A stretch of DNA of 64,000 nt from Mycobacterium sp. Marseille-P9652 (GTDB taxonomy: Bacteria; Actinomycetota; Actinomycetes; Mycobacteriales; Mycobacteriaceae): the NCBI RefSeq assembly GCF_902652685.1, contig NZ_CACRUY010000008.1, forward strand, positions 62,001 to 126,000, given 5' to 3'. Under the pieces are notes generated by a model. The model saw nothing but the letters and a program-made list of their open reading frames with translations. It was not told where the DNA came from and searched no databases. Positions 1-64,000 of the stretch are shown piece by piece; position 1 is the stretch's first letter, and every line of letters starts with the position of its first letter. The position numbers and the translations under genes were made by a program.

Positions 1-1211
1 AGCAGCGCTCGGTCACCTTCCTGCCCGATCCACCACGGGCGCGGCGGCTGTACACCGTGATCTCCGTCGACGATCACATCGTCGAGCCGCCGGACACCTT
101 CAGCGGGCGCGTCCCGGCTAGATTCGCCGACCGCGCGCCCCGGGTCGTCGAGACCGAAACGGGCGGCCAGACATGGGTTTACGACGGTCAACGCCTGCCC
201 AACGTCGGGTTCAACGCGGTGGTCGGGCGGCCGGTGGCGGAATACGGGTTCGAGCCGGTCCGCTTCGAAGAGATGCGCCGCGGCGCGTGGGACATCCATG
301 CGCGCGTCGAGGACATGAATCTCAACGGGATCTACGCCTCGCTGAACTTTCCCTCCTTCCTGCCCGGCTTCGCGGGTCAGCGGCTGCAACAGGTCACCAC
401 CGACCGCGACCTGGCATTGGCCTGCGTGCGCGCCTGGAACGACTGGCACCTCGAGGCCTGGGCGGGCCCGTACCCCGACCGGATCATCCCCTGCCAACTG
501 CCCTGGCTGCTCGATCCCGAACTCGGCGCCGCGATGATCCGCGAGAACGCCGACCGCGGTTTCCGTGCCGTGACCTTCAGCGAGAATCCGGCCATGCTCG
601 GGCTGCCCAGCATCCACTCGGGACACTGGGATCCCATCATGGCCGCCTGCGCGGAGACGGGCACAGTCGTCAACCTGCACATCGGCTCGTCGGGATCGTC
701 GCCGTCCACCACCGACGACGCGCCACCGGACGTCCAGGGCGTCCTCTTCTTCGCCTACGCGATTTCGGCCGCGGTCGACTGGCTGTACTCCGGTCTGCCC
801 TCCAGGTTTCCGGACCTCAAGATCTGCCTGTCGGAGGGCGGGATCGGCTGGGTGGCGGGGCTGCTCGATCGCCTCGACCACATGCTGAGCTATCACGCGA
901 TGTACGGGACCTGGCAGTCCCTCGGCGAGACCCTCACTCCCGCAGAGGTTTTCGTTCGCAACTTCTGGTTCTGTGCCGTGGAGGACAAATCGTCGTTCGT
1001 GCAGCGGGACCGCATCGGTGTGGACAACATCATGCTCGAGGCCGACTACCCGCACTGCGACTCGACCTGGCCGCACACGCAGCAGACGATTCACGAGCAG
1101 ATCGGCGACCTGCCCGACGACGTCGTACGCAAGGTCACCTGGGAGAACGCGTCGCGGCTGTATCGCCACCCGGTGCCGGTCGAGGTCCAACGGGACCCGG
1201 ACGCGTTCTGA
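1..1211 (+). CDS. Amidohydrolase family protein (5' truncated by window edge)
   Basis: This is a TIM-barrel amidohydrolase of the Amidohydro_2 type, the group that includes ACMSD-like decarboxylases and hydrolases. The reading frame is open from the first bases and already encodes family-like sequence before the GTG at 57, so the true start lies upstream of the window. Visible marks are the metal-site region VDDHIVEPP, the strand motif HLHIGSS and the C-terminal EADYPHCDSTWPH segment, which carries conserved His and Asp residues. The family hydrolyses or decarboxylates cyclic or aromatic acids. Mycobacteria carry many paralogues beside P450 and CoA-pathway genes. The substrate cannot be read from the sequence. 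Confidence 0.85.
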   Translation, partial: QRSVTFLPDPPRARRLYTVISVDDHIVEPPDTFSGRVPARFADRAPRVVETETGGQTWVYDGQRLPNVGFNAVVGRPVAEYGFEPVRFEEMRRGAWDIHARVEDMNLNGIYASLNFPSFLPGFAGQRLQQVTTDRDLALACVRAWNDWHLEAWAGPYPDRIIPCQLPWLLDPELGAAMIRENADRGFRAVTFSENPAMLGLPSIHSGHWDPIMAACAETGTVVNLHIGSSGSSPSTTDDAPPDVQGVLFFAYAISAAVDWLYSGLPSRFPDLKICLSEGGIGWVAGLLDRLDHMLSYHAMYGTWQSLGETLTPAEVFVRNFWFCAVEDKSSFVQRDRIGVDNIMLEADYPHCDSTWPHTQQTIHEQIGDLPDDVVRKVTWENASRLYRHPVPVEVQRDPDAF

Positions 1212-1334
1212 GCTGCTGGCGCACGTCTTGCGCGTGCGTTTGATAGGCCCCGGAACGTGGGTAGTCGCCTACGGGCGCTTGCCCGCCTCTGGGCGCACCG
1301 AACGCCACGGGTGGTTGAAGAATTGACAGAGCGA

Positions 1335-2507
1335 ATGAACACGACAGTGCTGCTGGGCGGCCGCTACGAGTTGCGCGGCAAGCTCGGCAGGGGCGGCATG
1401 GCCGAGGTGTTCGACGGCTGGGACACCCGCCTGGACCGTCCCGTCGCCATCAAGCTCCTGCACCCGGCCCTGAGCGGCGAGCCCGACGTCAGGAACCGTT
1501 TCGACGCCGAGGCGCGCGCCTGCGCGTCGCTGAACCACCCGAGCATCGTCGCGGTCTACGACAGCGGCGAGGACAACGGCACCCCGTTCATCGTGATGGA
1601 ACGGTTGCCGGGGGCCACGCTGGCCGACCAGATCGCCCGCGGTCCGCTGCCACAGGAGCGCGTTCACGCCATGCTCGACAGCGTCCTGGCCGCGCTCACC
1701 GCGGCCCACGGCGCCGCCATCCTGCATCGCGACATCAAACCGGGCAACATCCTGCTCGGCGCCGACGGCGAGTCCATGAAGGTCGCGGACTTCGGGATTG
1801 CGAAGACCGCCGGCGCCGCCCACACGCTCACCGGGCAGATCGTCGGCACGATCGCCTACCTGAGCCCGCAGCGGCTCGCCGGGGCGCCCGCGAGCGTCGC
1901 CGACGACCTCTACGCCGTCGGCGTCGTCGGGTATGAGGCCCTGGCCGGGCACCGCCCGTTCCCGCAGGACAACATGGCCGCCCTCGCCAGCGCGATCTTC
2001 CACGGCCGGCCGATCCCGCTCGGCCACCTGCGACCCGACGTCGACCCCGCCCTGGTGGGCGTGATCGAACGGGCGATGGCGCCCGACGCCGGACTCCGGT
2101 TCACCGGCGCGGGCGAGATGCTGGCCGCGTTGCGCGGCCGTGGGTTCGCGCACCCGGTAGGGCCGCCCGTCGCAGCGCCGCCGCGACTGGCCACCAAGTT
2201 CCTGCCCGAGCCCCTGCCCCCGCCGGCGCCCGCAACCCCGGGCGTGCGCCACCGGCACAAGGTGCTCGCGGTGCTGGCGGTCCTCGCGACGCTGATCCTG
2301 GTCCCGCTGGCCCTGGCGCTCGACGCTGCGACCTCGCACGCGCCGAGCGGACCTGGGACCACCAGCACCGCGGTCCCGACGCCGGTGACCAGCTCGGCGC
2401 CCATGCCCGCCGTGAGCACCTCCGATCAACCGCCTCCGCCGCAGCAACCACCCGCGGGCCCGGCGCCCCACGGGCCCGGCAAAGGCAAGGGCAAGGGCAG
2501 GGGTTAG
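1335..2507 (+). CDS. Transmembrane serine/threonine protein kinase
   Basis: This is a PknB/PknF-type Hanks kinase of 390 residues. The glycine loop GRGGMAEV is at about residues 18-25, the ATP lysine is K40 (VAIKLL), the catalytic loop is HRDIKPGN with D133, and the Mg site is DFG. A Pro/Ala-rich juxtamembrane linker follows the kinase domain, then one membrane helix at about 310-332, then a short Ser/Thr/Pro extracellular tail ending in repeated Gly-Lys. There is no PASTA or other folded sensor domain. I chose the ATG at 1335 because family proteins begin just before the ATP loop; an in-frame GTG at 1257 would add an untypical Arg-rich leader. The FHA protein at 3687-4766 is a plausible phosphothreonine-reading partner. 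Confidence 0.88.
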   Translation: MNTTVLLGGRYELRGKLGRGGMAEVFDGWDTRLDRPVAIKLLHPALSGEPDVRNRFDAEARACASLNHPSIVAVYDSGEDNGTPFIVMERLPGATLADQIARGPLPQERVHAMLDSVLAALTAAHGAAILHRDIKPGNILLGADGESMKVADFGIAKTAGAAHTLTGQIVGTIAYLSPQRLAGAPASVADDLYAVGVVGYEALAGHRPFPQDNMAALASAIFHGRPIPLGHLRPDVDPALVGVIERAMAPDAGLRFTGAGEMLAALRGRGFAHPVGPPVAAPPRLATKFLPEPLPPPAPATPGVRHRHKVLAVLAVLATLILVPLALALDAATSHAPSGPGTTSTAVPTPVTSSAPMPAVSTSDQPPPPQQPPAGPAPHGPGKGKGKGRG

Positions 2508-2724
2508 GCACCCAACCGCCCCCGCGATCTGCGGGTGCTAGAACATGCTGCGCCGCAGGGATTTAACCCTCGCGCATTCGGCCCGATCGGGCCGCTGAGC
2601 ACAATGCGCACAAGCCTGAAAAAGCGCGTTGCGTGGCTATCGGGCACAAGCGCGCCGGCGCCCATCATCCGCCCGTAGCTTTCTGTTCGACGAGGTGCCG
2701 AGACCCACCGGACAGGAGCCAGCC

Positions 2725-3681
2725 GTGTTCACCCAGCCGAACGCCACCACGGGAGCCATCGCCCACCGCCCGACGGGGCGTCCCTATGTCGAGCGCACCG
2801 TCGTCGCCGATGACGGTGCGCGGCTGGCGGTCCGCGACTACGGCTCGGCGGGTCCGCGCGACCACACGGTGGTCCTGCTGCACGGGCTCTGCCTGACGCA
2901 GTCGAGTTGGGCGCTGCAGGTGCGTCACCTGGTGCGCCGGTATGGGAGCGGCGTGCGGATCGTCACCTACGACCACCGCGGCCACGGCCGCTCCACCGGC
3001 GCGGCGATGCAGACCTACCGAATCGACCGCCTCGCAGCCGATCTCGCCGATGTGCTGACGACGTTGCGGGTGCGCGGGCCGCTGACGCTGGCGGGGCACT
3101 CGATGGGCGGCATGACGGCGCTGGCCTACCTCGGGCGCCCCGCCGCGGATCGCCCCGTGGAACCGCAGGGTCTGGTACTCGTCGCCACCGCGGCCGGCCG
3201 CCTCCCGGAGCGAGGCCTCGGCCGCCTGCTGGGAACCCCCGCCACGGGAATGGTTTTCGACCTCGTCAACAACCTGCCCCGCCGCCTGACGGAGCAGACC
3301 GTCAACGGCGTCGCGCGGCCGGTGTACCAAGGCATCGCCCGGTACTCCGGCGCGCAACGCGCCAGTGCCGCGGCGGTCACCCAGTCGGCCATCCACACCA
3401 TTTCGCTGTCGACCGCCGCCGGCTTCCTGCCCAGCCTCAAGCAATACGACGAGTACCGGGCGCTCGCGTCGATCTCGGCCAACACCATCGTCATCAGCGG
3501 GGGAGCGGACAGGACCACGCCCGTCGACCACGCGCGCGACCTGGCCGCGGCGATCCCGGGTGCCACGCATCTGCACCGGCCCACCGCCGGGCACATGCTG
3601 CTGGAAGAGGACGCGGGCTGCGTCAGCGACGCCATCGACCGCGTCATGGCCGCGCGCCACGTGGCCACGGCGGCGAGCTGA
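2725..3681 (+). CDS. Alpha/beta hydrolase
   Basis: This is an alpha/beta-hydrolase fold enzyme of 318 residues. The oxyanion segment is LLHGLCLTQSSW, followed by YDHRGHGRS. The nucleophile elbow is GHSMGGMTA. The acid lies in the region after VISGGADRTTP, and the catalytic His is in TAGHMLLEED. It probably cleaves an ester, lactone or thioester; the substrate is unknown. The GTG at 2725 has a good AGGAG site about 7 bases upstream and is preferred over the longer frame, which would add 32 low-complexity residues. It sits between the kinase and the FHA gene and converges on the latter with only 5 bases between stop codons. Confidence 0.85.
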   Translation: MFTQPNATTGAIAHRPTGRPYVERTVVADDGARLAVRDYGSAGPRDHTVVLLHGLCLTQSSWALQVRHLVRRYGSGVRIVTYDHRGHGRSTGAAMQTYRIDRLAADLADVLTTLRVRGPLTLAGHSMGGMTALAYLGRPAADRPVEPQGLVLVATAAGRLPERGLGRLLGTPATGMVFDLVNNLPRRLTEQTVNGVARPVYQGIARYSGAQRASAAAVTQSAIHTISLSTAAGFLPSLKQYDEYRALASISANTIVISGGADRTTPVDHARDLAAAIPGATHLHRPTAGHMLLEEDAGCVSDAIDRVMAARHVATAAS

Positions 3682-3686
3682 GCCCC

Positions 3687-4766
3687 TCAGCGCCGCGTCA
3701 GGGAACCCAGCGCCGCCGTCAGTGCGGCGACGGTGTCGGCGTCCAGCGGTACCTCGGCTTCCACCGCGGCGATCGCTTCGACCGGCACACCCGCCGCGTT
3801 GGCCAGTTCCTCGGCGGTGAGTTCGGCGCGGTAACGGGCGGCGTACAGGCGCTGGCCGAGGGTGGCCCCGGGCGCGCGCGCCGCGCGCAGCATCAGGTCC
3901 TTGTAACTGCGCCGGACGGCGCTCAGCACCAGGGCGACCTCGGGCGCCCCCTTGGCGCTCCTAGCGGCTCCCGCGGCCACCCCCTCGAGCTTCCGGAGGT
4001 CGGCGAGGATGCCGGTGGCTCGCCGGCCGAACTCGGGGTCGGAGGCCTCGGGCAGCGATTCGATCGCGGTCGTGATCGTGGTCAGAGCCACCTCGACGGC
4101 CTCGGCGAGCAGCGGCGCGCGCACCGTGTTCGTCATCACCACGGTGTCCTCGTTGCCGGCGTCGGGTTGCTCGCGCCGCAGGCGGGCGATGGTTCCGTGC
4201 GGCCATTGCAGCGCGTCCTCGAGCCGCGCCAATGTGGCCTTGCGCGGCCACCGCCGGCCCTTCTCGAAGTCGATCAGGGCGCCCGCGTTGACGATTCCGC
4301 TGCGCGCCAGGTAGCGCTGTGTCAGCTTCAACTCCTCGCGGCGGGCCGCCACCGCCGCGCCCGCCCGCGCGATGCCGGCGTCGACGGTGTCGAGCGTGCG
4401 TTCGCTGTCGTCGTCGTCGGACGCGCCGGCCGCGGGTTCGGGACGTTCGGGTGCGCCGAACGCGAAAGCCACCGGGATGCCCTGCGGGTTCCCCAGATGG
4501 ATCGTCGTCCCGTCCCGGATCGGGATCACGGACTGACGAACGCCGTCGAGGTAAATGCCGTTGCGGCTCTGATCGACGGCGACCCAGCCGTTCGGCGTGC
4601 AGTCCAGGCGCACGTGCGTGCGCGAGATGCGATCGTCCGCGACGCGCACCTGAGCGGGAAATTCCCGGCCGATGGTGATCGGCGCATCGCTGTCGCGCGC
4701 GGTGTAGGTCTGGGCGCCGACGCGAATGGTCAGCGACGGCTGCCGGTAGCCGCCCGTGCTTTCCAT
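3687..4766 (-). CDS. FHA-domain protein with two XRE-type helix-turn-helix domains
   Basis: The N-terminal part is a forkhead-associated domain at about residues 10-95, with the phosphothreonine-binding residues G33, R34, S48, H51 and N69 all in place. An acidic linker follows, then an XRE-like HTH (around ELKLTQRYLARSG and FEKGRRWPRKATL). A helical stretch leads to a second HTH-like segment at the C-terminus (LTAEELANAAGVPVEAI). FHA domains read phosphothreonine, so the protein looks like a DNA-binding factor controlled by Ser/Thr kinases. The kinase 1.2 kb away is the obvious candidate. The domain order is seen directly; the regulatory role is inferred. Confidence 0.8.
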   Translation of the reverse strand: MESTGGYRQPSLTIRVGAQTYTARDSDAPITIGREFPAQVRVADDRISRTHVRLDCTPNGWVAVDQSRNGIYLDGVRQSVIPIRDGTTIHLGNPQGIPVAFAFGAPERPEPAAGASDDDDSERTLDTVDAGIARAGAAVAARREELKLTQRYLARSGIVNAGALIDFEKGRRWPRKATLARLEDALQWPHGTIARLRREQPDAGNEDTVVMTNTVRAPLLAEAVEVALTTITTAIESLPEASDPEFGRRATGILADLRKLEGVAAGAARSAKGAPEVALVLSAVRRSYKDLMLRAARAPGATLGQRLYAARYRAELTAEELANAAGVPVEAIAAVEAEVPLDADTVAALTAALGSLTRR

Positions 4767-5119
4767 CGATCACGCTCCCACGTTGCTCGCCACGCTGCTA
4801 CGCAACGCTAACATGCGCGGCGCCGGTTTCCGTGGCACCACGCTTCGCCTTCGCGCGCGGGCGGTTCCGCCATCCGACGCCGCTGAGCTGGTGCGACGCG
4901 GCATCGCCCGGCTTGGTCTCGCCGCGGGTGGCCACCCTGCGCCACGCCTTTGTACCCGCGTCTGGCGTAGCACCGCGGGACCGACGGGTACGGAATGTTA
5001 TGTGTTTGCAAACTTCTTCCCCGTTTCGCTGCAGAATCCGGTGCGGCTCGATAGCGTCGATCCGCCAGCAAAATGCTGGCCGTCGCCCCGCGAAGGGCGG
5101 ACCGAACGGGAGGTTGGTC
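4767..5119. promoter_or_regulatory. Divergent intergenic region with palindrome and leader hairpins
   Basis: This 353-base gap separates the minus-strand FHA gene from the plus-strand small secreted protein, so it should carry promoters in both directions. It has an AT-richer patch around 4995-5020 with the perfect palindrome GTTTGCAAAC at 5004-5013. At 5064-5080 GCCAGCA and TGCTGGC form a 7-bp stem with an AAA loop. A second weaker stem (CGCCC/GGGCG) lies just downstream. Both hairpins would be in the leader of the secreted-protein mRNA. I see no supported gene here. Confidence 0.4.
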
Positions 5120-5344
5120 GTGAGGAAGTTAATTGCCGCTGGGGCCCTTGCGTTTTGCGGGCTCATCACCACCGGGGTGGGCACGAGCTACGCCGACGAA
5201 GTTCAGGTCGAGGGCAACTATTCGACCGAGGCCGCGTGCAACGTCGACGGCCCGCACGTCGAGGTGGACCACCCCGGGCACTTCACTCACTACCAGTGCG
5301 TCCAGCACTCCGACGGGCTCTGGTACCTCTACCTCAGCAATTAG
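5120..5344 (+). CDS. Small secreted protein of unknown function
   Basis: This is a 74-residue protein starting at GTG 5120, with an AGG-type ribosome site a few bases upstream. The first 25 residues form a Sec signal peptide with a VRK n-region, a hydrophobic Ala/Gly/Leu core and a cleavage site near TSYADE. The mature part of about 50 residues is acidic and rich in His, Tyr and Asp. It has two cysteines (in EAACNV and YQCVQ) that could form one disulfide. I do not recognise a family. Similar tiny exported proteins are common in mycobacteria. Confidence 0.65.
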   Translation: MRKLIAAGALAFCGLITTGVGTSYADEVQVEGNYSTEAACNVDGPHVEVDHPGHFTHYQCVQHSDGLWYLYLSN

Positions 5345-5360
5345 TCCTCGCGCCGAGCGG

Positions 5361-6380
5361 TCACAGGTCGGAGGCAAGCCGGCGCAGGATGTCGGCCGCC
5401 GGTTCTGCGGTCGCGTGCCGGTAGCCGGTACCCGCCCATAGGTGGACGTAGTCGGGCCTGCCCGCGGCCGCGGCCGCCTTGCGCAGCGGGCTGGTCAGGT
5501 AATGGATGGCGGGGTAGCCCAGCGGCGCCTGCGCCTCGTGGGCGTCGATGAAGGCGTTGCGCAGGCCGCGCGCCGGGCGGCCGGTGAAGGCGCGGGTGAT
5601 GACCGTCTCGGTGTAGGCGGGATCGGTGAGGGCCGCCTGGTGGGTGGCCGACGCCCCGCTTTCGGTGGCGCGCAGCAGCACGGTTCCCACCGCGGCGGCC
5701 GCGGCGCCCGCCCGGATCACCTCCGCCACCGCCGCCGGGGTCGCCAGCCCGCCCGCGGCCAGGACGGGGAGCGGCACGGCCGCGACGATCCGTTGAACCA
5801 GTTCGGCGATGGGGACCGGGGTCAACGGCGCGCGGGGTGAAAGCGTGCCGGAGTGCCCGCCCGCGGTCGACGCCTGCACCGCGAGCATGTCGACGCCGGC
5901 GGCGTGGGCCCGCTCGGCCTCGTCGGGTGTCGTGACCGTTTGCACCACAACGGTTCCGGCCTTCTGCAGGGCGGTGATCACCTCGCGCGGCGGTATGCCG
6001 AAGGTGAACGACACCATCGGCACCGGGTCGTCGAGCAACAGCGTGATCTTCTCGTCGAACCGGTCCGTGTCGTCGATCGGCTCGGCGGGCAGCGTCAGCC
6101 CGAACTCGTCCGCGTCCCGCTGGACGATCGCGGCGTAGGCGCGGTAGGCGTCGCGGTCGACGGGCAGGGGATTGGGCGCGAAGACGTTGATCCCGAAGGG
6201 GATTCCCTCGGCGCGGACGGCCTTGATTTCGGCCTCGACGGCCTCGACGGCCTTGTAGCCGGCGGCGAGCATGCCGAGGGCGCCCGCCCGGGTGGCGGCC
6301 GAGACCATCGCGACGGTGGTGGGGCCGCCCGCCATCGGCGCCGCGACCAGAGGCATGGACATCCCGAACTGCTCCAGCAT
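5361..6380 (-). CDS. Nitronate monooxygenase / 2-nitropropane dioxygenase-like FMN enzyme
   Basis: This FMN TIM-barrel protein of 339 residues belongs to the NMO/2-NPD family, which oxidises alkyl nitronates. Visible marks are MPLVAAPMAGGPT near the N-terminus, the GALGMLAAGY strand, VVQTVTT, the STAGGHSG loop at the flavin site, and AAGGLATPA for phosphate binding. The ATG at 6380 has a GGAAGG site about 9 bases upstream. It converges on the small secreted gene and is divergent from the sulfatase. The family also includes flavoproteins with other substrates, so the exact reaction is not fixed. Confidence 0.85.
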   Translation of the reverse strand: MLEQFGMSMPLVAAPMAGGPTTVAMVSAATRAGALGMLAAGYKAVEAVEAEIKAVRAEGIPFGINVFAPNPLPVDRDAYRAYAAIVQRDADEFGLTLPAEPIDDTDRFDEKITLLLDDPVPMVSFTFGIPPREVITALQKAGTVVVQTVTTPDEAERAHAAGVDMLAVQASTAGGHSGTLSPRAPLTPVPIAELVQRIVAAVPLPVLAAGGLATPAAVAEVIRAGAAAAAVGTVLLRATESGASATHQAALTDPAYTETVITRAFTGRPARGLRNAFIDAHEAQAPLGYPAIHYLTSPLRKAAAAAGRPDYVHLWAGTGYRHATAEPAADILRRLASDL

Positions 6381-6455
6381 CGTCGCGCCCTTCCGCCCGC
6401 TGACATTTGGTGCTGCCCTCGACCATATCGGCGACGGGCCGGGCCGGATCAGTGA

Positions 6456-8111
<1,656 letters not shown>

Positions 8112-8142
8112 TCACCGCGGTAGAGGTGCTAGCGTCGGGTCC

Positions 8143-9132
8143 GTGTCTGGCCAGCTGCGGATCGGCATCCTGGGCGCCGCCCGCATCGCCCCCCTCGCGG
8201 TCGTGCAACCGGCCGCCCACAACGACGAGGTCGTCGTCGCCGCGGTCGCCGCGCGCGATGTGTCGCGGGCGCGGGCCTTCGCCGCCAAGCACGGCGTCGA
8301 ACGGGTGCACGACAGCTACGAGGCGCTGATCGCCGACCCCGACATCGACGCGGTGTACAACCCGCTGCCCAACGGCCTGCACGGCCGCTGGACCCGGGCC
8401 GCCGTCGCGGCGGGCAAGCACGTGCTGTGCGAGAAGCCCTTCACCGCCAACGCCGACGAAGCCCGCGACGTCGCGCAGTTCGTCGCCGAGTCGGATCGGG
8501 TCGTCATGGAGGCGTTCCACTACCGCTACCACCCGCTGACGCTGCGCGTCGAGGAGATCATCGCCTCGGGTGAGCTGGGCAGGCTGATGAGAGTCGAAGC
8601 GGCCATGTGCTTTCCGCTGCCGAAGTTCTCCGACATCCGCTACAACTTTGCCCTCGCCGGCGGCACGACCATGGACGCCGGCTGCTATGCGGTGCACATG
8701 GTCCGGACGTTCGGTGGCGCCACGCCCGAAGTGCTGTGGGCGCAGGCGAAGCTGCGCGACCGACAGATCGATCGGGCGATGACGGCCGAGGTCGTCTTCC
8801 CCGCCGGGCACACCGGCCGGATCCGGTGCTCGATGTGGTCGTCGCAGTTGCTGCGGATCAGCGCCCGGGTGGTGGGCGAACACGGTGAGGTTCGCGTCCT
8901 CAACCCGGTGCTTCCCTCGGCCGGCCACCGGCTGTCGGTGCACTCCGCCGACGGCCGCCGGGTGGAACGTTTCCCGCGGCGCACCACCTACGCCTATCAG
9001 CTCGACGCCTTCGCGGCGGCCGTGCTGCGCGCCGGGCCCGTCAAGACATCGCCCGGCGACGCGATCGAGAACATGACCGTCATCGACGCGATCTACCGCG
9101 CCGCCGGCCTTCCCCTCCGCAATCCGTCCTGA
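8143..9132 (+). CDS. Gfo/Idh/MocA family oxidoreductase
   Basis: This NAD(P)-dependent dehydrogenase has 329 residues. The N-terminal Rossmann fold shows GILGAARIAP, and the family signature CEKPF carries the catalytic Lys. The C-terminal alpha/beta domain contains GGTTMDAGCYAVH, where His is the usual general acid. Relatives oxidise sugars, inositols or trans-dihydrodiols. The GTG at 8143 is 31 bases after the sulfatase stop on the same strand, so the two are probably co-transcribed. The longer upstream frame only overlaps the sulfatase and is rejected. The substrate is unknown. Confidence 0.87.
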   Translation: MSGQLRIGILGAARIAPLAVVQPAAHNDEVVVAAVAARDVSRARAFAAKHGVERVHDSYEALIADPDIDAVYNPLPNGLHGRWTRAAVAAGKHVLCEKPFTANADEARDVAQFVAESDRVVMEAFHYRYHPLTLRVEEIIASGELGRLMRVEAAMCFPLPKFSDIRYNFALAGGTTMDAGCYAVHMVRTFGGATPEVLWAQAKLRDRQIDRAMTAEVVFPAGHTGRIRCSMWSSQLLRISARVVGEHGEVRVLNPVLPSAGHRLSVHSADGRRVERFPRRTTYAYQLDAFAAAVLRAGPVKTSPGDAIENMTVIDAIYRAAGLPLRNPS

Positions 9133-9265
9133 CCGGCGCGCAAGTTTGGGATCGGGCGGCTCTGGGTAACCGTATTGACGAAAATCAAGGGGTCGCTTCG
9201 TCGGCCCTGAACGCACACCTGGGGGCACCGCCTCTGTTGAGCGGAGCCGAAAGGAGTCACAGCGA

Positions 9266-9511
9266 ATGATGCTCAAGAAAATCGCAGGTAGCACCGTTGT
9301 CGCGGGCGCGCTGAGCGCCGCGGCCCTCGGACTGGGCGCCGGCATGGCGCAGGCGCATCCGGGCCCGTGGCCTCCCGTTCCGCCGGGCCCGCACGTCATC
9401 GACGACGGGCACTGGAACCCGCTGCCGCCCGGACAGGTCAAGCAGTTCTGCCCGTGGCAGTCGCCGCCCGGACACTGGATCGGCGGGCCGCACGGCGTGC
9501 CGTGCACCTAA
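9266..9511 (+). CDS. Small secreted Pro/Gly-rich protein
   Basis: This 81-residue exported protein has a signal peptide with an N-terminal KK, the core VVAGALSAAALGLGAGM and an AQA-HP cleavage site. The mature part of about 50 residues is rich in Pro, Gly, His and Trp with two cysteines (FCPW and the C-terminal PCT). An AAGGAG ribosome site lies about 9 bases before the ATG. This composition recurs in many small mycobacterial secreted proteins of unknown role. No catalytic motif is visible. Confidence 0.75.
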   Translation: MMLKKIAGSTVVAGALSAAALGLGAGMAQAHPGPWPPVPPGPHVIDDGHWNPLPPGQVKQFCPWQSPPGHWIGGPHGVPCT

Positions 9512-9522
9512 GCTTTACGGCA

Positions 9523-9534
9523 CTACGAACGTAG
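9523..9534. promoter_or_regulatory. Short palindrome with overlapping TAGAGT hexamer upstream of TetR gene
   Basis: CTACG-AA-CGTAG is a perfect 12-base palindrome in the 55-base gap before the TetR gene. It overlaps TAGAGT at 9532-9537, which fits a TANNNT -10 box. If that box is used, transcription would start near 9543, at the edge of the second palindrome. A role in autoregulation is inferred. Confidence 0.35.
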
Positions 9535-9543
9535 AGTAATCTG

Positions 9544-9565
9544 CGGGTCCGAGATCACGGACCCG
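9544..9565. promoter_or_regulatory. Candidate TetR operator / hairpin abutting the start codon
   Basis: CGGGTCCG and CGGACCCG form a perfect 8-bp inverted repeat around a 6-base AGATCA centre. It ends one base before the TetR ATG at 9567. The length and position suit a TetR-family operator. In RNA it would also fold at the very 5' end of the message. A terminator for the upstream secreted-protein gene is an alternative, but there is no U-tract. Confidence 0.5.
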
Positions 9566-9566
9566 T

Positions 9567-10244
9567 ATGGACAGACGACGCAAGCCCAACCCCACGGAGC
9601 GCCGCCGCGACTTGTGTGACGCGGCTATCCGCCTCTTGGCGGACGACGGGGCCAAGGGCTTGAGTCATCTGAAGGTCGACCGCAGGGCGGGAGTGCCGGA
9701 CGGGACGACGTCGTTCTATTTCCGCACCCGTTCGGCGCTCCTGCGCGCGGTGGCCGAACGGCTCGCCGAATTGGACCTTGCCGACCTGCAATCCGTGGCC
9801 GACAGCGCCCACGGGCGGTCGTCGCCGTCGCGGCTGTCGCAGGTGGTCATCCAGTCGGGCAGCGAGCCGCAGCTGTTTCGCACCAAGGCCCGTTACGAGC
9901 TGACCATGCAGGCCACCCGCGACCCGGCGCTGGCGGCGATTCTTCAGCAGGCCACCGACGGTTTCACCAAGCTGCACCGCGAGATCCTGGTGCAGCTGAT
10001 GCCGCGCGGCGCGGAGCTCGAACCCGCCGTGGTGGATGACCTCAGCAACGTCACGCTGACGTTCATCAACGGCCTCCTGCTCCGCTTCGCCCACGGCGAC
10101 CGCGTCGTCGATACTCCCGAGCAACTCGACGGAATCCTCACGGCCATGGCCACCGGCATCCTGAAAAATCCCGACCGGGGCCGCCTGACCCGCGAGAGCG
10201 GCTCCCGCCCGTCCCCGCGGCGCCGCTCGGCGGCCTCCGGCTGA
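9567..10244 (+). CDS. TetR family transcriptional regulator
   Basis: This 225-residue regulator has an N-terminal HTH (around RRDLCDAAIRLLADDG, then GVPDGTTSFYFRTRSALLRAV) that matches TetR, and a helical ligand-binding domain. The N-terminus is Arg/Lys-rich. It lies directly upstream of, and on the same strand as, the P450 catabolic operon at 10460-17849. Palindromes flank it on both sides, so it is the likely repressor of itself and that operon. The ligand is unknown. A good SD is not visible between the palindrome and the ATG, so translation may be leaderless or depend on structure. Confidence 0.85.
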   Translation: MDRRRKPNPTERRRDLCDAAIRLLADDGAKGLSHLKVDRRAGVPDGTTSFYFRTRSALLRAVAERLAELDLADLQSVADSAHGRSSPSRLSQVVIQSGSEPQLFRTKARYELTMQATRDPALAAILQQATDGFTKLHREILVQLMPRGAELEPAVVDDLSNVTLTFINGLLLRFAHGDRVVDTPEQLDGILTAMATGILKNPDRGRLTRESGSRPSPRRRSAASG

Positions 10245-10289
10245 GGACACATGCGCACCGGGTCTTGTCAGCGCCACCGCCGTATGGTT

Positions 10290-10305
10290 CTCTACAACAA
10301 TAGAG
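10290..10305. promoter_or_regulatory. Inverted repeat in promoter region of P450 operon
   Basis: CTCTA-CAACAA-TAGAG lies in the 215-base gap between the TetR gene and the P450 gene. It contains TAGAGT at 10301-10306, the same hexamer seen in the TetR gene's own promoter region. If this is the -10 box, the P450 message has a leader of about 150 bases. Operator function is inferred from symmetry and position. Confidence 0.35.
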
Positions 10306-10459
10306 TGAGCCGACGTCAACAGCCCCGGCCGCGTACGTGCCGAAGCGATGCAATTAAGTGGAGCGTAGAAATTGCCCGAGCCGAATTGCGCGCCGGCACA
10401 AGCGCACCGGGCCCACGGGCGCGTCGGTACCCGAATGCGACGGCCGTAGGAGGCATTTC

Positions 10460-11665
10460 GTGACGGCGAGCACCGACAGCCACATTCGATTCGACCCGTA
10501 CGACGTCGACCTCATCGCCGACCCGTACCCCATGTTCAAGCGTCTGCGTGACGAGGCGCCGCTCTACTACAACGCCGAATACGACTTCTACGCGCTGAGC
10601 CGCTTCGCCGACGTGAACAAGGGGATCCTCGACAACGGCACTTACAGCTCCGCGCGGGGCGTGATCATGGAACTGATCAAGGCCAACCTCGAGATCCCTT
10701 CGGGCATGCTCATCTTCGAAGACCCGCCGATCCACGACGTGCACCGCAAGCTGCTGTCGCGCATGTTCACCCCCCGTAAGATCGCCGCGCTGGAGCCGAT
10801 GATCCGCGACTTCTGCGCGCAATCGCTGGATCCATTGGTGGGTTCGGGGCGATTCGACTTCGTCACGGACCTGGGCGCGATCATGCCGATGAAGGTGATC
10901 AGCGCACTGCTCGGGATTCCGGAGGAAGATCAGGAGTACATCCGCGATCGCGGCAACGCCCAACTACGCACCGAGCCCGGCAAGCCGATGAGCGCCGCCG
11001 AGCACGGCTTGTCGGTGGGCGAACAGTTCGAGGCCTACATCGACTGGCGCGCCCAAAATCCCTCGGACGACATCATGACCGAATTGCTCAACGTCGAATT
11101 CGTCGACGAGACCGGGACGACACGGCGGCTGAGGCGCGAGGAGATCCTCGTGTACCTCAACGTGGTGGCCGGAGCGGGCAATGAGACCACCACGCGGCTG
11201 ATCGGTTGGGCCGGCAAAGTTCTTGCGGAGCACCCCGACCAGCGTCGCGAACTCGTCGAGAACCCCGGCCTCATCCCGCAGGCAATCGAGGAGTTGCTCC
11301 GCTTCGAGCCGCCGGCGCCGCACATGGCACGCTATGTCACTCGTGACGTCAGCATCTATGACCAGACGGTGCCGGAGGGCAGCGTGATGCTGATGCTGAT
11401 CGGCGCCGCTTGCCGCGACGAGCGGCAGTTCGGCCCCGACGCGGGCGAATTCAACATCCATCGCCCCTCGCGGCCGCACCTTACGTTCAGCGTGGGCGCC
11501 CACTTCTGCCTGGGTTCGGCGCTGGCCCGCCTGGAAGGCCGTGTCGCCCTTGAGGAAATCCTCAAGCGGTTCCCGGAGTGGGAGACCGACATGGCCAACG
11601 CCACCCTGAGCCCGACGTCGTCGGTGCGCGGCTGGGAAACTCTGCCCACCCTGGTGCCCAGATGA
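10460..11665 (+). CDS. Cytochrome P450
   Basis: This is a soluble bacterial P450 of 401 residues. The I-helix oxygen-activation segment is AGAGNETTTR, the K-helix ExxR is EELLRFE, and the heme loop FSVGAHFCLG contains the cysteine ligand. The GTG at 10460 has an excellent AGGAGG site 6-7 bases upstream, so the longer Arg-rich frame is rejected. It is the first gene of an operon with an SDR, crotonase and CoA-transferase, and its stop overlaps the next start as ATGA. That context suggests hydroxylation of a lipid or terpenoid that is then oxidised and activated to a CoA ester. The CYP family number cannot be assigned by eye. Confidence 0.92.
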   Translation: MTASTDSHIRFDPYDVDLIADPYPMFKRLRDEAPLYYNAEYDFYALSRFADVNKGILDNGTYSSARGVIMELIKANLEIPSGMLIFEDPPIHDVHRKLLSRMFTPRKIAALEPMIRDFCAQSLDPLVGSGRFDFVTDLGAIMPMKVISALLGIPEEDQEYIRDRGNAQLRTEPGKPMSAAEHGLSVGEQFEAYIDWRAQNPSDDIMTELLNVEFVDETGTTRRLRREEILVYLNVVAGAGNETTTRLIGWAGKVLAEHPDQRRELVENPGLIPQAIEELLRFEPPAPHMARYVTRDVSIYDQTVPEGSVMLMLIGAACRDERQFGPDAGEFNIHRPSRPHLTFSVGAHFCLGSALARLEGRVALEEILKRFPEWETDMANATLSPTSSVRGWETLPTLVPR

Positions 11666-12498
11666 CCGGCCGCGTGGCCGGCAAGGTCGCGTTCATCACC
11701 GGCGCCGCGCGCGGTCAGGGCCGCAGCCACGCCGTGCGGCTGGCCGAGGAGGGCGCCGACATCATCGCCGTCGACGTCTGCGGCCCGATCGAGCATCTCG
11801 CGTATCCCCACGCGACGCCGGAAGACCTGGCCGAGACGGCCGATCTGGTCAAGGCGTTGGACCGCCGCATCGTCACCGCTCAGGTCGATGTCCGCGACCA
11901 CGAGGGGCTGAAGTCCGCGGTGGACGGCGGCGTCGAACAGTTGGGGCGGCTGGACATCGTCGTCGCGAATGCGGGTGTCGGCACCGACGGTCGCAAGCTG
12001 CACCGGATCAGCGAGGACGTCTGGCAGGACATGATCGACATCAACCTGACCGGCGTGTGGCACACGGTCAAAGCCGGCGTGCCGCACATTCTCTCCGGTG
12101 GCCGCGGCGGGTCGATCGTGCTCACCAGCTCGGTGGGCGGACGCAAGGCCTACCCGAACACCGGCCACTACATCGCGGCCAAGCACGGCGTCATCGGCGT
12201 CATGCGCGCCTTCGCCGTCGAACTGGGCCCGCACATGATCCGCGTCAATGCGGTGCTGCCCTCCCAGGTCAGCACGACGATGGTGATGAACGACCAGACG
12301 TACCGCCTGTTCCGGCCCGACCTGCCCAACCCGGGTCCGGACGACTTCGCACCCATCTCGCAGATGATGCACACGCTGCCGGTGCCGTGGGTGGAGCCCG
12401 TCGACATCAGCAACGCGGTCTTGTTCCTCGCCTCCGACGAATCCCGTTTCGTCACAGGCGTTTCGCTGCCCGTCGACGCGGGAGCATTGCTCAAGTGA
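11662..12498 (+). CDS. Mycofactocin-type SDR family oxidoreductase
   Basis: This short-chain dehydrogenase has 278 residues, with the cofactor loop TGAARGQGRSH and the Tyr-Lys pair in YIAAK preceded by the catalytic Ser of TSSVGG. The GQGRSHA loop, the long insert after IAVDVC and the overall length are typical of mycofactocin-associated SDRs, which keep a non-exchangeable NAD and pass electrons to mycofactocin. It starts at ATG 11662 inside the P450 stop, so translation is coupled. The likely job is oxidation of the alcohol made by the P450. Family assignment is from motif recognition; the redox partner is inferred. Confidence 0.87.
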   Translation: MTGRVAGKVAFITGAARGQGRSHAVRLAEEGADIIAVDVCGPIEHLAYPHATPEDLAETADLVKALDRRIVTAQVDVRDHEGLKSAVDGGVEQLGRLDIVVANAGVGTDGRKLHRISEDVWQDMIDINLTGVWHTVKAGVPHILSGGRGGSIVLTSSVGGRKAYPNTGHYIAAKHGVIGVMRAFAVELGPHMIRVNAVLPSQVSTTMVMNDQTYRLFRPDLPNPGPDDFAPISQMMHTLPVPWVEPVDISNAVLFLASDESRFVTGVSLPVDAGALLK

Positions 12499-12516
12499 GA
12501 GAAGTGGAGATAGCCC

Positions 12517-13488
12517 ATGCCTGAGTTCGACTACGAGGAAATGAAAAATGAAGCCGAGCCGTTCATCAAGTTCGAGAAGGACAAGAAGAACCGCATCGCC
12601 TACATCACCTTCGACCGGCCCGACGCGCAGAACTCCGCCACGCTCGGAATGCGGCAGAACTACGCCGACCTGATCCACAAGTGCAACGTGGACGACGACG
12701 TCAAGGTCGTCGTGATCCGCGGGGAGGGTGAGGACTTCGGCAGCGGCGGTGACCTGCCCGAGCAGCGCGGCATGATCGAGAACCCCGGCATGCCGCTGCT
12801 GCACGAACTGGCGATCAACGACGACGACGTGACGTACCCGCCGGGCGGTTCGTACCGCTACCTGTCCACCGTCACGGACTTCTACGCCAAGGCCCGCGCC
12901 GGCTGCCGTCCGCTGCAGGAACTGCGGAAGGTCAGCATCATCGAGGCCAAGGGGTATTGCTACGGCTGGCACTTCTATCAGGCGGGCGACGCCGACCTGG
13001 TGGTGTCCTCCGACGACGCGCTGTTCGGCCACCCGGCCTTCCGCTACGTCGGCTGGGGGCCGCGCCTGTGGTGGTGGGCCGAGACCATGGGCCTGCGCAA
13101 GTTCTCCGAAATGCTGTTCACCGGGCGGCCTTTCACCGCGAAAGAGATGTACGAGTGCGGATTCGTCAACAGCGTGGTCCCGCGGGAGAAGCTCGAGGAG
13201 GAGACGCTGAAGTACGCGATGGCGTGCTCGCGCTCCCGGCCCACCGACACCGTGGCGGTCCAGAAGACCTTCCTGGAGCTCTACAAGCAGCACAAGGGCG
13301 AGTATTTCGGCAGCCTGCTCACCGGGATGGTCGAAGGCATGCTGCCGCTGATCAGCAACGACCGGGACAACGAGGTCGACCTCACCGGGGGAACCTTCGA
13401 AAAGGGCCTCAACAACGTGGTCAAGGACAACGACCTCAATTTCCCGCCGGAATGGCGCCTGAGCCGCTCGGGCCGCAACAAGCCGTGA
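12517..13488 (+). CDS. Enoyl-CoA hydratase/isomerase (crotonase) family protein, diverged active site
   Basis: This crotonase-fold protein of 323 residues shows ITFDRPDAQNSAT near the N-terminus and the first oxyanion loop GSGGDL. The second oxyanion region, usually rich in Gly and ending in a catalytic Glu, reads KGYCYGWHFYQAGDADLVV here and lacks the common GGG pattern. The protein is 50-60 residues longer than a standard hydratase, with an insert around 85-135. It may therefore be a C-C hydrolase, decarboxylase or isomerase rather than a hydratase. It follows the SDR by 18 bases with a GAAGTGGAG ribosome site. Confidence 0.8.
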   Translation: MPEFDYEEMKNEAEPFIKFEKDKKNRIAYITFDRPDAQNSATLGMRQNYADLIHKCNVDDDVKVVVIRGEGEDFGSGGDLPEQRGMIENPGMPLLHELAINDDDVTYPPGGSYRYLSTVTDFYAKARAGCRPLQELRKVSIIEAKGYCYGWHFYQAGDADLVVSSDDALFGHPAFRYVGWGPRLWWWAETMGLRKFSEMLFTGRPFTAKEMYECGFVNSVVPREKLEEETLKYAMACSRSRPTDTVAVQKTFLELYKQHKGEYFGSLLTGMVEGMLPLISNDRDNEVDLTGGTFEKGLNNVVKDNDLNFPPEWRLSRSGRNKP

Positions 13489-13495
13489 TGCCGGC

Positions 13496-15832
13496 ATGTC
13501 GGCGCTGACGGGAATCAGGATCGTCGAACTCGCGGAGTCGGTCGCAGGAGAGTACTGCGGGAAGCTGTTGGCCGACTTCGGCGCCGAGGTCATCAAGGTC
13601 GAAGCGCCCGGGCGGGGCAGCCCCACCCGGGCGATGGCGCCGGTCCTTGCCGACGGTCCCGACGGCAGCGGGCTGTTCGCCTACCTCAACACCAACAAGC
13701 GGTCGGTCGTCGTCGATCCGGCGTCGGACCTCGAGCGTCTGATCGCTTCCGCTGATGCGGTGATTTACGACCGCGCGACGTATCCGATCGAGCGGCACCC
13801 CGGCGTTGTCTTCTGCTCGATCACCCCCTACGGCGCGCAGGTGGCGGCGGATTCCGACAACGCGCGCAGCCTCAACGTTTTTCACGCGAGCGGGTGGGGA
13901 TACCACACCCCGAGCCACTCCGACCCCGACAAGCCGCCGCTGCAGGGCCCGGGGCGATTCCTCAGCGACTACGAGGCCGGGCTGGAGGCCGCGCTGTGCG
14001 TGGCATCGTCGTTGTTCGGGAGGCTGCACAACGGTCGGGGTGAGGACATCGACATCTCGCAGCACGCCGTGCTGGTCTCCCGGGCCGACTGTATCGTCGG
14101 ACGCTTCATCACCGGCGAGGTCGAGGCGACGGGTGCCCGCAATGACTACGACCAGGCCGGCCCGGCGGCGTTCTTCGCCTGCGCCGACGGCTTCGTCTAC
14201 CTCTACATGACCAGCCGCGCCCACTGGCTCGCCCTGAAACAGCTGATGCAGCAGCCAGATTGGCTGGACGCCTTTGAGGACGACTGGCTGGAGTTCGCCG
14301 TCACTCCCGACAAGGTCGCCACCTTTCGGCGCGGATTCGCCGAGTGGGTTCGCGGGCTCGACAAAGACGCCGCGGCGGACCGTGCCCAGCGCCTGGGAGT
14401 TCCGCTGGTTCCGGTCAACACGGCGGCCGATCTGCACGACTCCACGCAGTATCGTCACCGCGGCTTCTTCCAGTCGGTGCGCCACCCCGTGCTCGGCGAC
14501 GCGCAATATCCCACCGTGCCCTACACGCTCAGCGCCTCACCCGCCCGTATCACCTCCGCCGCACCGAGTCTGGGACAGGACACCGACTCGGTGCTCCTTC
14601 GCCTCGGCAGCCCGCGGCCCCCGTTGACGGCACGCTCGGCTCAACTCAAGCCGCCCGCGACGCCGCGGGGAGGGCCGCTGCAGGGCGTCCGGGTCGTCGA
14701 GCTGACCAAGGTGTGGGCCGGCCCGTACGCCGGCAAGCTGCTGGCGATGCTGGGCGCCGAGGTCATCAAGGTCGAATCCGCCTCCAGCCCCGAGGAGATG
14801 CGCGCCTACGGCGGCACAGACATCAACCACGCGCCGTACTTCCTGAGCATCAACCCGGAGATCCTCAGCGTCGACCTCGACATCAAGTCCAGCGACGGCA
14901 TGGCACGGCTACGCGAGCTCATCGGCCGCAGCGACGTGGTGATCAACAACCTCCGCCCGGGCGCGATGGAGCGTCAGGGCCTCGGCTATGACGCGCTCGC
15001 GTCGATCAAGCCCGACATCATCTCCGTGTCGATCAAGATGTGGGGCAACGACGGACCCCTGGGGCACCAAACGGGTTATGCGCCTTGCTTTGCCGCGCTG
15101 GCCGGGCTCGCGTCGCTCGTCGGTTACCCCGGCGGCCCGCCGCTCGGGATGAGCATGCGGTACGGGGATTCCACGGTCGGGGCGGCCGCCGCCTATGCCT
15201 CCGTGGTCGCCCTGCTGCACCGGGACCTCACCGGCGTCGGGCAATTCGTCGATGTGTCGGCCGTCGAGACGCTCTCGTCGATGATCGGCGACCGCCTGTT
15301 CGAATACAGTCTGACCGGGAAGCCCCTCGCCCCTGAGGGGAATCGTCACCCCGACCTGTGCCCCCACGGGTGCTACCCCTGCGCGGACTCCTCCTGGATC
15401 GCCATCGCCGTGGCCGGCGATGCCGAGTGGCGACGCCTGTGCGACGTTCTCGGGGCCGCGACGCTGGCCGGTGACCCGCGCTACGCCACCATCGGGGAGC
15501 GGCGCCGTCACGCCGAGATGCTCGACGACGACTTGGCGCAGCTGACCCGGGTTCACGACGCCGAGGGCCTCGCGCAGCAGCTGCGGCTGGCCGGCGTGCC
15601 CGCGACCAAGAGCGCCACGGCGATCGACGTGATCGGCGACCAATGGTTGTGGGACCGCGGGTTGTACCGCTTCGTCAGCGACCACCGCGAGGGCCAGCGT
15701 CCCATCATCGGCCCGTCCTGGCGGGTGGCGCGCGACCCGGCCCGGATCGACCGGGGCGCACCGGATTTGGGTGAGCACACCGACTACGTGCTTGGGAAGA
15801 TCCTGGAGTCGGTGATTGGGGGCGGGCCGTGA
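13496..15832 (+). CDS. Tandem (two-domain) CaiB/BaiF CoA-transferase
   Basis: Two complete family III CoA-transferase domains are fused in 778 residues, at about 1-370 and 395-778. Both carry the opening motif (GIRIVELAESVAG; GVRVVELTKVWAGPYAGKL) and the LxxxGAEVIKVE strand. Both keep a catalytic-type Asp, in LSDYEAG of the first and YGDSTVG of the second. Family III enzymes move CoA between carboxylic acids; most are homodimers of about 400 residues, so the fusion gives a built-in pair. The ATG at 13496 is 7 bases after the crotonase stop. The end overlaps the next gene as GTGA. Confidence 0.88.
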   Translation: MSALTGIRIVELAESVAGEYCGKLLADFGAEVIKVEAPGRGSPTRAMAPVLADGPDGSGLFAYLNTNKRSVVVDPASDLERLIASADAVIYDRATYPIERHPGVVFCSITPYGAQVAADSDNARSLNVFHASGWGYHTPSHSDPDKPPLQGPGRFLSDYEAGLEAALCVASSLFGRLHNGRGEDIDISQHAVLVSRADCIVGRFITGEVEATGARNDYDQAGPAAFFACADGFVYLYMTSRAHWLALKQLMQQPDWLDAFEDDWLEFAVTPDKVATFRRGFAEWVRGLDKDAAADRAQRLGVPLVPVNTAADLHDSTQYRHRGFFQSVRHPVLGDAQYPTVPYTLSASPARITSAAPSLGQDTDSVLLRLGSPRPPLTARSAQLKPPATPRGGPLQGVRVVELTKVWAGPYAGKLLAMLGAEVIKVESASSPEEMRAYGGTDINHAPYFLSINPEILSVDLDIKSSDGMARLRELIGRSDVVINNLRPGAMERQGLGYDALASIKPDIISVSIKMWGNDGPLGHQTGYAPCFAALAGLASLVGYPGGPPLGMSMRYGDSTVGAAAAYASVVALLHRDLTGVGQFVDVSAVETLSSMIGDRLFEYSLTGKPLAPEGNRHPDLCPHGCYPCADSSWIAIAVAGDAEWRRLCDVLGAATLAGDPRYATIGERRRHAEMLDDDLAQLTRVHDAEGLAQQLRLAGVPATKSATAIDVIGDQWLWDRGLYRFVSDHREGQRPIIGPSWRVARDPARIDRGAPDLGEHTDYVLGKILESVIGGGP

Positions 15833-16593
15833 CGGCACCATTGGCGGACACCGTGGCGCTCGTCACCGGCGCCAGCAGCGGCATCGGCGCGGCGACGGCG
15901 GTGGCGCTCGCTTCTCAAGGGGCCGCGGTGGCCCTGCTCGCCCGCCGCGCCGACCGGCTCGCCGGCGTGCGGGCCGAGATCCAATCATCCGGCGGGACAG
16001 CGCTTGCCGTCCCCGCCGACGTAACCGACGCCGAGCAGGTGGCCACCGCCGTGGCGCGGACCGTGGCCGAGCTGGGACGCCTCGACACCCTGGTGAACAA
16101 CGCCGGCCTCATGCAATCCGGACCCGCCACCGAGGCGCGCCTGCAGGACTGGGACGCCATGGTCGCGGTCAACGTGCAGGGCGTCCTCTACGCCACCCGG
16201 GCCGCCCTGCCGCACCTGATCGACGCCGCCTCCGATTCACCGCGCGGGGTTGCGGACCTGGTCACGATCAGTTCGACCGCCGGCTGGGTGGCCCGCCCGG
16301 GGACGGCCGTCTACTCGCTGACGAAGTTCGGCATCAATGCCTTCTCCGAAGGCATCCGGCAGGAGGTGCTGGGCAAGCGGGTCCGCGTCGGTGTCGTCGG
16401 TCCGGGAACGGTCGACACCGAGATCTTCAGCTTGTTGGCGCCGGAGGCGCGCGAGGCCGTCGAACGACAGACGGCCGGCATGGTCAAGCTGCGCCCCGAG
16501 GACATCGCCGACGCGGTGGTGTACATGGTGACCCGCGACCGCCGGGTCGCCGTCAACCACATGCTGGTGCGCGCGGCCGAACAGACGTGGTGA
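15829..16593 (+). CDS. SDR family oxidoreductase
   Basis: This classical short-chain dehydrogenase has 254 residues. The nucleotide loop is TGASSGIG, followed by NNAG, then ISSTAGW with the catalytic Ser and YSLTK with the Tyr and Lys. It starts with a GTG overlapping the CoA-transferase stop and ends overlapping the kinase-like gene, so it is translationally coupled on both sides. It lacks the insert of the mycofactocin-type SDR in the same operon, so it probably uses exchangeable NAD(P). The substrate is unknown but presumably a later intermediate of the same pathway. Confidence 0.87.
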   Translation: MTAPLADTVALVTGASSGIGAATAVALASQGAAVALLARRADRLAGVRAEIQSSGGTALAVPADVTDAEQVATAVARTVAELGRLDTLVNNAGLMQSGPATEARLQDWDAMVAVNVQGVLYATRAALPHLIDAASDSPRGVADLVTISSTAGWVARPGTAVYSLTKFGINAFSEGIRQEVLGKRVRVGVVGPGTVDTEIFSLLAPEAREAVERQTAGMVKLRPEDIADAVVYMVTRDRRVAVNHMLVRAAEQTW

Positions 16594-17849
16594 CCGGCCG
16601 GTGGGCGCGCGGCGACCGGTTCGGTCTGGACATGCCCGCCGACCCCGAGGCGCTGCGCGATTGTGGAACCCGCTTTCTCACCGCCGCGTTCCGTGCGTCG
16701 GGCACCCTCGTCGATAGCGGCGCGATCGCGAGCATCACCGCATTCCGCGAGGTCTCGGGGGGAAGCACCGGGCGCAAAGTCGCCCGGTCGGTCGAATACG
16801 GGTGTGGCGCAGCCGGTCTGCCCACCGAGCTGTTCGTGAAGTTCTCCCGGGATTTCGACCATCCGATCCGCGACCGCGGCAGGTTCCAGATGGAACCCGA
16901 GGTGCGGTTCGCGGAGTTGTCGCGGTCGCCTGAATTTCCCATCACGGTGCCGGTGGCGCTGTTCGGGGACTACGAGCGGCGGACAGGAACGGGGATCCTG
17001 ATCACCGAGCGAATAGCGTTTGGCGGCAACGGGATCGAACCGCAGTATCACAAGTGTCTCGACTACGAAATGCCGGAGCCGCTGGAGCACTATCGGGCGT
17101 TGCTCAGGGCGGTGGCCCGTCTGGGGGGTACCCACCGGGCCGGGCGGCTGCGAGCCGACCTGGCCGCGCCGGCGGTGGAGCGGGCGCCGCTGAGCCGGGA
17201 GAAGTTGGAGCGGCGGCTTTCTCAGCTCGCCGCCTTCGCGTCGGAAACCGATTTGCTGCCTGCACATGTCGCGGCTCCGGAATTTCTGGCCCGCTTTCGC
17301 CGCGACGCTCACCGGGTCGCCCGTGACACCGACCGGGTCCTGGAGGGGCTCGCGGCCGACAGCGACTATGTGGGGCTGTGCCATTGGAACGCCAACGTCG
17401 ACAACGCCTGGTTCTGGCGGGATGCCGAGGGCCTGCACTGCGGGTTGATGGACTGGGGATGCGCCGGCCCGATGAACCTCGGGATGGCCGTCTGGGGTGC
17501 GATGTCGGGAGCCGAAACCGACCTGTGGGAGCGGCATCTCGACGAGTTGCTCGGTGTGTTCGTCGCGGAATTCCGGCGCTGCGGGGGACCGGATCTTCAA
17601 CCCGATCGGTTGTTGCGGCACACGGTGCTCTACGCCGCGGCGATGGCGATTGAGTGGTTGCTTGACGTACCGGCCCTGTTTCGGTCGCGATTCGGTGCCG
17701 ACGTCCCGGTCAGTCGCATGGATCCGCGCATCAAGGAGGACGAGACCCTGCGCGCGCCGCTGCAGATGCTGTGCAACGTCCTGTACTTGTGGGAGCGGCA
17801 CCGGGTGGGGGAGTTGCTCGATGCCGCCCTGGCGGACGCGCGGGTGTGA
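16590..17849 (+). CDS. Phosphotransferase family protein (APH/EcKinase-like fold)
   Basis: This is an aminoglycoside-phosphotransferase-like kinase of 419 residues. The N-lobe has the ATP-lysine strand LFVKFS, the catalytic loop is [11 protein letters not shown] (Brenner-type, with Asp and Asn) and the metal site is MDWGCAG. The fold is used to phosphorylate small hydroxylated molecules. The start GTG overlaps the SDR stop; an adjacent GTG at 16587 is equally possible. As last gene of the P450 operon it may phosphorylate the hydroxylated substrate or an escaped intermediate. No antibiotic-resistance role is implied. Confidence 0.8.
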
Positions 17850-17926
17850 ACACCTCAAATAACTTCCACCACAGTAGTTTCAGCAGTCACATTCCCGGCT
17901 TTCTTGTCGGGGAATCGCTTTATCGT

Positions 17927-17942
17927 TCGAACATGGGTTCGA
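17927..17942. promoter_or_regulatory. LexA-binding SOS box over the start codon of the 13E12-family gene
   Basis: TCGAAC-ATGG-GTTCGA matches the published mycobacterial SOS-box consensus TCGAAC-N4-GTTCGA exactly. The ATG start codon at 17933 lies within the 4-base spacer, so bound LexA would cover the translation and probably the transcription start. LexA boxes ahead of 13E12-family genes are known in M. tuberculosis. Functional LexA control here is inferred. Confidence 0.88.
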
Positions 17943-19321
17943 GTGACCGGGATGAGATCGACGCCGACTATGCCGCGCTTCGCGCGGCAGTGTCGCGCAT
18001 CCTCGGGCACTCCTATGACGCGCTCACCTGCCCGGAGCGGCTGGTCTATCTCGAGCGACTCGAACGCGAGACGCGTCGACTGCGCGCACCCCAGCACGCC
18101 CTGATCAACCAGCTGGCCGCCCAATCCAGTGACGAGCAACTTGGCGGCACGCTGTGTTCAGCTCTGGCGAATAGGTTGCGCATCACCAAGGCCGAGGCCG
18201 GGCGGCGCATCGAGGACGCCGAGCAGCTGGGGGAACGCCGGGCGCTGACGGGGGAGCCGCTCGCGCCGCGGTTGGCCGCGACCGCGGCCGCCCAGCACGA
18301 GGGCCTCGTCGGCGACGGGCACGTGAAGGTCATCCGCCAGTTCTTCGCCCACCTCCCCACCGAGGTCGACGAGTGCACCCGGCACGCCGCCGAAGCCGAT
18401 CTGGCCGCCCGCGCCGCCGAATACCGCCCCGACGAGCTGACCAAGTATGCCCAGCGGGTCATGGACTGGCTGCACCCCGACGGCGAGTACAGCGACGCGG
18501 AGCGGGACCGCAAGCGCGGCATCACGCTGGGCAGGCAGGAATTCGACGGGATGTCGCGCATCAGCGGGCTGGTCACCCCGGAACTGCGGGCGGCCATCGA
18601 GGCTTTCCTGGCCAAGCTGGCCGCCCCGGGGTCTTGTAACCCTGAGGACGAGACACCGGTGGTCGATGACGCACCCGACGAAGAAGCGGTGCGGCGCGAC
18701 AACCGATCCCAAGCGCAGCGCAACCACGATGGGTTGCTGGCCGGGCTGCGCGGCCTATTCGCCGCAGGCACCCTCGGCCAGCACCGCGGCCTGCCCGTCT
18801 CCATCGTCGTCACCACAACGCTCAAGGACCTCGAGGCCGCCACGGGCAAAGCCGTCACCGCCGGCGGCACCATGGTGCCCATCGCCGATGTGATCCGCTG
18901 GGCCGGCCACGCCCACCACTACTCCCCCGCAAGCGGGAGGTGCCCCCAGGCCATCTTCGACGGAAGCAAGCCGCTCGCGCTTCACCACACCAAACGGCTG
19001 GCCTCCCCGGCGCAACGAATCATGTTGTACGGCAAACACCGCGGCTGCACCGCGCCGGGCTGTGACGCCCCGGCCTACCACGGCGAAGTCCACCACGTCA
19101 CCGGCTGGACCAAGACTCACCGCACCGACATCGACGACCTCACCATGGCTTGCGGCCCCCACAACCGCCTCGCCGAGAAGGGCTGGACCACCCGCACCAA
19201 CGCCCGCGGCGAAACCGAGTGGATACCACCGCCCCACCTTGACCACGGACAACCGAGAACCAACACCTTCCACCATCCGGAGAAGTTCCTATCGGACGAG
19301 GACGACGACGAACCCGATTGA
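17933..19321 (+). CDS. 13E12 repeat family protein (DUF222 + HNH endonuclease)
   Basis: This protein has 462 residues, with an N-terminal DUF222 helical domain and a C-terminal HNH nuclease motif ([18 protein letters not shown], then [13 protein letters not shown]) that keeps the His and paired Cys residues. It belongs to the REP13E12 family, present in many copies in mycobacteria; some copies are phage integration sites. I chose the ATG at 17933 because it sits in the SOS box and fits the family start. In the conserved stretch normally reading HHY(L)AIFD, about eight extra residues (SPASGRCPQ) come from a palindromic repeat inserted in frame. The biological role is unknown; DNA-damage induction is likely. 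Confidence 0.88.
18923..18949 (+). repeat. Short palindromic repeat inserted in frame in 13E12 gene
   Basis: This 27-base segment is a C-run, the stem CCCGCAAGCGGG, then AGGT and a second C-run. It encodes SPASGRCPQ, where family members go straight from HHY to about one residue and AIFD. A related 27-base unit with the same layout (C-run, short loop, GCGGG, GGT or GTA, CCCCCA) is at 58132-58158 between genes. The insertion is inferred from remembered family sequence; the palindrome is seen directly. Confidence 0.55.
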
Positions 19322-19329
19322 CGCGCGTG

Positions 19330-20436
19330 TCACGGGCCCGTTGTGAGCACCTCGGCGCCGCCGTCGGTGATGTGGACGGTGTCGCGGCGAAAGACCGCGC
19401 CCACGCCCCCTTCCCACACGTAGGCCGTGACCGCGAGCACCATCCCGGGCTCCAACCGGTTGTCTTCGTCCGCCGCCGAGAGCGATTCGGAGACCACCGG
19501 TGGATCGAAGCCGAGTCCAAGTCCGTGCGCGACCGGCATGGGCGGTAGCGGCTCACCGGCGGACTCGTAGGCGGCGAGCAACCCGGCAGAGGAAGCACCC
19601 GGACGGCAGGCCGTAATCAGCCTGTCCCACAACGCGTCCGAACGCGCGAAGAGCCCGTGGCCGTCGGCCGCGTCGCCCGCCGGGCGGGTGCGGCCCACTT
19701 CGGCGACATAGCCGTTCGCCAGCGCGCCGGCGGCTAAGACCACGAGATCACCGGAAGCCACGTCACCCGTGCCCCCGGCGCGCCGCCAGGGGTGCTGCCG
19801 GGACGTCACCCACGCCGCGTCCTGAGTGGCCGGCGTGCTCACGCCGCCCGCGGCCATGGCGCCCATCATCGCGGCCGCCAACGCGCGCTCCGACACACCC
19901 GGCCGGAGTTCGGCTGCGGCCGCGGCTATTCCGCGTTCGGCCACGCTAACCGCGAGGCCCATCGCGTCGATCTCGTCCGGCGTCTTGATGCGTCGTGCGG
20001 CACGCATCGCCGGCTCGGCGTCCACGATCTCGGCATGGGGAAAGGCCTCGGGCAGCAGCGCGGCGAAGGTCGGCGTGATCGCGTCCGTTCCGACCCTGCG
20101 GGCCGTCTCGGCACCGTCGATCTTTTTCAGCACATCGATGAGAGTCATTGGGTTCCAGGCCAGCCCGTAGAGCCGCTCGCGCCCGATCTCGTCGGGGACA
20201 CCCTCGTCGTCGGTGCTGTTGAGGTAGATATCGCCTGTCGCGCGCACCACGACGCAGACCGGGCCGAACGGCCGCGTCCCGGCGATCCACAGCTGGGGCG
20301 CGCCGGTGACGTAACGGACGTTGGCCTGCCGGCCCAGCACCAGGACGTCGAGGTCGTGCGCCTCCATTTGCGCGAGCGCGCGCGCCCGGCGCCCCGTGCG
20401 CAGCGGCCGCGGGTCGGGCGTGACCTCAGTCGCCAT
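19330..20436 (-). CDS. M24-fold (Xaa-Pro peptidase-like) protein with degenerate metal site
   Basis: This creatinase/aminopeptidase-fold protein of 368 residues has an N-terminal domain at about 1-120 and a pita-bread domain after it. The positions that normally hold the two metal Asp residues read VVLAAGALANGYVAEVGRT, so the first Asp is lost and the second is replaced. The HGLG loop remains, but the two Glu ligands are also altered (LAVTAYVWEGG and FRRDTVHIT). It is therefore probably not a dinuclear metallopeptidase. It overlaps the preceding M24 gene by 11 bases and may form a heteromer with it. Confidence 0.8.
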   Translation of the reverse strand: MATEVTPDPRPLRTGRRARALAQMEAHDLDVLVLGRQANVRYVTGAPQLWIAGTRPFGPVCVVVRATGDIYLNSTDDEGVPDEIGRERLYGLAWNPMTLIDVLKKIDGAETARRVGTDAITPTFAALLPEAFPHAEIVDAEPAMRAARRIKTPDEIDAMGLAVSVAERGIAAAAAELRPGVSERALAAAMMGAMAAGGVSTPATQDAAWVTSRQHPWRRAGGTGDVASGDLVVLAAGALANGYVAEVGRTRPAGDAADGHGLFARSDALWDRLITACRPGASSAGLLAAYESAGEPLPPMPVAHGLGLGFDPPVVSESLSAADEDNRLEPGMVLAVTAYVWEGGVGAVFRRDTVHITDGGAEVLTTGP

Positions 20437-21667
20437 AGGGGGTGTACGGGTAGTCGGTGATCGGCGTGTAGCCGCCCTCGGTGATGACGACGATCTCCTC
20501 GCTCCGGTAGCCGCCCGTTCCGTCCTCCCAGACCACCGGCTCCAGCACCAGCACCGTGCCGTCGGGGAGGACGAAATTGTCGTCGAACTCCTCACCGAGG
20601 TCGGTCCCGATCATGGGCGCCTCGGCCGGATACGTGCCGATGCCATGGCCCAGATAAAAGTGGGGCAGCCAGGGTTTGCGCCCGCCGTTCGCGGCGATGG
20701 CTGCGCGCGCCAGATCACCCGACGTGGCGCCGGCCTTCGTCACCGCAAGCACCGCATCCAGGATCGCCCGCCACTGCCGGAACTGGTCCTGCTGGCGCGG
20801 CGAGGGCCGGTCGCCGACCAGCCAGGTCCGCCCGAAGTCGGAACAATATCCGGCGTAGGTGATGCTGATGTCGGTCCACAGCACGTCGCCGGCGGCAAGC
20901 TCACGCCCGGAGGGCAGCAACGGCAGCGCGAGGTCGCCATGGGTCGTCCACACCCCCGCCTCCCGCGAAGCGGGCATGACCTGCCAGATCGCCTCCAGCA
21001 TGTTGGTGGTCGCCCCCAATTCGAAGGCGCGGCGCACGAGCGTCGCCGACAAATCGGTCTGCCGCACGCCCGGCGCCAGCGCCTTCTGCACGTCGGCCAT
21101 GGCCGCTTCGGTGATGCGGCAGGCGCGACGCAGGCAGGAGAGCTCGTCGCGCGTCTTGACCAGTTGCGCGGCCGCCACCACGATCGCGGCGTCGGACGGG
21201 GCTCCGGACGGGAACAGGGTGGCCGCCGACCGTCGCATGGCCCCGGTCAGTTCGTCGACCGCGACCGATGCGCCGCGCGGGATCAGGTCGGCCAGCTGCC
21301 GCGCGAAATCCGCTATGCCACAATCGAATTCGAGATAGACGGGGCCGTGCACGTGGTCAGCGGGCACCGGCGGATCCGCGGCCGCCCCGCTGCGGAACGG
21401 CATGAACAGATGGGGGTGTTCATCGTCGGCCAGCACGACCGCCACCGGGCGCTCCACGTGTGACAGGCCGGCGTCCAGCAACGGCCAGCTGGCGCCCGTC
21501 GCGTAGCCGACGTAGCCGTTCATCGACAGGATCAGCGCGTCGACGCCGTGCTCGGCCATCGCACCGCGCAGCCGCGCGCCGACCTCGGAACGCATCCGCG
21601 CCCAGTCGGGCTCGTCCGGGATGTCGATGAGCGAGCCGCGGGCACTGAGGGAGCCATGGGCCGACAT
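20426..21667 (-). CDS. M24 family metallopeptidase (Xaa-Pro aminopeptidase-like)
   Basis: This pita-bread peptidase-fold protein has 413 residues and a complete ligand set: Asp in LWTDISITY, Asp in CSDFGRTW, His in GHGIGTYP, Glu in LEPVVWED and Glu in YRSEEIVV. Relatives are prolidases, aminopeptidases P and creatinase-type hydrolases. The ATG at 21667 has a GAGGGGG site upstream; a GTG at 21673 is possible. The gene starts 10 bases after the P450 stop and overlaps the second M24 gene, so all are one operon. The link with a P450 suggests hydrolysis of a small amide or C-N bond rather than general peptide turnover. Confidence 0.87.
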   Translation of the reverse strand: MSAHGSLSARGSLIDIPDEPDWARMRSEVGARLRGAMAEHGVDALILSMNGYVGYATGASWPLLDAGLSHVERPVAVVLADDEHPHLFMPFRSGAAADPPVPADHVHGPVYLEFDCGIADFARQLADLIPRGASVAVDELTGAMRRSAATLFPSGAPSDAAIVVAAAQLVKTRDELSCLRRACRITEAAMADVQKALAPGVRQTDLSATLVRRAFELGATTNMLEAIWQVMPASREAGVWTTHGDLALPLLPSGRELAAGDVLWTDISITYAGYCSDFGRTWLVGDRPSPRQQDQFRQWRAILDAVLAVTKAGATSGDLARAAIAANGGRKPWLPHFYLGHGIGTYPAEAPMIGTDLGEEFDDNFVLPDGTVLVLEPVVWEDGTGGYRSEEIVVITEGGYTPITDYPYTPYGD

Positions 21668-21677
21668 CTTCACCCCC

Positions 21678-22907
21678 TCACCATGTCACGGGCAGCTCGT
21701 ACACACCGTAGGCCAACGAATCGTGTTTGAACGGAAGCTCCTCGACCGGCACCGCCAGCCGCAGCGTCGGGATCCGGCGGAACAGAGTGGGCAGGACGAT
21801 CTGCAGTTCCATCCGGGCCAGCTGCTGACCCACACACTGGTGGCGGCCATACCCGAATCCGACATGCGGTCCGTCGTCGCGCCGCAGGTCCAACCGTTCG
21901 GGCTCCGGGAACTGGCGCGCATCCCAATTGGCCGGGGCGACGTCGAGGATGATGCCCTCGCCCGCGCGGATCGTCTCGCCGCCGACCTCGATGTCCTCGA
22001 CTGCGATGCGGCGCTGGCCGGTCTGGATGATGCTGAGATACCGAATCAGCTCCTCGACCGCGACCGCGACCGCCTTCGGGTCGTCGGCGTCGCGCAGAAA
22101 GGCGAGCTGCTCGGGATGGTCGAGCAGCGCCGCGACGCTGAGGCTGATCATGTTCGCGGTCGTCTCGTGGCCGGCGATGAGCACGCCGGTGGCCAACTGG
22201 GCCGCCTCCCGGACGCTCAGCTCCTCGGCGTTGACGCGCTCGGCGAGGTCGGACACCAAGTCCTCCGAGGGACCGCCCATCTTGGCCCGCACGAGGTTGG
22301 CGAGGTACTTGGCCAGCGAGGCGGCGCCCTGCGCGGTGTCCTCGGCGGTCGCGTATCGCCCCATGCCGCGCTGGGCCTGTTGCTGGAAGAACTCGGCGTC
22401 CTCGTACGGCACACCCAGCAGCTCGCTGATCACCAGCGACGGCACGGGCAGCGCCAGCGTGCTGACGATGTCGCCCGGTTTCGGGCCGGCCAGCAGCGCG
22501 TCGATGTGGTCGTCGGTGATCTTCTGGACCGCGGGGCGCAGCGCCTCCACCCGCTTGAACGTGAACGGCTTGGACAACATCCGGCGGAAGCGGGTGTGCT
22601 CCTCGGCGTCGGAGGTGAACACCGAGCGCGGGCGCGTGTGCACCGTCGCGAGCATTCCCTCGTTCCAGTGCGGGTAGCCGGGCAGCCGGTCGTCGACGCT
22701 GGCGCGCGAGTCGGCGAACAACGCGCGGATCGCGTCGTATCCGTGAATCAGCCAGGGCGTGCTGCCGTCCCAGATCCGCACCCTGCTCAACTGACGGGTT
22801 TGATTGAGCGCCAACGATTGTGGCGGCGGGGCAAACGGGCATCCCGGCGCCCGCGTCATCGGGAATTCCGGGACGCCGGTCTCATCAGCCGTGAACGTGT
22901 CGGTCAT
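21678..22907 (-). CDS. Cytochrome P450
   Basis: This P450 of 409 residues resembles the CYP105 group. The I-helix is LIAGHETTAN, the ExxR is EELIRYL, and the heme loop FGYGRHQCVG carries the cysteine ligand. The ATG at 22907 has a strong AAGGAGG site about 4 bases upstream and overlaps the end of the TetR gene by 23 bases, so the two are coupled. It leads into two M24-fold genes. No ferredoxin is encoded nearby, so electrons must come from a partner elsewhere. Confidence 0.92.
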   Translation of the reverse strand: MTDTFTADETGVPEFPMTRAPGCPFAPPPQSLALNQTRQLSRVRIWDGSTPWLIHGYDAIRALFADSRASVDDRLPGYPHWNEGMLATVHTRPRSVFTSDAEEHTRFRRMLSKPFTFKRVEALRPAVQKITDDHIDALLAGPKPGDIVSTLALPVPSLVISELLGVPYEDAEFFQQQAQRGMGRYATAEDTAQGAASLAKYLANLVRAKMGGPSEDLVSDLAERVNAEELSVREAAQLATGVLIAGHETTANMISLSVAALLDHPEQLAFLRDADDPKAVAVAVEELIRYLSIIQTGQRRIAVEDIEVGGETIRAGEGIILDVAPANWDARQFPEPERLDLRRDDGPHVGFGYGRHQCVGQQLARMELQIVLPTLFRRIPTLRLAVPVEELPFKHDSLAYGVYELPVTW

Positions 22908-23601
22908 CGTCCTCCTTGCTCGAACCCCAACCCGCCGGACCAACGTGCACCGGCGCGCGCCACAGCCCGACGATCGCGTCGATCAGGCCCTCCCCGGCGA
23001 CCGGCCAGGCCGACCGTGCTTGGGGGCCGTGTTCGGCCAGCGCCGCCTCGTGCTCGGCGCAGGTGTGCATGAGCAGGTTGCGGACCATCACGATGCGCTC
23101 GGCACGCACGCGCCGGGGCAGGTCCGGCAGGCAGCGGTTGATGCCGTCGATCGTGCGCACCAGGAGCGGCGAGGTGAGGGCGTCCCTGGTGACCACGTGC
23201 CGGTAGGTGGGGTCGGCCATCGCCTGGGCCGCGAACCGTGCATACCAGCTCGGCGTGCCGAGCGCGGCGAGGTGCTCGGTGAGCGGGCGCACCAACGCGC
23301 CCACCCAGTCGCGAAGCTCGGCCGAATCGCCGATGCCGTCGAGCATCTGCGTCCGCAGTTCCTCGATGGGCGCCCGGTGCTTGCTCTCGATCGCCCGCAG
23401 CAGGTCCGTTCGGGTGCCGAAGTGGTAGCAGGCGGCGGCGTTGTTGCCCTGCCCGGCCGCCTCGCTGATCTGCCGATTGGACACGGCGTACATGCCGCGC
23501 TCCGCGAACAACACCTCCGCGGCCGACAGGATCGCCTCTCGCGTGTTCATCGACCTGGGGGAACGCGCCAGCCGCTCGGCGGTCATCGTCTCAGTGAACA
23601 C
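22885..23601 (-). CDS. TetR family transcriptional regulator
   Basis: This 238-residue regulator has the HTH around REAILSAAEVLFAERG and NRQISEAAGQGNNAAACYHFGTR, followed by a C-terminal helical domain. It is the first gene of the TetR-P450-M24-M24 operon and overlaps the P450 start. An AT-rich inverted repeat lies 11-34 bases before its start codon, which suggests self-repression of the whole operon. An internal ATG at 23586 is an alternative start. Confidence 0.87.
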   Translation of the reverse strand: MFTETMTAERLARSPRSMNTREAILSAAEVLFAERGMYAVSNRQISEAAGQGNNAAACYHFGTRTDLLRAIESKHRAPIEELRTQMLDGIGDSAELRDWVGALVRPLTEHLAALGTPSWYARFAAQAMADPTYRHVVTRDALTSPLLVRTIDGINRCLPDLPRRVRAERIVMVRNLLMHTCAEHEAALAEHGPQARSAWPVAGEGLIDAIVGLWRAPVHVGPAGWGSSKEDDDRHVHG

Positions 23602-23611
23602 GGCCCTCCAT

Positions 23612-23635
23612 GTTAAATCAAGCAGTTTATTTAAC
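23612..23635. promoter_or_regulatory. Candidate TetR operator (AT-rich inverted repeat)
   Basis: GTTAAAT and ATTTAAC form a perfect 7-bp inverted repeat with a 10-base spacer. It stands out as AT-rich in a GC-rich region. It lies directly upstream of the TetR gene at 23601 and is the only promoter-like stretch for the operon. Binding by the adjacent TetR protein is inferred. Confidence 0.55.
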
Positions 23636-23714
23636 TCACATGCCCGCGCGCCCCGTCACCGGCCGTTCACCGGCCCGACGCCCCGGGTCCAGCGGCGCGG
23701 CTTAGGGTCTCGCC

Positions 23715-24242
23715 ATGAATCCGCTGCAACGCCTGGCGCGCAACCCGACGGCCTACCGCCTGCTGGTTCTCGACCGGCACCGCATCGCCGAAAGCCTCGA
23801 GGAAGTGATCCGGTTCGTCACCACCGGCCGGGCCGGCGTCCTGGACCTGTTCGGCGTGCCGAACGTTCGCATCGTCACCTCGGGCCGCAAGACGGGCCTC
23901 GCGCGCACGGCGACGGTGCAATACGTGCCGATGCCCGACGGACTGGTGGTGGTCGCCTCGAACTGGGGCCGCGAGCGTCACCCGTCGTGGTCGGCGAATC
24001 TCCTGGCGAGCGAGCGGGTCACGGTGCGCGAGCGCGGCCACCGCTTCGTAGCCAAGGTCCGGTTGCTCAACGGGGCCGAACGAGACCGGGCCTGGGCGAC
24101 CGTCGTGGCGCAGTGGCCGAACTATCGGGTCGCTCAGGAGCGCGCCGGCACCCGCCGGTTCCGGTTGTTCCTCCTGACGCCGACGCCCGCCCAGGACGCT
24201 CCGTCGAGCGGCCTGCCCGCGGGCGCCGCGACGGCGCCCTAA
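23715..24242 (+). CDS. Ddn-family deazaflavin (F420)-dependent nitroreductase-like protein
   Basis: This small beta-barrel protein of 175 residues belongs to the DUF385/Ddn group. Family marks are VRIVTSGRKTGLARTATV and LVVVASNWGRERHPSWSANLLA, the segments that line the F420 and substrate site. Relatives use F420H2 to reduce quinones, nitro compounds or similar. The ATG at 23715 begins a family-like N-terminus. It is divergent from the TetR operon and its stop overlaps that of the convergent DUF2231 gene by 3 bases. Confidence 0.85.
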   Translation: MNPLQRLARNPTAYRLLVLDRHRIAESLEEVIRFVTTGRAGVLDLFGVPNVRIVTSGRKTGLARTATVQYVPMPDGLVVVASNWGRERHPSWSANLLASERVTVRERGHRFVAKVRLLNGAERDRAWATVVAQWPNYRVAQERAGTRRFRLFLLTPTPAQDAPSSGLPAGAATAP

Positions 24243-24736
24243 CCCCCCGGGTGCGCCTTCTTCAGGTGCTCGATCTCGCCGCCCCAGACGGATTGGGCGC
24301 CGGCGTCACCGACCCGGTAGATCTGGACCGTCGAGGCGATGCCGACGGCGAGCGTCAGTATCCCGACCGCGACATTGATTGCGGTGCGCCGGCTTTCGAA
24401 CCGGCCTTCGGTGAAGCGCAGGACGACCAATCCGATCGCGATCAACAGCAGCGCCCCGGAGAAATAGATCATCGCCTGGCCGCGCTCGGCATGCTCTTGC
24501 AGGATGGGGCTGGGCTTGGCCCTCAGGTCGTAGAGCCATTCGCCGGCGTCGATCGTGATCGGCGTCAGAACCATGTTCGCCACGGCCAGGAGCAACGTCA
24601 GCCATAGCAGCTGACCGCGCCGGGCGGCGGGCCAGAAGCCGCACACGACCTCCAGCAACGCGGTGAGTGGTACGAGCACCACGATGAAATGCAGAAACAG
24701 GGCATGGGCCGGCAGCCCGCCGATGACGGTCATCAC
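24239..24736 (-). CDS. DUF2231-type four-helix membrane protein
   Basis: This integral membrane protein has 165 residues and four predicted helices, at about 11-33, 42-62, 88-108 and 120-140. The N-terminal GLPAHALFLHFIVVLVP, with spaced His residues, and the periplasmic RAKPSPILQEHAERGQ segment, also with His, are typical of DUF2231. That family is often found with cytochromes and has been suggested to bind heme or act as a redox membrane unit. The function here is unknown. It converges on the Ddn-like gene. Confidence 0.75.
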   Translation of the reverse strand: MMTVIGGLPAHALFLHFIVVLVPLTALLEVVCGFWPAARRGQLLWLTLLLAVANMVLTPITIDAGEWLYDLRAKPSPILQEHAERGQAMIYFSGALLLIAIGLVVLRFTEGRFESRRTAINVAVGILTLAVGIASTVQIYRVGDAGAQSVWGGEIEHLKKAHPGG

Positions 24737-24794
24737 ACTCCTCGGCTGGTGGTGGTTGAGGCTCGATCCAGGTTGGTCCGGCGACGACGCCGGC

Positions 24795-25430
24795 CTAGCT
24801 ACCCAGCCCCTTCTTGATGGCCGCGTCTTGCTTCTGGCCGACGTCGGTGACGAAGTCCGGCGGCGCGAGCATGTCCTTGGGGCCGTCGAACTCCAGCGTG
24901 ACGAACGCCCTGCCCTCGGTGAAGAGCAGCAGCGTCACACCCTTGGAACCATCCGGTGAATTGCCCAGCAGCGTCGTCCCACCGGCGCCCACGGAGGACG
25001 GCTGGGTCGTCGGGTTCTTGATGGCATTGGACTGCCCGCTCTTGGCACTGTTCAGGGCGTTGGTGGCCGCACCGGGGTCCGCGAGCACCTGAATGGTGTC
25101 CTTGATGATGCGACTGCCGTCGTCGTTGCTGAACGTGGTCGCGACGCCCGGTTGCCCGTTGGGGTTGGCGGTCGGCGGGGCGCCCGTGAACGGGATCGGT
25201 GCATCGATGTCGGACGCCTGGATCAGCAGCCCGGTGTAGTCGTTCGGCTGTGCCGACCCCGGCGCCGACGTCGACGCCGAGGTTGACGCCGACGGCGCTG
25301 ACGTGCCGCTGCTCGACGATCCTGGCGTCGACGGCGTTCCCGTCTTCTTGCTGTCGCATCCGGCCAGCGAGCCGGTCAGGGCCGCCCCCGCCACCACGCC
25401 CGCGACCACGAGCTGAGAAAGTTTCGTCAC
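24795..25430 (-). CDS. Putative lipoprotein
   Basis: This 211-residue exported protein starts at GTG 25430, which has a GGGAG site about 7 bases upstream. The signal peptide is followed by the lipobox LAGC, so the mature N-terminus should be lipidated. A Ser/Thr/Gly/Pro-rich linker of about 35 residues then leads to a folded domain of about 140 residues with no cysteines. Composition and layout resemble mycobacterial Lpp/Lpq lipoproteins, but I cannot name the family. It lies downstream of the sigma-factor gene on the same strand with a 105-base gap. Confidence 0.75.
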   Translation of the reverse strand: MTKLSQLVVAGVVAGAALTGSLAGCDSKKTGTPSTPGSSSSGTSAPSASTSASTSAPGSAQPNDYTGLLIQASDIDAPIPFTGAPPTANPNGQPGVATTFSNDDGSRIIKDTIQVLADPGAATNALNSAKSGQSNAIKNPTTQPSSVGAGGTTLLGNSPDGSKGVTLLLFTEGRAFVTLEFDGPKDMLAPPDFVTDVGQKQDAAIKKGLGS

Positions 25431-25535
25431 ACCGCGCTCCCGTCCAGGTCCTTGAAGGCGACACGTCCGAATGGCACAGTACATCTCCGCTGTGCCCGAG
25501 CGTGCCGGGGAAGGGCCCGGCCGGGAACGGGTGCG

Positions 25536-26360
25536 CTATTCGAGGCGGTCCCGCAGGCAACGCAGGGTGCTCGCCAGGATGCGCGAGACCTGCATCTGTG
25601 ACACGCCGATTCGTTCGGCGATCTGGCTCTGCGTCATCGATTCGAAGAATCGCATGCGCAGGACGTCGCGTTCGCGCTGCGGCAGCCCGTCCACCAGCAC
25701 GCGCACCGCCTCCCGGTTGGTGATGTGCTCGATCTGCGGGTCGACCTCGCCCACCGCGTCGGCGACCAGCCGGGGCGTTCCCGAACTATCGGCCCCCATG
25801 GGGGCATCGAGGGAGTCGAGGCGGTACGCGTCGCCGGCGACGAGGCATTCGATGATCTCCTCGCGCGGGACCTCCAGCACCTCGGACAACTCACCCGCGG
25901 TGGGTGCGCGCCCCAGCTTCTGAGCCAGCTCCGATGTCGTGCGGCTGATCTGCACGTGAAGCTCCCGCAACCGGCGGGGTACGCGCATGCCCCAGCTGTA
26001 GTCGCGGAAGTAACGGCGGACTTCACCCATCATGGTGGGAACGGCGAACCCGATGAAGCTGGGCCCCTTGTCGGGGTCGAACCGGTTGACCGCGTTCATC
26101 AGTCCTACGCGCGCCACCTGGGTCAGGTCGTCGTGACCTTCCCCGCGGCGCGCGAAATGGCTGGCCACATGGTCGGCCAGGGGCAGGCACCGGGACACGA
26201 TTCGCTCCCGTTGTCTGCTGTACTCGTGCGATTCGGCCGGCATTGTGCGCAGCGCCACGAACATCTCGACAACGTCGTCATAGGAATCGTCCGAGTGCGA
26301 ACTGGCGGGCCGGGCGGTTGCCGGCTTAATCACTACGTCTTTGGTCATTACGTCGGTCAT
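25536..26360 (-). CDS. RNA polymerase sigma factor, SigF/SigB type (group 3)
   Basis: This is a 274-residue sigma-70 family protein. Region 2 shows RCLPLADHVASHF and DDLTQVARVGLMNAVNRFD, region 3 follows MGEVRRYFRDYSW and VPRRLRELH, and region 4 ends in SQSQIAERIGVSQMQVSRIL-like sequence. It closely resembles mycobacterial SigF, but no anti-sigma (RsbW) or anti-anti-sigma gene lies next to it, so it is probably a SigF paralogue. The ATG at 26360 has AAGGAGG about 11 bases upstream; longer starts give an atypical N-terminus. It probably directs a stress or stationary-phase regulon. Confidence 0.85.
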   Translation of the reverse strand: MTDVMTKDVVIKPATARPASSHSDDSYDDVVEMFVALRTMPAESHEYSRQRERIVSRCLPLADHVASHFARRGEGHDDLTQVARVGLMNAVNRFDPDKGPSFIGFAVPTMMGEVRRYFRDYSWGMRVPRRLRELHVQISRTTSELAQKLGRAPTAGELSEVLEVPREEIIECLVAGDAYRLDSLDAPMGADSSGTPRLVADAVGEVDPQIEHITNREAVRVLVDGLPQRERDVLRMRFFESMTQSQIAERIGVSQMQVSRILASTLRCLRDRLE

Positions 26361-26956
26361 CGGCTCAAGCGCCTCCTTGGGTCCCGACGCGTCACGAAAA
26401 CATTGGCGCGCAAACAAAATCGCATCACTGCACACATCCATCGAGGTCGTGTGCAGCGACGTAGCGCGGGTATTCGCCGTCGCCACCACTGCACCCGTAA
26501 CGTGAGGTCGGGTCGGGTTTCAGCCACACACCAACGAGGGGTGACTTCGGGTGATTTGCCGGAGCCATTCCAAGCCCAGCAGCCGTGCGGCTGGCTGGCC
26601 GCTTTGAGCTAAACGGCGAAGAGTCCTCATCGGACTTCACTGGTGACTATACGCCTGATCTGGTGATGTCGCGAAGGCTAGGGCGTCACGGACTCTTCCC
26701 AGTTCAGCCAAGGAGATTCGGGCAAACATAAGCATTAATACTTAAGAATCTGAAGTGCCTGTTCGAGGTCGATTCCCGCTCCGGGACCGCAGATCCGGAG
26801 CGCTCCGGCAAAGGCGACAAGCCCGACGAAGATGCCGGTTTTCATTTAACCGGGCGCTGGGTACTGTCGGCTGATGCCACCGACCCCCGTCGCGCCTTCC
26901 CGGGTGAACCCTTCTCGGAAGGCGCTGTCGTACAAGACGTTTGGAGAGATGTGTCG
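26361..26956. promoter_or_regulatory. 596-base divergent intergenic region
   Basis: This gap lies between the minus-strand sigma factor and the plus-strand SDR. I find no convincing coding sequence. An AT-rich patch at about 26724-26755 is a likely promoter area. CCGGAGCGCTCCGG at 26795-26808 is a perfect 14-base palindrome, and CGCTCCGG also occurs once 24 bases earlier. The last 150 bases before the SDR have no clear elements. Transcription starts cannot be set by eye. Confidence 0.35.
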
Positions 26957-27844
26957 ATGAATGGGCTGCTCGCCGGGCGAGGGGCGGTGGTATGCGGCGG
27001 CAGCCGGGGGATCGGACGCGCCGTCGCCGAACTGCTGTGCGCCCTCGGGGCGGGCGTGGTCGTCAACGGCCGTGACGAAAAGGCCGTGGAAGACACCGTC
27101 GCGGCGATCGCGGCGTCCGGGGGCAGTGTCACCGGACTCGCCGGCGCCGCGAACGACCAGCGCGTCGCCGAGGCCCTCGCCGACGCGTGTGTCGCCGCGT
27201 TCGGGGCGCTGGACATCCTCATCAATTGCGCCGGGGTGGCCGAGCCTCCCGGGTCGTCGATTCTGAGCATTTCGCCGCAGGACTTCGACAGTCTGATCGG
27301 CGCGCACCTGGGCACGACGTTTCAGACGAGCCGCGTCGCGGCGCGGCTCATGGCCGGGCAGGGGCGCGGGACGATCGTCAACAGCAGTTCCGTGGCGTTT
27401 CTCGGCGACTACGGCGGCACCGGCTACCCGGCGGGCAAAGGCGCCGTCAACGCGCTCACGATGGCGATCGCGGCGGAGCTCAAGGCTCATGGGGTGCGCG
27501 CCAACGTGGTGTGCCCCGGCGCGCGCACGCGGCTGTCCACCGGCGCTGAGTACGAGGCCCACATCGCCGATCTGCACCGGCGGGGCCTGCTGGACGAGGC
27601 GACGATGCGGGCGTCGCTGGACAGCGCGCCCGCGGCCTTCGCGGCGCCGACGTACGCCTACCTGGCGAGCGACCTGGCTCGCGACGTGACCGGGCAGGTG
27701 TTTGTCGCCGCCGGCGGCTTCGTCGGCCGGTTCGACCGGCCGACGCCGCGGGTGCTGGCCTACCGCGATCATCACCACGCCGGCCCGTGGTCGGTGGAGG
27801 AGTTGCACGAGATGATCGGCGGCCCGGTGGCGGGTCGGCCGTAA
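26957..27844 (+). CDS. SDR family oxidoreductase
   Basis: This short-chain dehydrogenase has 295 residues. The nucleotide loop is GGSRGIGR, followed by NCAG, the catalytic Ser of NSSSVAF, and Tyr and Lys in YPAGK. The C-terminus is about 30 residues longer than average and His-rich (YRDHHHAGPWSVEE), like SDRs fused to or evolved with hydroxyacyl-CoA dehydrogenase-type pathways. The ATG at 26957 is placed about 8 bases after GGAGAG; a GTG at 26951 is too close to that site. It stands alone, and the substrate is unknown. Confidence 0.85.
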   Translation: MNGLLAGRGAVVCGGSRGIGRAVAELLCALGAGVVVNGRDEKAVEDTVAAIAASGGSVTGLAGAANDQRVAEALADACVAAFGALDILINCAGVAEPPGSSILSISPQDFDSLIGAHLGTTFQTSRVAARLMAGQGRGTIVNSSSVAFLGDYGGTGYPAGKGAVNALTMAIAAELKAHGVRANVVCPGARTRLSTGAEYEAHIADLHRRGLLDEATMRASLDSAPAAFAAPTYAYLASDLARDVTGQVFVAAGGFVGRFDRPTPRVLAYRDHHHAGPWSVEELHEMIGGPVAGRP

Positions 27845-27909
27845 CGGTCGTGTTCGGCGGTCGCGCGGCCTACGCTATGGCTCGACCGCAGGGGGGACAG
27901 AAGGGAACG

Positions 27910-28701
27910 GTGACCATGCAGCCCAATCCGCTCGACCCCGTCGCCAGCGAACGACTGTCACATGCCGGGAAGGTGTTCACCTCGGACCTCTCCATCAACG
28001 AGTTCGCCCTGCTGCACGGGGCCGGCTTCGAGCCGATCGAACTCGTGATGGGCGTGTCCGTCTACCACGTGGGCTACCAATTCACGGGCATCCGGCAGCA
28101 ATCGGAGCTGCCGGTGCTCACGGAGGCGACGTATCGCGCCCGCTGGAACGCGATGTCGCGGATGCAGGCCGAAGCGGACTCGCTCGGCGCCGACGGGGTG
28201 GTCGGTGTGCGCCTGGAATGGCGTCATCAGGGCGAGGGGGAGCACCTCGAGTTCATCGCCGTCGGCACTGCCGTGCGCTACGTGCAGAAGCCCGGGGCGT
28301 ATCGGCGCCCCAACGGGCAGGCGTTCACCAGCCACCTGTCCGGGCAGGACATGACGACGCTGCTGCGCTCCGGGTTCGCTCCGGTCGCGTTCGTGATGGG
28401 CAACTGCGTGTTCCACGTCGCCGTGCAGGGCTTCCTCAAGACACTGAGCCAGGTGGGTCGCAACGCCGAGATGCCGCAGTGGACACAGGGCAACTATCAG
28501 GCGCGCGAGCTCGCGATGTCGCGCATGCAGAGCGAAGCCGAGCGCGACGGCGGCAACGGCGTCGTGGGCGTGCATTTCGCCATCTCCAATTACGCGTGGG
28601 GACATCACACGGTCGAGTTCTACGTCGCCGGAACCGCGGTGCGCCGCACCGGCGAGGGGCAGACCCTGACGCCGTCGCTCGTCCTGCCGCTCAGCGACTG
28701 A
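27910..28701 (+). CDS. Tandem YbjQ/UPF0145-type heavy-metal-binding domain protein
   Basis: This 263-residue protein is made of two similar halves. Each half has TS(D/H)LS near its start, GF.P..(L/F)VMG..V(Y/F)HV, then an ARE/ARW-type helix with AMSRMQ(A/S)EA, then G..GVVGV with a beta strand and (A/V)GTAVR. This is the pentamer-forming YbjQ fold, usually a single domain of about 105 residues. The start is GTG 27910 or ATG 27916. It is followed by an unknown gene 25 bases downstream. The function of the family is unknown despite its name. Confidence 0.75.
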   Translation: MTMQPNPLDPVASERLSHAGKVFTSDLSINEFALLHGAGFEPIELVMGVSVYHVGYQFTGIRQQSELPVLTEATYRARWNAMSRMQAEADSLGADGVVGVRLEWRHQGEGEHLEFIAVGTAVRYVQKPGAYRRPNGQAFTSHLSGQDMTTLLRSGFAPVAFVMGNCVFHVAVQGFLKTLSQVGRNAEMPQWTQGNYQARELAMSRMQSEAERDGGNGVVGVHFAISNYAWGHHTVEFYVAGTAVRRTGEGQTLTPSLVLPLSD

Positions 28702-28726
28702 GGGGCCGGCGATTGAGGAACGGCCG

Positions 28727-29104
28727 ATGACCGCCTTCGACGAGGAGCGGGTGAGCCGCGTGGTCGGCGCCGCCCTGTCCGGTCCCGGGGGAGTCGCCTT
28801 GGCGGTCAACGTCTTCCGCGGTGTTCCGGGAGTGCTGCTCACCCCTGCGCGGCGGAGCTTTCTGCGGTCGCAGCCGGAGCGGATCCAGATCGGCGACTGG
28901 CGGTATGAAGTCACCCCCGACGGTCGCCTGAGCGCCGCGCACGTGGTGAACGGCATCGTGCTTGCCGAGCACGTCCTGGCCGCCGCCGCGGTGGGTCCCC
29001 ACGTCGCACGGGCGCTCGGGCAGGTCGTGAACAGTTACGGCCCGACGGTCGTTCCCCACATCGACGCAGCGCTCGAGGTCCTCGAGACCGCGCCGGGGTT
29101 CTGA
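28727..29104 (+). CDS. Conserved hypothetical protein
   Basis: This is a 125-residue soluble protein with no signal peptide or membrane segment. It has mixed alpha/beta character, with a central strand pair IQIGDWRYEVTPDGRLSAAH and Ala/Val-rich helices at the C-terminus. It lies 25 bases after the YbjQ-fold gene and is probably co-transcribed with it. I do not recognise the family and see no catalytic motif. Confidence 0.65.
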   Translation: MTAFDEERVSRVVGAALSGPGGVALAVNVFRGVPGVLLTPARRSFLRSQPERIQIGDWRYEVTPDGRLSAAHVVNGIVLAEHVLAAAAVGPHVARALGQVVNSYGPTVVPHIDAALEVLETAPGF

Positions 29105-29118
29105 GCCGCTACCACTCC

Positions 29119-29598
29119 TCAGGCTTGCGTCTGGTCGATCACCACCACCCAGCGGTGAAAACGCCAGGACCCGTGCTGCTTGACGGCGGTGAACTCGTAG
29201 CGGCCGGTCAGGTCGGGCGTGGGCGGGCCGCCGTCCTTGACGGCAAACACCTGGACATAGCAGTGCCCGGTCGCTTCGTCGGCGGTTTGGCCGGCGATCC
29301 AGAACGAGTCGAGCGCGTGGCGCCGTTGATTGTTCTCGGCCTTGAACGCGGCCTTCCTGGCGGCGAGCAGGCTCATGACGGTGTCGATGTCGCCGGACAG
29401 CGGCGCGCCGTCGTGCAGCAGGACGAGCTCGGGTGATTCGGTGAACAGCGCGCGGAACTCGTCCAGGCGGTTCTCGTCGTACGTGTGGGCGTAGGCACCG
29501 AACAGGTTGATGATGGCCAGCCGGTCGGCGACGTCGAAGTCGACGCCGCCCACGTCGCTTCGGATGCCGTCCCGGTCCGGTTCCCTATCCACCGCCAC
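29119..29598 (-). CDS. NTF2/SnoaL-like protein
   Basis: This 159-residue protein has the cone-shaped NTF2 fold common in SnoaL-like dehydratases, isomerases and ring-hydroxylating dioxygenase beta subunits. The helix DRLAIINLFGAYAHTYDENR, the acidic FRALFTESPEL and the C-terminal GSWRFHRWVVVID strand are typical. The GTG at 29598 has GAGGGG 5-6 bases upstream. It converges on the hypothetical gene. Whether it is an enzyme or a binding protein cannot be told. Confidence 0.75.
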   Translation of the reverse strand: MAVDREPDRDGIRSDVGGVDFDVADRLAIINLFGAYAHTYDENRLDEFRALFTESPELVLLHDGAPLSGDIDTVMSLLAARKAAFKAENNQRRHALDSFWIAGQTADEATGHCYVQVFAVKDGGPPTPDLTGRYEFTAVKQHGSWRFHRWVVVIDQTQA

Positions 29599-29668
29599 GC
29601 GCGCCCCTCGGTCGAGAGCTGAAAGCTTCCGGCCCAATACTTCCACGGGCGGCGAACTCCGGTAGGCG

Positions 29669-30328
29669 TCAGAGGCGACCGGCGGCGAAATCGGCCGCCT
29701 GGTCGACCATTCCCGTCTCGACGTAGCGCCGATGGGCGGTCGGGTCCCCGCCGCCCGTGCAGATCGGATCGCCCGGCACGCACAGTTCGAGTGTCTTGGC
29801 GGCATAGAGCGGGCCGACCGTCACGGGCGGCTCGTTGATGATGCTCATGAACTGGCCTGACGGCTTGCCGAACAGCGTCACCGCGGCGACGTGCCCGGCG
29901 ACGTCGGACGGCATCGGCTGCAGCGCCTGCACCAGGTGCGCGCCGTCGGGAACCGCGCTGTCGGTGACGAACCCGATCACGGCCGCGCCCTGCGAGTAGC
30001 CGCCCAGCACCAGCCTGGTCCTCGGGCAGCTCGCCGCCATGTGTTCGATGTGGGTGCCCGCATCGGTGACCCCGTCGACCGCCGTCGGGAAGTCGGTGGT
30101 GGCCGGATAGTTGACCGGGTACACGCCGAGCGACTTCCCCCCGACGTGTGAGCGCAGGCTGTCGACGAAGCTCTGACCGACGCGCCCGACACCGGGCGGT
30201 TCGTTGGTGCCGCGGGCGAAGACCACCTCGATGTCGGGACACGGCTCGGCGGAAGCGGACGGCGGCGCCGCGACCGCGGCCCAGGCGGGCGCGAAGGCCG
30301 AGCACAGCAGGGCGGCGAGACGCGACAT
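29669..30328 (-). CDS. Secreted cutinase family esterase
   Basis: This 219-residue exported serine esterase has a signal peptide at about 1-27 with cleavage near SASAEP. The mature protein begins PCPDIEVVFARGTNEPPG, the cutinase strand 1 motif. The nucleophile is in GGYSQGA, and the Asp and His lie in CVPGDPICTGG and PTAHRRY, with four cysteines in the usual two disulfides. Mycobacterial cutinases (Culp family) act on lipids and short esters at the cell surface. A GTG directly before the ATG is an alternative start; the SD is weak. Confidence 0.87.
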   Translation of the reverse strand: MSRLAALLCSAFAPAWAAVAAPPSASAEPCPDIEVVFARGTNEPPGVGRVGQSFVDSLRSHVGGKSLGVYPVNYPATTDFPTAVDGVTDAGTHIEHMAASCPRTRLVLGGYSQGAAVIGFVTDSAVPDGAHLVQALQPMPSDVAGHVAAVTLFGKPSGQFMSIINEPPVTVGPLYAAKTLELCVPGDPICTGGGDPTAHRRYVETGMVDQAADFAAGRL

Positions 30329-30411
30329 CACGTCGGAAATTTTTTCACAGGGCGATGCCGGCCGCTCGTTGAGCGATTCCGGGCCGGACGGGCCCCGCCG
30401 CGCGGACGGCG

Positions 30412-30987
30412 TCATGTCGGGGGGTTCGGATCGGCCGGCCCGTCCGGGCCGCCGACCGCACGCCGCCGGTGGACGAGCGCACTGGCCGACCGCATCATCC
30501 CGCGAATCGTGTACGCGGCGGCGACAATTGACAGCACGATCAGCAGGATGAACGTCGGCAGCCAATTACTCCGGCTGTGGTTGACGTCCCACCAGATGAC
30601 CGTGAACAGCACCACGCACAGCAGCAGCACCACATCGCGCCAGTTCCCCCGGTAGGAGAAAGCGGCCACCCGCAGCGCGCGACCCCTGTCGCTGGCCTCG
30701 ATCAGGTCGTCGACGCGGTCGTCGATCGTGCGCTGCAGCTCGGCGCGCCGTCGGGAGGCCTCGGGCGGCAGCCGCTCGAGCAGCTCCATGTCCTGCTTGA
30801 TCAGCTCCCGAAAATTGGGGGCCCTGAACTGGCCGGCCGCGACGGCCAGCATCACACCACCGAAAACCGGGGCGCTGTTCAGCGCGATCTGTCCCACACC
30901 CGCCACGTTCGCTCCTACGGTTGTCGTCGACGTCGACCCGTCGAGAATCCCCGAAGTGCGGGGATCGATCAACCACCCATCGATCAA
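30412..30987 (-). CDS. Membrane protein of unknown function
   Basis: This 191-residue protein has a short hydrophobic N-terminal segment at about 38-55, a charged helical middle (DMELLERLPPEASRRRAEL) and two strong membrane helices at about 119-136 and 142-162. The C-terminal tail is Arg- and Pro-rich. The layout suggests a cytoplasmic coiled region between membrane anchors. No family is recognised. It lies 7 bases after the TetR stop on the same strand, so it may be co-transcribed with that regulator. Confidence 0.65.
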   Translation of the reverse strand: MIDGWLIDPRTSGILDGSTSTTTVGANVAGVGQIALNSAPVFGGVMLAVAAGQFRAPNFRELIKQDMELLERLPPEASRRRAELQRTIDDRVDDLIEASDRGRALRVAAFSYRGNWRDVVLLLCVVLFTVIWWDVNHSRSNWLPTFILLIVLSIVAAAYTIRGMMRSASALVHRRRAVGGPDGPADPNPPT

Positions 30988-30994
30988 CCTGGGG

Positions 30995-31666
30995 TCAGGA
31001 CGCCCTCGACGGCCGTCGGCGCGAGCCGCTCGGCTCCGGGGATCGAAGAGATTCCATCGCGCGCATCATCTGCGGGTAGGCGATCGCCGGGCCGATCCAA
31101 CGGGTGAGATAGCGGCGCAGGCCGTCCCCACCGCGTGGCGGCCGTCCGGGGTCGGCGAGGAACGAGTGCAGCACCCGTAGGCAGAATTCACTCAACTCGT
31201 CCAGGCCGGCATCATCGAATCCATAAGTCTCCCAGTCGATGTCGAAACTGTGCAGCATCGAGCGGCTGAAGGCCAGCGCCGTGTCCGACACGATGGGGAC
31301 CGCGTGGCCGCCATGACGGCGCTGATTGAGCACCAATTCGAGCTGGGTGTCGGTGGCCAGTTGCTCGACGGCGAAGGCCATGCCTTCGGTCACCGCCACC
31401 ACCGGATCGGTCACTCCCTTCAGGCGGGACGCCAGGCGATCGAGGAACCCGTCGGCCGAGCGCATCGCGGTCGCCACCATGAGCGCCTTGGTGCCGGGGA
31501 AGTAGCGGTAGACGGTCTGCCTCGTCACGCCCAAAGCCCGTGCGACGTCGGCGATCCGCATCGCCGCGCCGCGTTCGTCGATGATCCTGTCGGCGGCGTC
31601 CAGGATGCGCTCGATCGCCTCCTCGTCGGAGGCCGGCGTGTTCCCCGCCCACCCGTGGCTGCGCAT
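30995..31666 (-). CDS. TetR family transcriptional regulator
   Basis: This 223-residue regulator has a clear N-terminal HTH (IERILDAADRIIDERG, then IADVARALGVTRQTVYRYFPG) and a helical effector domain. The ATG at 31666 lies about 7 bases after a TATGAT -10 box on the minus strand, so the message may be leaderless. An inverted repeat overlaps that promoter, which fits autoregulation. The next gene downstream encodes a membrane protein. The ligand is unknown. Confidence 0.87.
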   Translation of the reverse strand: MRSHGWAGNTPASDEEAIERILDAADRIIDERGAAMRIADVARALGVTRQTVYRYFPGTKALMVATAMRSADGFLDRLASRLKGVTDPVVAVTEGMAFAVEQLATDTQLELVLNQRRHGGHAVPIVSDTALAFSRSMLHSFDIDWETYGFDDAGLDELSEFCLRVLHSFLADPGRPPRGGDGLRRYLTRWIGPAIAYPQMMRAMESLRSPEPSGSRRRPSRAS

Positions 31667-31675
31667 GCCTGGATC

Positions 31676-31697
31676 ATAGCGTTTAAGGGGGCGCTAT
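31676..31697. promoter_or_regulatory. Candidate TetR operator overlapping a minus-strand promoter
   Basis: ATAGCG and CGCTAT form a 6-bp inverted repeat with a 10-base spacer, 10-31 bases upstream of the TetR start at 31666. The minus-strand hexamer TATGAT at 31673-31678 overlaps its proximal arm. A repressor bound here would block the -10 box. The symmetry is seen directly; binding is inferred. Confidence 0.5.
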
Positions 31698-31745
31698 CGA
31701 CGGCGCGAAGGGTGCCGTGCGAAAACGACTATGCCGCTGGGTGCT

Positions 31746-32339
31746 TCACGGTTCCGGCCGCGGCGCGGACGCCCCCAGGACAAGACCGACGGCCTCGTCG
31801 AGCTGCCCCGCGATCTCCGGGAACGTGACGAACCGCGCCGTCATCAACGCACCGGCGAACGTCATCTGCAGCGTGGATCTGACCGCCCGGGGCCACCCCG
31901 GGCCGAGCGCCGCGGCGATCCGCCGGGACACCTCCTCGCCGATCTGGTCCCGGATCGGTTTCACCGCCGGATCGTCGGCCATCAGGGCCGCACCGCACGC
32001 GGCGGTCAACTCGGGTTCGTCGGCCACCACCACGGCCATGTCGCGCATGGTCGCGCTGACCCGGCTGCGGGCGGTGTCGTTGACGTCCGTGTGCATCGGC
32101 AGGTCGCGCAGGAAGCGCAGGTACACCGCCGCGACCAGCGCGCTCTTCGACGGGAAGTAGGTGTAAGCGCTCGCGGGTGACACGCCCGCCCGGGTCGCGA
32201 CCGCCCGCATCGTCAGCTTGGCGTAGGAGGACTGGCGAAGTTCCTCCAGGCCGGCATCGAGGACCTTGCGGATCGTCTGACCCGGCCGGCGATCCGAGCG
32301 GCGCGCTGCGCCGGCCGGGGCGGGCGCATCTTTGGACAC
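31746..32339 (-). CDS. TetR family transcriptional regulator
   Basis: This 197-residue regulator has the HTH in IRKVLDAGLEELRQ and VATRAGVSPASAYTYFPSKSALV, followed by an all-helical domain. I chose the GTG at 32339 because it begins just ahead of the DNA-binding domain and lies within a palindrome that is the likely operator. The longer upstream frame would run across the divergent methyltransferase. No good SD is visible, so a leaderless message is possible. The probable targets are itself and the divergent methyltransferase gene 52 bases away. Confidence 0.85.
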   Translation of the reverse strand: MSKDAPAPAGAARRSDRRPGQTIRKVLDAGLEELRQSSYAKLTMRAVATRAGVSPASAYTYFPSKSALVAAVYLRFLRDLPMHTDVNDTARSRVSATMRDMAVVVADEPELTAACGAALMADDPAVKPIRDQIGEEVSRRIAAALGPGWPRAVRSTLQMTFAGALMTARFVTFPEIAGQLDEAVGLVLGASAPRPEP

Positions 32340-32346
32340 CCGTCCA
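32333..32346. promoter_or_regulatory. Palindrome over the start codon of a TetR gene
   Basis: TGGAC-ACCC-GTCCA is a perfect 5-bp inverted repeat that includes the GTG start codon (32337-32339, minus strand) of the TetR gene. It lies in the short divergent gap shared with the methyltransferase. Its position suggests autoregulation by occlusion of a leaderless start. Confidence 0.4.
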
Positions 32347-32390
32347 GTGTAGAGAACCAGCCAGGGGCCGATCGGTCCTAGAGTGGCCCC

Positions 32391-32936
32391 ATGGCCGAGG
32401 ACGACCGGCGGCACTGGGACGAGCGGTACGCCGTCGAGGGCCCACCGTCGTCGACTGCCGCCGGCCCACCCGACGTCTTCGCGCCCTATGCGGACGTCTT
32501 CCCCTCGGCCGGACGGGCGCTCGAGATCGCCTGCGGGCAGGGGCAGGCCGCGGTGTGGCTGGCGCAGCGGGGGCTGACGGTATGGGGCGTCGACGTCTCG
32601 TCGGTGGCCGTCGACCGTGCGCGAGACCTGGCCCGGCGCACCGGTGTCGCCGACCGCTGCCGCTTCGAGGCCGTCGACCTCGACGGCGGCCTGCCCGCCG
32701 GTCCCGCGGTCGACGTGCTGATGTGCCACCGGTTCCGGGACCGGCGCCTCGACGGGGCGATCCGCGAGCGCCTGGCGCCGGGCGGCCTGCTGGCGATGGC
32801 CGTCCTGAGCGAGGTGGGGGCGGCACCCGGCAGGTTTCGCGCGGCGCCCGGCGAATTGCGCGCCGCATTCGGCGATCTCGACGTTCTGCACTCGGGTGAG
32901 GGGCAGGGTCTGGCCTGGCTGCTGGCGCGCCGCTGA
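32391..32936 (+). CDS. Class I SAM-dependent methyltransferase (TehB-like)
   Basis: This 181-residue methyltransferase has the N-terminal HWDERY motif of the TehB/thiopurine-type group. The SAM-binding motif I is ALEIACGQGQAAVWLA, the acidic motif II is VWGVDVSS, and motif III is near VDLDGGLP. It lies divergently next to a TetR gene with a shared 51-base promoter region, so it is probably the regulated partner. The methyl acceptor could be a small molecule or metalloid oxyanion; this cannot be decided. Confidence 0.8.
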   Translation: MAEDDRRHWDERYAVEGPPSSTAAGPPDVFAPYADVFPSAGRALEIACGQGQAAVWLAQRGLTVWGVDVSSVAVDRARDLARRTGVADRCRFEAVDLDGGLPAGPAVDVLMCHRFRDRRLDGAIRERLAPGGLLAMAVLSEVGAAPGRFRAAPGELRAAFGDLDVLHSGEGQGLAWLLARR

Positions 32937-32977
32937 TACCTCCCGGGGGACGCCGATCACCCGGTAAGGTCACGTGG

Positions 32978-33826
32978 ATGGAACGTCGCGTGCTGGAAGC
33001 GGTCATCTACGAACGCGAGCCGCCGATCGCGCGGATCATCCTGAACCGGGTCGAGAAGGCCAACACGAAGGACGCCGTGCTGGTCACCGAAGTCGACACC
33101 TGCCTGCGCGAGGCCGACCGCGACAAGGACATCAAAGTCGTCATCCTCAAGGCCAACGGCAAGGGCTTCTGCGGCGGGCACGTCGCCCGCTGGGGACCGG
33201 ACGAAAACCCTTACCCCGACTTCGGAAACACCTTCGAGGACCTGTACAAGGGCACCGCGGACCTGTTCCTGTGGCCCACCCTGTACCTGTGGGAGTTCCC
33301 CAAGCCGACGATCTCGCAGATCCACGGGTACTGCATGGGCGGCGGCATCTATCTGGGCCTGCTGACCGACTTCTGCGTGGCCTCCGAGGACGCGTATTTC
33401 CAGATGCCGCTTGCCCAGAGCCTCGGGGAGCCCGGCGGGCACACCATGATCGAGCCGTGGCTGATGATGAACTGGCACCGCACCATGGACTGGCTGCTGC
33501 TGGCGCCCACGCTGTCGGCGCAGGAGGCGCTCGACTGGGGACTGCTCAACAAAGTGGTGCCGCGCGACGAGCTCGAGGGCACCGTCGAGGACATGGCGCG
33601 CAAGATATCCCAGATCCCGCTGACCACGCTGATGGCGGTGAAGAACAACGTCAAGCGGGCCTGGGAGCTGATGGGCATGCGGGTGCACCTGCAGGTCAGC
33701 CACATCCTCACGAACATGGTGGGCGCCGCGTCCGACGTCCAGGCGCGGCGGGCCGAGCTGATGCAATCCGGCATGAAACCAAGGGATTTCGTGGAACGCG
33801 ACGAGGCCGGCGGGGCACCAGCGTGA
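32978..33826 (+). CDS. Enoyl-CoA hydratase/isomerase family protein
   Basis: This crotonase-fold enzyme of 282 residues shows IILNRVEKANT, the first oxyanion loop GFCGGHVARW and the second IHGYCMGGGIYLGLLTD. The usual Glu pair is not evident at the second catalytic position (QMPLAQSLGEPGG). It is clearly related to the enoyl-CoA hydratase at 38499-39371; both share WEF.KPT, GYC.GGG and the AWELMGMRVH segment. It converges on the large catabolic operon and shares its terminator hairpin. It probably acts in the same pathway as that operon. Confidence 0.85.
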   Translation: MERRVLEAVIYEREPPIARIILNRVEKANTKDAVLVTEVDTCLREADRDKDIKVVILKANGKGFCGGHVARWGPDENPYPDFGNTFEDLYKGTADLFLWPTLYLWEFPKPTISQIHGYCMGGGIYLGLLTDFCVASEDAYFQMPLAQSLGEPGGHTMIEPWLMMNWHRTMDWLLLAPTLSAQEALDWGLLNKVVPRDELEGTVEDMARKISQIPLTTLMAVKNNVKRAWELMGMRVHLQVSHILTNMVGAASDVQARRAELMQSGMKPRDFVERDEAGGAPA

Positions 33827-33847
33827 CGCTGTCGTCACCTTCGGCGC

Positions 33848-33873
33848 CGAGCGTGACCACAGCGTCACGCTCG
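33848..33873. terminator. Bidirectional terminator-like hairpin between convergent genes
   Basis: CGAGCGTGAC and GTCACGCTCG form a perfect 10-bp stem with the 6-base loop CACAGC. It lies between the stops of the plus-strand enoyl-CoA hydratase and the minus-strand KstD-like gene. There is no U-tract, as is common for mycobacterial terminators. A third copy of GTGACGCTGT-like sequence just upstream gives an alternative fold. Confidence 0.6.
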
Positions 33874-33881
33874 CGGGCGGG

Positions 33882-35582
33882 CTAGCGACTGCGCTCCCCG
33901 GCCACACGGCGACCCGCGGCGTGGCGTGCCGCGACGTAACCGAACACCATCGAGCTGGCGATGCTGGCCCCCGCACCCGGATACGTCCGCCCCATGACCG
34001 TGGCGGTGCTGTTGCCGGTGGCGTAGAGGCCGTCGATCACCCGGTCGTGTTCGTCGAGCACCTGCGCGTACTCGTTCGTGACCACGCCGCCGCACGTCCC
34101 CACGTCCGATGGCAGCACCCTGGTGGCGTAGTACGGCGCGCGGTCGAGCGGTCCGACCGCGGCGTTGGGCCGGTACCCCGGGTCGCCGAGGCAGTCGTTG
34201 TACGCCGACTGGCCGCGCCCGAAATCCGGGTCCAAACCCTTCGCGGCGAACTTGTTGAACCGCTCGATGGTCCGCGCCAATTCGCCTGCGGGAAGGTCGA
34301 TCTGCCGCGCCAGGTCGGCGACGGTGTCTCCCCGCTTGACCGCGCCGGTCTCGATCAGCCCGGGCGGCAGGCCCTGATTGCGCTTCAACGGGTTGGCGCT
34401 CGTGACGTAGCGGTGCACGTACCCGTCGTCGAAGATCATCCAGCACGGCACCGCCTTGTTCGCGTACATCGCCTTGCCGACCTCGACGTAGGAGTTCGAC
34501 TCGTTGCAGAACCGCCGGGCGGTCGAGTCGACGTAGATCGCGCCGGGCCGCTGCCGCCCCGACCCCAGCGACGCCGCCGCGGCGCCCCCGTTCGCGATGA
34601 AAACCGAAGGTAGCCACCATGCCTCGTCGAGCAGGTCGGTCTTGGCGCCCAGCCGCATCGCCGCCTGCAGCGCCTCGCCGGTGTCGCCCGCGTTGGCGAT
34701 GGACCACTGCCCCTCGTTCGGCTGGTCGCCGCTGTACTGGCGGCGCATCTCCTTGTTGTGCGCGAATCCGCCCGAAGCCAGCAGCACACCTTTGCGCGCC
34801 TCGACGTTGAGGGTCGCACCGCCCCGCGAGATCCGGGCGCCGACCACGCGGCCGTCGGAGACGATGAGGTCCTCCATCGCCGCGTCGGTCCACAGCGGGG
34901 GTTGCCCGTCCCCGAGTTCGATGAGCGCCTTGAGCATCTGCCCGATGAGCGAGGCGCCGTTGGTGAGGATCTGACGCCGGCGGGCCCGCGCGGCGGCGGT
35001 CCGCAGGAACACCCGGGTGGCCACCGCGAACGCGCGCGGGGACCGGTTGAAGTACTGCACGGAGCGAAGCTCGTTGGTGAGCACCACGTAGCCGTAGTTC
35101 TTGGCGAGCGGGGGCTGCACCTTGTCGCTCCAGTCGCCGAGTTCGGCGGCGTCGAAGGGGATTCCCTCCACCGCGCGCCCGGCCTCGTTGCCGCCCTTGT
35201 GGTTCGGGTAGTAGTCGCTCCATCCGGCGCAGCGCATGAGGCGCACGCCCTTGCGCATCAGGAAGTTGAGCATCTCGTAGCCGGCGGTGAGGAACATCTC
35301 CCGGCGTGCGGGCGACGAGGCCGGCCCGATGTCGCCGACCACGTCGGCGAGATAGGCCAGTCCGTCCTCGTGCGAGTCGGCGATGCCGTCGGCCCTCATC
35401 AACGGGTTGTTGGGCAGCCACACGATGCCACCGGACAGGCCCGTCGAACCGCCGACCAGCGGCTGCTTCTCAAGGATCAGCGGCTCGAGGCCGCAGTCGA
35501 TGGCGGCCAGGCCGGCGACCATGCCGCCGCCGCCGCTGCCCGCGATCAGCAGGTCGACGGAGCGGTCCCACCCGGTGGTCAT
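33882..35582 (-). CDS. FAD-dependent 3-ketosteroid delta-1-dehydrogenase-like flavoprotein
   Basis: This flavoprotein has 566 residues and belongs to the KstD/fumarate-reductase superfamily. The N-terminal dinucleotide fold shows LIAGSGGGGMVAGLAA, followed by VGGSTGLSGGIVW. The C-terminal GNSTATVMGRTYPGAGASI carries the Tyr-Pro-Gly segment that in KstD donates the active-site Tyr and positions the 3-keto group. It would introduce a C=C bond next to a ketone. It is the last gene of the minus-strand operon, and its ATG overlaps the Rieske stop as ATGA. A true steroid substrate is possible but not shown. Confidence 0.85.
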   Translation of the reverse strand: MTTGWDRSVDLLIAGSGGGGMVAGLAAIDCGLEPLILEKQPLVGGSTGLSGGIVWLPNNPLMRADGIADSHEDGLAYLADVVGDIGPASSPARREMFLTAGYEMLNFLMRKGVRLMRCAGWSDYYPNHKGGNEAGRAVEGIPFDAAELGDWSDKVQPPLAKNYGYVVLTNELRSVQYFNRSPRAFAVATRVFLRTAAARARRRQILTNGASLIGQMLKALIELGDGQPPLWTDAAMEDLIVSDGRVVGARISRGGATLNVEARKGVLLASGGFAHNKEMRRQYSGDQPNEGQWSIANAGDTGEALQAAMRLGAKTDLLDEAWWLPSVFIANGGAAAASLGSGRQRPGAIYVDSTARRFCNESNSYVEVGKAMYANKAVPCWMIFDDGYVHRYVTSANPLKRNQGLPPGLIETGAVKRGDTVADLARQIDLPAGELARTIERFNKFAAKGLDPDFGRGQSAYNDCLGDPGYRPNAAVGPLDRAPYYATRVLPSDVGTCGGVVTNEYAQVLDEHDRVIDGLYATGNSTATVMGRTYPGAGASIASSMVFGYVAARHAAGRRVAGERSR

Positions 35583-36937
35583 CGGGGCACCGTACCGGCG
35601 GGGGCGGTGAAGCCCAGATCGGCCATCGGCACGTCGATCGTGGTGTTGGTCTTCTGGATCGCGGGGACCAGGGCGTCGTAGGGGAGCCCGGCGAGGAACC
35701 CGTCGACGACCCGCTCGAAGTTGGAGATCAGCCCCTCGATGCGGCTGGACAGTCGCATGTACTCAAACCCCTTGGAGTGCAGGCCTTTCTGCTGCCTGGG
35801 CAGGTTGGCGAAGTCCTGGGCGGGGATGGGCGGCCAGCGCGGGTCGTCCGGCGCCATCGGCTCCGGTGGCGTCGGCTTGCCGGTGACCTGGTCGGGTGGG
35901 ATGCGGGTGAGCGACCAGATCTCGAACAGCGTCTCCTCGGGTCCCAGCGGGCGGATCCGGTACGACGAGGCGCTGCTGTACTGGGGGAGCAGGAAGTAGT
36001 GGGGGAACAGGAAATTGATTGCTTCGGTGATGCCGCGCCGCTCCAGCTCGTTGAGGTCGGGCATGTCGCAGCCGCAGGCCAGGTGCCAGGCGACGACAGC
36101 GTCGTTCAGCGCGTGCCGCCAGGCGGCCATCGCCGCCGCCGGGTCCGCCGGTAGCTCCATGGCCTGCAGGCCCTCGGCGATGCGGATGTCGTTTTCGTGG
36201 GTCATGCCCGCCATGCCCTCGCCGAGGGTGCGCATGAAGTACAGGTTCGTCTGGGCCAGCCCCGGTTTGGACGTCTTCGGCATCGAGGACGGCAGCAGCT
36301 GCGGGTGCGTCTGGGGGACGTGGTAGCCCTCCATGAAGGCCGCCGTGGCCAGCTTCCAGTTCACCGGCAGCCGGCACGCCTGCCACCACTCGACCCGCAG
36401 CGACTCCACCTTCCACTCGTCGTAGATGGAGGCGAACGGCTCGAAGCAGTCCCGCAGCGGCGGCGCGTCGGTGTCGAGGTTGATCCATGCGCACCCGCCC
36501 CAGAGCTCGCAGCGGACCGAAACCAGCCGCAGATCTTCGGAATTCAGGTTGTGCTCGTCGAACTCCTCGGGACGCAGGACGAAGGTGTTGCGGCCGTCGA
36601 TGCCCCAGCACCAGCCGTGGAAGGGGCATACGAAGGTGCGGCGGTTGCCGCCACCCTCCACCAGCTTGACCCCCCGGTGGCGGCAGGCGTTGTGGTAGGC
36701 GCGCACGGTGTCGGCGTCCAGCCGGACGACGATGATCGACTCGTCGAGGATCTCGTACTCGACGTAGTCGCCGGGCTTCGGGATTTCCTCCAGCCGGCAG
36801 GCCATCTGCCACACCCGCGGCCAGAGCATCTCGCACTCCGCGGCGTAGAACTCGGGGTCGTAGTAGCGCTGCTTGGGGATGCGGTCCGGGGTCTGGACCG
36901 CCCACGGCACCGGCAGCGGTGCCCAGTTCACATCCAT
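35579..36937 (-). CDS. Rieske non-heme iron oxygenase, alpha subunit
   Basis: This aromatic-ring-hydroxylating oxygenase large subunit has 452 residues. The N-terminal [2Fe-2S] Rieske site is CRHRGVKLVEGG followed by CPFHGWCW. The mononuclear iron site begins with EGYHVPQTHP, which supplies two His ligands. No beta subunit, ferredoxin or reductase is encoded next to it. The ATG at 36937 has an AGGAAGAG site about 5 bases upstream. It is coupled to the KstD-like gene, a pairing that recalls steroid ring opening (KshA/KstD), but it is longer than KshA and the cluster otherwise differs. Confidence 0.88.
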   Translation of the reverse strand: MDVNWAPLPVPWAVQTPDRIPKQRYYDPEFYAAECEMLWPRVWQMACRLEEIPKPGDYVEYEILDESIIVVRLDADTVRAYHNACRHRGVKLVEGGGNRRTFVCPFHGWCWGIDGRNTFVLRPEEFDEHNLNSEDLRLVSVRCELWGGCAWINLDTDAPPLRDCFEPFASIYDEWKVESLRVEWWQACRLPVNWKLATAAFMEGYHVPQTHPQLLPSSMPKTSKPGLAQTNLYFMRTLGEGMAGMTHENDIRIAEGLQAMELPADPAAAMAAWRHALNDAVVAWHLACGCDMPDLNELERRGITEAINFLFPHYFLLPQYSSASSYRIRPLGPEETLFEIWSLTRIPPDQVTGKPTPPEPMAPDDPRWPPIPAQDFANLPRQQKGLHSKGFEYMRLSSRIEGLISNFERVVDGFLAGLPYDALVPAIQKTNTTIDVPMADLGFTAPAGTVPR

Positions 36938-36950
36938 GGCTCTTCCTCGT

Positions 36951-38486
36951 TCAGACGATCCGGGACACGCGCCCCTGCCAATATCGTTCGCGCAGGCGCC
37001 GCTTGTACAGCTTTCCGTTCGGGTCCCGGGGCAACTCCGGGGTGAAGTCGACGGTGCGCGGGCACTTGTAGCCGGCCAGGTGAGCCCGGCAGTGCGCGAT
37101 GAGCTCGGCCTCGAGGTCGGGGCCCGCCGCCACGCCGTCCGCCGGTTGGACGACGGCCTTGACCTCCTCGCCGAACTCGTCGTTGGGGACGCCGAACACC
37201 GCGGCGTCGGCCAGCTTGGGGTGCATGACGAGCAGGTTCTCGACCTCCTGCGGGTAGATGTTGACCCCACCCGACACGATCATGAACGTCGAGCGGTCGG
37301 TGAGGTAGAGGTAGCCGTCGTCGTCGAGGTAGCCCATGTCGCCCAGCGAGCGCCAGCCGCGATCGTTGGCCACCGACGCGGTCTTGACCGGATCCTTGAA
37401 GTACTCGAAGTCGGGTCCACCCTCGAAGAACAACTCGCCAGGCTCGCCCGCGGGAAGCTCGGCCCCGTCCTCGCCCAGGACGTGCACGGCAGTCATCGGC
37501 CTGCCGACCGAGCCGGGGTGCGCCAGCCACTCCTCGGGCCCGATCGTCGTCCCCGCGAATCCCTCGGTGCCGCCGTAGTATTCGTGGATGATGGGCCCGA
37601 ACCAGTCCATCATCCGGTGCTTGACGTCCACCGGGCAGGGCGCGGCGGCGTGGATCACGCAGCGCAGGCTCGACACGTCGTAGCCCTCGCGGACGGCCTT
37701 GGGCAGCTTCAGCATCCGCACGAACATCGTGGGGACGAACTGCGCGTGCGTCACGCGGTGCGTTTCGATCAGCCGCAGCACGGTTTCGGCGTCGAACTTG
37801 CGCATCAGGATGGAGGCGGCGCCGACGCGGTTGACCGCCATCGTGTAGTTGACCCCCGCCGCGTGATACAGCGGGGCGGGGGAGAGGTACACGCTGTCGG
37901 AGCTCATGCCGTACTTGTGGACGAGCGCCATCTCCAGCACCGCCTGGGCCCACGAGCCGTTGCCGTCGACCGGCAGCGGCCGGCGAACGGCCTTGGGCCG
38001 CCCCGTGGTTCCCGACGAGTACAGCATCTCCGAGCCGTCCGAGTGCGGCGGCGGATCGCCGGCCGAGGCCAGCGCGTCCTCGTAGGTCCGCCACCCCGGC
38101 AGCCCGCCCCCGACCGCGACATGGAGCTTGACCCCCGAGTTGACCCGCAGGATGTGCTCCGCGAGTTCGGGCATCGACGCGTCGACGAAGACCGCGTGGG
38201 CGTCGGAGTCGTCGACGACGTAGGCGACCTCGTCCGGCGTGAAGTGGGTGTTGACCGCGGTGTAGTAGAGCCCGGAAAGTTGGCAGCCCCAGGTGATTTC
38301 GAAGAATTCGGGCCGGTTGGGCAGCACCAGGGCCACGCCGTCGCCGCGGCGCAGCCCCGCCTCGTGCAGGAGCGCCGCGGCCCGCAGGCTCCGCTCGTGC
38401 AGCGCCGAGTACGAGATGGTGTCGCCGTCCGCGATCACGAGAGCCACCGAGTCGGGGGCCGTCGCGGCGTGGTCGGCGATGTTCAT
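36951..38486 (-). CDS. Acyl-CoA synthetase (FadD-type AMP-binding enzyme)
   Basis: This ANL-superfamily ligase has 511 residues. The P-loop is YSSGTTGRPKAVRR, and the adenine motif is YYGGTEG. The hinge region is GDMGYLDDDGYLYLTDRS, and the catalytic Lys lies in the C-terminal PRDPNGKLYKRRLRE. It activates a carboxylic acid as acyl-AMP and then acyl-CoA. It sits in the middle of the minus-strand operon, 12 bases after the enoyl-CoA hydratase, and is the probable entry or re-activation step of the pathway. The chain or ring preference cannot be read from sequence. Confidence 0.9.
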   Translation of the reverse strand: MNIADHAATAPDSVALVIADGDTISYSALHERSLRAAALLHEAGLRRGDGVALVLPNRPEFFEITWGCQLSGLYYTAVNTHFTPDEVAYVVDDSDAHAVFVDASMPELAEHILRVNSGVKLHVAVGGGLPGWRTYEDALASAGDPPPHSDGSEMLYSSGTTGRPKAVRRPLPVDGNGSWAQAVLEMALVHKYGMSSDSVYLSPAPLYHAAGVNYTMAVNRVGAASILMRKFDAETVLRLIETHRVTHAQFVPTMFVRMLKLPKAVREGYDVSSLRCVIHAAAPCPVDVKHRMMDWFGPIIHEYYGGTEGFAGTTIGPEEWLAHPGSVGRPMTAVHVLGEDGAELPAGEPGELFFEGGPDFEYFKDPVKTASVANDRGWRSLGDMGYLDDDGYLYLTDRSTFMIVSGGVNIYPQEVENLLVMHPKLADAAVFGVPNDEFGEEVKAVVQPADGVAAGPDLEAELIAHCRAHLAGYKCPRTVDFTPELPRDPNGKLYKRRLRERYWQGRVSRIV

Positions 38487-38498
38487 TGGCGGACCGGC

Positions 38499-39371
38499 CT
38501 AACTGGTTGCGGCACCGTCGGTCTGGGAAGCCGCGGCCGCCTGGCGCCGCGCCTGCTCGGCCGGCAGCACCTTGTCCTTGAACACCGTCTGGATCAGCTC
38601 CTGCACGTCCCTGCTGATGGAGGCGAGCGCGACGAGGTCGTTGGAGCTCTGCCAGTGCACCCGCATGCCCATCAGCTCCCACGCGCGCTTGAGGTTGGCC
38701 TTGGTCGCCAGCAGCGTCGTCATCGGCGCCTGGGCGATGTGGCGGGCGATGGTCTCGACCCGGTCGGTCAGCTGTTCGCGCGGGACCACCTCGTTGATCA
38801 GGCCGTACTCCAGCGCCTTGTGGGCGTCGACGACCTCGGCGGTGTACAGGTAGTAGGCGGCTCGCCGCCAGTTCATGAAAACCCAGGGCTCGATGGAGCA
38901 TTCGCCCGACGGCATGCCGAACCCCTGCAGCGGCGGGTAGGAGAAGTAGGCGTCCTCCGACGCGATGACGATGTCGGTGGTCAGCCCGTAATGCGTGCCC
39001 CCGCCCACGCAGTAGCCGTGCACCTGCGCGATCGTCGGCTTGGAGAACTCCCACAGGTTGAGCACCGGCTTGACGAACAGGTCGGTCTGCGGCTTCCAGG
39101 GCGTGCCCATCACTTTCGCGCCCTCGACGAAGGCCGGGTAGTCGACCGCGTTGTTGCCGATCGCGTGTCCGGAGCAGAAGCCCTTGCCGTTGGCCTTGAG
39201 GATCACGACCTTGATGTCGTAGTCGCGGTCGGCGTCGAGCAGCGCCGCGTCGACCTCCTCGGCCAGCTTCTGGTCCTGGGCGTTGGCCTTCTCCGGCCAG
39301 TTCAGCGTGACACGCGCGATCGGGCCCTCCTTTTCGTAGATGATCCTCTCGCGGGTCTCGTTGAGGTCCAT
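38499..39371 (-). CDS. Enoyl-CoA hydratase/isomerase family protein
   Basis: This crotonase-fold protein has 290 residues. It shows VTLNWPEKANAQD, the first oxyanion loop GFCSGHAIG, and the second VHGYCVGGGTHYGLTTD. The C-terminus is Ala/Gln-rich. It is a close paralogue of the product at 32978-33826. Its place between the lipoyl protein and FadD in the operon suggests hydration or retro-aldol cleavage of a CoA intermediate made by these genes. Confidence 0.87.
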   Translation of the reverse strand: MDLNETRERIIYEKEGPIARVTLNWPEKANAQDQKLAEEVDAALLDADRDYDIKVVILKANGKGFCSGHAIGNNAVDYPAFVEGAKVMGTPWKPQTDLFVKPVLNLWEFSKPTIAQVHGYCVGGGTHYGLTTDIVIASEDAYFSYPPLQGFGMPSGECSIEPWVFMNWRRAAYYLYTAEVVDAHKALEYGLINEVVPREQLTDRVETIARHIAQAPMTTLLATKANLKRAWELMGMRVHWQSSNDLVALASISRDVQELIQTVFKDKVLPAEQARRQAAAASQTDGAATS

Positions 39372-39406
39372 TCGCTGCCCTTTCTCCGGTTACGTCGCTT
39401 GTCGAC

Positions 39407-39643
39407 TTATGAAGTGATGACGCCAATTTCGGCGCCGATGTCGTAGACGGTCCCGACCTGGCCGGTCCACTGCACGGTGCCCGATGCCCCGGCCTCGATC
39501 TCCTGCTCCACCTTCTCGGTGGCGATCACGTAGATGGGCGTCCCCTCGTCGACGTGCTCGCCGGCGTCGACGAGGAGCCCGGTCAGCTCGGCCTCGGAGA
39601 CGGCCACGGAAACCCGCGGGATGCGAATGACGAAGTCAGCCAT
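39407..39643 (-). CDS. Free-standing lipoyl (biotinyl/lipoyl-like) domain protein
   Basis: This 78-residue protein is a single lipoyl domain and nothing else. The swinging-arm lysine is K44 in IATEKVEQEI, at the tip of the expected hairpin, flanked by the Gly residues of GEHVDEGTP and GASGTVQW. It overlaps the E1-beta gene by 8 bases and follows E1-alpha/E1-beta, so it is the acyl acceptor of this 2-oxo acid dehydrogenase. E2 proteins normally add a peripheral-subunit-binding domain and a catalytic acyltransferase core of 230 residues or more; both are absent. No E3 gene is nearby. Confidence 0.85.
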   Translation of the reverse strand: MADFVIRIPRVSVAVSEAELTGLLVDAGEHVDEGTPIYVIATEKVEQEIEAGASGTVQWTGQVGTVYDIGAEIGVITS

Positions 39644-40634
39644 GGACCTTGGCCCTCTGGAGGGTGCTCAGCGCGGCGGCGACAATGCGCGACGGCGAGG
39701 GGTACACCTGCGCCTCGAGCGCAGGTGCGGCGGGGTTGGGAACGAACCGGGCGCCGACGCGTTCGATGGGCGCGGCCAGCTCGCCGAACAACTCGGCCTG
39801 CAATATCGCGGCGATTTCGGCCCCGGGACCGGCGAACTGGACGGCGTCGTGCACGACGACGACGCGCCCTGTGCGGCGGGCGGATTCGACGATGGTGTCG
39901 ACGTCGAGGGGCACGAGGGTGCGCAGGTCGACCACCTCGGCGCTGACCTGTTGCTCCTGGAGGGTGGCCGCCGCCGCCAGCGCGTCGTGCACGCTGCGCC
40001 CGTAGGCGATCAGGGTCACGTCGGTGCCGGGCCTCTTGACGTCGGCCTGCCCCAACGGGATCGAGAACCCGGGTTCGAGCGGGACCGGACCCTTTTTGCT
40101 CTGCAGGCGGATCGTCTCGACGAACAGGCAGGGGTCCTCGTCGAAGATCGCCGCGGTCAGCAGGCCTTTGGCGTCACGCGGCGTGGCGGGCACGATCACC
40201 TTCATGCCGGGGATGTGCATGAACCACGCCTCCAGGCTCTGGGAGTGCGTGGCGCCCGTCGCCAGCCCCCCGTAGACCTGGGTGCGGATGGTGATCGGTG
40301 CCGTCGTGCGGCCCGCGGTCATGAACCGTAGCTTGGCGGCGTTGTTGATCAGCTGGTCGGCGGCGATGCCGATGAAGTCCATGATCATGATCTCGGCCAC
40401 CGGCAGCATGCCGTCGATCGCCGCCCCGATGGCGGCGCCCACGATCGCGGCCTCCGAGATGGGCGTGTCGAGCACCCGTTCGTGGCCGTATTTCGTCGAC
40501 AGGCCGGCGGTGGGTCCCGACGCGCCGGGGTCGGCGATGTCCTCACCGAGCAGGAACACCCGCTCGTCGGCCGCCAGGGCCTCGTCCAGTGCGAGGTTCA
40601 GCGCCTCGCGCATCGTCATTTCTTTTTCGTCCAT
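39636..40634 (-). CDS. 2-oxo acid dehydrogenase E1 component, beta subunit (transketolase-like)
   Basis: This E1-beta-type protein has 332 residues and is of the PDH/BCKDH/acetoin dehydrogenase class. Typical segments are MREALNLALDEAL, FLLGEDIADPG, TPISEAAIVGAAIGAA, FIGIAADQLINNAAK and the C-terminal transketolase domain starting GTDVTLIAYG. It pairs with the adjacent E1-alpha to form the thiamine-diphosphate heterotetramer. The ATG at 40634 is preceded by a GTG at 40637 directly after the E1-alpha stop. The reaction is decarboxylation of a 2-oxo acid (or cleavage of an acetoin-like compound) and acyl transfer to lipoyl. Confidence 0.9.
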   Translation of the reverse strand: MDEKEMTMREALNLALDEALAADERVFLLGEDIADPGASGPTAGLSTKYGHERVLDTPISEAAIVGAAIGAAIDGMLPVAEIMIMDFIGIAADQLINNAAKLRFMTAGRTTAPITIRTQVYGGLATGATHSQSLEAWFMHIPGMKVIVPATPRDAKGLLTAAIFDEDPCLFVETIRLQSKKGPVPLEPGFSIPLGQADVKRPGTDVTLIAYGRSVHDALAAAATLQEQQVSAEVVDLRTLVPLDVDTIVESARRTGRVVVVHDAVQFAGPGAEIAAILQAELFGELAAPIERVGARFVPNPAAPALEAQVYPSPSRIVAAALSTLQRAKVHG

Positions 40635-40637
40635 CAC

Positions 40638-41627
40638 TCACACCGGAAACTTGATCGGAGTGGCATACACGTCGCGGTCGAGTTCGTCGGCGGCCGGGGC
40701 ATCCGCGGCCATCACCGCGGCCAGGGCGCTTTCCACAGCGGTCAGCGCCTCCGCCTCGATGCGGTCGAGTTCGTCTGCGCCGCAGATCCCCGCCTGGGCG
40801 AGGTGGTCACGGAACCGCGGCACCGGGTCGGCCGCCATCGCCTCGGCAAGTTGATCCTTGGGAATGTAGGGCATGCGGTCGCCGAAGTAGTGGCCGCGGA
40901 AGCGGAAGGTTTCGCACTCGAGCAACGTCGGGCCGCCCCCGGCCCGCGCCCGCTCCAGCGCGGCTTCCAGCGCGGTCTTGACCGCCAGCGGATCGTTGCC
41001 GTCGACGCGGACGCCCGGCATGCCGTATCCCGCCGCCCGCTCGGCCACGTGCTCGAGTTTCATGGTGTCCGTCGTCGGCGTCATCTCCGCGTAGCGGTTG
41101 TTCTGGCACACGAAAACCGTTGGGAGGCACCACAAAGCGGCCATGTTGGCCGCCTCGTGGAACGACCCGGTGTTGGTGGCGCCGTCGCCGAAGCTGACCA
41201 CCGTGACGCGGTCGAGGCCCTTGCGTCGGGCGGCCATGGCCAGTCCGACCGCCACGGGCGGTCCGGCCCCGACGATTCCGGTGGACAGCATGACGCCCTT
41301 CGCTGGGTTCGCGATGTGCATGGTGCCGCCCTTGCCGCGGCTCGCGCCGACGGTGCGACCCATCATCTCGCCGTAGATCTCTTCCAGCGGAACACCCTTG
41401 CCGATGAGGTCGTGCAGGCCGCGGTACGTGGTGACCAACTGGTCGTCGGGTCGCAGGCACACACCCATCGCGGCGGCGATGGCCTCCTGGCCGCGCGACG
41501 GCCAGTAGACGCACATGAACTCGCCGGTCCCGATGCCCTTGGACAGCCGGTCGTCGGCCGCCTTCATGAGCACCATCAGTTCGTACAGGCGGCGCTCGAC
41601 GCCCCTCCCCGAATCCCGTTCGCTCAC
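40638..41627 (-). CDS. Thiamine-dependent 2-oxo acid dehydrogenase E1 component, alpha subunit
   Basis: This E1-alpha protein has 329 residues and carries the thiamine diphosphate motif GDGATNTGSFHEAANMA, with QNNRYAEMTP following. The N-terminus includes VYWPSRGQEAIAAAMG and TTYRGLHDLIGKG, and the regulatory-loop region is GASRGKGGTMHIA. It resembles acetoin-dehydrogenase-type E1-alpha rather than the single-chain AceE of mycobacterial PDH. The GTG at 41627 is 8 bases after the SDR stop; the exact start is uncertain because a good SD is not clear. It abuts E1-beta without a gap. Confidence 0.88.
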   Translation of the reverse strand: MSERDSGRGVERRLYELMVLMKAADDRLSKGIGTGEFMCVYWPSRGQEAIAAAMGVCLRPDDQLVTTYRGLHDLIGKGVPLEEIYGEMMGRTVGASRGKGGTMHIANPAKGVMLSTGIVGAGPPVAVGLAMAARRKGLDRVTVVSFGDGATNTGSFHEAANMAALWCLPTVFVCQNNRYAEMTPTTDTMKLEHVAERAAGYGMPGVRVDGNDPLAVKTALEAALERARAGGGPTLLECETFRFRGHYFGDRMPYIPKDQLAEAMAADPVPRFRDHLAQAGICGADELDRIEAEALTAVESALAAVMAADAPAADELDRDVYATPIKFPV

Positions 41628-41635
41628 AGCGCCGC

Positions 41636-42499
41636 TCAGCCCCCCGACCACGGCTTCACCTTGAGGAAGCCGCCGGCGTCGACACGCAGCTGCTGGCCGG
41701 TGATGTAGCGCGCCGCGTCCGAGGCCAGGAAGAGGACGGCCTCGCTGATGTCCTCGGGTTCGACGTAGGGGATGGGCATCGCCTGCACCACCGGGAAGAC
41801 CGGCTCGGCGTCCGCGCGCGTCGGCTCCTTCAGGTCGGGCCGGAAGGCCCGGTACATCGGCTCGCTGTGCAGCATGTCGGTGTTGACATTGGTCGGATGG
41901 ACCGCGTTCATGCGGATGGAGAACGGCGCCAGGGCCAGGGCGAAGTCGTTGACATAGTGCGCGGCAGCGATTTTCGCGAACGCATAGCCGGCGCCGCCCG
42001 GACCACCGTCGATGCCGGTGGTGTTCATCGACGACATGAACGCCGCGTTCGACCCGATCACGATGATCGACGCGCCCGCCTGGAGATGCTTCAGGCTCGC
42101 GTGCACCAGGTTGAGGACGCCGACCAGGTCCACGTCGACGGCGTCGGCGAACGCCTGCGGCGGCAGTCCGGCGGTGAGCGGGCAGATGCCGGCGTTCGCG
42201 ACCACGATGTCGAGGTGGCCGAACTCGGCCACGCCCGCCTCGATCGCGGCGCCCAGGGCCACGCGGTCGCGGACGTCGGCGATGGCCGTGTACGCGCGCT
42301 GGCCCTCCTTCTCGACCAGCCGCGCCGTCTCGTCGAGGTCTTCCGGCCGGGCGAGCGGGTATCGGTTGGTTTCGATGTCCGCGCACAGATCCACGGCGAT
42401 GATGTCGGCGCCCTCGGCGGCCAGCATCCTTGCGTGGGAGCGCCCCTGACCGCGGGCCGCCCCGCTGATCACGGCGACCTTACCCGTCACCCTGCCCAT
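41636..42499 (-). CDS. Mycofactocin-type SDR family oxidoreductase
   Basis: This short-chain dehydrogenase has 287 residues, with the loop SGAARGQGRSHARM typical of mycofactocin-linked SDRs, the long insert after IAVDLC, the Ser near IGSNAAF and the pair Y and K in YAFAK. The C-terminal PVVQAMPIPYVEPEDISEAV is closely similar to that of the SDR at 11662-12498, so the two pathways use related enzymes. The ATG at 42499 has GGAGG 8 bases upstream. It is the first gene of the eight-gene minus-strand operon. Confidence 0.87.
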   Translation of the reverse strand: MGRVTGKVAVISGAARGQGRSHARMLAAEGADIIAVDLCADIETNRYPLARPEDLDETARLVEKEGQRAYTAIADVRDRVALGAAIEAGVAEFGHLDIVVANAGICPLTAGLPPQAFADAVDVDLVGVLNLVHASLKHLQAGASIIVIGSNAAFMSSMNTTGIDGGPGGAGYAFAKIAAAHYVNDFALALAPFSIRMNAVHPTNVNTDMLHSEPMYRAFRPDLKEPTRADAEPVFPVVQAMPIPYVEPEDISEAVLFLASDAARYITGQQLRVDAGGFLKVKPWSGG

Positions 42500-42718
42500 G
42501 GTCCGTCCTCCGTCATCGTGGCCGAATCTCAATCATGTTGCTGCTCAGGATCATTCGCCACGGCACCGGGCCGCCGCACCGGAGACCGGGCTCGTCCAAT
42601 GGTCGGCTCCATCGCATCTCTTCCGCGAACACACTGCGCGTGGCTGCGGCCGGGCTATCGATATCCCTTAGAGTAGCTAGAATACTTAAAATAGCAAGAA
42701 AGGCCCGAGGGGGTGGCG
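42500..42718. promoter_or_regulatory. Divergent promoter region of the 33-44 kb catabolic cluster
   Basis: This 219-base gap lies between the minus-strand operon and the CaiB gene. The 55 bases before the CaiB start are strikingly AT-rich, with CCCTTAGAGTAGCTAGAATA then CTTAAAATAG. AGTA and TACT form an imperfect inverted repeat, and TAGAAT or TAAAAT suit a -10 box for the plus strand. No regulator gene adjoins it, so control is probably exerted in trans. Confidence 0.4.
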
Positions 42719-43939
42719 ATGCCCGGTGTCCTGCAGGGTGTCCGTGTTGTCGAACTGGCGTCGTGGACCTACGTCCCGTCGGCCGGCGCCGCGCTGGCGG
42801 ATTGGGGCGCCGACGTGATCAAGGTGGAAGGGGTCGCCTCGGGCGATCCCGGACGGGCGCTGGTGGTCGGCGGTTTCACGCGCGAGGCGGCCCGGCCGGA
42901 CGCCGACTTCATCCTCGAGCTCGGCAACCGGGGCAAGCGCAGCATCGCCGTCGACATCAAGTCCGAGGCGGGCCGCGAGTTCTTCGGCAGGCTGCTGGCC
43001 AGTGCCGACGTGTTCCTCACGAACTGGCTGCCCGGCGCGCTGGAGCGGGCGAGGCTGACGGTCGAGGACATCCGCTCCTTCAACCCCGACATCATCATCG
43101 CCCGCGGCACCGGGCTGGGCGTGCGCGGACCGGACCGGGACCGCGGCGGATTCGACGCGGCCACCTACCTGGCCCGGGGCGGCGTGGCGTACACGCTGAC
43201 GCCGTTCGGCTCGGAGACGCCGGCCGTCCAGGGGCCGGCTTTCGGCGACCTGCAGGGCGGGGCGACGCTGGCCGGCGGCGTGTGCGCCGCCCTGTTCCAC
43301 CGGGAACGCACCGGCAAGGCGACGATCGTCGACTCCTCCCTGCTGGCGCAGGCGATGTGGGCCATCGCGCCGTCGATCTGCGCGGCCGACTTCTTCGGCA
43401 TCGACGGTATCCCGGGGGCGCCGCCCGGGCTGGCGATCAACCCCTTGGTCAACAGGTACAAGACCAAAGACGGCAGATGGATCCAGCTCGTCTTCCTCCA
43501 GCCCGACAAGTTCTGGGCCGGCTTCTGCCACCGCATGGGGTTGCCGGAGCTGGCGACCGACGAGCGGTTCGTGCCGTCGAGCAACCTGATCGCCAATGCG
43601 GCGGAGGCGACCGCCATCTTCAACGACGCGTTCGCCGCCCACGACCTCGCGCACTGGCAGAAGGTTCTCGAGGACGAGCCGGGGGTCTGGGGTGCGCTGG
43701 CGACACCGCGGGAGACGCTCAACGACCCGCAGGTCGAGCCCAACGGGTACGTGGTGACCAACGTCGACGACCACGGCGAGAAGTACCGGCTCGTCGCCGC
43801 GCCCGTCCAATTCGACGAGACGCCGCCCGCCCCTGCGCGGGCCCCGGAGCACGGCCAGCACACGGAGGAAGTGCTGCTCGAGCTCGCGGTCGACTGGGAC
43901 GACATCGCCCGCGCGAAGGATCTCGGGGCGATACTGTAA
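42719..43939 (+). CDS. CaiB/BaiF family CoA-transferase
   Basis: This single-domain family III CoA-transferase has 406 residues. Marks are GVRVVELASWTYVPSAG, LADWGADVIKVEG, the SIAVDIKSEAGRE strand and the catalytic Asp in FGDLQGGATLAGG. It transfers CoA between carboxylates by way of an aspartyl-CoA thioester. I prefer the ATG at 42719, 5 bases after a GAGGGGG site, to the GTG at 42713. It is divergent from the eight-gene operon and probably feeds the same pathway by activating a substrate with CoA from an intermediate. Confidence 0.88.
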   Translation: MPGVLQGVRVVELASWTYVPSAGAALADWGADVIKVEGVASGDPGRALVVGGFTREAARPDADFILELGNRGKRSIAVDIKSEAGREFFGRLLASADVFLTNWLPGALERARLTVEDIRSFNPDIIIARGTGLGVRGPDRDRGGFDAATYLARGGVAYTLTPFGSETPAVQGPAFGDLQGGATLAGGVCAALFHRERTGKATIVDSSLLAQAMWAIAPSICAADFFGIDGIPGAPPGLAINPLVNRYKTKDGRWIQLVFLQPDKFWAGFCHRMGLPELATDERFVPSSNLIANAAEATAIFNDAFAAHDLAHWQKVLEDEPGVWGALATPRETLNDPQVEPNGYVVTNVDDHGEKYRLVAAPVQFDETPPAPARAPEHGQHTEEVLLELAVDWDDIARAKDLGAIL

Positions 43940-44314
<375 letters not shown>

Positions 44315-44354
44315 GGCGGGCGCCGCAGAATCCGAGCACAAAGGAGTAGTCGCC

Positions 44355-44774
44355 ATGGAACTGGGAATCTCGACGTCGCTGCACAGTTCGTTCGAGGAGG
44401 CCGTCGCGCGCACCCGTGCGGCGCTCGCGGAGCAGGGTTTCGGCGTGCTGACCGAGATCGACGTCAAGGCCACGCTGAAGGCCAAGCTCGGCCACGACAT
44501 GGAGGACTACCTGATCCTCGGCGCCTGCAATCCGCCGCTGGCGCACCGCGCGATCGACGCGAACCGCCAGATCGGGCTCCTGCTGCCGTGCAACGTGGTG
44601 GTGCGCAGCGACCCCGACCACGCCGGCACGGTGCTGGTCGAGGCGATGAACCCCGCGATGCTCGTGGAGGTGACGGGCGAGCCGGCACTGCGCCCGATCT
44701 CCGAGGAGGTCACCGGCAAGCTGCGGGCGGCCATCGACTCGCTCGGCCGCAGCGCCGCGGTGGCGGGCGCGTAG
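44355..44774 (+). CDS. DUF302 domain protein
   Basis: This 139-residue protein is a stand-alone DUF302 domain. It begins with the family strand GISTSLHSSFEEAVARTRAAL, continues with GFGVLTEIDVKATLKAKLG and has the single Cys of LILGACNPPLAHRAI. The second half contains LLLPCNVVVR with another Cys. AAGGAG lies about 9 bases before the ATG. DUF302 proteins often sit beside CsoR/CstR repressors, rhodaneses or oxidised-sulfur enzymes, so a role in handling reactive sulfur or metal is inferred. The biochemical activity is not known. Confidence 0.83.
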   Translation: MELGISTSLHSSFEEAVARTRAALAEQGFGVLTEIDVKATLKAKLGHDMEDYLILGACNPPLAHRAIDANRQIGLLLPCNVVVRSDPDHAGTVLVEAMNPAMLVEVTGEPALRPISEEVTGKLRAAIDSLGRSAAVAGA

Positions 44775-44839
44775 GACGGCAGCGAGGCGCCGATGTCCTA
44801 GGCCAGGGCCGGCCGCGCCGCGTTCAGTAGGGTGACGAC

Positions 44840-46051
44840 GTGCATGTGACCGCGATCACCGCGCTACCCGGCGAGCTGGCCACCATGCGCGAGGTCGTCG
44901 AGACGCTGGCGCCGATCGAGCGCGCCGCGGGGGAGCCGGGCGAACGGCGGGCGGCCGAGTGGATCGTCGAGCGCCTGAACGCGGCCGGCGCCCGGAACGC
45001 GCGCATAGAGGTCGAAGAGTTCTATGGCGGCTACCCGCGACTGCACGCCAGACTGTCGGCGGTCGGGGCGGTGGCGGGCATCGCCGCCCTGGTCACCCGC
45101 CGCCTGCGCGCGCCGGCCGCCCTGGCCGGGCTGGGGGCCGGCCTGGCCATCGCCGACGACTGCTCGAACGGCGTCCGGTTCGCGCGCCGGGCCATCGAAA
45201 AGCCTTCCACCACATGGAACGTCGTCGCCGAGGCCGGTGACCCGGACGGCGAGCGGACGGTCGTCGTGTGTGCGCACCACGACGCCGCGCACAGCGGGAA
45301 GTTCTTCGAGCCGGGCTACCAACGGTTCTTCGTCGAACGCTTCCCCGGGATCGTCGAGCGAATCGACACCTCGCTGCCCAACTGGTGGCCCTCGATATTC
45401 GCGCCGGCGCTGGCCGGCATCGGCGCGCTGCGCGGCAACCGGAAGATGATGCTGGCGGGTGCGGCGGCGAGCGCGGTGGGCGTTGCCGTGTTCGCCGACA
45501 TCGCCAGGAGCCCGATCGTCCCCGGGGCCAACGACAATCTGTCCGCGGTCGCGCTGCTCGTCGCGCTCGCCGAGCGCCTGCGGGAGCGACCGGTCCGGGG
45601 CGTGCGGGTGTTGCTGGTCTCGCTCGGCGCCGAGGAGCAGTTGCAGGGCGGCATCTACGGTTTCATGGCGCGCCACAAGGACCGGCTCGACCGCGACCGC
45701 ACGTCGTTTCTGAACTTCGACACCGTCGGCTCGCCCGAGCTGATCATGCTCGAGGGCGAGGGCACCACCGTCATGGAGGACTACTACCACCGGCCGTTCC
45801 GCGATCTCGTCGTCCGGGCCGCCGAGCGCGCCGAGGCGCCCCTGCGGCGAGGCATGCGGTCGCGCAACAGCACCGACGCGGTGTTGATGAGCCGGGCGGG
45901 ATATCCGACCGCGTGCTTCTCCTCGATCGACCGCCACAAGGCGCTGTCGAACTACCACCAGATGACCGACACCCCGGACAACGTCGTCTACGAAACGATC
46001 ACGCACGCCATCACCGTCGCCGAGGCGGTGGTGCGCGAGCTGGCCCGCTGA
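44840..46051 (+). CDS. M28 family zinc peptidase with membrane segment
   Basis: This 403-residue protein has the M28 aminopeptidase fold split by a hydrophobic region. The zinc ligands are visible: His and Asp in VVCAHHDAAHSG, Asp in PGANDNLSAV, the Glu pair in GAEEQLQGG, Asp in FLNFDTVG and His in LSNYHQMTDTP. Hydrophobic stretches at about 75-112 and another Ala/Gly-rich stretch at about 190-220 suggest membrane association. The start is GTG 44840. It lies between the DUF302 and WS/DGAT genes, with gaps of 65 and 109 bases. The substrate is unknown. Confidence 0.83.
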   Translation: MHVTAITALPGELATMREVVETLAPIERAAGEPGERRAAEWIVERLNAAGARNARIEVEEFYGGYPRLHARLSAVGAVAGIAALVTRRLRAPAALAGLGAGLAIADDCSNGVRFARRAIEKPSTTWNVVAEAGDPDGERTVVVCAHHDAAHSGKFFEPGYQRFFVERFPGIVERIDTSLPNWWPSIFAPALAGIGALRGNRKMMLAGAAASAVGVAVFADIARSPIVPGANDNLSAVALLVALAERLRERPVRGVRVLLVSLGAEEQLQGGIYGFMARHKDRLDRDRTSFLNFDTVGSPELIMLEGEGTTVMEDYYHRPFRDLVVRAAERAEAPLRRGMRSRNSTDAVLMSRAGYPTACFSSIDRHKALSNYHQMTDTPDNVVYETITHAITVAEAVVRELAR

Positions 46052-46160
46052 GCCGTACGGGCCGGTCCGCACAGTCGACGAACGGCACCACTGGTGAGGA
46101 CCAAAGTCTGCTGACCCCGCGCGCGAGCCGCCGTAGGTTCTGTGCAAAAGGGAGCAGACC

Positions 46161-47525
46161 ATGACGTCATTCATGCGCGCGAGCGACGCCTTCACCTGGG
46201 CGATGGAGACCGACCCACGGCTGCGGTCGACCGTGGTGAGCGTGGTGCTCCTGGACCGCTCGCCGGACTGGGACGAGGTGCGCGAACGCTTCGACCTGAT
46301 CAGCCGCAAGCTCCCCATGTTCCGGCAACGGGTCGTCGAGTCACCACCGCCGACCCCGCCGCGCTGGGAGTACTACCGGGACTTCGACCTCGACTACCAC
46401 CTGCGACGGATCGCCCTCCCCGCGCCGGGCACGCTCGACGACGTGCTCGAGCTGGCCCGGGTGGCCGAGATGCAGGACTTCGACCGGGCCCGCGCGCTGT
46501 GGGAGACCACCTTGATCGACGGCCTCGAAGACGGCGGCGCGGCGATGATGTGCAAGTTCCACCACGCTCTCACCGACGGCGTCGGCGGCGTCCAGATCGC
46601 CATGCACCTGTTCAACCTGTCCGAGGCGCTCTACGAGCACGAACCCCTGCCGCCAGAACCCGAGGTGTCGAACCCCGGGCCGCTGAGCGGATACCGCGAC
46701 ACGTGGCGATACGACGTCGGTCTGCTCGGCAGCGCGGTCGCGGGGGCGGTCAGGGGCGCGCCGCGGATGGTGGTCGACACGGCCCGGCGGCCCGTCGCCA
46801 CGGTGCGATCCGCCGCGTCCACCGCCGCATCGGTGTACCGCACCGTCCGGCCGATCGGCCGGCCCGGTTCGCCACTGGTGACCCGGCGCGGTTTGACCCG
46901 GCGCCTCGGCGTGCACGAGGTGCCGATGCCGCTCCTGCGGGAGGCGGCGCACCGGTGTGGCGGGGCGCTCAACGACGCCTTCGTCGCCGGCGTGGCCGGG
47001 GGCCTGCGCCGCTATCACGAGAAGCACGGGGTCTCCGTCGGCGACCTGCACCTCACGATGCCGGTCAGCCTGCGCACCAAGGCCGACGACATGGGCGGTA
47101 ACCGGATCACCCTGATGCGCTTCGACGTACCCGTCGGCGAGGCCGACCCAGCCGCCCGGATCAAGGCCGTCCACGAGCGCACGTCCACGGTGCGCGGGGA
47201 AGGCTCGCTGCCCTACACGCAGCTGATCGCCGCCGCGCTGAACCTGATGCCGCGCTGGTACATCGGTTCGGTGCTGCGCCACGTCGACTTCCTGGCCAGC
47301 GACGTGCCGGGCGTGCCCGTGCCCGTCTTCCTCGGCGGGGCCCCGGTGCGCGCCCAGTACGCCTTCGGTCCCACGATCGGCGCGTCGGTCAACGTCACGC
47401 TGCTCACCTACGTCGACACCTGCGCCCTCGGAATCAACGTCGACACCGCCGCGATCCCGGATTTCGACGTCTTCCATGACGCGCTTGTCGCGGGCTTCGA
47501 CGAAATACTGGCGCTGGCACGCTGA
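46161..47525 (+). CDS. Wax ester synthase/diacylglycerol acyltransferase (Tgs family)
   Basis: This WS/DGAT enzyme has 454 residues and makes triacylglycerol or wax esters from acyl-CoA. The acyltransferase motif HHALTDG is complete, with His134, His135 and Asp139. The PLW-type segment reads RALWETTLIDGL, and the C-terminal half has the family NDAFVAGVAGGLRRYHEKHG and ASDVPG-like motifs. From gene order and sequence it looks like the counterpart of M. tuberculosis Rv1760. The ATG at 46161 has AAGGGAG upstream. Members act at the inner membrane and form storage lipid under hypoxia or stress. Confidence 0.88.
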   Translation: MTSFMRASDAFTWAMETDPRLRSTVVSVVLLDRSPDWDEVRERFDLISRKLPMFRQRVVESPPPTPPRWEYYRDFDLDYHLRRIALPAPGTLDDVLELARVAEMQDFDRARALWETTLIDGLEDGGAAMMCKFHHALTDGVGGVQIAMHLFNLSEALYEHEPLPPEPEVSNPGPLSGYRDTWRYDVGLLGSAVAGAVRGAPRMVVDTARRPVATVRSAASTAASVYRTVRPIGRPGSPLVTRRGLTRRLGVHEVPMPLLREAAHRCGGALNDAFVAGVAGGLRRYHEKHGVSVGDLHLTMPVSLRTKADDMGGNRITLMRFDVPVGEADPAARIKAVHERTSTVRGEGSLPYTQLIAAALNLMPRWYIGSVLRHVDFLASDVPGVPVPVFLGGAPVRAQYAFGPTIGASVNVTLLTYVDTCALGINVDTAAIPDFDVFHDALVAGFDEILALAR

Positions 47526-47714
47526 TTCGCGGGTCCCGGAACGGTCACGGGCTCGTATCGATATGGCCCCATGGGGTGGCACAGCCCGCCGATTGCACAA
47601 ATCATGGCACAGGGCGCCCTTGAGGACCGAGTAGCCGCGACGATGCGCAGCGCATGGTTTCCTCCCGCCGTCGGGTGGCGGATATCGCTGGGGCGCAACA
47701 GGAGGTACCACAGC
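47526..47714 (+). promoter_or_regulatory. Leader region of ANTAR gene with several hairpins
   Basis: This 189-base gap contains CCCCATGGGG (47567-47576), ATGCG-CAG-CGCAT (47643-47655) and CCGCC-N7-GGCGG (47665-47681), followed by GGAGGT just before the ANTAR start. ANTAR proteins act by binding paired RNA hairpins, so a structured leader is notable. None of the loops is a clean hexaloop, so target status is uncertain. Confidence 0.35.
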
Positions 47715-48005
47715 ATGATGGCGAACTGGGTTCCAGCCCAGACTTCGTGCGGCCCGAACTCCGGCCGCATTCTCGACACCGCCCGGGGCATCCTGATCGG
47801 GCTGCGCCGGTGCCCGTCGGACGCAGCGTTCGACGAATTGCACACCGCCGCACTACGTCACAAGGTGCCGGTGTTCGCGATGGCGTGGGCGCTGGTGCAC
47901 CTGGCCGGCGATGGCGAGGAGACGCCCAGTTTCGAAGAGGCACAGTCGGCGGCACGGCACGAGTGGGGTGCCCTGTTCGGCCGGACCGCGGCGATGACCC
48001 ACTGA
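47715..48005 (+). CDS. Stand-alone ANTAR-domain protein
   Basis: This 96-residue protein is essentially one ANTAR RNA-binding domain. The helical core ILDTARGILIGLRRCPSDAA followed by FDELHTAALRHKVPVF and AMAWALVHLA matches the conserved Ala/Leu pattern of three-helix ANTAR modules. There is no GAF, PAS or receiver domain in front. The ATG at 47715 has GGAGGT 8 bases upstream, which decides the start over longer frames. ANTAR proteins prevent transcription termination or block ribosome sites by holding two hairpins. The signal input here is unclear. Confidence 0.78.
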   Translation: MMANWVPAQTSCGPNSGRILDTARGILIGLRRCPSDAAFDELHTAALRHKVPVFAMAWALVHLAGDGEETPSFEEAQSAARHEWGALFGRTAAMTH

Positions 48006-48074
48006 GCCGAGCTCGAGCGGCCGGGTTCTCGAGGGGTAACGCGGACGGCGGGCTAACTGGCGTGACGGCGTGAC

Positions 48075-48821
48075 TCAGCGCGCCCACACGGGCGAGCCGG
48101 CGGCCTTGCGGAGCGCCTGGGTGATGCGCCGCTCCTTGTGCCGGAACCGCTCGGAGGGCGCCGGGACGGAGATGGCGACCACCCCGTGGGCGGCGGTGCG
48201 TCGCGCGATGGCCGCCGCGGAGATGCCCGGCGTGTGCTCGTCGCGGTCGAAAGCAAGGCCATTGCAACGGATCTCGTCGATCTCGTCGCGCAGCCGGTCG
48301 GCGGTTTCGGGGTCCAGGCGCGACAGGACGACCCGCGCTTCTGCGTCGTCGAGTGCCGCCAGGGCCGCCTTCCCGTTGGCCGTCGACTCCAACGGGAAGC
48401 GGACACCGACGGCCGACACCGCCCGCAGCCGGTGTGTGGACTCGATCTGGTCGATGAACCGCATCCGCCGCCCCCGCAGCACCGACAGGTCGACGGTCTC
48501 GCCCCCGGTGGCCTGCGCCACGCCCTCGATGGTCGGACGGAAGATCGCCGCAATGCGGGCGCCGTCGGCCCGCCCCATGCCCAGTAGCCGCTCGCCGACG
48601 GAGAACCGGCCCCGGGAGTCGACGCTGGCCAACCCGACCTCGACCAGGCCGACGAGCAGGCGGCGAGTCGTCGATTTGGCCAGCCCGAGCCGCTCACCGA
48701 GGTCCACCAGGCGCAGTTGACCGGGCTCGGCGGCGATCTCGTCCAGCGCGGCGGCGGCCCTGCGTAACACCTGGATGCCCTCGTCGCGTCCAGTTGGCGA
48801 ACTGTCCCCCGTATTCGACAC
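48075..48821 (-). CDS. IclR family transcriptional regulator
   Basis: This 248-residue regulator has an N-terminal winged HTH (LRLVDLGERLGLAKSTTRRLLVGLVEVGL) and a C-terminal GAF-like effector domain with the family segments LRAVSAVGVRFPLESTANGKAAL and GVVAISVPAP. From sequence and neighbours it is the probable counterpart of M. tuberculosis Rv1773c. The GTG at 48821 lies 6 bases downstream of a TATAGT -10 box, so the message is probably leaderless. It is divergent from the FAD oxidase and presumably controls it. IclR proteins often respond to aromatic or short-chain acids. Confidence 0.87.
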   Translation of the reverse strand: MSNTGDSSPTGRDEGIQVLRRAAAALDEIAAEPGQLRLVDLGERLGLAKSTTRRLLVGLVEVGLASVDSRGRFSVGERLLGMGRADGARIAAIFRPTIEGVAQATGGETVDLSVLRGRRMRFIDQIESTHRLRAVSAVGVRFPLESTANGKAALAALDDAEARVVLSRLDPETADRLRDEIDEIRCNGLAFDRDEHTPGISAAAIARRTAAHGVVAISVPAPSERFRHKERRITQALRKAAGSPVWAR

Positions 48822-48826
48822 ACGTC

Positions 48827-48836
48827 CACTATAGTG
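48827..48836. promoter_or_regulatory. Overlapping divergent -10 boxes in a palindrome (IclR / FAD oxidase)
   Basis: CACTATAGTG is a perfect 10-base palindrome in the 67-base gap. It supplies TATAGT as a -10 hexamer on both strands: minus strand for the IclR gene, plus strand for the oxidase, which then has a leader of about 47 bases with GGAGAGG before its ATG. The two promoters overlap, so they should compete. The promoter assignment is inferred. Confidence 0.5.
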
Positions 48837-48888
48837 ATCCGCACAGCGAATCAGCAAAGACCGAAATGCGGTTCAAAGGAGAGGCAGT

Positions 48889-50229
48889 ATGGGCGCGCTT
48901 CCGGCCGGGCGGCATTACTTCCGTGGCGACGAGGGTTACGAGGACGCCCGCCGCGCCACCGTCTGGCACCAGGGCGTGCCCGAGCGCTACCCCGAGGTGA
49001 TCGTCCAGGCCGTGGACGCCGACGACATCGTCGCCGGCCTGCGTTACGCGAAGGCCCACGGACACACGGTCAGCATCGTCTCGGGCGGACACAGCTTCGC
49101 GGCCAGCCACCTTCGTGACGGCGCCGTGCTGCTCGACGTCAGCCGCCTGGACCACGCCACCATCGACGCCGAGAACAAGACCGCGGTCGTGGGCCCCGGC
49201 AAGGGCGGCAGCCTGCTCATGGCCGACCTCGAGGCGCAGGGCCTGTTCTTCCCCGGCGGCCACTGCAAGGGCGTCTGCCTCGGCGGTTATCTGCTGCAGG
49301 GCGGGTACGGCTGGAACAGCCGCGTCTACGGGCCGGCGTGCGAGAGCGTCGTCGGACTGGACGTCATCACCGCCGACGGCGAACGGATCTACTGCGACGC
49401 CGACCATCACCCCGACCTGTTCTTCGCCGCACGCGGCGCCGGCCCCGGGTTCTTCGGCGTGGTGACCTCGTTCCACCTCAAGCTGTACCCGCGCCCGGCG
49501 GTGTGCGGCACCAGCGTCTACGTCTATCCCTGGGACGTCGCCGACGAGATCTACACCTGGGCCCGAAGCATCAGCGCCGAGGTCGATCGCCGCGTCGAGA
49601 TGCAGGCCATCGCCACCCGCAGCCTGCCCGAGATGGGCATCGACACCCGCGCCATCGCCTTCGCGTCGCCGGCGTTCGCCGACTCCGAGGAGGAGGCAGA
49701 GCAGGCGCTGGCCATCTTCAGCACCTGCCCGGTGGTGGACAAGGCGCTGGTGAAAGTTCCCTACATGCCCAGCGACCTGCCCACCTGGTACACCGCGGTC
49801 ATGACCCACTACCTCGACGACCACCGCTACGCGGCGGACAACATGTGGACCTCGGCGCCTGCGGAGCAGCTGCTCCCCGGCATCCGGACGATCCTCGACA
49901 CGATGCCGCCCTCCCCGTCGCACTTCCTCTGGCTGAACTGGGGGCCGTCCCCCCAGCGCCAGGAGATGGCCTACAGCGTGGAAGACGAGATCTACCTGGC
50001 GCTCTACGGCTCGTGGAAGGATCCCGCCGACGACGCCAAATACGGCGACTGGGCGGGATCGAACATGGCCGCCATGTCGCACCTCGCGACCGGCATCCAG
50101 CTGGCCGACGAGAACCTGGGCCGCCGGCCCGCCCGCTTCGCCTCCAACGAGGCGATGGCCCGCCTCGATAAGGCGCGCGCCACCTACGACCCCGATGGTT
50201 TGTTCAACAGCTGGATGGGACGGCTCTAG
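48889..50229 (+). CDS. FAD-binding oxidase (berberine-bridge/vanillyl-alcohol oxidase type)
   Basis: This is a 446-residue PCMH-type flavoprotein. The His of the SGGHSF loop and the Cys of GGHCKGVCLGGY occupy the positions used for bicovalent FAD attachment in berberine-bridge-type oxidases. The C-terminal YDPDGLFNSWMG is the usual family end. By sequence and position it is the likely counterpart of M. tuberculosis Rv1774. It oxidises an alcohol or phenolic substrate with O2. The next gene begins directly after its stop, so the two products probably act on one substrate. Confidence 0.87.
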   Translation: MGALPAGRHYFRGDEGYEDARRATVWHQGVPERYPEVIVQAVDADDIVAGLRYAKAHGHTVSIVSGGHSFAASHLRDGAVLLDVSRLDHATIDAENKTAVVGPGKGGSLLMADLEAQGLFFPGGHCKGVCLGGYLLQGGYGWNSRVYGPACESVVGLDVITADGERIYCDADHHPDLFFAARGAGPGFFGVVTSFHLKLYPRPAVCGTSVYVYPWDVADEIYTWARSISAEVDRRVEMQAIATRSLPEMGIDTRAIAFASPAFADSEEEAEQALAIFSTCPVVDKALVKVPYMPSDLPTWYTAVMTHYLDDHRYAADNMWTSAPAEQLLPGIRTILDTMPPSPSHFLWLNWGPSPQRQEMAYSVEDEIYLALYGSWKDPADDAKYGDWAGSNMAAMSHLATGIQLADENLGRRPARFASNEAMARLDKARATYDPDGLFNSWMGRL

Positions 50230-51051
50230 ATGACCGGCGACCTCTATCTCGGCTATCGCCACGACGATGCCGACACGCCTTTCGGCAAGTTCTTCAAGCC
50301 CGAGATGGCCCCGCTGCCCAGGCACGTCGCCGAGGCGCTGGAGCACGGTCCGCAGGGGGGCATGGCCCTGCTGGCCTTCGAGGATGCCGCAAGCGTCGCC
50401 GCCCCGGGTTACCAGCAGACCGAGAACGGCTACGGCGTGCTCGACGACGGGAGCCTGCAGGTGTCGGTCCGCACCGACATGCCCGGTGTCACGCCGCCGA
50501 TGTGGGCGTGGTGGTTCGGCTGGCACGGGTGCGACACGCGCCGGTACAAGCTGTGGCACCCGCGTGCTCACCTCTCCGCCGCCTGGAGGGACGGCAGTGC
50601 GGATGAAAGGGACGCGGGCCGGCGGGGTGACCGGCGATACGTCGGGCGCTGCTCGCTGATCAGCGAGTACATCGGCTCGAGCTTGCTGCGCGCCGCAATC
50701 CAATTCGTCGCGCCGTCGGCGATGGGCCTGCCCGCGGACGGCGGCGACGCCGTGGCCATCTGCGCGAGGCTGGGGTCGGGGGACGCGCCGGTCGACATCG
50801 GGTGGTTCGTCCACCACGTCCGGTCCACCCCGTCGGGCGCCGAAATGCGGTCGCGGTTCTGGATGGGCGGCCCGCACATTGCCGTCCGCAACGGCCCCGG
50901 CGTGGCGTCGCGGGCCATTCGACCCATCGCCTCGCGGATCATCGGGTCGCCGGAGGTCATGGCCCGAAACCTGCTGGTGCACTGCGCGCAGGAGATGAAC
51001 CACCTGGCCGGATTTCTGCCCGAGCTCTACGAGGTGTTCGGCGAGGAGTAG
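50230..51051 (+). CDS. DAPG hydrolase (PhlG)-like zinc hydrolase
   Basis: This 273-residue protein is related to PhlG, which cleaves the C-C bond of 2,4-diacetylphloroglucinol and is the probable counterpart of M. tuberculosis Rv1775. Zinc-ligand candidates are the His in YKLWHPRAH, a Glu in ISEYIG and the HxxxE pair in VHCAQEMNHL, the same spacing as in PhlG. The aromatic WWFGWHG segment lines the pocket. It begins the base after the oxidase stop, under the same promoter and the IclR regulator. A diketide or acyl-phenol substrate is a fair guess only. Confidence 0.83.
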   Translation: MTGDLYLGYRHDDADTPFGKFFKPEMAPLPRHVAEALEHGPQGGMALLAFEDAASVAAPGYQQTENGYGVLDDGSLQVSVRTDMPGVTPPMWAWWFGWHGCDTRRYKLWHPRAHLSAAWRDGSADERDAGRRGDRRYVGRCSLISEYIGSSLLRAAIQFVAPSAMGLPADGGDAVAICARLGSGDAPVDIGWFVHHVRSTPSGAEMRSRFWMGGPHIAVRNGPGVASRAIRPIASRIIGSPEVMARNLLVHCAQEMNHLAGFLPELYEVFGEE

Positions 51052-51079
51052 CGCTGGGGACCGGAAGCGGTTGCGCCCG

Positions 51080-51520
51080 TTACCCGGACGGCTGGGGCAG
51101 ACCGATGACCACGAACGCCTCGACGGCCGTGGCGTGCCCGAAACCCTCGACCTCCACGCGCCACTCGTAGATCCCCGGATCCAGGGGAATGCCGGCGGGG
51201 ATGTTGAGGGTCAGCGGCATGCGCACGGACGTCCCGTGGATCGCCCCGGGCGGGCGACCGGCCTCCGCGGATGCTTCGAATGAAATCAACTGCGGCCCTT
51301 GCGGTCCCATGATCTCCACCGGCTCTCCGTCGGTGGTGAGCAGCTGGCATTTCAGCTTGTGCTGCTTGTTGGTCTCGTCCCAGTCGATGTCGAGGAACAC
51401 CACCAACGCGAAAGGGGGAGTGGGGGTTTGGCACTGCCGCCAGCCCAGCCCGAGGGCGTGGACTTTGCCGGATTGGGCGTCGGCCTGGGCCGCGTCCGCG
51501 AGGAACAGGCTGATTTTCAT
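51080..51520 (-). CDS. Conserved hypothetical protein (beta-rich)
   Basis: This 146-residue soluble protein is rich in beta strands. It opens with MKISLFLADAAQAD and has the pattern of an immunoglobulin-like or C2-like sandwich (LTLNIPAGIPLDPGIYEWRV near the end). No signal peptide, cysteine pair or catalytic motif is apparent. By position it may match M. tuberculosis Rv1778c, but I cannot confirm this. It converges on the DAPG-hydrolase-like gene with 28 bases between stops. Confidence 0.7.
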   Translation of the reverse strand: MKISLFLADAAQADAQSGKVHALGLGWRQCQTPTPPFALVVFLDIDWDETNKQHKLKCQLLTTDGEPVEIMGPQGPQLISFEASAEAGRPPGAIHGTSVRMPLTLNIPAGIPLDPGIYEWRVEVEGFGHATAVEAFVVIGLPQPSG

Positions 51521-51661
51521 GCGCCGCCCGAGGCGGGGGTCGATCTTCCGGTCCTCACCGCGACATCCCGCCCTCCGATTGCCGGCGAATCACGGAACCC
51601 GGCCGGGCCCGTCGGCTGGATATTACGCCTGGGCCGGGCCCGCCAGTCCGGCTGCCCGCGC

Positions 51662-52006
51662 TCAGGCGTTGCCCGGCTTCGGGGCCTGGGTGTCCTCCAC
51701 GGGGGTGAGCTTCTGGGGGCAATAGGCCTGGGCCGCGAGCGCCGCGAACTTCGCCGCGCCGTCGCCCTGGAACCCCGGATTCTTGTCCTGCAGGTTCTTG
51801 ACGATCTCGAAGCCCTCCATGCCGTTGTCGGCGAGGTCGCACACCGACTTGCCGGCCGCCACCGCCCGCTCGGGGCTCATGTAGACCAGACCGGCCTGGC
51901 TGAGAGTGTTCAGGAACGCCTGATCTCTGGCGGTGAGGTCGGCGTGGGCCGGGGCGGCGGTGCCGATCGCCACGGCGACACCGGCCAGCAGCAGTACCTT
52001 CTTCAT
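51662..52006 (-). CDS. DUF732 secreted protein
   Basis: This 114-residue exported protein has a KK n-region, a hydrophobic core and the AHA-DL cleavage site. The mature part is a small helical DUF732 domain: ARDQAFLNTLSQAGL, GKSVCDLADNG and AAQAYCPQ, with two cysteines that would form a disulfide. DUF732 proteins are very common in mycobacterial secretomes and have no known role. It lies in the interval where M. tuberculosis has Rv1776c and cyp144. Confidence 0.85.
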   Translation of the reverse strand: MKKVLLLAGVAVAIGTAAPAHADLTARDQAFLNTLSQAGLVYMSPERAVAAGKSVCDLADNGMEGFEIVKNLQDKNPGFQGDGAAKFAALAAQAYCPQKLTPVEDTQAPKPGNA

Positions 52007-52145
52007 AGTTCCGAGATTCTCGCAAAGTGGGGAGGCGATTGCATCCGCTGCGACGAACGGAACGTTAACGCAGGCTGCCCGGCGGGTGAAATGCCAATGA
52101 TTCTGAGTGGCAGCACCATTGGCCGCCTTGAAGCGAGCGAATCGG

Positions 52146-53957
52146 CTACTCCGCCGGCGGCAACTGCCGGGGCCCGTCGGGCGCGTCCAGCTCGCGGGGC
52201 CCGTCGCGCTCCATCAACTCCAGACGGGCGTCGCGCCCGCTCGACCCCAGCGTCCGGCGACCCGCGCCCTCGGCGGATATCTCCCGCATCGACGCATGCG
52301 CGGCGTCGCCGGCCGCGTACCCGGCGGCCCCGTGGTCACGAGCGTGCTCGCCGCGCGACGATGCGACCCGCCCGGGCGCGGCGGCCGCGGGGCGGGGCTC
52401 CGCGCCGCCCGGGTCCGTCGCTTGGGAGTCGAGGGTGACCTTGCGAGTTCGCTTGAGCGAGAACGTGATCTCCTCCACCTCCTCGAACACCTGGCGCGCG
52501 GTGCGCAGCGGCGCGGTGGTGTTGTCGATCACCCGGGCGACGAACGGCGGCACCAACGGCCGAACCCAGCGGGCGGCGGCTTTGGTGGCGTCGGGCAGCG
52601 ACGGGATCAAGGGGGTGGCCCGCTCGCGGTGCGGTTCGACGTCGGCGACGGGTTCGACCGGCGCCGGCAGGCTCTCCGGCGTGCCGTCGTCTGTCGCGCC
52701 CGCGGGATATCGCGTGATCGCCCGGCTCGCCGCTTCGGCTTCGGCGGCAATCGGCAGATACATGTCGTCTTCCTCCGGCGGTTCAATCGGCGGGGCGGGC
52801 TCGAATTCGCGCCGCGACGACGCGGGCGCGGGCCCCTCGATGGCCTCGGCAACGCGGCGGCGCTGCCGCTCGCGGTCTATCTCGATCTGCGCCTCGACGG
52901 CGAGGCGGGCCTGCGTGAGTTGGTGCTCCGCCCAGAGGATCTCGGCCTCGCGGCGCACCTCGGCGCGCTTGACCGCGATCGCGGTGTCGGCGTCGAGCTC
53001 GGCGCGTTCGCGCTCCGCGCGCGCGGCCGTCCGCCGGTCGTGTGTCGTCTGGCCACGCCACAGCCCGAGTATCAGCGGCAGGACACAGAGCAGCGCGCAC
53101 GCCGCGCTCGTCGCCAGCCGCAGCGACAGCGCCCCGGCGCCGGCCAAGTCGTTCATGGCGACCCAGCGGGCACCCAGACCCCGGCCCGCGCCGGCGGCCG
53201 CGTTCCGGCGCGCCTCGTCGAGGGTTTGCCGCTCGCGCGCGATCGCGGCGTCGAGACCGGGCGCCCGGGAGTCGCGGGTCGCGAGGGCAACGTCCAACTG
53301 TCGTTGCGCGTCGGCGAGAAGGTCGTTGGCCGTGCGCGTTTCGGGCCCCGGGCCGGGAACGCCGGTGATGCGCGTCTGCGGGCAGGCCGGCGTCGGGTTG
53401 TACTCGCAACGGGCCACGACCAGGGCCTTGTCCTGCTGCTCGCGGGCCTGGTCGACGGCGCGGTCGAGCGCGGCGCGCGCGTCCACGTCCTGCTGCAGCG
53501 AGGCCGCCGCCCGGGCCACGGCCGGCGTGGAGTCCGCGTTGCGCAGCGCCGTCTCGTCCAGGCGGTGATCGATGGGACCCGCGAACACCGCGAGCGACGC
53601 CAGTTCACCGATCAAGACACCGGTCGCCAGCGCGACGGCGGCGCGGGCCGCGATGCCCCGCCGGCCCCGGTGCGGCGCCCCGACGGTGCCCCGCGTGACC
53701 GCCCCCACGAGCAGCCCGAAGAGCAGGGCGAGGGGCAGCACGGCCGCCAGCGACCACCCCGTCGACTGGCGAAGGGCCACGGCGGCGACCGCCCAGGCGA
53801 GCAGCGCCCCCACCAGCACCACCGCGCCGGCGACGGCGTAGGCGGACCGCTCGTGGGGCTCACCCGGCTCGGCGCGGTGACCGCCACCGAGCCACGGGAG
53901 CAGGCTTCCGGCGCGGGACACGGCGGCGGGGGACTCAGCGATATCGTGGGCGCCCAT
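52146..53957 (-). CDS. DUF4407 membrane protein (Rv1779c-like)
   Basis: This 603-residue protein has membrane helices at about 40-60, 68-88, 108-128 and 260-280. Between the third and fourth is a long periplasmic helical segment with two cysteines (RCEYNPTPACP). After the last helix comes a highly charged coiled coil (RTAARAERERAELDADTAIA region, then EAEILWAEHQLTQARLAVEA), then a disordered Pro/Glu/Asp-rich tail. The topology matches DUF4407. Size and place fit M. tuberculosis Rv1779c. The ATG at 53957 has GGAGGTG about 11 bases upstream. Function unknown. Confidence 0.8.
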   Translation of the reverse strand: MGAHDIAESPAAVSRAGSLLPWLGGGHRAEPGEPHERSAYAVAGAVVLVGALLAWAVAAVALRQSTGWSLAAVLPLALLFGLLVGAVTRGTVGAPHRGRRGIAARAAVALATGVLIGELASLAVFAGPIDHRLDETALRNADSTPAVARAAASLQQDVDARAALDRAVDQAREQQDKALVVARCEYNPTPACPQTRITGVPGPGPETRTANDLLADAQRQLDVALATRDSRAPGLDAAIARERQTLDEARRNAAAGAGRGLGARWVAMNDLAGAGALSLRLATSAACALLCVLPLILGLWRGQTTHDRRTAARAERERAELDADTAIAVKRAEVRREAEILWAEHQLTQARLAVEAQIEIDRERQRRRVAEAIEGPAPASSRREFEPAPPIEPPEEDDMYLPIAAEAEAASRAITRYPAGATDDGTPESLPAPVEPVADVEPHRERATPLIPSLPDATKAAARWVRPLVPPFVARVIDNTTAPLRTARQVFEEVEEITFSLKRTRKVTLDSQATDPGGAEPRPAAAAPGRVASSRGEHARDHGAAGYAAGDAAHASMREISAEGAGRRTLGSSGRDARLELMERDGPRELDAPDGPRQLPPAE

Positions 53958-54194
53958 AACTGACAAACACCTCCAAGCCGTCAAGCCTCCCAGCCCGCCG
54001 CCCGACACACCGAACCGAATAGCCCTGCTGTGGTGGGGTTCACAACACTTTCGAAGGCGCGCGCGTCGAACCGGCGTGGTAGCCGCACCCCGGGCTTCGA
54101 CCCCGGTTTGCCAGGGGTTGAAGTTTCCGACTCGCCGCGACGCGAACTCCGATCAGCGGCCGTTCCGGCGGGGGACGTGAGACGGTATAAGCCT

Positions 54195-54752
54195 ATGCAG
54201 AACCTGGATTATGTCACCTACGAGGAGTTCGGCCGCCGATTCTTCGAGATCGCGGTCACTCCCGAGCGCGTCGCGGCGGCGCTGGCCGACGTTGCGGGCA
54301 GCGAGTTCGCGATGGAGCCGATCGCCCAGGGCCCCGGCAAGATCGCCAAGGTCAGCGCGCACGTCAAGATCCAGGAGCCGCGCGTCACCCGGCGTCTGGG
54401 TGACAGCATCACCTTCGTCATTCACATCCCGCTGTCGATCGACCTGCTCGTCGACCTGTGGCTCGACAAGCAGCGCTTCGTGGTGTCGGGGGACATCGCC
54501 CTGCGCGCCACCGCCCGGGCCGCCGAGCCGTTGCTGCTGATCGTCGACGTCTCCAAGCCGCGGCCCTCCGACATCACCGTCAACGTGTCGTCGAAGTCGA
54601 TCCGCGGCGAGGTGCTGCGCATCCTCGCGGGGGTCGACGGCGAAATCCGGCGCTTCGTCGCCCAGTACGTCGCCGACGAGATCGACGCGCCGCATTCCCA
54701 GGCCGCCCAGATCATCGATGTCGCCCACCAGTTGCAGGAGGTCTGGCCCTAG
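54195..54752 (+). CDS. DUF2505 / SRPBCC-like protein (Rv1780-like)
   Basis: This 185-residue soluble protein has a helix-grip (START-like) pattern: an N-terminal helix FEIAVTPERVAAALADV, a curved sheet including RVTRRLGDSITFVIHIP and FVVSGDIALRATARA, and a long C-terminal helix (VDGEIRRFVAQYVADEID). It matches the DUF2505 group and, by order, M. tuberculosis Rv1780. There it lies next to malQ; here seven other genes separate them. It may bind a lipid or other hydrophobic ligand. ATG 54195 is close to a TATAAG box, so the leader must be very short if that box is used. Confidence 0.75.
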   Translation: MQNLDYVTYEEFGRRFFEIAVTPERVAAALADVAGSEFAMEPIAQGPGKIAKVSAHVKIQEPRVTRRLGDSITFVIHIPLSIDLLVDLWLDKQRFVVSGDIALRATARAAEPLLLIVDVSKPRPSDITVNVSSKSIRGEVLRILAGVDGEIRRFVAQYVADEIDAPHSQAAQIIDVAHQLQEVWP

Positions 54753-54821
54753 GCGCCGGTTTTCCGATCTTCTCCGCCGGGTATCAACCTTGCGACCCAC
54801 CGTCTGGAGGAGGAGTGACAC

Positions 54822-55250
54822 TTGGCGCAGGTAAACGTCTCCATGGCGTCGGATCTGGACCCGGAAGCCGCGTGGAAACTCGCCTCCGACCTGCGCCGGT
54901 TCGACGAGTGGATGACGATCTTCGGCGGCTGGCGCTCACCGGTCCCGTCCAAGATCGAGAAGGGCACGTGCGTCTCGTCGTGCGTCAAGGTCAAGGGGTT
55001 TCGCAACGTGGTCCATTGGGAGGTCACGTGCTACGACGAGCCGAACGGCATTGAGCTCCAGGGCCGCGCCCGAGGCGGCATCCGCATCGGGGTCGGCCTG
55101 AACATCGACCCCGACCACGGCGGATCGGAGTTCCATCTGCGGGCCGACCTCAGCGGGGGCGTGCTCAGCGGCCCGGTCGGCGGGGTGGTCGCCCGGGTGC
55201 TGCGCGGCGACATCCGCAAGTCGGTCAACAACCTGGCCGCCCTCCAGTAA
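54822..55250 (+). CDS. SRPBCC (polyketide cyclase/START-like) family protein
   Basis: This 142-residue helix-grip protein begins with MAQVNVSMASDLDPEAAWKL and continues with a Trp-containing loop (DEWMTIFGGWRSPVP) and the curved sheet; the C-terminal helix begins at GPVGGVVARVL. Members bind hydrophobic ligands; several mycobacterial paralogues are annotated as toxin-like proteins without firm proof. The start is the rare TTG at 54822, set by GGAGGAGG 8 bases upstream; no in-frame ATG is better placed. It follows the DUF2505 gene by 69 bases. Confidence 0.8.
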   Translation: MAQVNVSMASDLDPEAAWKLASDLRRFDEWMTIFGGWRSPVPSKIEKGTCVSSCVKVKGFRNVVHWEVTCYDEPNGIELQGRARGGIRIGVGLNIDPDHGGSEFHLRADLSGGVLSGPVGGVVARVLRGDIRKSVNNLAALQ

Positions 55251-55342
55251 ATACGAGCCGCAGCGACCCGTAAGGGGTGCGGTCCCGGCGCCGGTGCGTT
55301 AAGTTACGCCGAGCAGTCGCACAGGACACTCGGGAGGTCCGC

Positions 55343-55768
55343 ATGGCTCGTCGGTGGTTGTTGGTCGCGATCGTTTCGGCGGTGGCGTTGTCAGCAGGGT
55401 GTTCGGGGGGCAAGTCGACGCCTGCCGCATCGACGACGACCCAGTCCACCGGCAAGTCGTCGTCATCGACATCGTCGACGGCGGCAACCTCCAGCGCGAC
55501 CAGCTCCAGCGCCGCCGCGCCGGCGGCCCCGCTCGACAGCAACCAATGCGTCGATGTCACCGGCGCGTTCGCCGACCTGCTGACCGCGAACGACAAAGAC
55601 GGGGCCCGAAAGGCCGCCACCACCCTCGAGGGCTACAACCCACCGTCCGACGTCAAGGACGCCATCGAGCACTTCGTCACCACCGGCGGCGCGCATTTCG
55701 ACGACCCGGACTACACCAAGAACCACAACGCCGTGGACGGCTGGGTCAAGCAGGTGTGCCCCAGCTGA
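55343..55768 (+). CDS. Putative lipoprotein with Ser/Thr-rich linker
   Basis: This 141-residue exported protein has RR in the n-region and the lipobox LSAGC with the lipid-bearing C20. A low-complexity Ser/Thr/Ala linker of about 40 residues follows. A compact domain of about 75 residues has two cysteines (NQCVDVTG and the C-terminal KQVCPS). GGGAGGT lies 6 bases before the ATG at 55343. The domain pattern, with VDVTGAFADLL and HFVTTGGAHFDDPDY, recurs in small mycobacterial lipoproteins; function unknown. Confidence 0.78.
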   Translation: MARRWLLVAIVSAVALSAGCSGGKSTPAASTTTQSTGKSSSSTSSTAATSSATSSSAAAPAAPLDSNQCVDVTGAFADLLTANDKDGARKAATTLEGYNPPSDVKDAIEHFVTTGGAHFDDPDYTKNHNAVDGWVKQVCPS

Positions 55769-55769
55769 G

Positions 55770-56051
55770 TCAGGACCAGCGGGCCGGCGGCAGCGCGCCG
55801 TCGACCGTCATTTCGCGTTCGGCCTGACGAACCCGCCGGCGCTCCATGGCAAGCCACGACATGCCCGCGCCGACGGTGAGCAACCCGATGCTCGCCACGT
55901 CGACGCCCAAGCGGACGTGGCCGAGGGCGAAGTTGGCCACGGAGGCCAGCAGCGTCAGCACGGCGGCCGCGACGACGACCAACCGGGGTTTCCTCTCGAC
56001 TCGCTCTTCCAGGTCGTGCGCCGATTGCGGAGTTCTGGCGGTCCGTCCCAT
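55770..56051 (-). CDS. Small two-helix membrane protein
   Basis: This 93-residue protein has a charged N-terminal segment and two membrane helices at about 25-44 and 48-66, followed by an Arg-rich cytoplasmic segment. It resembles small YgaP/DUF2892-like inner-membrane proteins, but the match is weak. Its stop lies two bases from that of the convergent lipoprotein gene. No function can be given. Confidence 0.6.
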   Translation of the reverse strand: MGRTARTPQSAHDLEERVERKPRLVVVAAAVLTLLASVANFALGHVRLGVDVASIGLLTVGAGMSWLAMERRRVRQAEREMTVDGALPPARWS

Positions 56052-56116
56052 GCAATCTGAGCTACCCGAATTGCGTTTTCCACAAACGACTTCGGCGGAC
56101 GGTGGCGCCGGGGCGC

Positions 56117-57931
56117 TCAGAGCGTCTGGTGCCGCCCGAAATACTTGTGGTCCTCGCTGTAGCCGCCATAGCCGCTGCCGATGTCACGGAAGTCGGCGAC
56201 GAACTCGATTCCCTTGATCCACTTGACCAGTTTGAAGCCGTGTTGGAGCTCGTTGCGCAGCCGCAGCGGCGCCCCGTGCATGTAGGGCAGTGGCCGGTCG
56301 TTCATGTTGTACGCCAGCATCGTCATGTGGTGGTCCATCTGGCCGATGGGATGGGCGTTGTAGTAGATGCCGCCGGTGGCACCGAGGCCCAGCGAATAGA
56401 ACACGACCCACTTCGCCCCGGGCAGTGGTTTGACGATGTCCATGATCGTCTTCATCTGCACGCCACCCCATTTGGCGACGCCGGACCACGCCTGGATGCA
56501 GAAGTGCTGCGAGATCTGGTCGTGGTAGGGCAACGCCTTGAGGTCGTCGAGCGAGAACTCCATAGGATGCTCGACGAGTCCGTAGACCCTCAGCCGCCAG
56601 TCCCGGAAGTCGTTCTCCTGCAACTCTTTGTATTCCACCGTCTCCGGCAGCCGGCCGTTGCGCCAGTGGTGCGGCGAGATGTCCTTCTCGGTGAACGCGC
56701 CGGGCTTGGGATCCAGCCGTTCCAGGGATCGCTGGAAGGGCCCGACGAGCGCGGAACCGACGCGCTGGATGACCCGGGGGTGCCGGATCGTGAAGGGAGT
56801 GGCCCAGACCCACGCGACCGCCGTCAGCACCATGGCCGCGACGAACAAGCAGAAACCCACCCAGCTGTTGTCGTCGCGGGCGGCGAACATGTGGTTGAGG
56901 TTGCGCAGCGCCTGCGTCGCGAACACCAGCGTGACGTGCACGACGATGAAGAACAGGAAGTAGGCCAGCACCAAGAAGTGCAGCGAGCGCGCGTGCTGGA
57001 TGCTCAGCCGCTTGCTCAGCCAATGGACCCGCTGGGACAACGCCGGCGACATCCCGAGCCCGGTGAGCAACGCGGCCGGGGCGGCGATGAAGACGGTGGT
57101 GAAGTAGGCCAGCACCTGCAGGGCGTTGTAGGCGACCCAGCCGTTGTCGGTGGGCCAGTGCTCGACCGAAAGGTATTGGATGGCAACGGAAGCCGCATTC
57201 GGGAAGACGGACCAGCTGGTGGGCACGATGTGCCGCCACTGCCCGGTGCTGAACAGCAGCACGTAGAACACCGCCCCGTTGACGAGCCACAGCACGTCCA
57301 TGCCGAGATGCCACCAGCGGGCCAGCCCGATCGAATGCCGGAAGCCGGGCAGCCCGAATTGCGGTGGCAGGGCGACGGTGTCGGAGTTCGCGGTCCAGTA
57401 TTCGTCGTCGGGGACCGGTGGACCCACCCGCAGCCACTCGTCCTTTCCGGGCGTGGCGTTGCGGCTGAAGTACAGCCGCGGGTGATCGCAGAGGATCTGG
57501 ATCCCCGACCTGATGATGAAGACCATCATGAACAGGTTGAAGAAGTGGGTCCAGCCGAGCCAGGCGGGAATGCCGGGCGTCTTGGCGTGCGCGTCGACCC
57601 CCGGGTAGCGCTGGATGAACGCCTGAATCGAGGGCATGTTGTACAGCCCCTTGCCGATCGCGACCGCGGCCACCAGGAGGGCGAAGCCGATCGGGATGAG
57701 CCAGAGCAGGTTGAACCACCGGTCGCGTCCGACCCGCAGCTTTGGCGCCGACGCGCGTCGGGTGAGGTCGAAGCCCCCGCCGTACGTCTGGAGGTCGATG
57801 GCGTCCTCGGCGGAATGGATTTCGTTGCGGTAGCCCGGGTCGTCCGTCAGCGGCCTGCCCACCGCAAGCGTCTGGCGTCCCGGGCCCTCGGCGGTCCCGG
57901 CGTGCAGGCCCCGGTGGTCGGTGTCCGTCAC
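56117..57931 (-). CDS. Cytochrome b561-type membrane domain fused to sulfite-oxidase-fold molybdoenzyme
   Basis: This 604-residue fusion has an N-terminal half (to about residue 350) with five or six membrane helices and spaced His residues that fit a b561-type heme domain, e.g. WTHFFNLFMMVF, RWWHLGMDVLW and HARSLHFLVLAYF. The C-terminal half is an oxidoreductase molybdopterin domain; the Mo ligand is the Cys in SQHFCIQAWSGVAKWGGV, and FRDWRLRVYGLVEHP is typical of MsrP/YedY. Electrons would pass from a quinol or donor through heme to the Mo site. GTG 57931 has no good SD; a -10-like TGTAAT nearby suggests a leaderless message. Confidence 0.85.
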   Translation of the reverse strand: MTDTDHRGLHAGTAEGPGRQTLAVGRPLTDDPGYRNEIHSAEDAIDLQTYGGGFDLTRRASAPKLRVGRDRWFNLLWLIPIGFALLVAAVAIGKGLYNMPSIQAFIQRYPGVDAHAKTPGIPAWLGWTHFFNLFMMVFIIRSGIQILCDHPRLYFSRNATPGKDEWLRVGPPVPDDEYWTANSDTVALPPQFGLPGFRHSIGLARWWHLGMDVLWLVNGAVFYVLLFSTGQWRHIVPTSWSVFPNAASVAIQYLSVEHWPTDNGWVAYNALQVLAYFTTVFIAAPAALLTGLGMSPALSQRVHWLSKRLSIQHARSLHFLVLAYFLFFIVVHVTLVFATQALRNLNHMFAARDDNSWVGFCLFVAAMVLTAVAWVWATPFTIRHPRVIQRVGSALVGPFQRSLERLDPKPGAFTEKDISPHHWRNGRLPETVEYKELQENDFRDWRLRVYGLVEHPMEFSLDDLKALPYHDQISQHFCIQAWSGVAKWGGVQMKTIMDIVKPLPGAKWVVFYSLGLGATGGIYYNAHPIGQMDHHMTMLAYNMNDRPLPYMHGAPLRLRNELQHGFKLVKWIKGIEFVADFRDIGSGYGGYSEDHKYFGRHQTL

Positions 57932-58131
57932 GATGTCGAAATTACACGAGTCGGCTTGGATAAATCGGAATCGATCCGCAGACGGCCGCCGCGCAGGGCA
58001 TTTTTCGGGGCCGGCGCAGGCGGCGGGAACCGGCCGGATTGCCGATGACCGCCGCGGACGCGGATACCTGGACGGCCCCTGTGAATGTGCGCATAACGCG
58101 CTGGACGAGCCCGAGCGATGGTCGCGATCCG

Positions 58132-58158
58132 TCCCCCAGCTACGCGGGGGTACCCCCA
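58132..58158. repeat. Short palindromic repeat, intergenic copy
   Basis: This 27-base unit has a C-run, a 6-base AGCTAC segment, and the perfect palindrome GGGGGTACCCCC at 58146-58157. It lies in the 258-base gap between the molybdoenzyme and NTF2-like genes. The same layout is found inside the 13E12 gene at 18923-18949. The rest of the gap shows no clear gene. Confidence 0.5.
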
Positions 58159-58189
58159 TCGCCCGGCGATGCCGCGCTCGCGATCGCGA

Positions 58190-58660
58190 CTAAGCCGGGT
58201 CGTGCGGGCGCAACCGCCGAGTGGGTCGGGTCTCGATGGCGTTGATCGTCAGGGCCCGGCGACTGATCCGCCACCCGGCGTCGGTCAACTCGTACTCGTC
58301 GTCGTAGCGCAGATGCCAGACCGCGTCGAACACCTCGTCGCCACGGCGGTCCCAGTGGTGCGCGATGCAGGCGATGCGGCCCCGCGCATTCCCGGGCCGC
58401 GCGGCGCCGTCGTAGACCTCCCCGATGATCGCGTGCTCGGTGCGGGCAACCCCGGCCACGGCAGCGAGCGCGGCGGTGATCGCGTCGCGGCCCCGGTGAA
58501 GGTGAACCGGGTCCAGACGCCCCGGCGGCTCCGGGACCGCCAGCTCCGCGCCGTCGGCGAAAAGCGATGCGGCTTCGGCGAATTGGCGGTCGTCGACTCC
58601 GGCGGCATACCGGTGCACCAGATCGCTGAGGGCCCATCGCACGTCGGCGGACAGCGTCAC
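58190..58660 (-). CDS. SnoaL/NTF2-like protein
   Basis: This 156-residue NTF2-fold protein begins with a helix (WALSDLVHRYAAGVDDR) followed by FAEAASLFADGAEL and the typical HxHRGRDAI segment. It then shows ARTEHAIIGEVYDG and a C-terminal strand GWRISRRALTIN. The fold serves small dehydratases and isomerases as well as binding proteins. The GTG start at 58660 lies 13 bases after the LLM oxidoreductase stop, so the two are co-transcribed and may act together. Confidence 0.8.
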   Translation of the reverse strand: MTLSADVRWALSDLVHRYAAGVDDRQFAEAASLFADGAELAVPEPPGRLDPVHLHRGRDAITAALAAVAGVARTEHAIIGEVYDGAARPGNARGRIACIAHHWDRRGDEVFDAVWHLRYDDEYELTDAGWRISRRALTINAIETRPTRRLRPHDPA

Positions 58661-58673
58661 GGAAGGCCGGCCG

Positions 58674-59552
58674 TCACGACAGGGACAGCCGCTGCGCGCA
58701 CGCCGACAACATGTCCTTGGCCTGCTCGACGTCGGTGGTGGGCGGCATGCCCAGCACGATCCGATCGGCGCCCTGCTCGACTAGGCCGCCCGCGCGGTCG
58801 GCGTCGATCTTGCTGACCAGGTGTCCCAGCGAGACCTCCAGCGCGCCGGGGTCGCGCCCCACCGCCGCCGCCTCGTCGCGCATCAGCGCGATCAGCGCCG
58901 CCAACCGCGGCCCGGTCACGCCGAGCGGCTGGAATCCGTCGCCGAGCCGTCCCGCCCGGCGCGCGGCCGCCCGGCTGTGGCCGCCGATGTGCACCGGAAG
59001 CCGGTCTCCGGCAAGGGGTTTCGGGTACGACGCGACGTTGTCGAAGGCGAAGAACTCGCCGTGATGCGACGCGCCGTCGGGGTGGTCGGCCCACAGGGTC
59101 CGCAGGACGGCCAGCTGTTCGTCGGCCCGGCGCCCGCGGCTGTCGAACTCCGCACCGCACGCCTCGACCTCCTCCCTCAGCCATCCGACGCCCACGCACA
59201 ACCGCAGCCGGCCGCGGGAGAGCACGTCGACGGTCGCGGCCCGCTTGGCGAGCATCACCGGATGGTGGTTCGGCAGGACGAGCACGCCGGTGGCCAGGCC
59301 CAGCCGCGTGGTGTGGGCCGCCAGGAAAGCGAGCACGTCCAGGGGATCGGGGATGGGGCAGTCCGCTGCCATGCCCACCCGTCCGGAGCTGTCGTACGGG
59401 TAGACGCTGTCGTAGCGGGTGGCCAGGACGGTGTGCTCTGCGACGACGATCGACTCGAAGCCGCACCGCTCGAGGTGCGTCGCGAACTGCACCATCCATT
59501 CGGGGTCCGCGGTGACGCCGTCGGCCACGGGGGCGACGACCGATACCTTCAT
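58674..59552 (-). CDS. LLM class F420-dependent oxidoreductase
   Basis: This luciferase-like TIM-barrel protein has 292 residues. Family marks are FESIVVAEHTVL near strand 1, TRLGLATGVLVLPNHHPVMLAKRAATVDVLSRGR (split here by strand), CVGVGWLREEVEA, and IGGHSRAAARRAGRLGDGF at the phosphate site. The subgroup (Rv0953c-like) uses F420 to oxidise or reduce small substrates, which are unknown. It is followed by an NTF2-like protein in the same transcript and lies 49 bases downstream of malQ. Confidence 0.87.
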   Translation of the reverse strand: MKVSVVAPVADGVTADPEWMVQFATHLERCGFESIVVAEHTVLATRYDSVYPYDSSGRVGMAADCPIPDPLDVLAFLAAHTTRLGLATGVLVLPNHHPVMLAKRAATVDVLSRGRLRLCVGVGWLREEVEACGAEFDSRGRRADEQLAVLRTLWADHPDGASHHGEFFAFDNVASYPKPLAGDRLPVHIGGHSRAAARRAGRLGDGFQPLGVTGPRLAALIALMRDEAAAVGRDPGALEVSLGHLVSKIDADRAGGLVEQGADRIVLGMPPTTDVEQAKDMLSACAQRLSLS

Positions 59553-59601
59553 GGCCGTTCAAACTACAGGGCGGATCGGGCGTGCCCGCTGATCCGGCGC
59601 C

Positions 59602-61761
59602 TCAGTTGGTGGCCGGCGCGATCGCCGCGCGCACCGCCTCGGCCAGGGCGGCCGCCCGCCGATCGGTGAAGACGTCTTCGAGGAGCAGGGGGCGACCGTC
59701 GGGGCCCGCCAGCGGCATCCGCCAGTTGGGGTATTCGTCGGTCGTGCCGGGCTGGTTCTGCGTCCGGCGGTCACCGACCGCGTCGGCCAGTGAGACGCCC
59801 ACGAGCCGCGACGGGGTCCGGCCGACGTACCGGTGCAGCGCCACGACGACCGACTCCGGGTCGTCGTCGCCCTCGGCCAGCAGCCCACCGCGGCGCAACT
59901 CGGCCAGCCACGCCGCCAGCTCGGCGCGGCTCGCTTCCAGCTCCTCCCCGGCGGGCCGGGTCAGCAGCCCCAGCGACTCGCGCAGCCGCACGTGGTCGCC
60001 GGCCAGGTAGCCGGCGGTCGGCGGCAGGTCGTGCGTCGTGACCGAGGACAGGCAGTACTCCCGCCAGCGCTCGGCGCGGAGCGGAGCGCCGCTGGCACTT
60101 GGGTCGTCGCGGTCCAGTTCGAACCACAGGATCGAGGTGCCCAGCACCCCGCGCAGCAACAGATAGTCGCGCACCCACGGCTCGACCGTCCCGAGATCCT
60201 CGCCGACAACGACAGCGCCCGCGCGGTGGGCCTCCAGCGCGACGATGCCGATCATGGCCTCGTGGTTGTAGCGGACGTAGGTGCCCGCGGTGGGCGCGGC
60301 GCCCTCGGGGATCCACCACAGCCGGAACAGCCCGATGATGTGATCGATCCGCACCCCGCCGGCGTGCCTGAGCACCGCCCGGATGAGCGCGCGGAACGGC
60401 CGGTATTCCTCCTCCTCGAGGCGGTCCGGGCGCCAGGGCGGCTGCGACCAGTCCTGACCGAGCTGGTTGAACTCGTCCGGCGGCGCCCCCGCGGTGACGC
60501 CGGGCGCCAGCACGTCCTGCATGGCCCAGGCGTCGGCGCCGTTGGGGTGCGCCCCGACGGCGAGGTCGTGCATGATGCCCAGCGTCATCCCGGCCCGCAC
60601 GGCCTGCGACTGCGCCGCCGCGAGTTGCTCGTCGAGTTGCCACTGCAACCAGCGATGGAAGTCCACGGTGCCCGCGTGCTTGCTGACGAACTTGGCGACG
60701 CCCTTGCCGCCCGGGTGCCGCAGCGACTCCGGCCACCGATGCCAGTCGCCGCCGTATTCCTCCGCCAGGGCACACCAGGTCGCGAAGTCATCGAGCGCGC
60801 GTCCCTCCCGTTTCCGGAACGCCTCGTACGCCAGCTCGCGGCCGGCCGACCGGGGCACCCCGTGCAGCAACGCGAGCGCCTCACGTTTCGCCGCCCAGGC
60901 GCCGTCCCGGTTGATGCGGTCGAGCCGTCGCGCCGCGCGCTGCACGTCGGCGCGCAACCGCCGCACGCGGCTGCGCTTGACGAGGTCGGCGAACTCCGGG
61001 ACGGCCTCGACACGCAGGTAGAGCGGATTGAAGAAGCGCCGTGACGTCGGCAGGTACGGCGACGGCTCCATCGGCGCGGTCGGGGCGGCCGCGTGCAGGG
61101 GATTGACCACGACGAAATCGGCCCCGTGGCATGTCGCGGACCACACCGCCAGGTCGGCCAGGTCGGTGAGATCGCCGACGCCCCACGAACATTCCGACCG
61201 CACGCTGTAGAGCTGGACGGCCGTGCCCCAGGCCCGTCGGGCGCCCAGCCGCTCCGGCAGCCCGAGCCAGTCGGGCGTCACGATGAGCGCGGCCGCGGCC
61301 TCGCTGTCACCGGACCGCAGGTGCACCCGGTGGTAGCCCAGCGGCAGGTCGGTGGGGAGCACGAAGCTGGCTTCGCCGACCCATCGCCCCGCCAGGTCGA
61401 ACGGCGGGGTGAAGTTGTCGACCTGGCGCACGCCGTCGCGCACCGTGCCGTCCTCCAGTTCCAGCCAGACCTCGGCGGGGGCGCCGTGTGTCACGTGCAC
61501 CCAGAACTTCGTCTGCGCGCCCGTGCGCGCGACGATCGTCGGCGGCAACGGCCGGGCCCAGTACGACCGCAACTGCGTCACCAGCGCGACGTTCCGCTCC
61601 TGTTCGTCGCCGGCGGCCACCCCGAGTGCCGCCAGCACCGCGACCACGGTGGACTCGGGGACCGGAACTCGCCTGCCGGTCCAGTCCTCGTACTCCGTGG
61701 CGATGCCATACCTGCGGGCAAGTTCGACCAGCGAGGGGGCGAGCTCAGTCATAACGGTCAT
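59602..61761 (-). CDS. malQ: 4-alpha-glucanotransferase (amylomaltase)
   Basis: This GH77 enzyme has 719 residues and moves alpha-1,4-glucan segments between acceptors in maltose and glycogen metabolism. The three acids are visible: the Asp nucleophile in RIDHIIGLFRLWWIP (about D473), the acid/base Glu in VVGEDLGTVEPW and the stabilising Asp in TTHDLPPTAGY. The N-terminal 150-residue beta extension is as in mycobacterial and enteric MalQ. It closely matches M. tuberculosis Rv1781c, which also borders eccB5. An ATG at 61752 (MTELAPSL) is the start by homology; 61761 adds three residues. Confidence 0.95.
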   Translation of the reverse strand: MTVMTELAPSLVELARRYGIATEYEDWTGRRVPVPESTVVAVLAALGVAAGDEQERNVALVTQLRSYWARPLPPTIVARTGAQTKFWVHVTHGAPAEVWLELEDGTVRDGVRQVDNFTPPFDLAGRWVGEASFVLPTDLPLGYHRVHLRSGDSEAAAALIVTPDWLGLPERLGARRAWGTAVQLYSVRSECSWGVGDLTDLADLAVWSATCHGADFVVVNPLHAAAPTAPMEPSPYLPTSRRFFNPLYLRVEAVPEFADLVKRSRVRRLRADVQRAARRLDRINRDGAWAAKREALALLHGVPRSAGRELAYEAFRKREGRALDDFATWCALAEEYGGDWHRWPESLRHPGGKGVAKFVSKHAGTVDFHRWLQWQLDEQLAAAQSQAVRAGMTLGIMHDLAVGAHPNGADAWAMQDVLAPGVTAGAPPDEFNQLGQDWSQPPWRPDRLEEEEYRPFRALIRAVLRHAGGVRIDHIIGLFRLWWIPEGAAPTAGTYVRYNHEAMIGIVALEAHRAGAVVVGEDLGTVEPWVRDYLLLRGVLGTSILWFELDRDDPSASGAPLRAERWREYCLSSVTTHDLPPTAGYLAGDHVRLRESLGLLTRPAGEELEASRAELAAWLAELRRGGLLAEGDDDPESVVVALHRYVGRTPSRLVGVSLADAVGDRRTQNQPGTTDEYPNWRMPLAGPDGRPLLLEDVFTDRRAAALAEAVRAAIAPATN

Positions 61762-62142
61762 CTTGCAGCGTTCGCCGGACGACGGCCCGGCGTGCGGGGC
61801 GCGGCCGGTCCTCGCCTAGCCGTTCGCCGAAAGCTGACATTCGACAGGACGAGCAGCCGGTTCGCGGCTACCATGAGACCGTCGATTCGCTCGGGGGGTC
61901 AGTGGGGCACACGGAATGTGCAGGTGAGCGGTACACACCGCCGCTGCCGCCATCGACCTGCCCGTCGAGGAGAAAAGCTTCGGAATCGGCCGGCACGAGA
62001 TGTAATAGAGGACGGAAACGGCGCCGCGTGGCGAGGTCCACACGGGTGCCTTACCGTTGTCACGGTTGTGGAAACAATGCGCACTGGACTGATCCACGAA
62101 GGCTTTATCCAGGCGTTCTAGCAGACCGGATGGTGAAATAAC
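61762..62142. promoter_or_regulatory. Divergent malQ / ESX-5 promoter region
   Basis: This 381-base gap holds the start regions of malQ (minus) and eccB5 (plus). TGTAAT at 62001-62006 could be a -10 box for the ESX-5 operon, leaving a leader of about 130 bases. ACCGT-TGTC-ACGGT at 62053-62066 is a small inverted repeat in that leader. A short frame at 61902-62141 has no recognisable features and I do not call it a gene. Confidence 0.4.
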
Positions 62143-63660
62143 GTGGCGGAAGAGAGTCGCGGACAGCGCGGGTCGGGGTACGGCCTCGGGCTGTCGACGC
62201 GGACACAGGTTACGGGCTACCAGTTCCTGGCCCGCCGGACCGCGATGGCGCTCACCCGGTGGCGAGTGCGCATGGAGATCGAGCCGGGCCGGCGGCAGAC
62301 GCTCGCCGTGGTGGCGTCGGTGTCCGCGGCGCTCGTGATCTGCCTGGGAGCGTTGCTCTACTCCTTCATCAGCCCGTCCGGCCAGATCAACGAGTCGCCC
62401 ATCATCGCCGACAAGGACTCCGGTGCCCTCTACGTGCGCGTGGGCGACAAGCTGTACCCCGCGCTCAACCTGGCGTCGGCGCGGCTGATCACCGGCCGCC
62501 CGGACAACCCGCACCCGGTGCGGTCCAGCCAGATCGCGAGCATGCCGCACGGGCCTCTGGTCGGCATCCCGGGCGCCCCCAATGCCTTCGCCCCCAAGAG
62601 CCCGTCCACCTCGTCCTGGCTGGTGTGCGACACCGTGGCCGGCTCGACCGGAGCGGGTGCGCCGTCCGGCGTCACCGTCACCGTCATCGACGGCAGCCCC
62701 GACCTGTCGAACCACCGCCGGGTGCTGAACGGGTCGGACGCCGTGGTGCTCAACTACAACGGCGACGCCTGGGTGATCCGGCAGGGACGCCGGTCGCGCA
62801 TCGATGCCACGAACCGGTCGGTGCTGCTGCCCCTGGGCCTCACCCCGGAGCAGGTGAGCATGGCCAAGCCGATGAGCCGCGCGCTGTTCGACGCGCTGCC
62901 GGTGGGGCCCGAGCTGACGGTTCCCGAGGTGCAGAACGCGGGCGCCCCGGCGACGTTCCAGGGCGCCCCGGGCCCGATCGGCACGGTGATCGTCACGCCG
63001 CAGATCAGTGGGCCGCAACAGTATTCGCTCGTGCTCGCCGACGGCGTGCAGACGCTGCCGCCCCTGGTGGCCCAGATCCTGCAGAACTCCGGCCCGGGCA
63101 ACACCAAGCCGGTGACCGTGGAGCCGGCCGCGCTGGCGAAGATGCCGGTGGTCAACAAGCTGGACCTGTCCTCTTACCCGGACACCCCGCTGAACGTCAT
63201 GGACATCCGCGAGAACCCGGCGACGTGCTGGTGGTGGGAGAAGACGTCCGGTGAGAACCGCGCCCGCATCCAGGTCGTGTCCGGGCCGAGCCTCCCGATC
63301 GAGCAGAAGAACATGGGCAAGGTGGTGTCGCTGGTGAAGGCCGACACCACCGGCCGCGAGGCCGACCAGGTCTACTTCGCTTCCGACCACGCCAACTTCG
63401 TGGCCGTCACCGGCAACGACCCCGGCTCCAAGACCACCGAATCGATGTGGTGGCTGACCGATGCCGGGGCCCGGTTCGGCGTGGACGACACCCGCGAGGT
63501 GCGCGAGGCGCTCGGCCTCAAGGGCCAGCCGAGCCTGGCGCCCTGGGTGGCGCTGCGGCTCCTGCCGCAAGGTCCGACCCTGTCGCGCGCCGACGCGCTG
63601 GTGGAGCACGACACCCTACCCATGGACATGTCCCCGGCAGAATTGGCGGTACCCCGATGA
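62143..63660 (+). CDS. eccB5: ESX-5 type VII secretion membrane protein EccB5
   Basis: EccB5 has 505 residues and is a core part of the ESX-5 membrane complex, which exports PE/PPE proteins. A cytoplasmic N-terminus of about 45 residues leads to one membrane helix (SAALVICLGALLYSFI region) and a large periplasmic domain with repeated strands and a conserved Cys pair (WLVCDTV and ATCWWWE). The sequence is nearly that of M. tuberculosis Rv1782 as I recall it (506 residues). The start is GTG 62143. Its stop overlaps the eccC5 ATG as ATGA, so the two are translated together. Confidence 0.95.
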   Translation: MAEESRGQRGSGYGLGLSTRTQVTGYQFLARRTAMALTRWRVRMEIEPGRRQTLAVVASVSAALVICLGALLYSFISPSGQINESPIIADKDSGALYVRVGDKLYPALNLASARLITGRPDNPHPVRSSQIASMPHGPLVGIPGAPNAFAPKSPSTSSWLVCDTVAGSTGAGAPSGVTVTVIDGSPDLSNHRRVLNGSDAVVLNYNGDAWVIRQGRRSRIDATNRSVLLPLGLTPEQVSMAKPMSRALFDALPVGPELTVPEVQNAGAPATFQGAPGPIGTVIVTPQISGPQQYSLVLADGVQTLPPLVAQILQNSGPGNTKPVTVEPAALAKMPVVNKLDLSSYPDTPLNVMDIRENPATCWWWEKTSGENRARIQVVSGPSLPIEQKNMGKVVSLVKADTTGREADQVYFASDHANFVAVTGNDPGSKTTESMWWLTDAGARFGVDDTREVREALGLKGQPSLAPWVALRLLPQGPTLSRADALVEHDTLPMDMSPAELAVPR

Positions 63661-64000
63661 AACGTGGATTCGCAAGGCCGACACCGGAGAAGCCTCCGGT
63701 CATCAAGCCGGAGAACATCGTCCTCCCGACGCCGCTGAGCATCCCGCCGCCGGAGGGCAAGCCGTGGTGGCTGATCGTGGTCGGTGTCGTGGTGATCGGC
63801 CTGCTGGGCGGCATGGTCGCGATGGTCTTCGCCAGTGGGTCACACGTGTTCGGCGGCGCCGGCGCGATCTTCCCGATCTTCATGGTCGGCGGGATGATGA
63901 TGATGATGTTCGGCGGCCGGTTCGGCGGCCAGCAGCAGATGAGCCGGCCCAAGCTGGACGCGATGCGCGCCCAGTTCATGCTGATGCTGGACATGCTGCG
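63657..64000 (+). CDS. eccC5: ESX-5 type VII secretion ATPase EccC5, N-terminal part (cut by window edge)
   Basis: Only the first 114 codons are present. They encode MKRGFARPTPEKPP, a Pro-rich cytoplasmic segment, then two membrane helices (WWLIVVGVVVIGLLGGMV and GAIFPIFMVGGMMMMMF) and the start of the linker to the stalk (MSRPKLDAMRAQF). This matches the N-terminus of EccC5 (Rv1783), the FtsK/SpoIIIE-type ATPase that recognises ESX substrates. The ATPase domains lie outside the window. The ATG overlaps the eccB5 stop. Confidence 0.95.
   Translation, partial: MKRGFARPTPEKPPVIKPENIVLPTPLSIPPPEGKPWWLIVVGVVVIGLLGGMVAMVFASGSHVFGGAGAIFPIFMVGGMMMMMFGGRFGGQQQMSRPKLDAMRAQFMLMLDML

Follow-up and report, generated by a model that had tools for sequence, protein, structure and literature searches.

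A conserved ten-gene block in mycobacteria joins a Rieske oxygenase and a KstD-like flavoprotein to an E1/lipoyl system of a Rieske-linked clade

Relation to described systems

The described systems closest to the gene block studied here are the acetoin, pyruvate and branched-chain 2-oxo acid dehydrogenase complexes, the KstD and KshA pair, the Rieske monooxygenases of the CntA/GbcA type and the mycofactocin-associated carveol dehydrogenases. With the dehydrogenase complexes the block shares E1-alpha, E1-beta and a lipoyl carrier, and a Sphingobium relative (47%) is annotated as the alpha subunit of an acetoin:DCPIP oxidoreductase; it differs from them in that its lipoyl domain is a free protein of 78 amino acids and that it contains no E2 gene. 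Like KstD and KshA, it pairs a KstD-like flavoprotein with a Rieske oxygenase, but no 3-ketosteroid 9-alpha-hydroxylase (KshA) is named among the 29 PDB sequences that this oxygenase matches at E 1e-10, and we know of no counterpart of the E1/lipoyl genes in the KstD/KshA pathway. The Rieske protein has a glutamate (E203 in our alignment) at the bridging position, as does CntA (E205; PMC7948474), and its best NCBIfam match is GbcA; this match reaches only 109 bits against a cut-off of 670, however, and the block has neither a reductase gene nor any hint of a quaternary amine. No description of the ten-gene set or its pathway was found in the literature searched, in line with the preliminary description of this locus, which knew of no described pathway using the eight minus-strand genes; a figure legend of PMC6498646, on aromatic clusters, includes a pyruvate dehydrogenase E1 gene, and PMC7176365 deals with a different ThDP lyase. 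Every part of the block belongs to a known family; it is the combination, its conservation in permuted order and the link between its E1 clade and Rieske oxygenases that are absent from the literature searched.

The window, a stretch of 64,000 nucleotides from Mycobacterium sp. Marseille-P9652, carries eight minus-strand genes at 33882-42499 whose order, from an SDR to a KstD-like gene, and families, confirmed by Pfam and NCBIfam, are as first described. Taken in that order, the intergenic gaps are 8, 3, -8, 35, 12, 13 and -4 bases, a range of -8 to +35 that agrees with the earlier limit of 35 bases; overlaps do exist, although there are two of them and not several. The eight genes probably form one operon. 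Its first gene (41636-42499) encodes a mycofactocin-coupled SDR of 287 aa and is followed by those for the E1-alpha subunit of a ThDP-dependent dehydrogenase (40638-41627; 329 aa; PF00676), E1-beta (39636-40634; 332 aa; PF02779/PF02780), which overlaps the next gene by 8 bases, a free-standing lipoyl-domain protein (39407-39643; PF00364, E 1.6e-9) with a lysine in the motif TEKV, an enoyl-CoA hydratase-like protein of the crotonase superfamily (38499-39371; 290 aa; PF00378), a FadD-type acyl-CoA ligase (36951-38486; 511 aa; PF00501 and PF13193) whose nearest NCBIfam family is FadD4 (616 against a cut-off of 850), the Rieske oxygenase alpha subunit (35579-36937; 452 aa; PF00355/PF00848; ligand positions C85, H87, C104, H107, H206 and H211) and a KstD-like FAD dehydrogenase (33882-35582; 566 aa). 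Two plus-strand genes also belong to the conserved block, a divergent family III CoA-transferase of the CaiB/BaiF type (42713-43939; PF02515) and a convergent second crotonase (32978-33826; PF00378). There is no ferredoxin or reductase gene among the ten.

The naming of the last operon gene as KstD-like holds up well, since its product passes the curated NCBIfam cut-off for 3-ketosteroid-delta-1-dehydrogenase (NF009478, 869 against 789 bits) and retains Y124, Y365, Y534 and G538, which correspond to the catalytic set of KstD1. Its best PDB matches are 7P18 (E 3e-96) and 4C3X, which was aligned. A distant version, in genome G159, adjoins OB_ChsH2_C, thiolase-like and P450 genes.

The assignment of the SDR to the mycofactocin-coupled family is likewise upheld by a TIGR03971 score of 335.4 bits against a cut-off of 300. 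Its closest solved structure is 3PXX, a 'carveol dehydrogenase' from M. avium (E 5e-104), and the NAD-site sequence insertion is present, the alignment of the two proteins being ungapped across the N-terminal half. 3PXX belongs to the structures reported in PMC5264612, which describes its binding of carveol (weakly) and carvone by STD-NMR. It is, however, probably a paralogue and not an orthologue of the block SDR, since a sibling cluster in the same genome has an SDR that matches 3PXX better (376 bits, compared to 351 for the block SDR). The mycofactocin maturase is encoded in the genome as well (675 bits). The co-occurrence of block and mycofactocin genes, which the preliminary description had proposed as a check, proved uninformative and was rejected as evidence, because the maturase is universal in the 80 congeners tested: it was found in 40 of 40 with a Rieske match and in 40 of 40 without, some of the latter taken as misses since they were not among the matches listed.

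An E1 clade associated with Rieske oxygenases

The clade in which E1-alpha and E1-beta fall is genomically tied to Rieske oxygenases; this is our main point, and it was absent from the preliminary description. A Rieske gene lies near E1-alpha at 25 of 29 non-orthologous places, compared to 2 of 20 for less similar control E1s (Fisher p 1e-7), and the difference persists when proximity is counted by genus (9/10 vs 2/19, p 5e-5). In a quick E1-alpha tree, 42 rows of the block type are split from the 20 controls with an SH-aLRT of 100. At the other four of the 29 places there is no Rieske gene in the stretch examined, and none is found near E1 in the Paraburkholderia and Diaphorobacter relatives. 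Small free lipoyl proteins and KstD-like flavoproteins recur with the clade too, both across several families of actinobacteria and on a plasmid of Azospirillum: KstD-like genes are found beside the Rieske and E1/lipoyl genes in loci L066, L081, L170, L174-L177, L179, L193 and L223, and likewise, with its annotation taken into account, on that plasmid (L200). The reverse test backs the association only in part. Starting from Rieske matches beyond the genus in an order-level search, an E1 of the clade was found within about 21 kb in five of five cases; the annotation of two Sphingobium plasmids, which is known to be incomplete, shows no E1 within 15 kb of the Rieske gene. Four such plasmids have a Rieske match of 44-46%, and these are the two that were examined.

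Neither the window nor the 82 block loci contain an E2 catalytic domain detectable with a profile from five seeds, and the three E2 domains of the genome, in frames of 401, 635 and 1261 aa, are all on other contigs. The free lipoyl protein itself matches the corresponding domain of an E2 of solved structure (E 8e-5). An E2 catalytic domain is present in seven related loci, where the stop-to-stop frames span 234-293 aa in L181, L182, L194, L198, L199 and L225 and 444 aa in L170, compared to 389-564 aa in seven control loci. The E2 catalytic domain looks like a free protein in those related clusters that hold one.

A possible catabolic pathway and its alternatives

We propose, with a probability of roughly 0.4, that the ten genes serve an inducible breakdown pathway in which a cyclic compound would be converted to a form with adjacent oxygenated carbons, between which the E1/lipoyl system would cleave. 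The substrate would be borne as, or turned into, a carboxylic acid or CoA ester and would be activated by FadD or by the family III CoA-transferase. The mycofactocin-coupled SDR would turn a secondary alcohol into a ketone, desaturation next to a ring ketone would fall to the KstD-like flavoprotein, and a neighbouring carbon would be hydroxylated by the Rieske protein, whose reductase would come from elsewhere. E1-alpha/beta, acting with their own free lipoyl protein in the manner of acetoin dehydrogenase, would then break the C-C bond of the resulting acyloin or 1,2-dicarbonyl unit and leave the acyl group on the lipoyl arm, from which its transfer to CoA would require that the cell supply an E2 catalytic domain from outside the block; the crotonases would complete the breakdown of the chain. 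The sibling cluster in the same genome, which has an SDR (64%), a crotonase (53%), E1 and lipoyl genes and a P450 in place of the Rieske gene, fits such a sequence of oxygenase, alcohol oxidation and E1. Also in favour are the conservation of the ten genes, the tie between the E1 clade and Rieske genes, the retained KstD1 residues and the ligands of 3PXX; the loci that lost E1, the lack of an E2 domain in the block loci and the clade members with no Rieske gene nearby count against the proposal. If E1 does cleave acyloins or diketones made by an oxygenase, this would be a new enzymatic route of ring opening and would provide a handle on the diet of many environmental and opportunistic mycobacteria. 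The block is also a concrete candidate for a mycofactocin-dependent pathway that is open to testing. A broader proposal, which we regard as rather doubtful, is that split E1/lipoyl complexes of a distinct class evolved with Rieske and KstD-like enzymes as a device for opening rings or chains by cleaving an acyloin or 1,2-dicarbonyl onto the free lipoyl protein. Were it true, the ring would be opened by something other than a dioxygenase, a Baeyer-Villiger enzyme, a hydrolase or a retro-aldol reaction, and this strategy of cleavage would be spread over Actinomycetota and Pseudomonadota.

A pathway of the same type could instead open the ring by another step, for example with a crotonase, and use the E1/lipoyl system afterwards as an ordinary 2-oxo acid dehydrogenase. 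We consider this somewhat unlikely. E1-alpha has the Pfam E1_dh match, and the solved structures to which it aligns best are 2-oxo acid dehydrogenases (human PDH E1-alpha, E 5e-52; BCKDH lower), but it falls below both PDH E1-alpha equivalog cut-offs (267 vs 394 and 241 vs 411 bits), models that target PDH alone, as E1-beta does below both of its PDH cut-offs (313 vs 321 and 303 vs 454). No block gene obviously produces a 2-oxo acid, and the missing E2 gene also speaks against this reading. Homology by itself cannot separate 2-oxo acids from acyloins as E1 substrates. The oxidative decarboxylation of a 2-oxo acid suggested earlier is one of two plausible E1 reactions.

The score of the KstD-like protein, its PDB matches and retained residues, and the neighbours of the distant version in G159 would all suit a steroid- or sterol-derived pathway, with a true 3-ketosteroid dehydrogenase and a Rieske enzyme acting on the same nucleus. 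Such a pathway seems to us quite unlikely, given that the Rieske protein is of the glutamate-bridged type and has no KshA-named sequence among its 29 PDB matches, and that the KstD-like protein is also scored, far under their cut-offs, by models of 4-oxocyclohexanecarboxylate-type dehydrogenases. The same two features of the Rieske protein leave the sterol-like substrate proposed in the preliminary description without a specific pointer, and the overall interpretation given there is partly supported.

The E1 gene has been lost in five of the 80 named Mycobacterium loci, where the Rieske gene, the KstD-like gene and the first of the two crotonase genes persist; four of these loci lack all or part of the lipoyl gene, M. 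intermedium also lacks the SDR and one MAG also lacks FadD. The E1 arm is thus separable, and E1 is dispensable for whatever the remaining genes do there. These deletions would fit a detoxification or lipid-tailoring cluster with E1/lipoyl as an easily lost auxiliary arm, but this is very improbable since the two CoA-activating enzymes and two crotonases indicate catabolism and the E1 relatives are located in degradation-type clusters.

Conservation and regulatory surroundings

The catabolic operon is conserved among relatives, as anticipated, although as a block of ten genes, with CaiB/BaiF and the second crotonase, and not of eight: the full set is found in 54 of the 80 named loci. The block genes are under purifying selection (pN/pS 0.04-0.33 across all ten, against four named species). 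Across 66-80 relatives per gene pair, the gaps have medians of -8 to 38 bases and 68-100% of them do not exceed 60 bases, the largest in single loci reaching 2783 bases. The CaiB/BaiF gene, present in all 54 ten-gene loci, is absent or incomplete in six otherwise full ones, and the second crotonase is 90-95% identical across the 54. A second lineage keeps all ten genes in cyclically permuted order; that it holds a four-gene core only was ruled out, since the remaining genes were found farther along in other loci.

The perfect 10-bp hairpin described at the operon end is borne out by sequence and folding (33848-33873, minus strand, between the convergent genes; 6-nt loop, without a T-run). As a conserved terminator it was rejected as a general feature, because a perfect stem of at least 8 bp occurs at just 16 of 69 convergent junctions of relatives and a terminator scan does not detect it (the scan gives two sites, both away from the hairpin, compared to 4.1 in shuffled sequence). 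The divergent promoter region (42500-42712) has a core, CTTGCTATTTTAnnTATTCTAGCTA, at 42674-42698 on the minus strand that stands out as conserved when 72 distinct sequences are aligned and occurs exactly in 49 of 69 loci having both SDR and CaiB; allowing up to 3 mismatches, it is a single site, with no further copy in the window or the genome. A candidate regulator is the TetR-type protein (TetR_N) encoded on the minus strand at 31746-32285 (start approximate), relatives of which are found in 53 of the 80 named loci.

A conserved block of ten genes

The block is real and conserved, and it probably represents a single pathway for a cyclic compound. All of its protein families are known already, while the combination of genes was not found in the literature searched. 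Our analysis bore out the positions and families of the eight minus-strand genes of the preliminary description, which encode a mycofactocin-coupled SDR, the ThDP-dependent dehydrogenase pair E1-alpha and E1-beta, a small free-standing lipoyl-domain protein, a crotonase, FadD, a Rieske protein and a KstD-like protein, separated by gaps of -8 to +35 bases. The 10-bp hairpin described at the end of the operon is likewise there, with a perfect stem at 33848-33873 and no T-run. In relatives the conserved unit consists of ten genes, not eight: a CaiB/BaiF gene on the divergent side and a second, convergent crotonase gene were present in nearly all sufficiently long loci among 40 same-genus loci around Rieske matches. 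The eight operon genes and the two flanking genes have pN/pS values of 0.04-0.33 against four named species.

A Rieske match at E 1e-60 was obtained in 64 of the 198 genomes of the genus sample, a few of these matches being partial or distant. Named genomes were scanned with the Rieske gene as query, keeping the best 80 of 162 confirmed loci and calling a gene present at ≥65% identity over 80% of its length. All ten genes were found in 54 of these best 80 loci, median identities being lowest for Rieske and FadD (83%) and highest for SDR and the second crotonase (93%). By our reading, the remaining 26 comprise seven cut by contig ends, seven with a second layout (most of them truncated by the 10-kb flank), six without a complete CaiB gene in the stretch, five with an internal E1 deletion and Mycobacterium lepraemurium, in which several genes are split. 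Carriers include M. palustre, M. bohemicum, M. scrofulaceum, M. gordonae, M. gastri and M. colombiense; many of the named carrier species, such as these, are slow growers. The block is present in M. lepraemurium (L152), where several genes match as separate pieces and neither SDR nor CaiB turned up in the stretch fetched.

The ten genes occur in two orders. In layout A, the second crotonase (+) is followed by KstD-like, Rieske, FadD, crotonase, lipoyl, E1-beta, E1-alpha and SDR (-) and then CaiB (+). Layout B runs FadD, crotonase, lipoyl, E1-beta, E1-alpha and SDR (-), CaiB and second crotonase (+), and KstD-like and Rieske (-); as far as the ten genes are concerned it is a cyclic permutation of layout A, with extra genes interposed between some of them. 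It is partly visible in seven named loci, where FadD lies outside the stretch, and all ten genes could be placed in genome G122 from two overlapping stretches (L071, L191). Survival of the set through rearrangement argues for one pathway, and is stronger evidence than simple synteny. The SDR-CaiB intergenic region contains a conserved core, a single site in the window's own genome, which is exact in 49 of the 69 loci having both genes; the nine layout B loci included in the 69 all lack the exact core. The best candidate regulator is a TetR gene close to the second crotonase, kept in 53 of the best 80 of 162 loci.

Counter-evidence comes from five named loci among the best 80 of 162 (L105, L126, L128, L129, L138) that have lost E1-alpha and E1-beta wholly or mostly, and in four cases lipoyl too, yet have retained KstD-like, Rieske and the first crotonase: either another E1 substitutes, or the step that E1 catalyses is dispensable or comes late. 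SDR, E1 and lipoyl are all absent from M. intermedium, and E1 and lipoyl from M. asiaticum 1081914.2; M. shimoidei and Mycobacterium sp. E2479 have E1-alpha and lipoyl remnants, and an E1-deleted MAG has E1 remnants, a retained lipoyl gene, no FadD, a split second crotonase and 10 N in the stretch. Since the remnants stop at different points, several separate losses are likely, with assembly faults possible, above all in the MAG. Because the scan was keyed on the Rieske gene, Rieske losses are invisible to it.

An E1/lipoyl clade linked to Rieske oxygenases

The strongest new point is a clade of E1/lipoyl systems linked to Rieske oxygenases. Searches with E1-alpha only (E 1e-85) gave 29 places besides the block orthologues, and all 29 neighbourhoods were scanned with profiles built in this analysis, a Rieske gene being called at ≥60 bits and ≤11 kb from E1-alpha. 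Such a gene was found in 25 of the 29 (for genome G222 in the neighbouring stretch L079) and not found in L171, L187, L188 and L225, versus 2 of 20 control E1 places (L209 and, weakly, L213) of 38-43% identity chosen from a phylum search (Fisher p 1e-7, the control coming from more distant taxa). Counted by genus, with one Rieske-linked place enough to make a genus positive, the link holds for 9/10 versus 2/19 (Fisher p 5e-5), and within the window's own genus for 3/6 E1 places, all these counts being subject to some short contigs, to profiles derived partly from linked loci and to differences in Rieske density among genomes. A quick E1-alpha tree of 62 rows separated 42 from the 20 controls (SH-aLRT 100, no bootstrap), and in the 18-row clade holding the window a Rieske gene lies nearby for 13/13 rows outside the block. 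Upstream of a same-clade E1-alpha/E1-beta pair in L172 (G049:C25) are genes for a Rieske protein, TetR, an aldehyde dehydrogenase and an RPE65-type carotenoid cleavage oxygenase.

Rieske-E1 clusters often include a KstD-like gene. The profile scan placed KstD-like, Rieske, E1 and lipoyl together in L066, L081, L170, L174-L177, L179, L193 and L223, and KstD-like, Rieske and E1 in L083, with weaker KstD-like matches in L184, L189, L221 and L222. Two annotated plasmids carry the same set: Rieske, E1-alpha, E1-beta, lipoyl, AMP-binding and FAD-binding in Azospirillum sp. B510, and Rieske, 2Fe-2S, a more distant FAD-binding protein, E1-alpha, E1-beta, lipoyl, CoA-transferase, crotonase and amidohydrolase in a Streptomyces. 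E1, Rieske and an FAD-dependent protein, with no lipoyl gene annotated, are on a Rhodococcus plasmid. The Paraburkholderia and Diaphorobacter stretches contain E1-alpha, E1-beta, lipoyl and E2, and no Rieske gene was found in them; in the Sphingobium RAC03 stretch, lipoyl, FAD-binding and E1 genes likewise occur with no Rieske gene found. An Amidohydro_2 protein is a common additional partner in relatives and was not found among the window genes scanned (about 24.8-52.0 kb). Genes for amidohydrolase-2, TauD dioxygenase, beta-keto acid cleavage enzyme, ChsH2-like and thiolase-like proteins in the L174, L175 and L191 clusters give hints of substrate class.

Enzymes, a proposed step order and the missing E2

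The KstD-like protein exceeds the NF009478 cut-off and has 7P18 and 4C3X as closest solved relatives. Its residues Y124, Y365, Y534 and G538, which align with the catalytic residues of KstD1, are all kept in seven of eight seed sequences, the exception being from Streptomyces. Both the cluster and the histidine ligand positions are present in the Rieske protein, whose bridging position is a glutamate in 14/14 seed sequences, the window included. It resembles CntA in having glutamate there; in CntA, bridging E205 passes electrons between subunits (PMC7948474). The closest solved structure to the SDR is 3PXX, for which STD-NMR showed weak binding of carveol and stronger binding of carvone (PMC5264612).

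The window's own genome holds a sibling cluster (G000:C19, L171, 46500-66300) with SDR (64%), crotonase (53%), E1-alpha and E1-beta (51-55%), lipoyl, P450 and acyl-CoA dehydrogenase genes. Because it pairs the same sub-set with a different oxygenase, the P450, this cluster supports the step order oxygenase, alcohol oxidation, E1. It also holds luciferase-like and thiolase-like genes.

A search of the window and of 82 block loci, of which some are short, turned up no catalytic domain of E2, the acyltransferase partner of E1/lipoyl complexes. The own genome does encode three such domains on other contigs, within frames of 401, 635 and 1261 aa. Where related loci have an E2 domain, the stop-to-stop frame measures 234-293 aa in six loci and 444 aa in a seventh, compared with 389-564 aa in seven controls. 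The Rieske-linked E1 clade therefore seems to work with a split E2, so that the mycobacterial block has to borrow the catalytic half or do without it.

Near the block, a wax ester synthase/diacylglycerol acyltransferase gene (46161-47525) is found in some relatives, not all. At 48075-51051, a gene for an IclR regulator is divergent from those for a FAD_binding_4 oxidoreductase and a DAPG-hydrolase (PhiG domain) protein, forming a separate small cluster of catabolic appearance.
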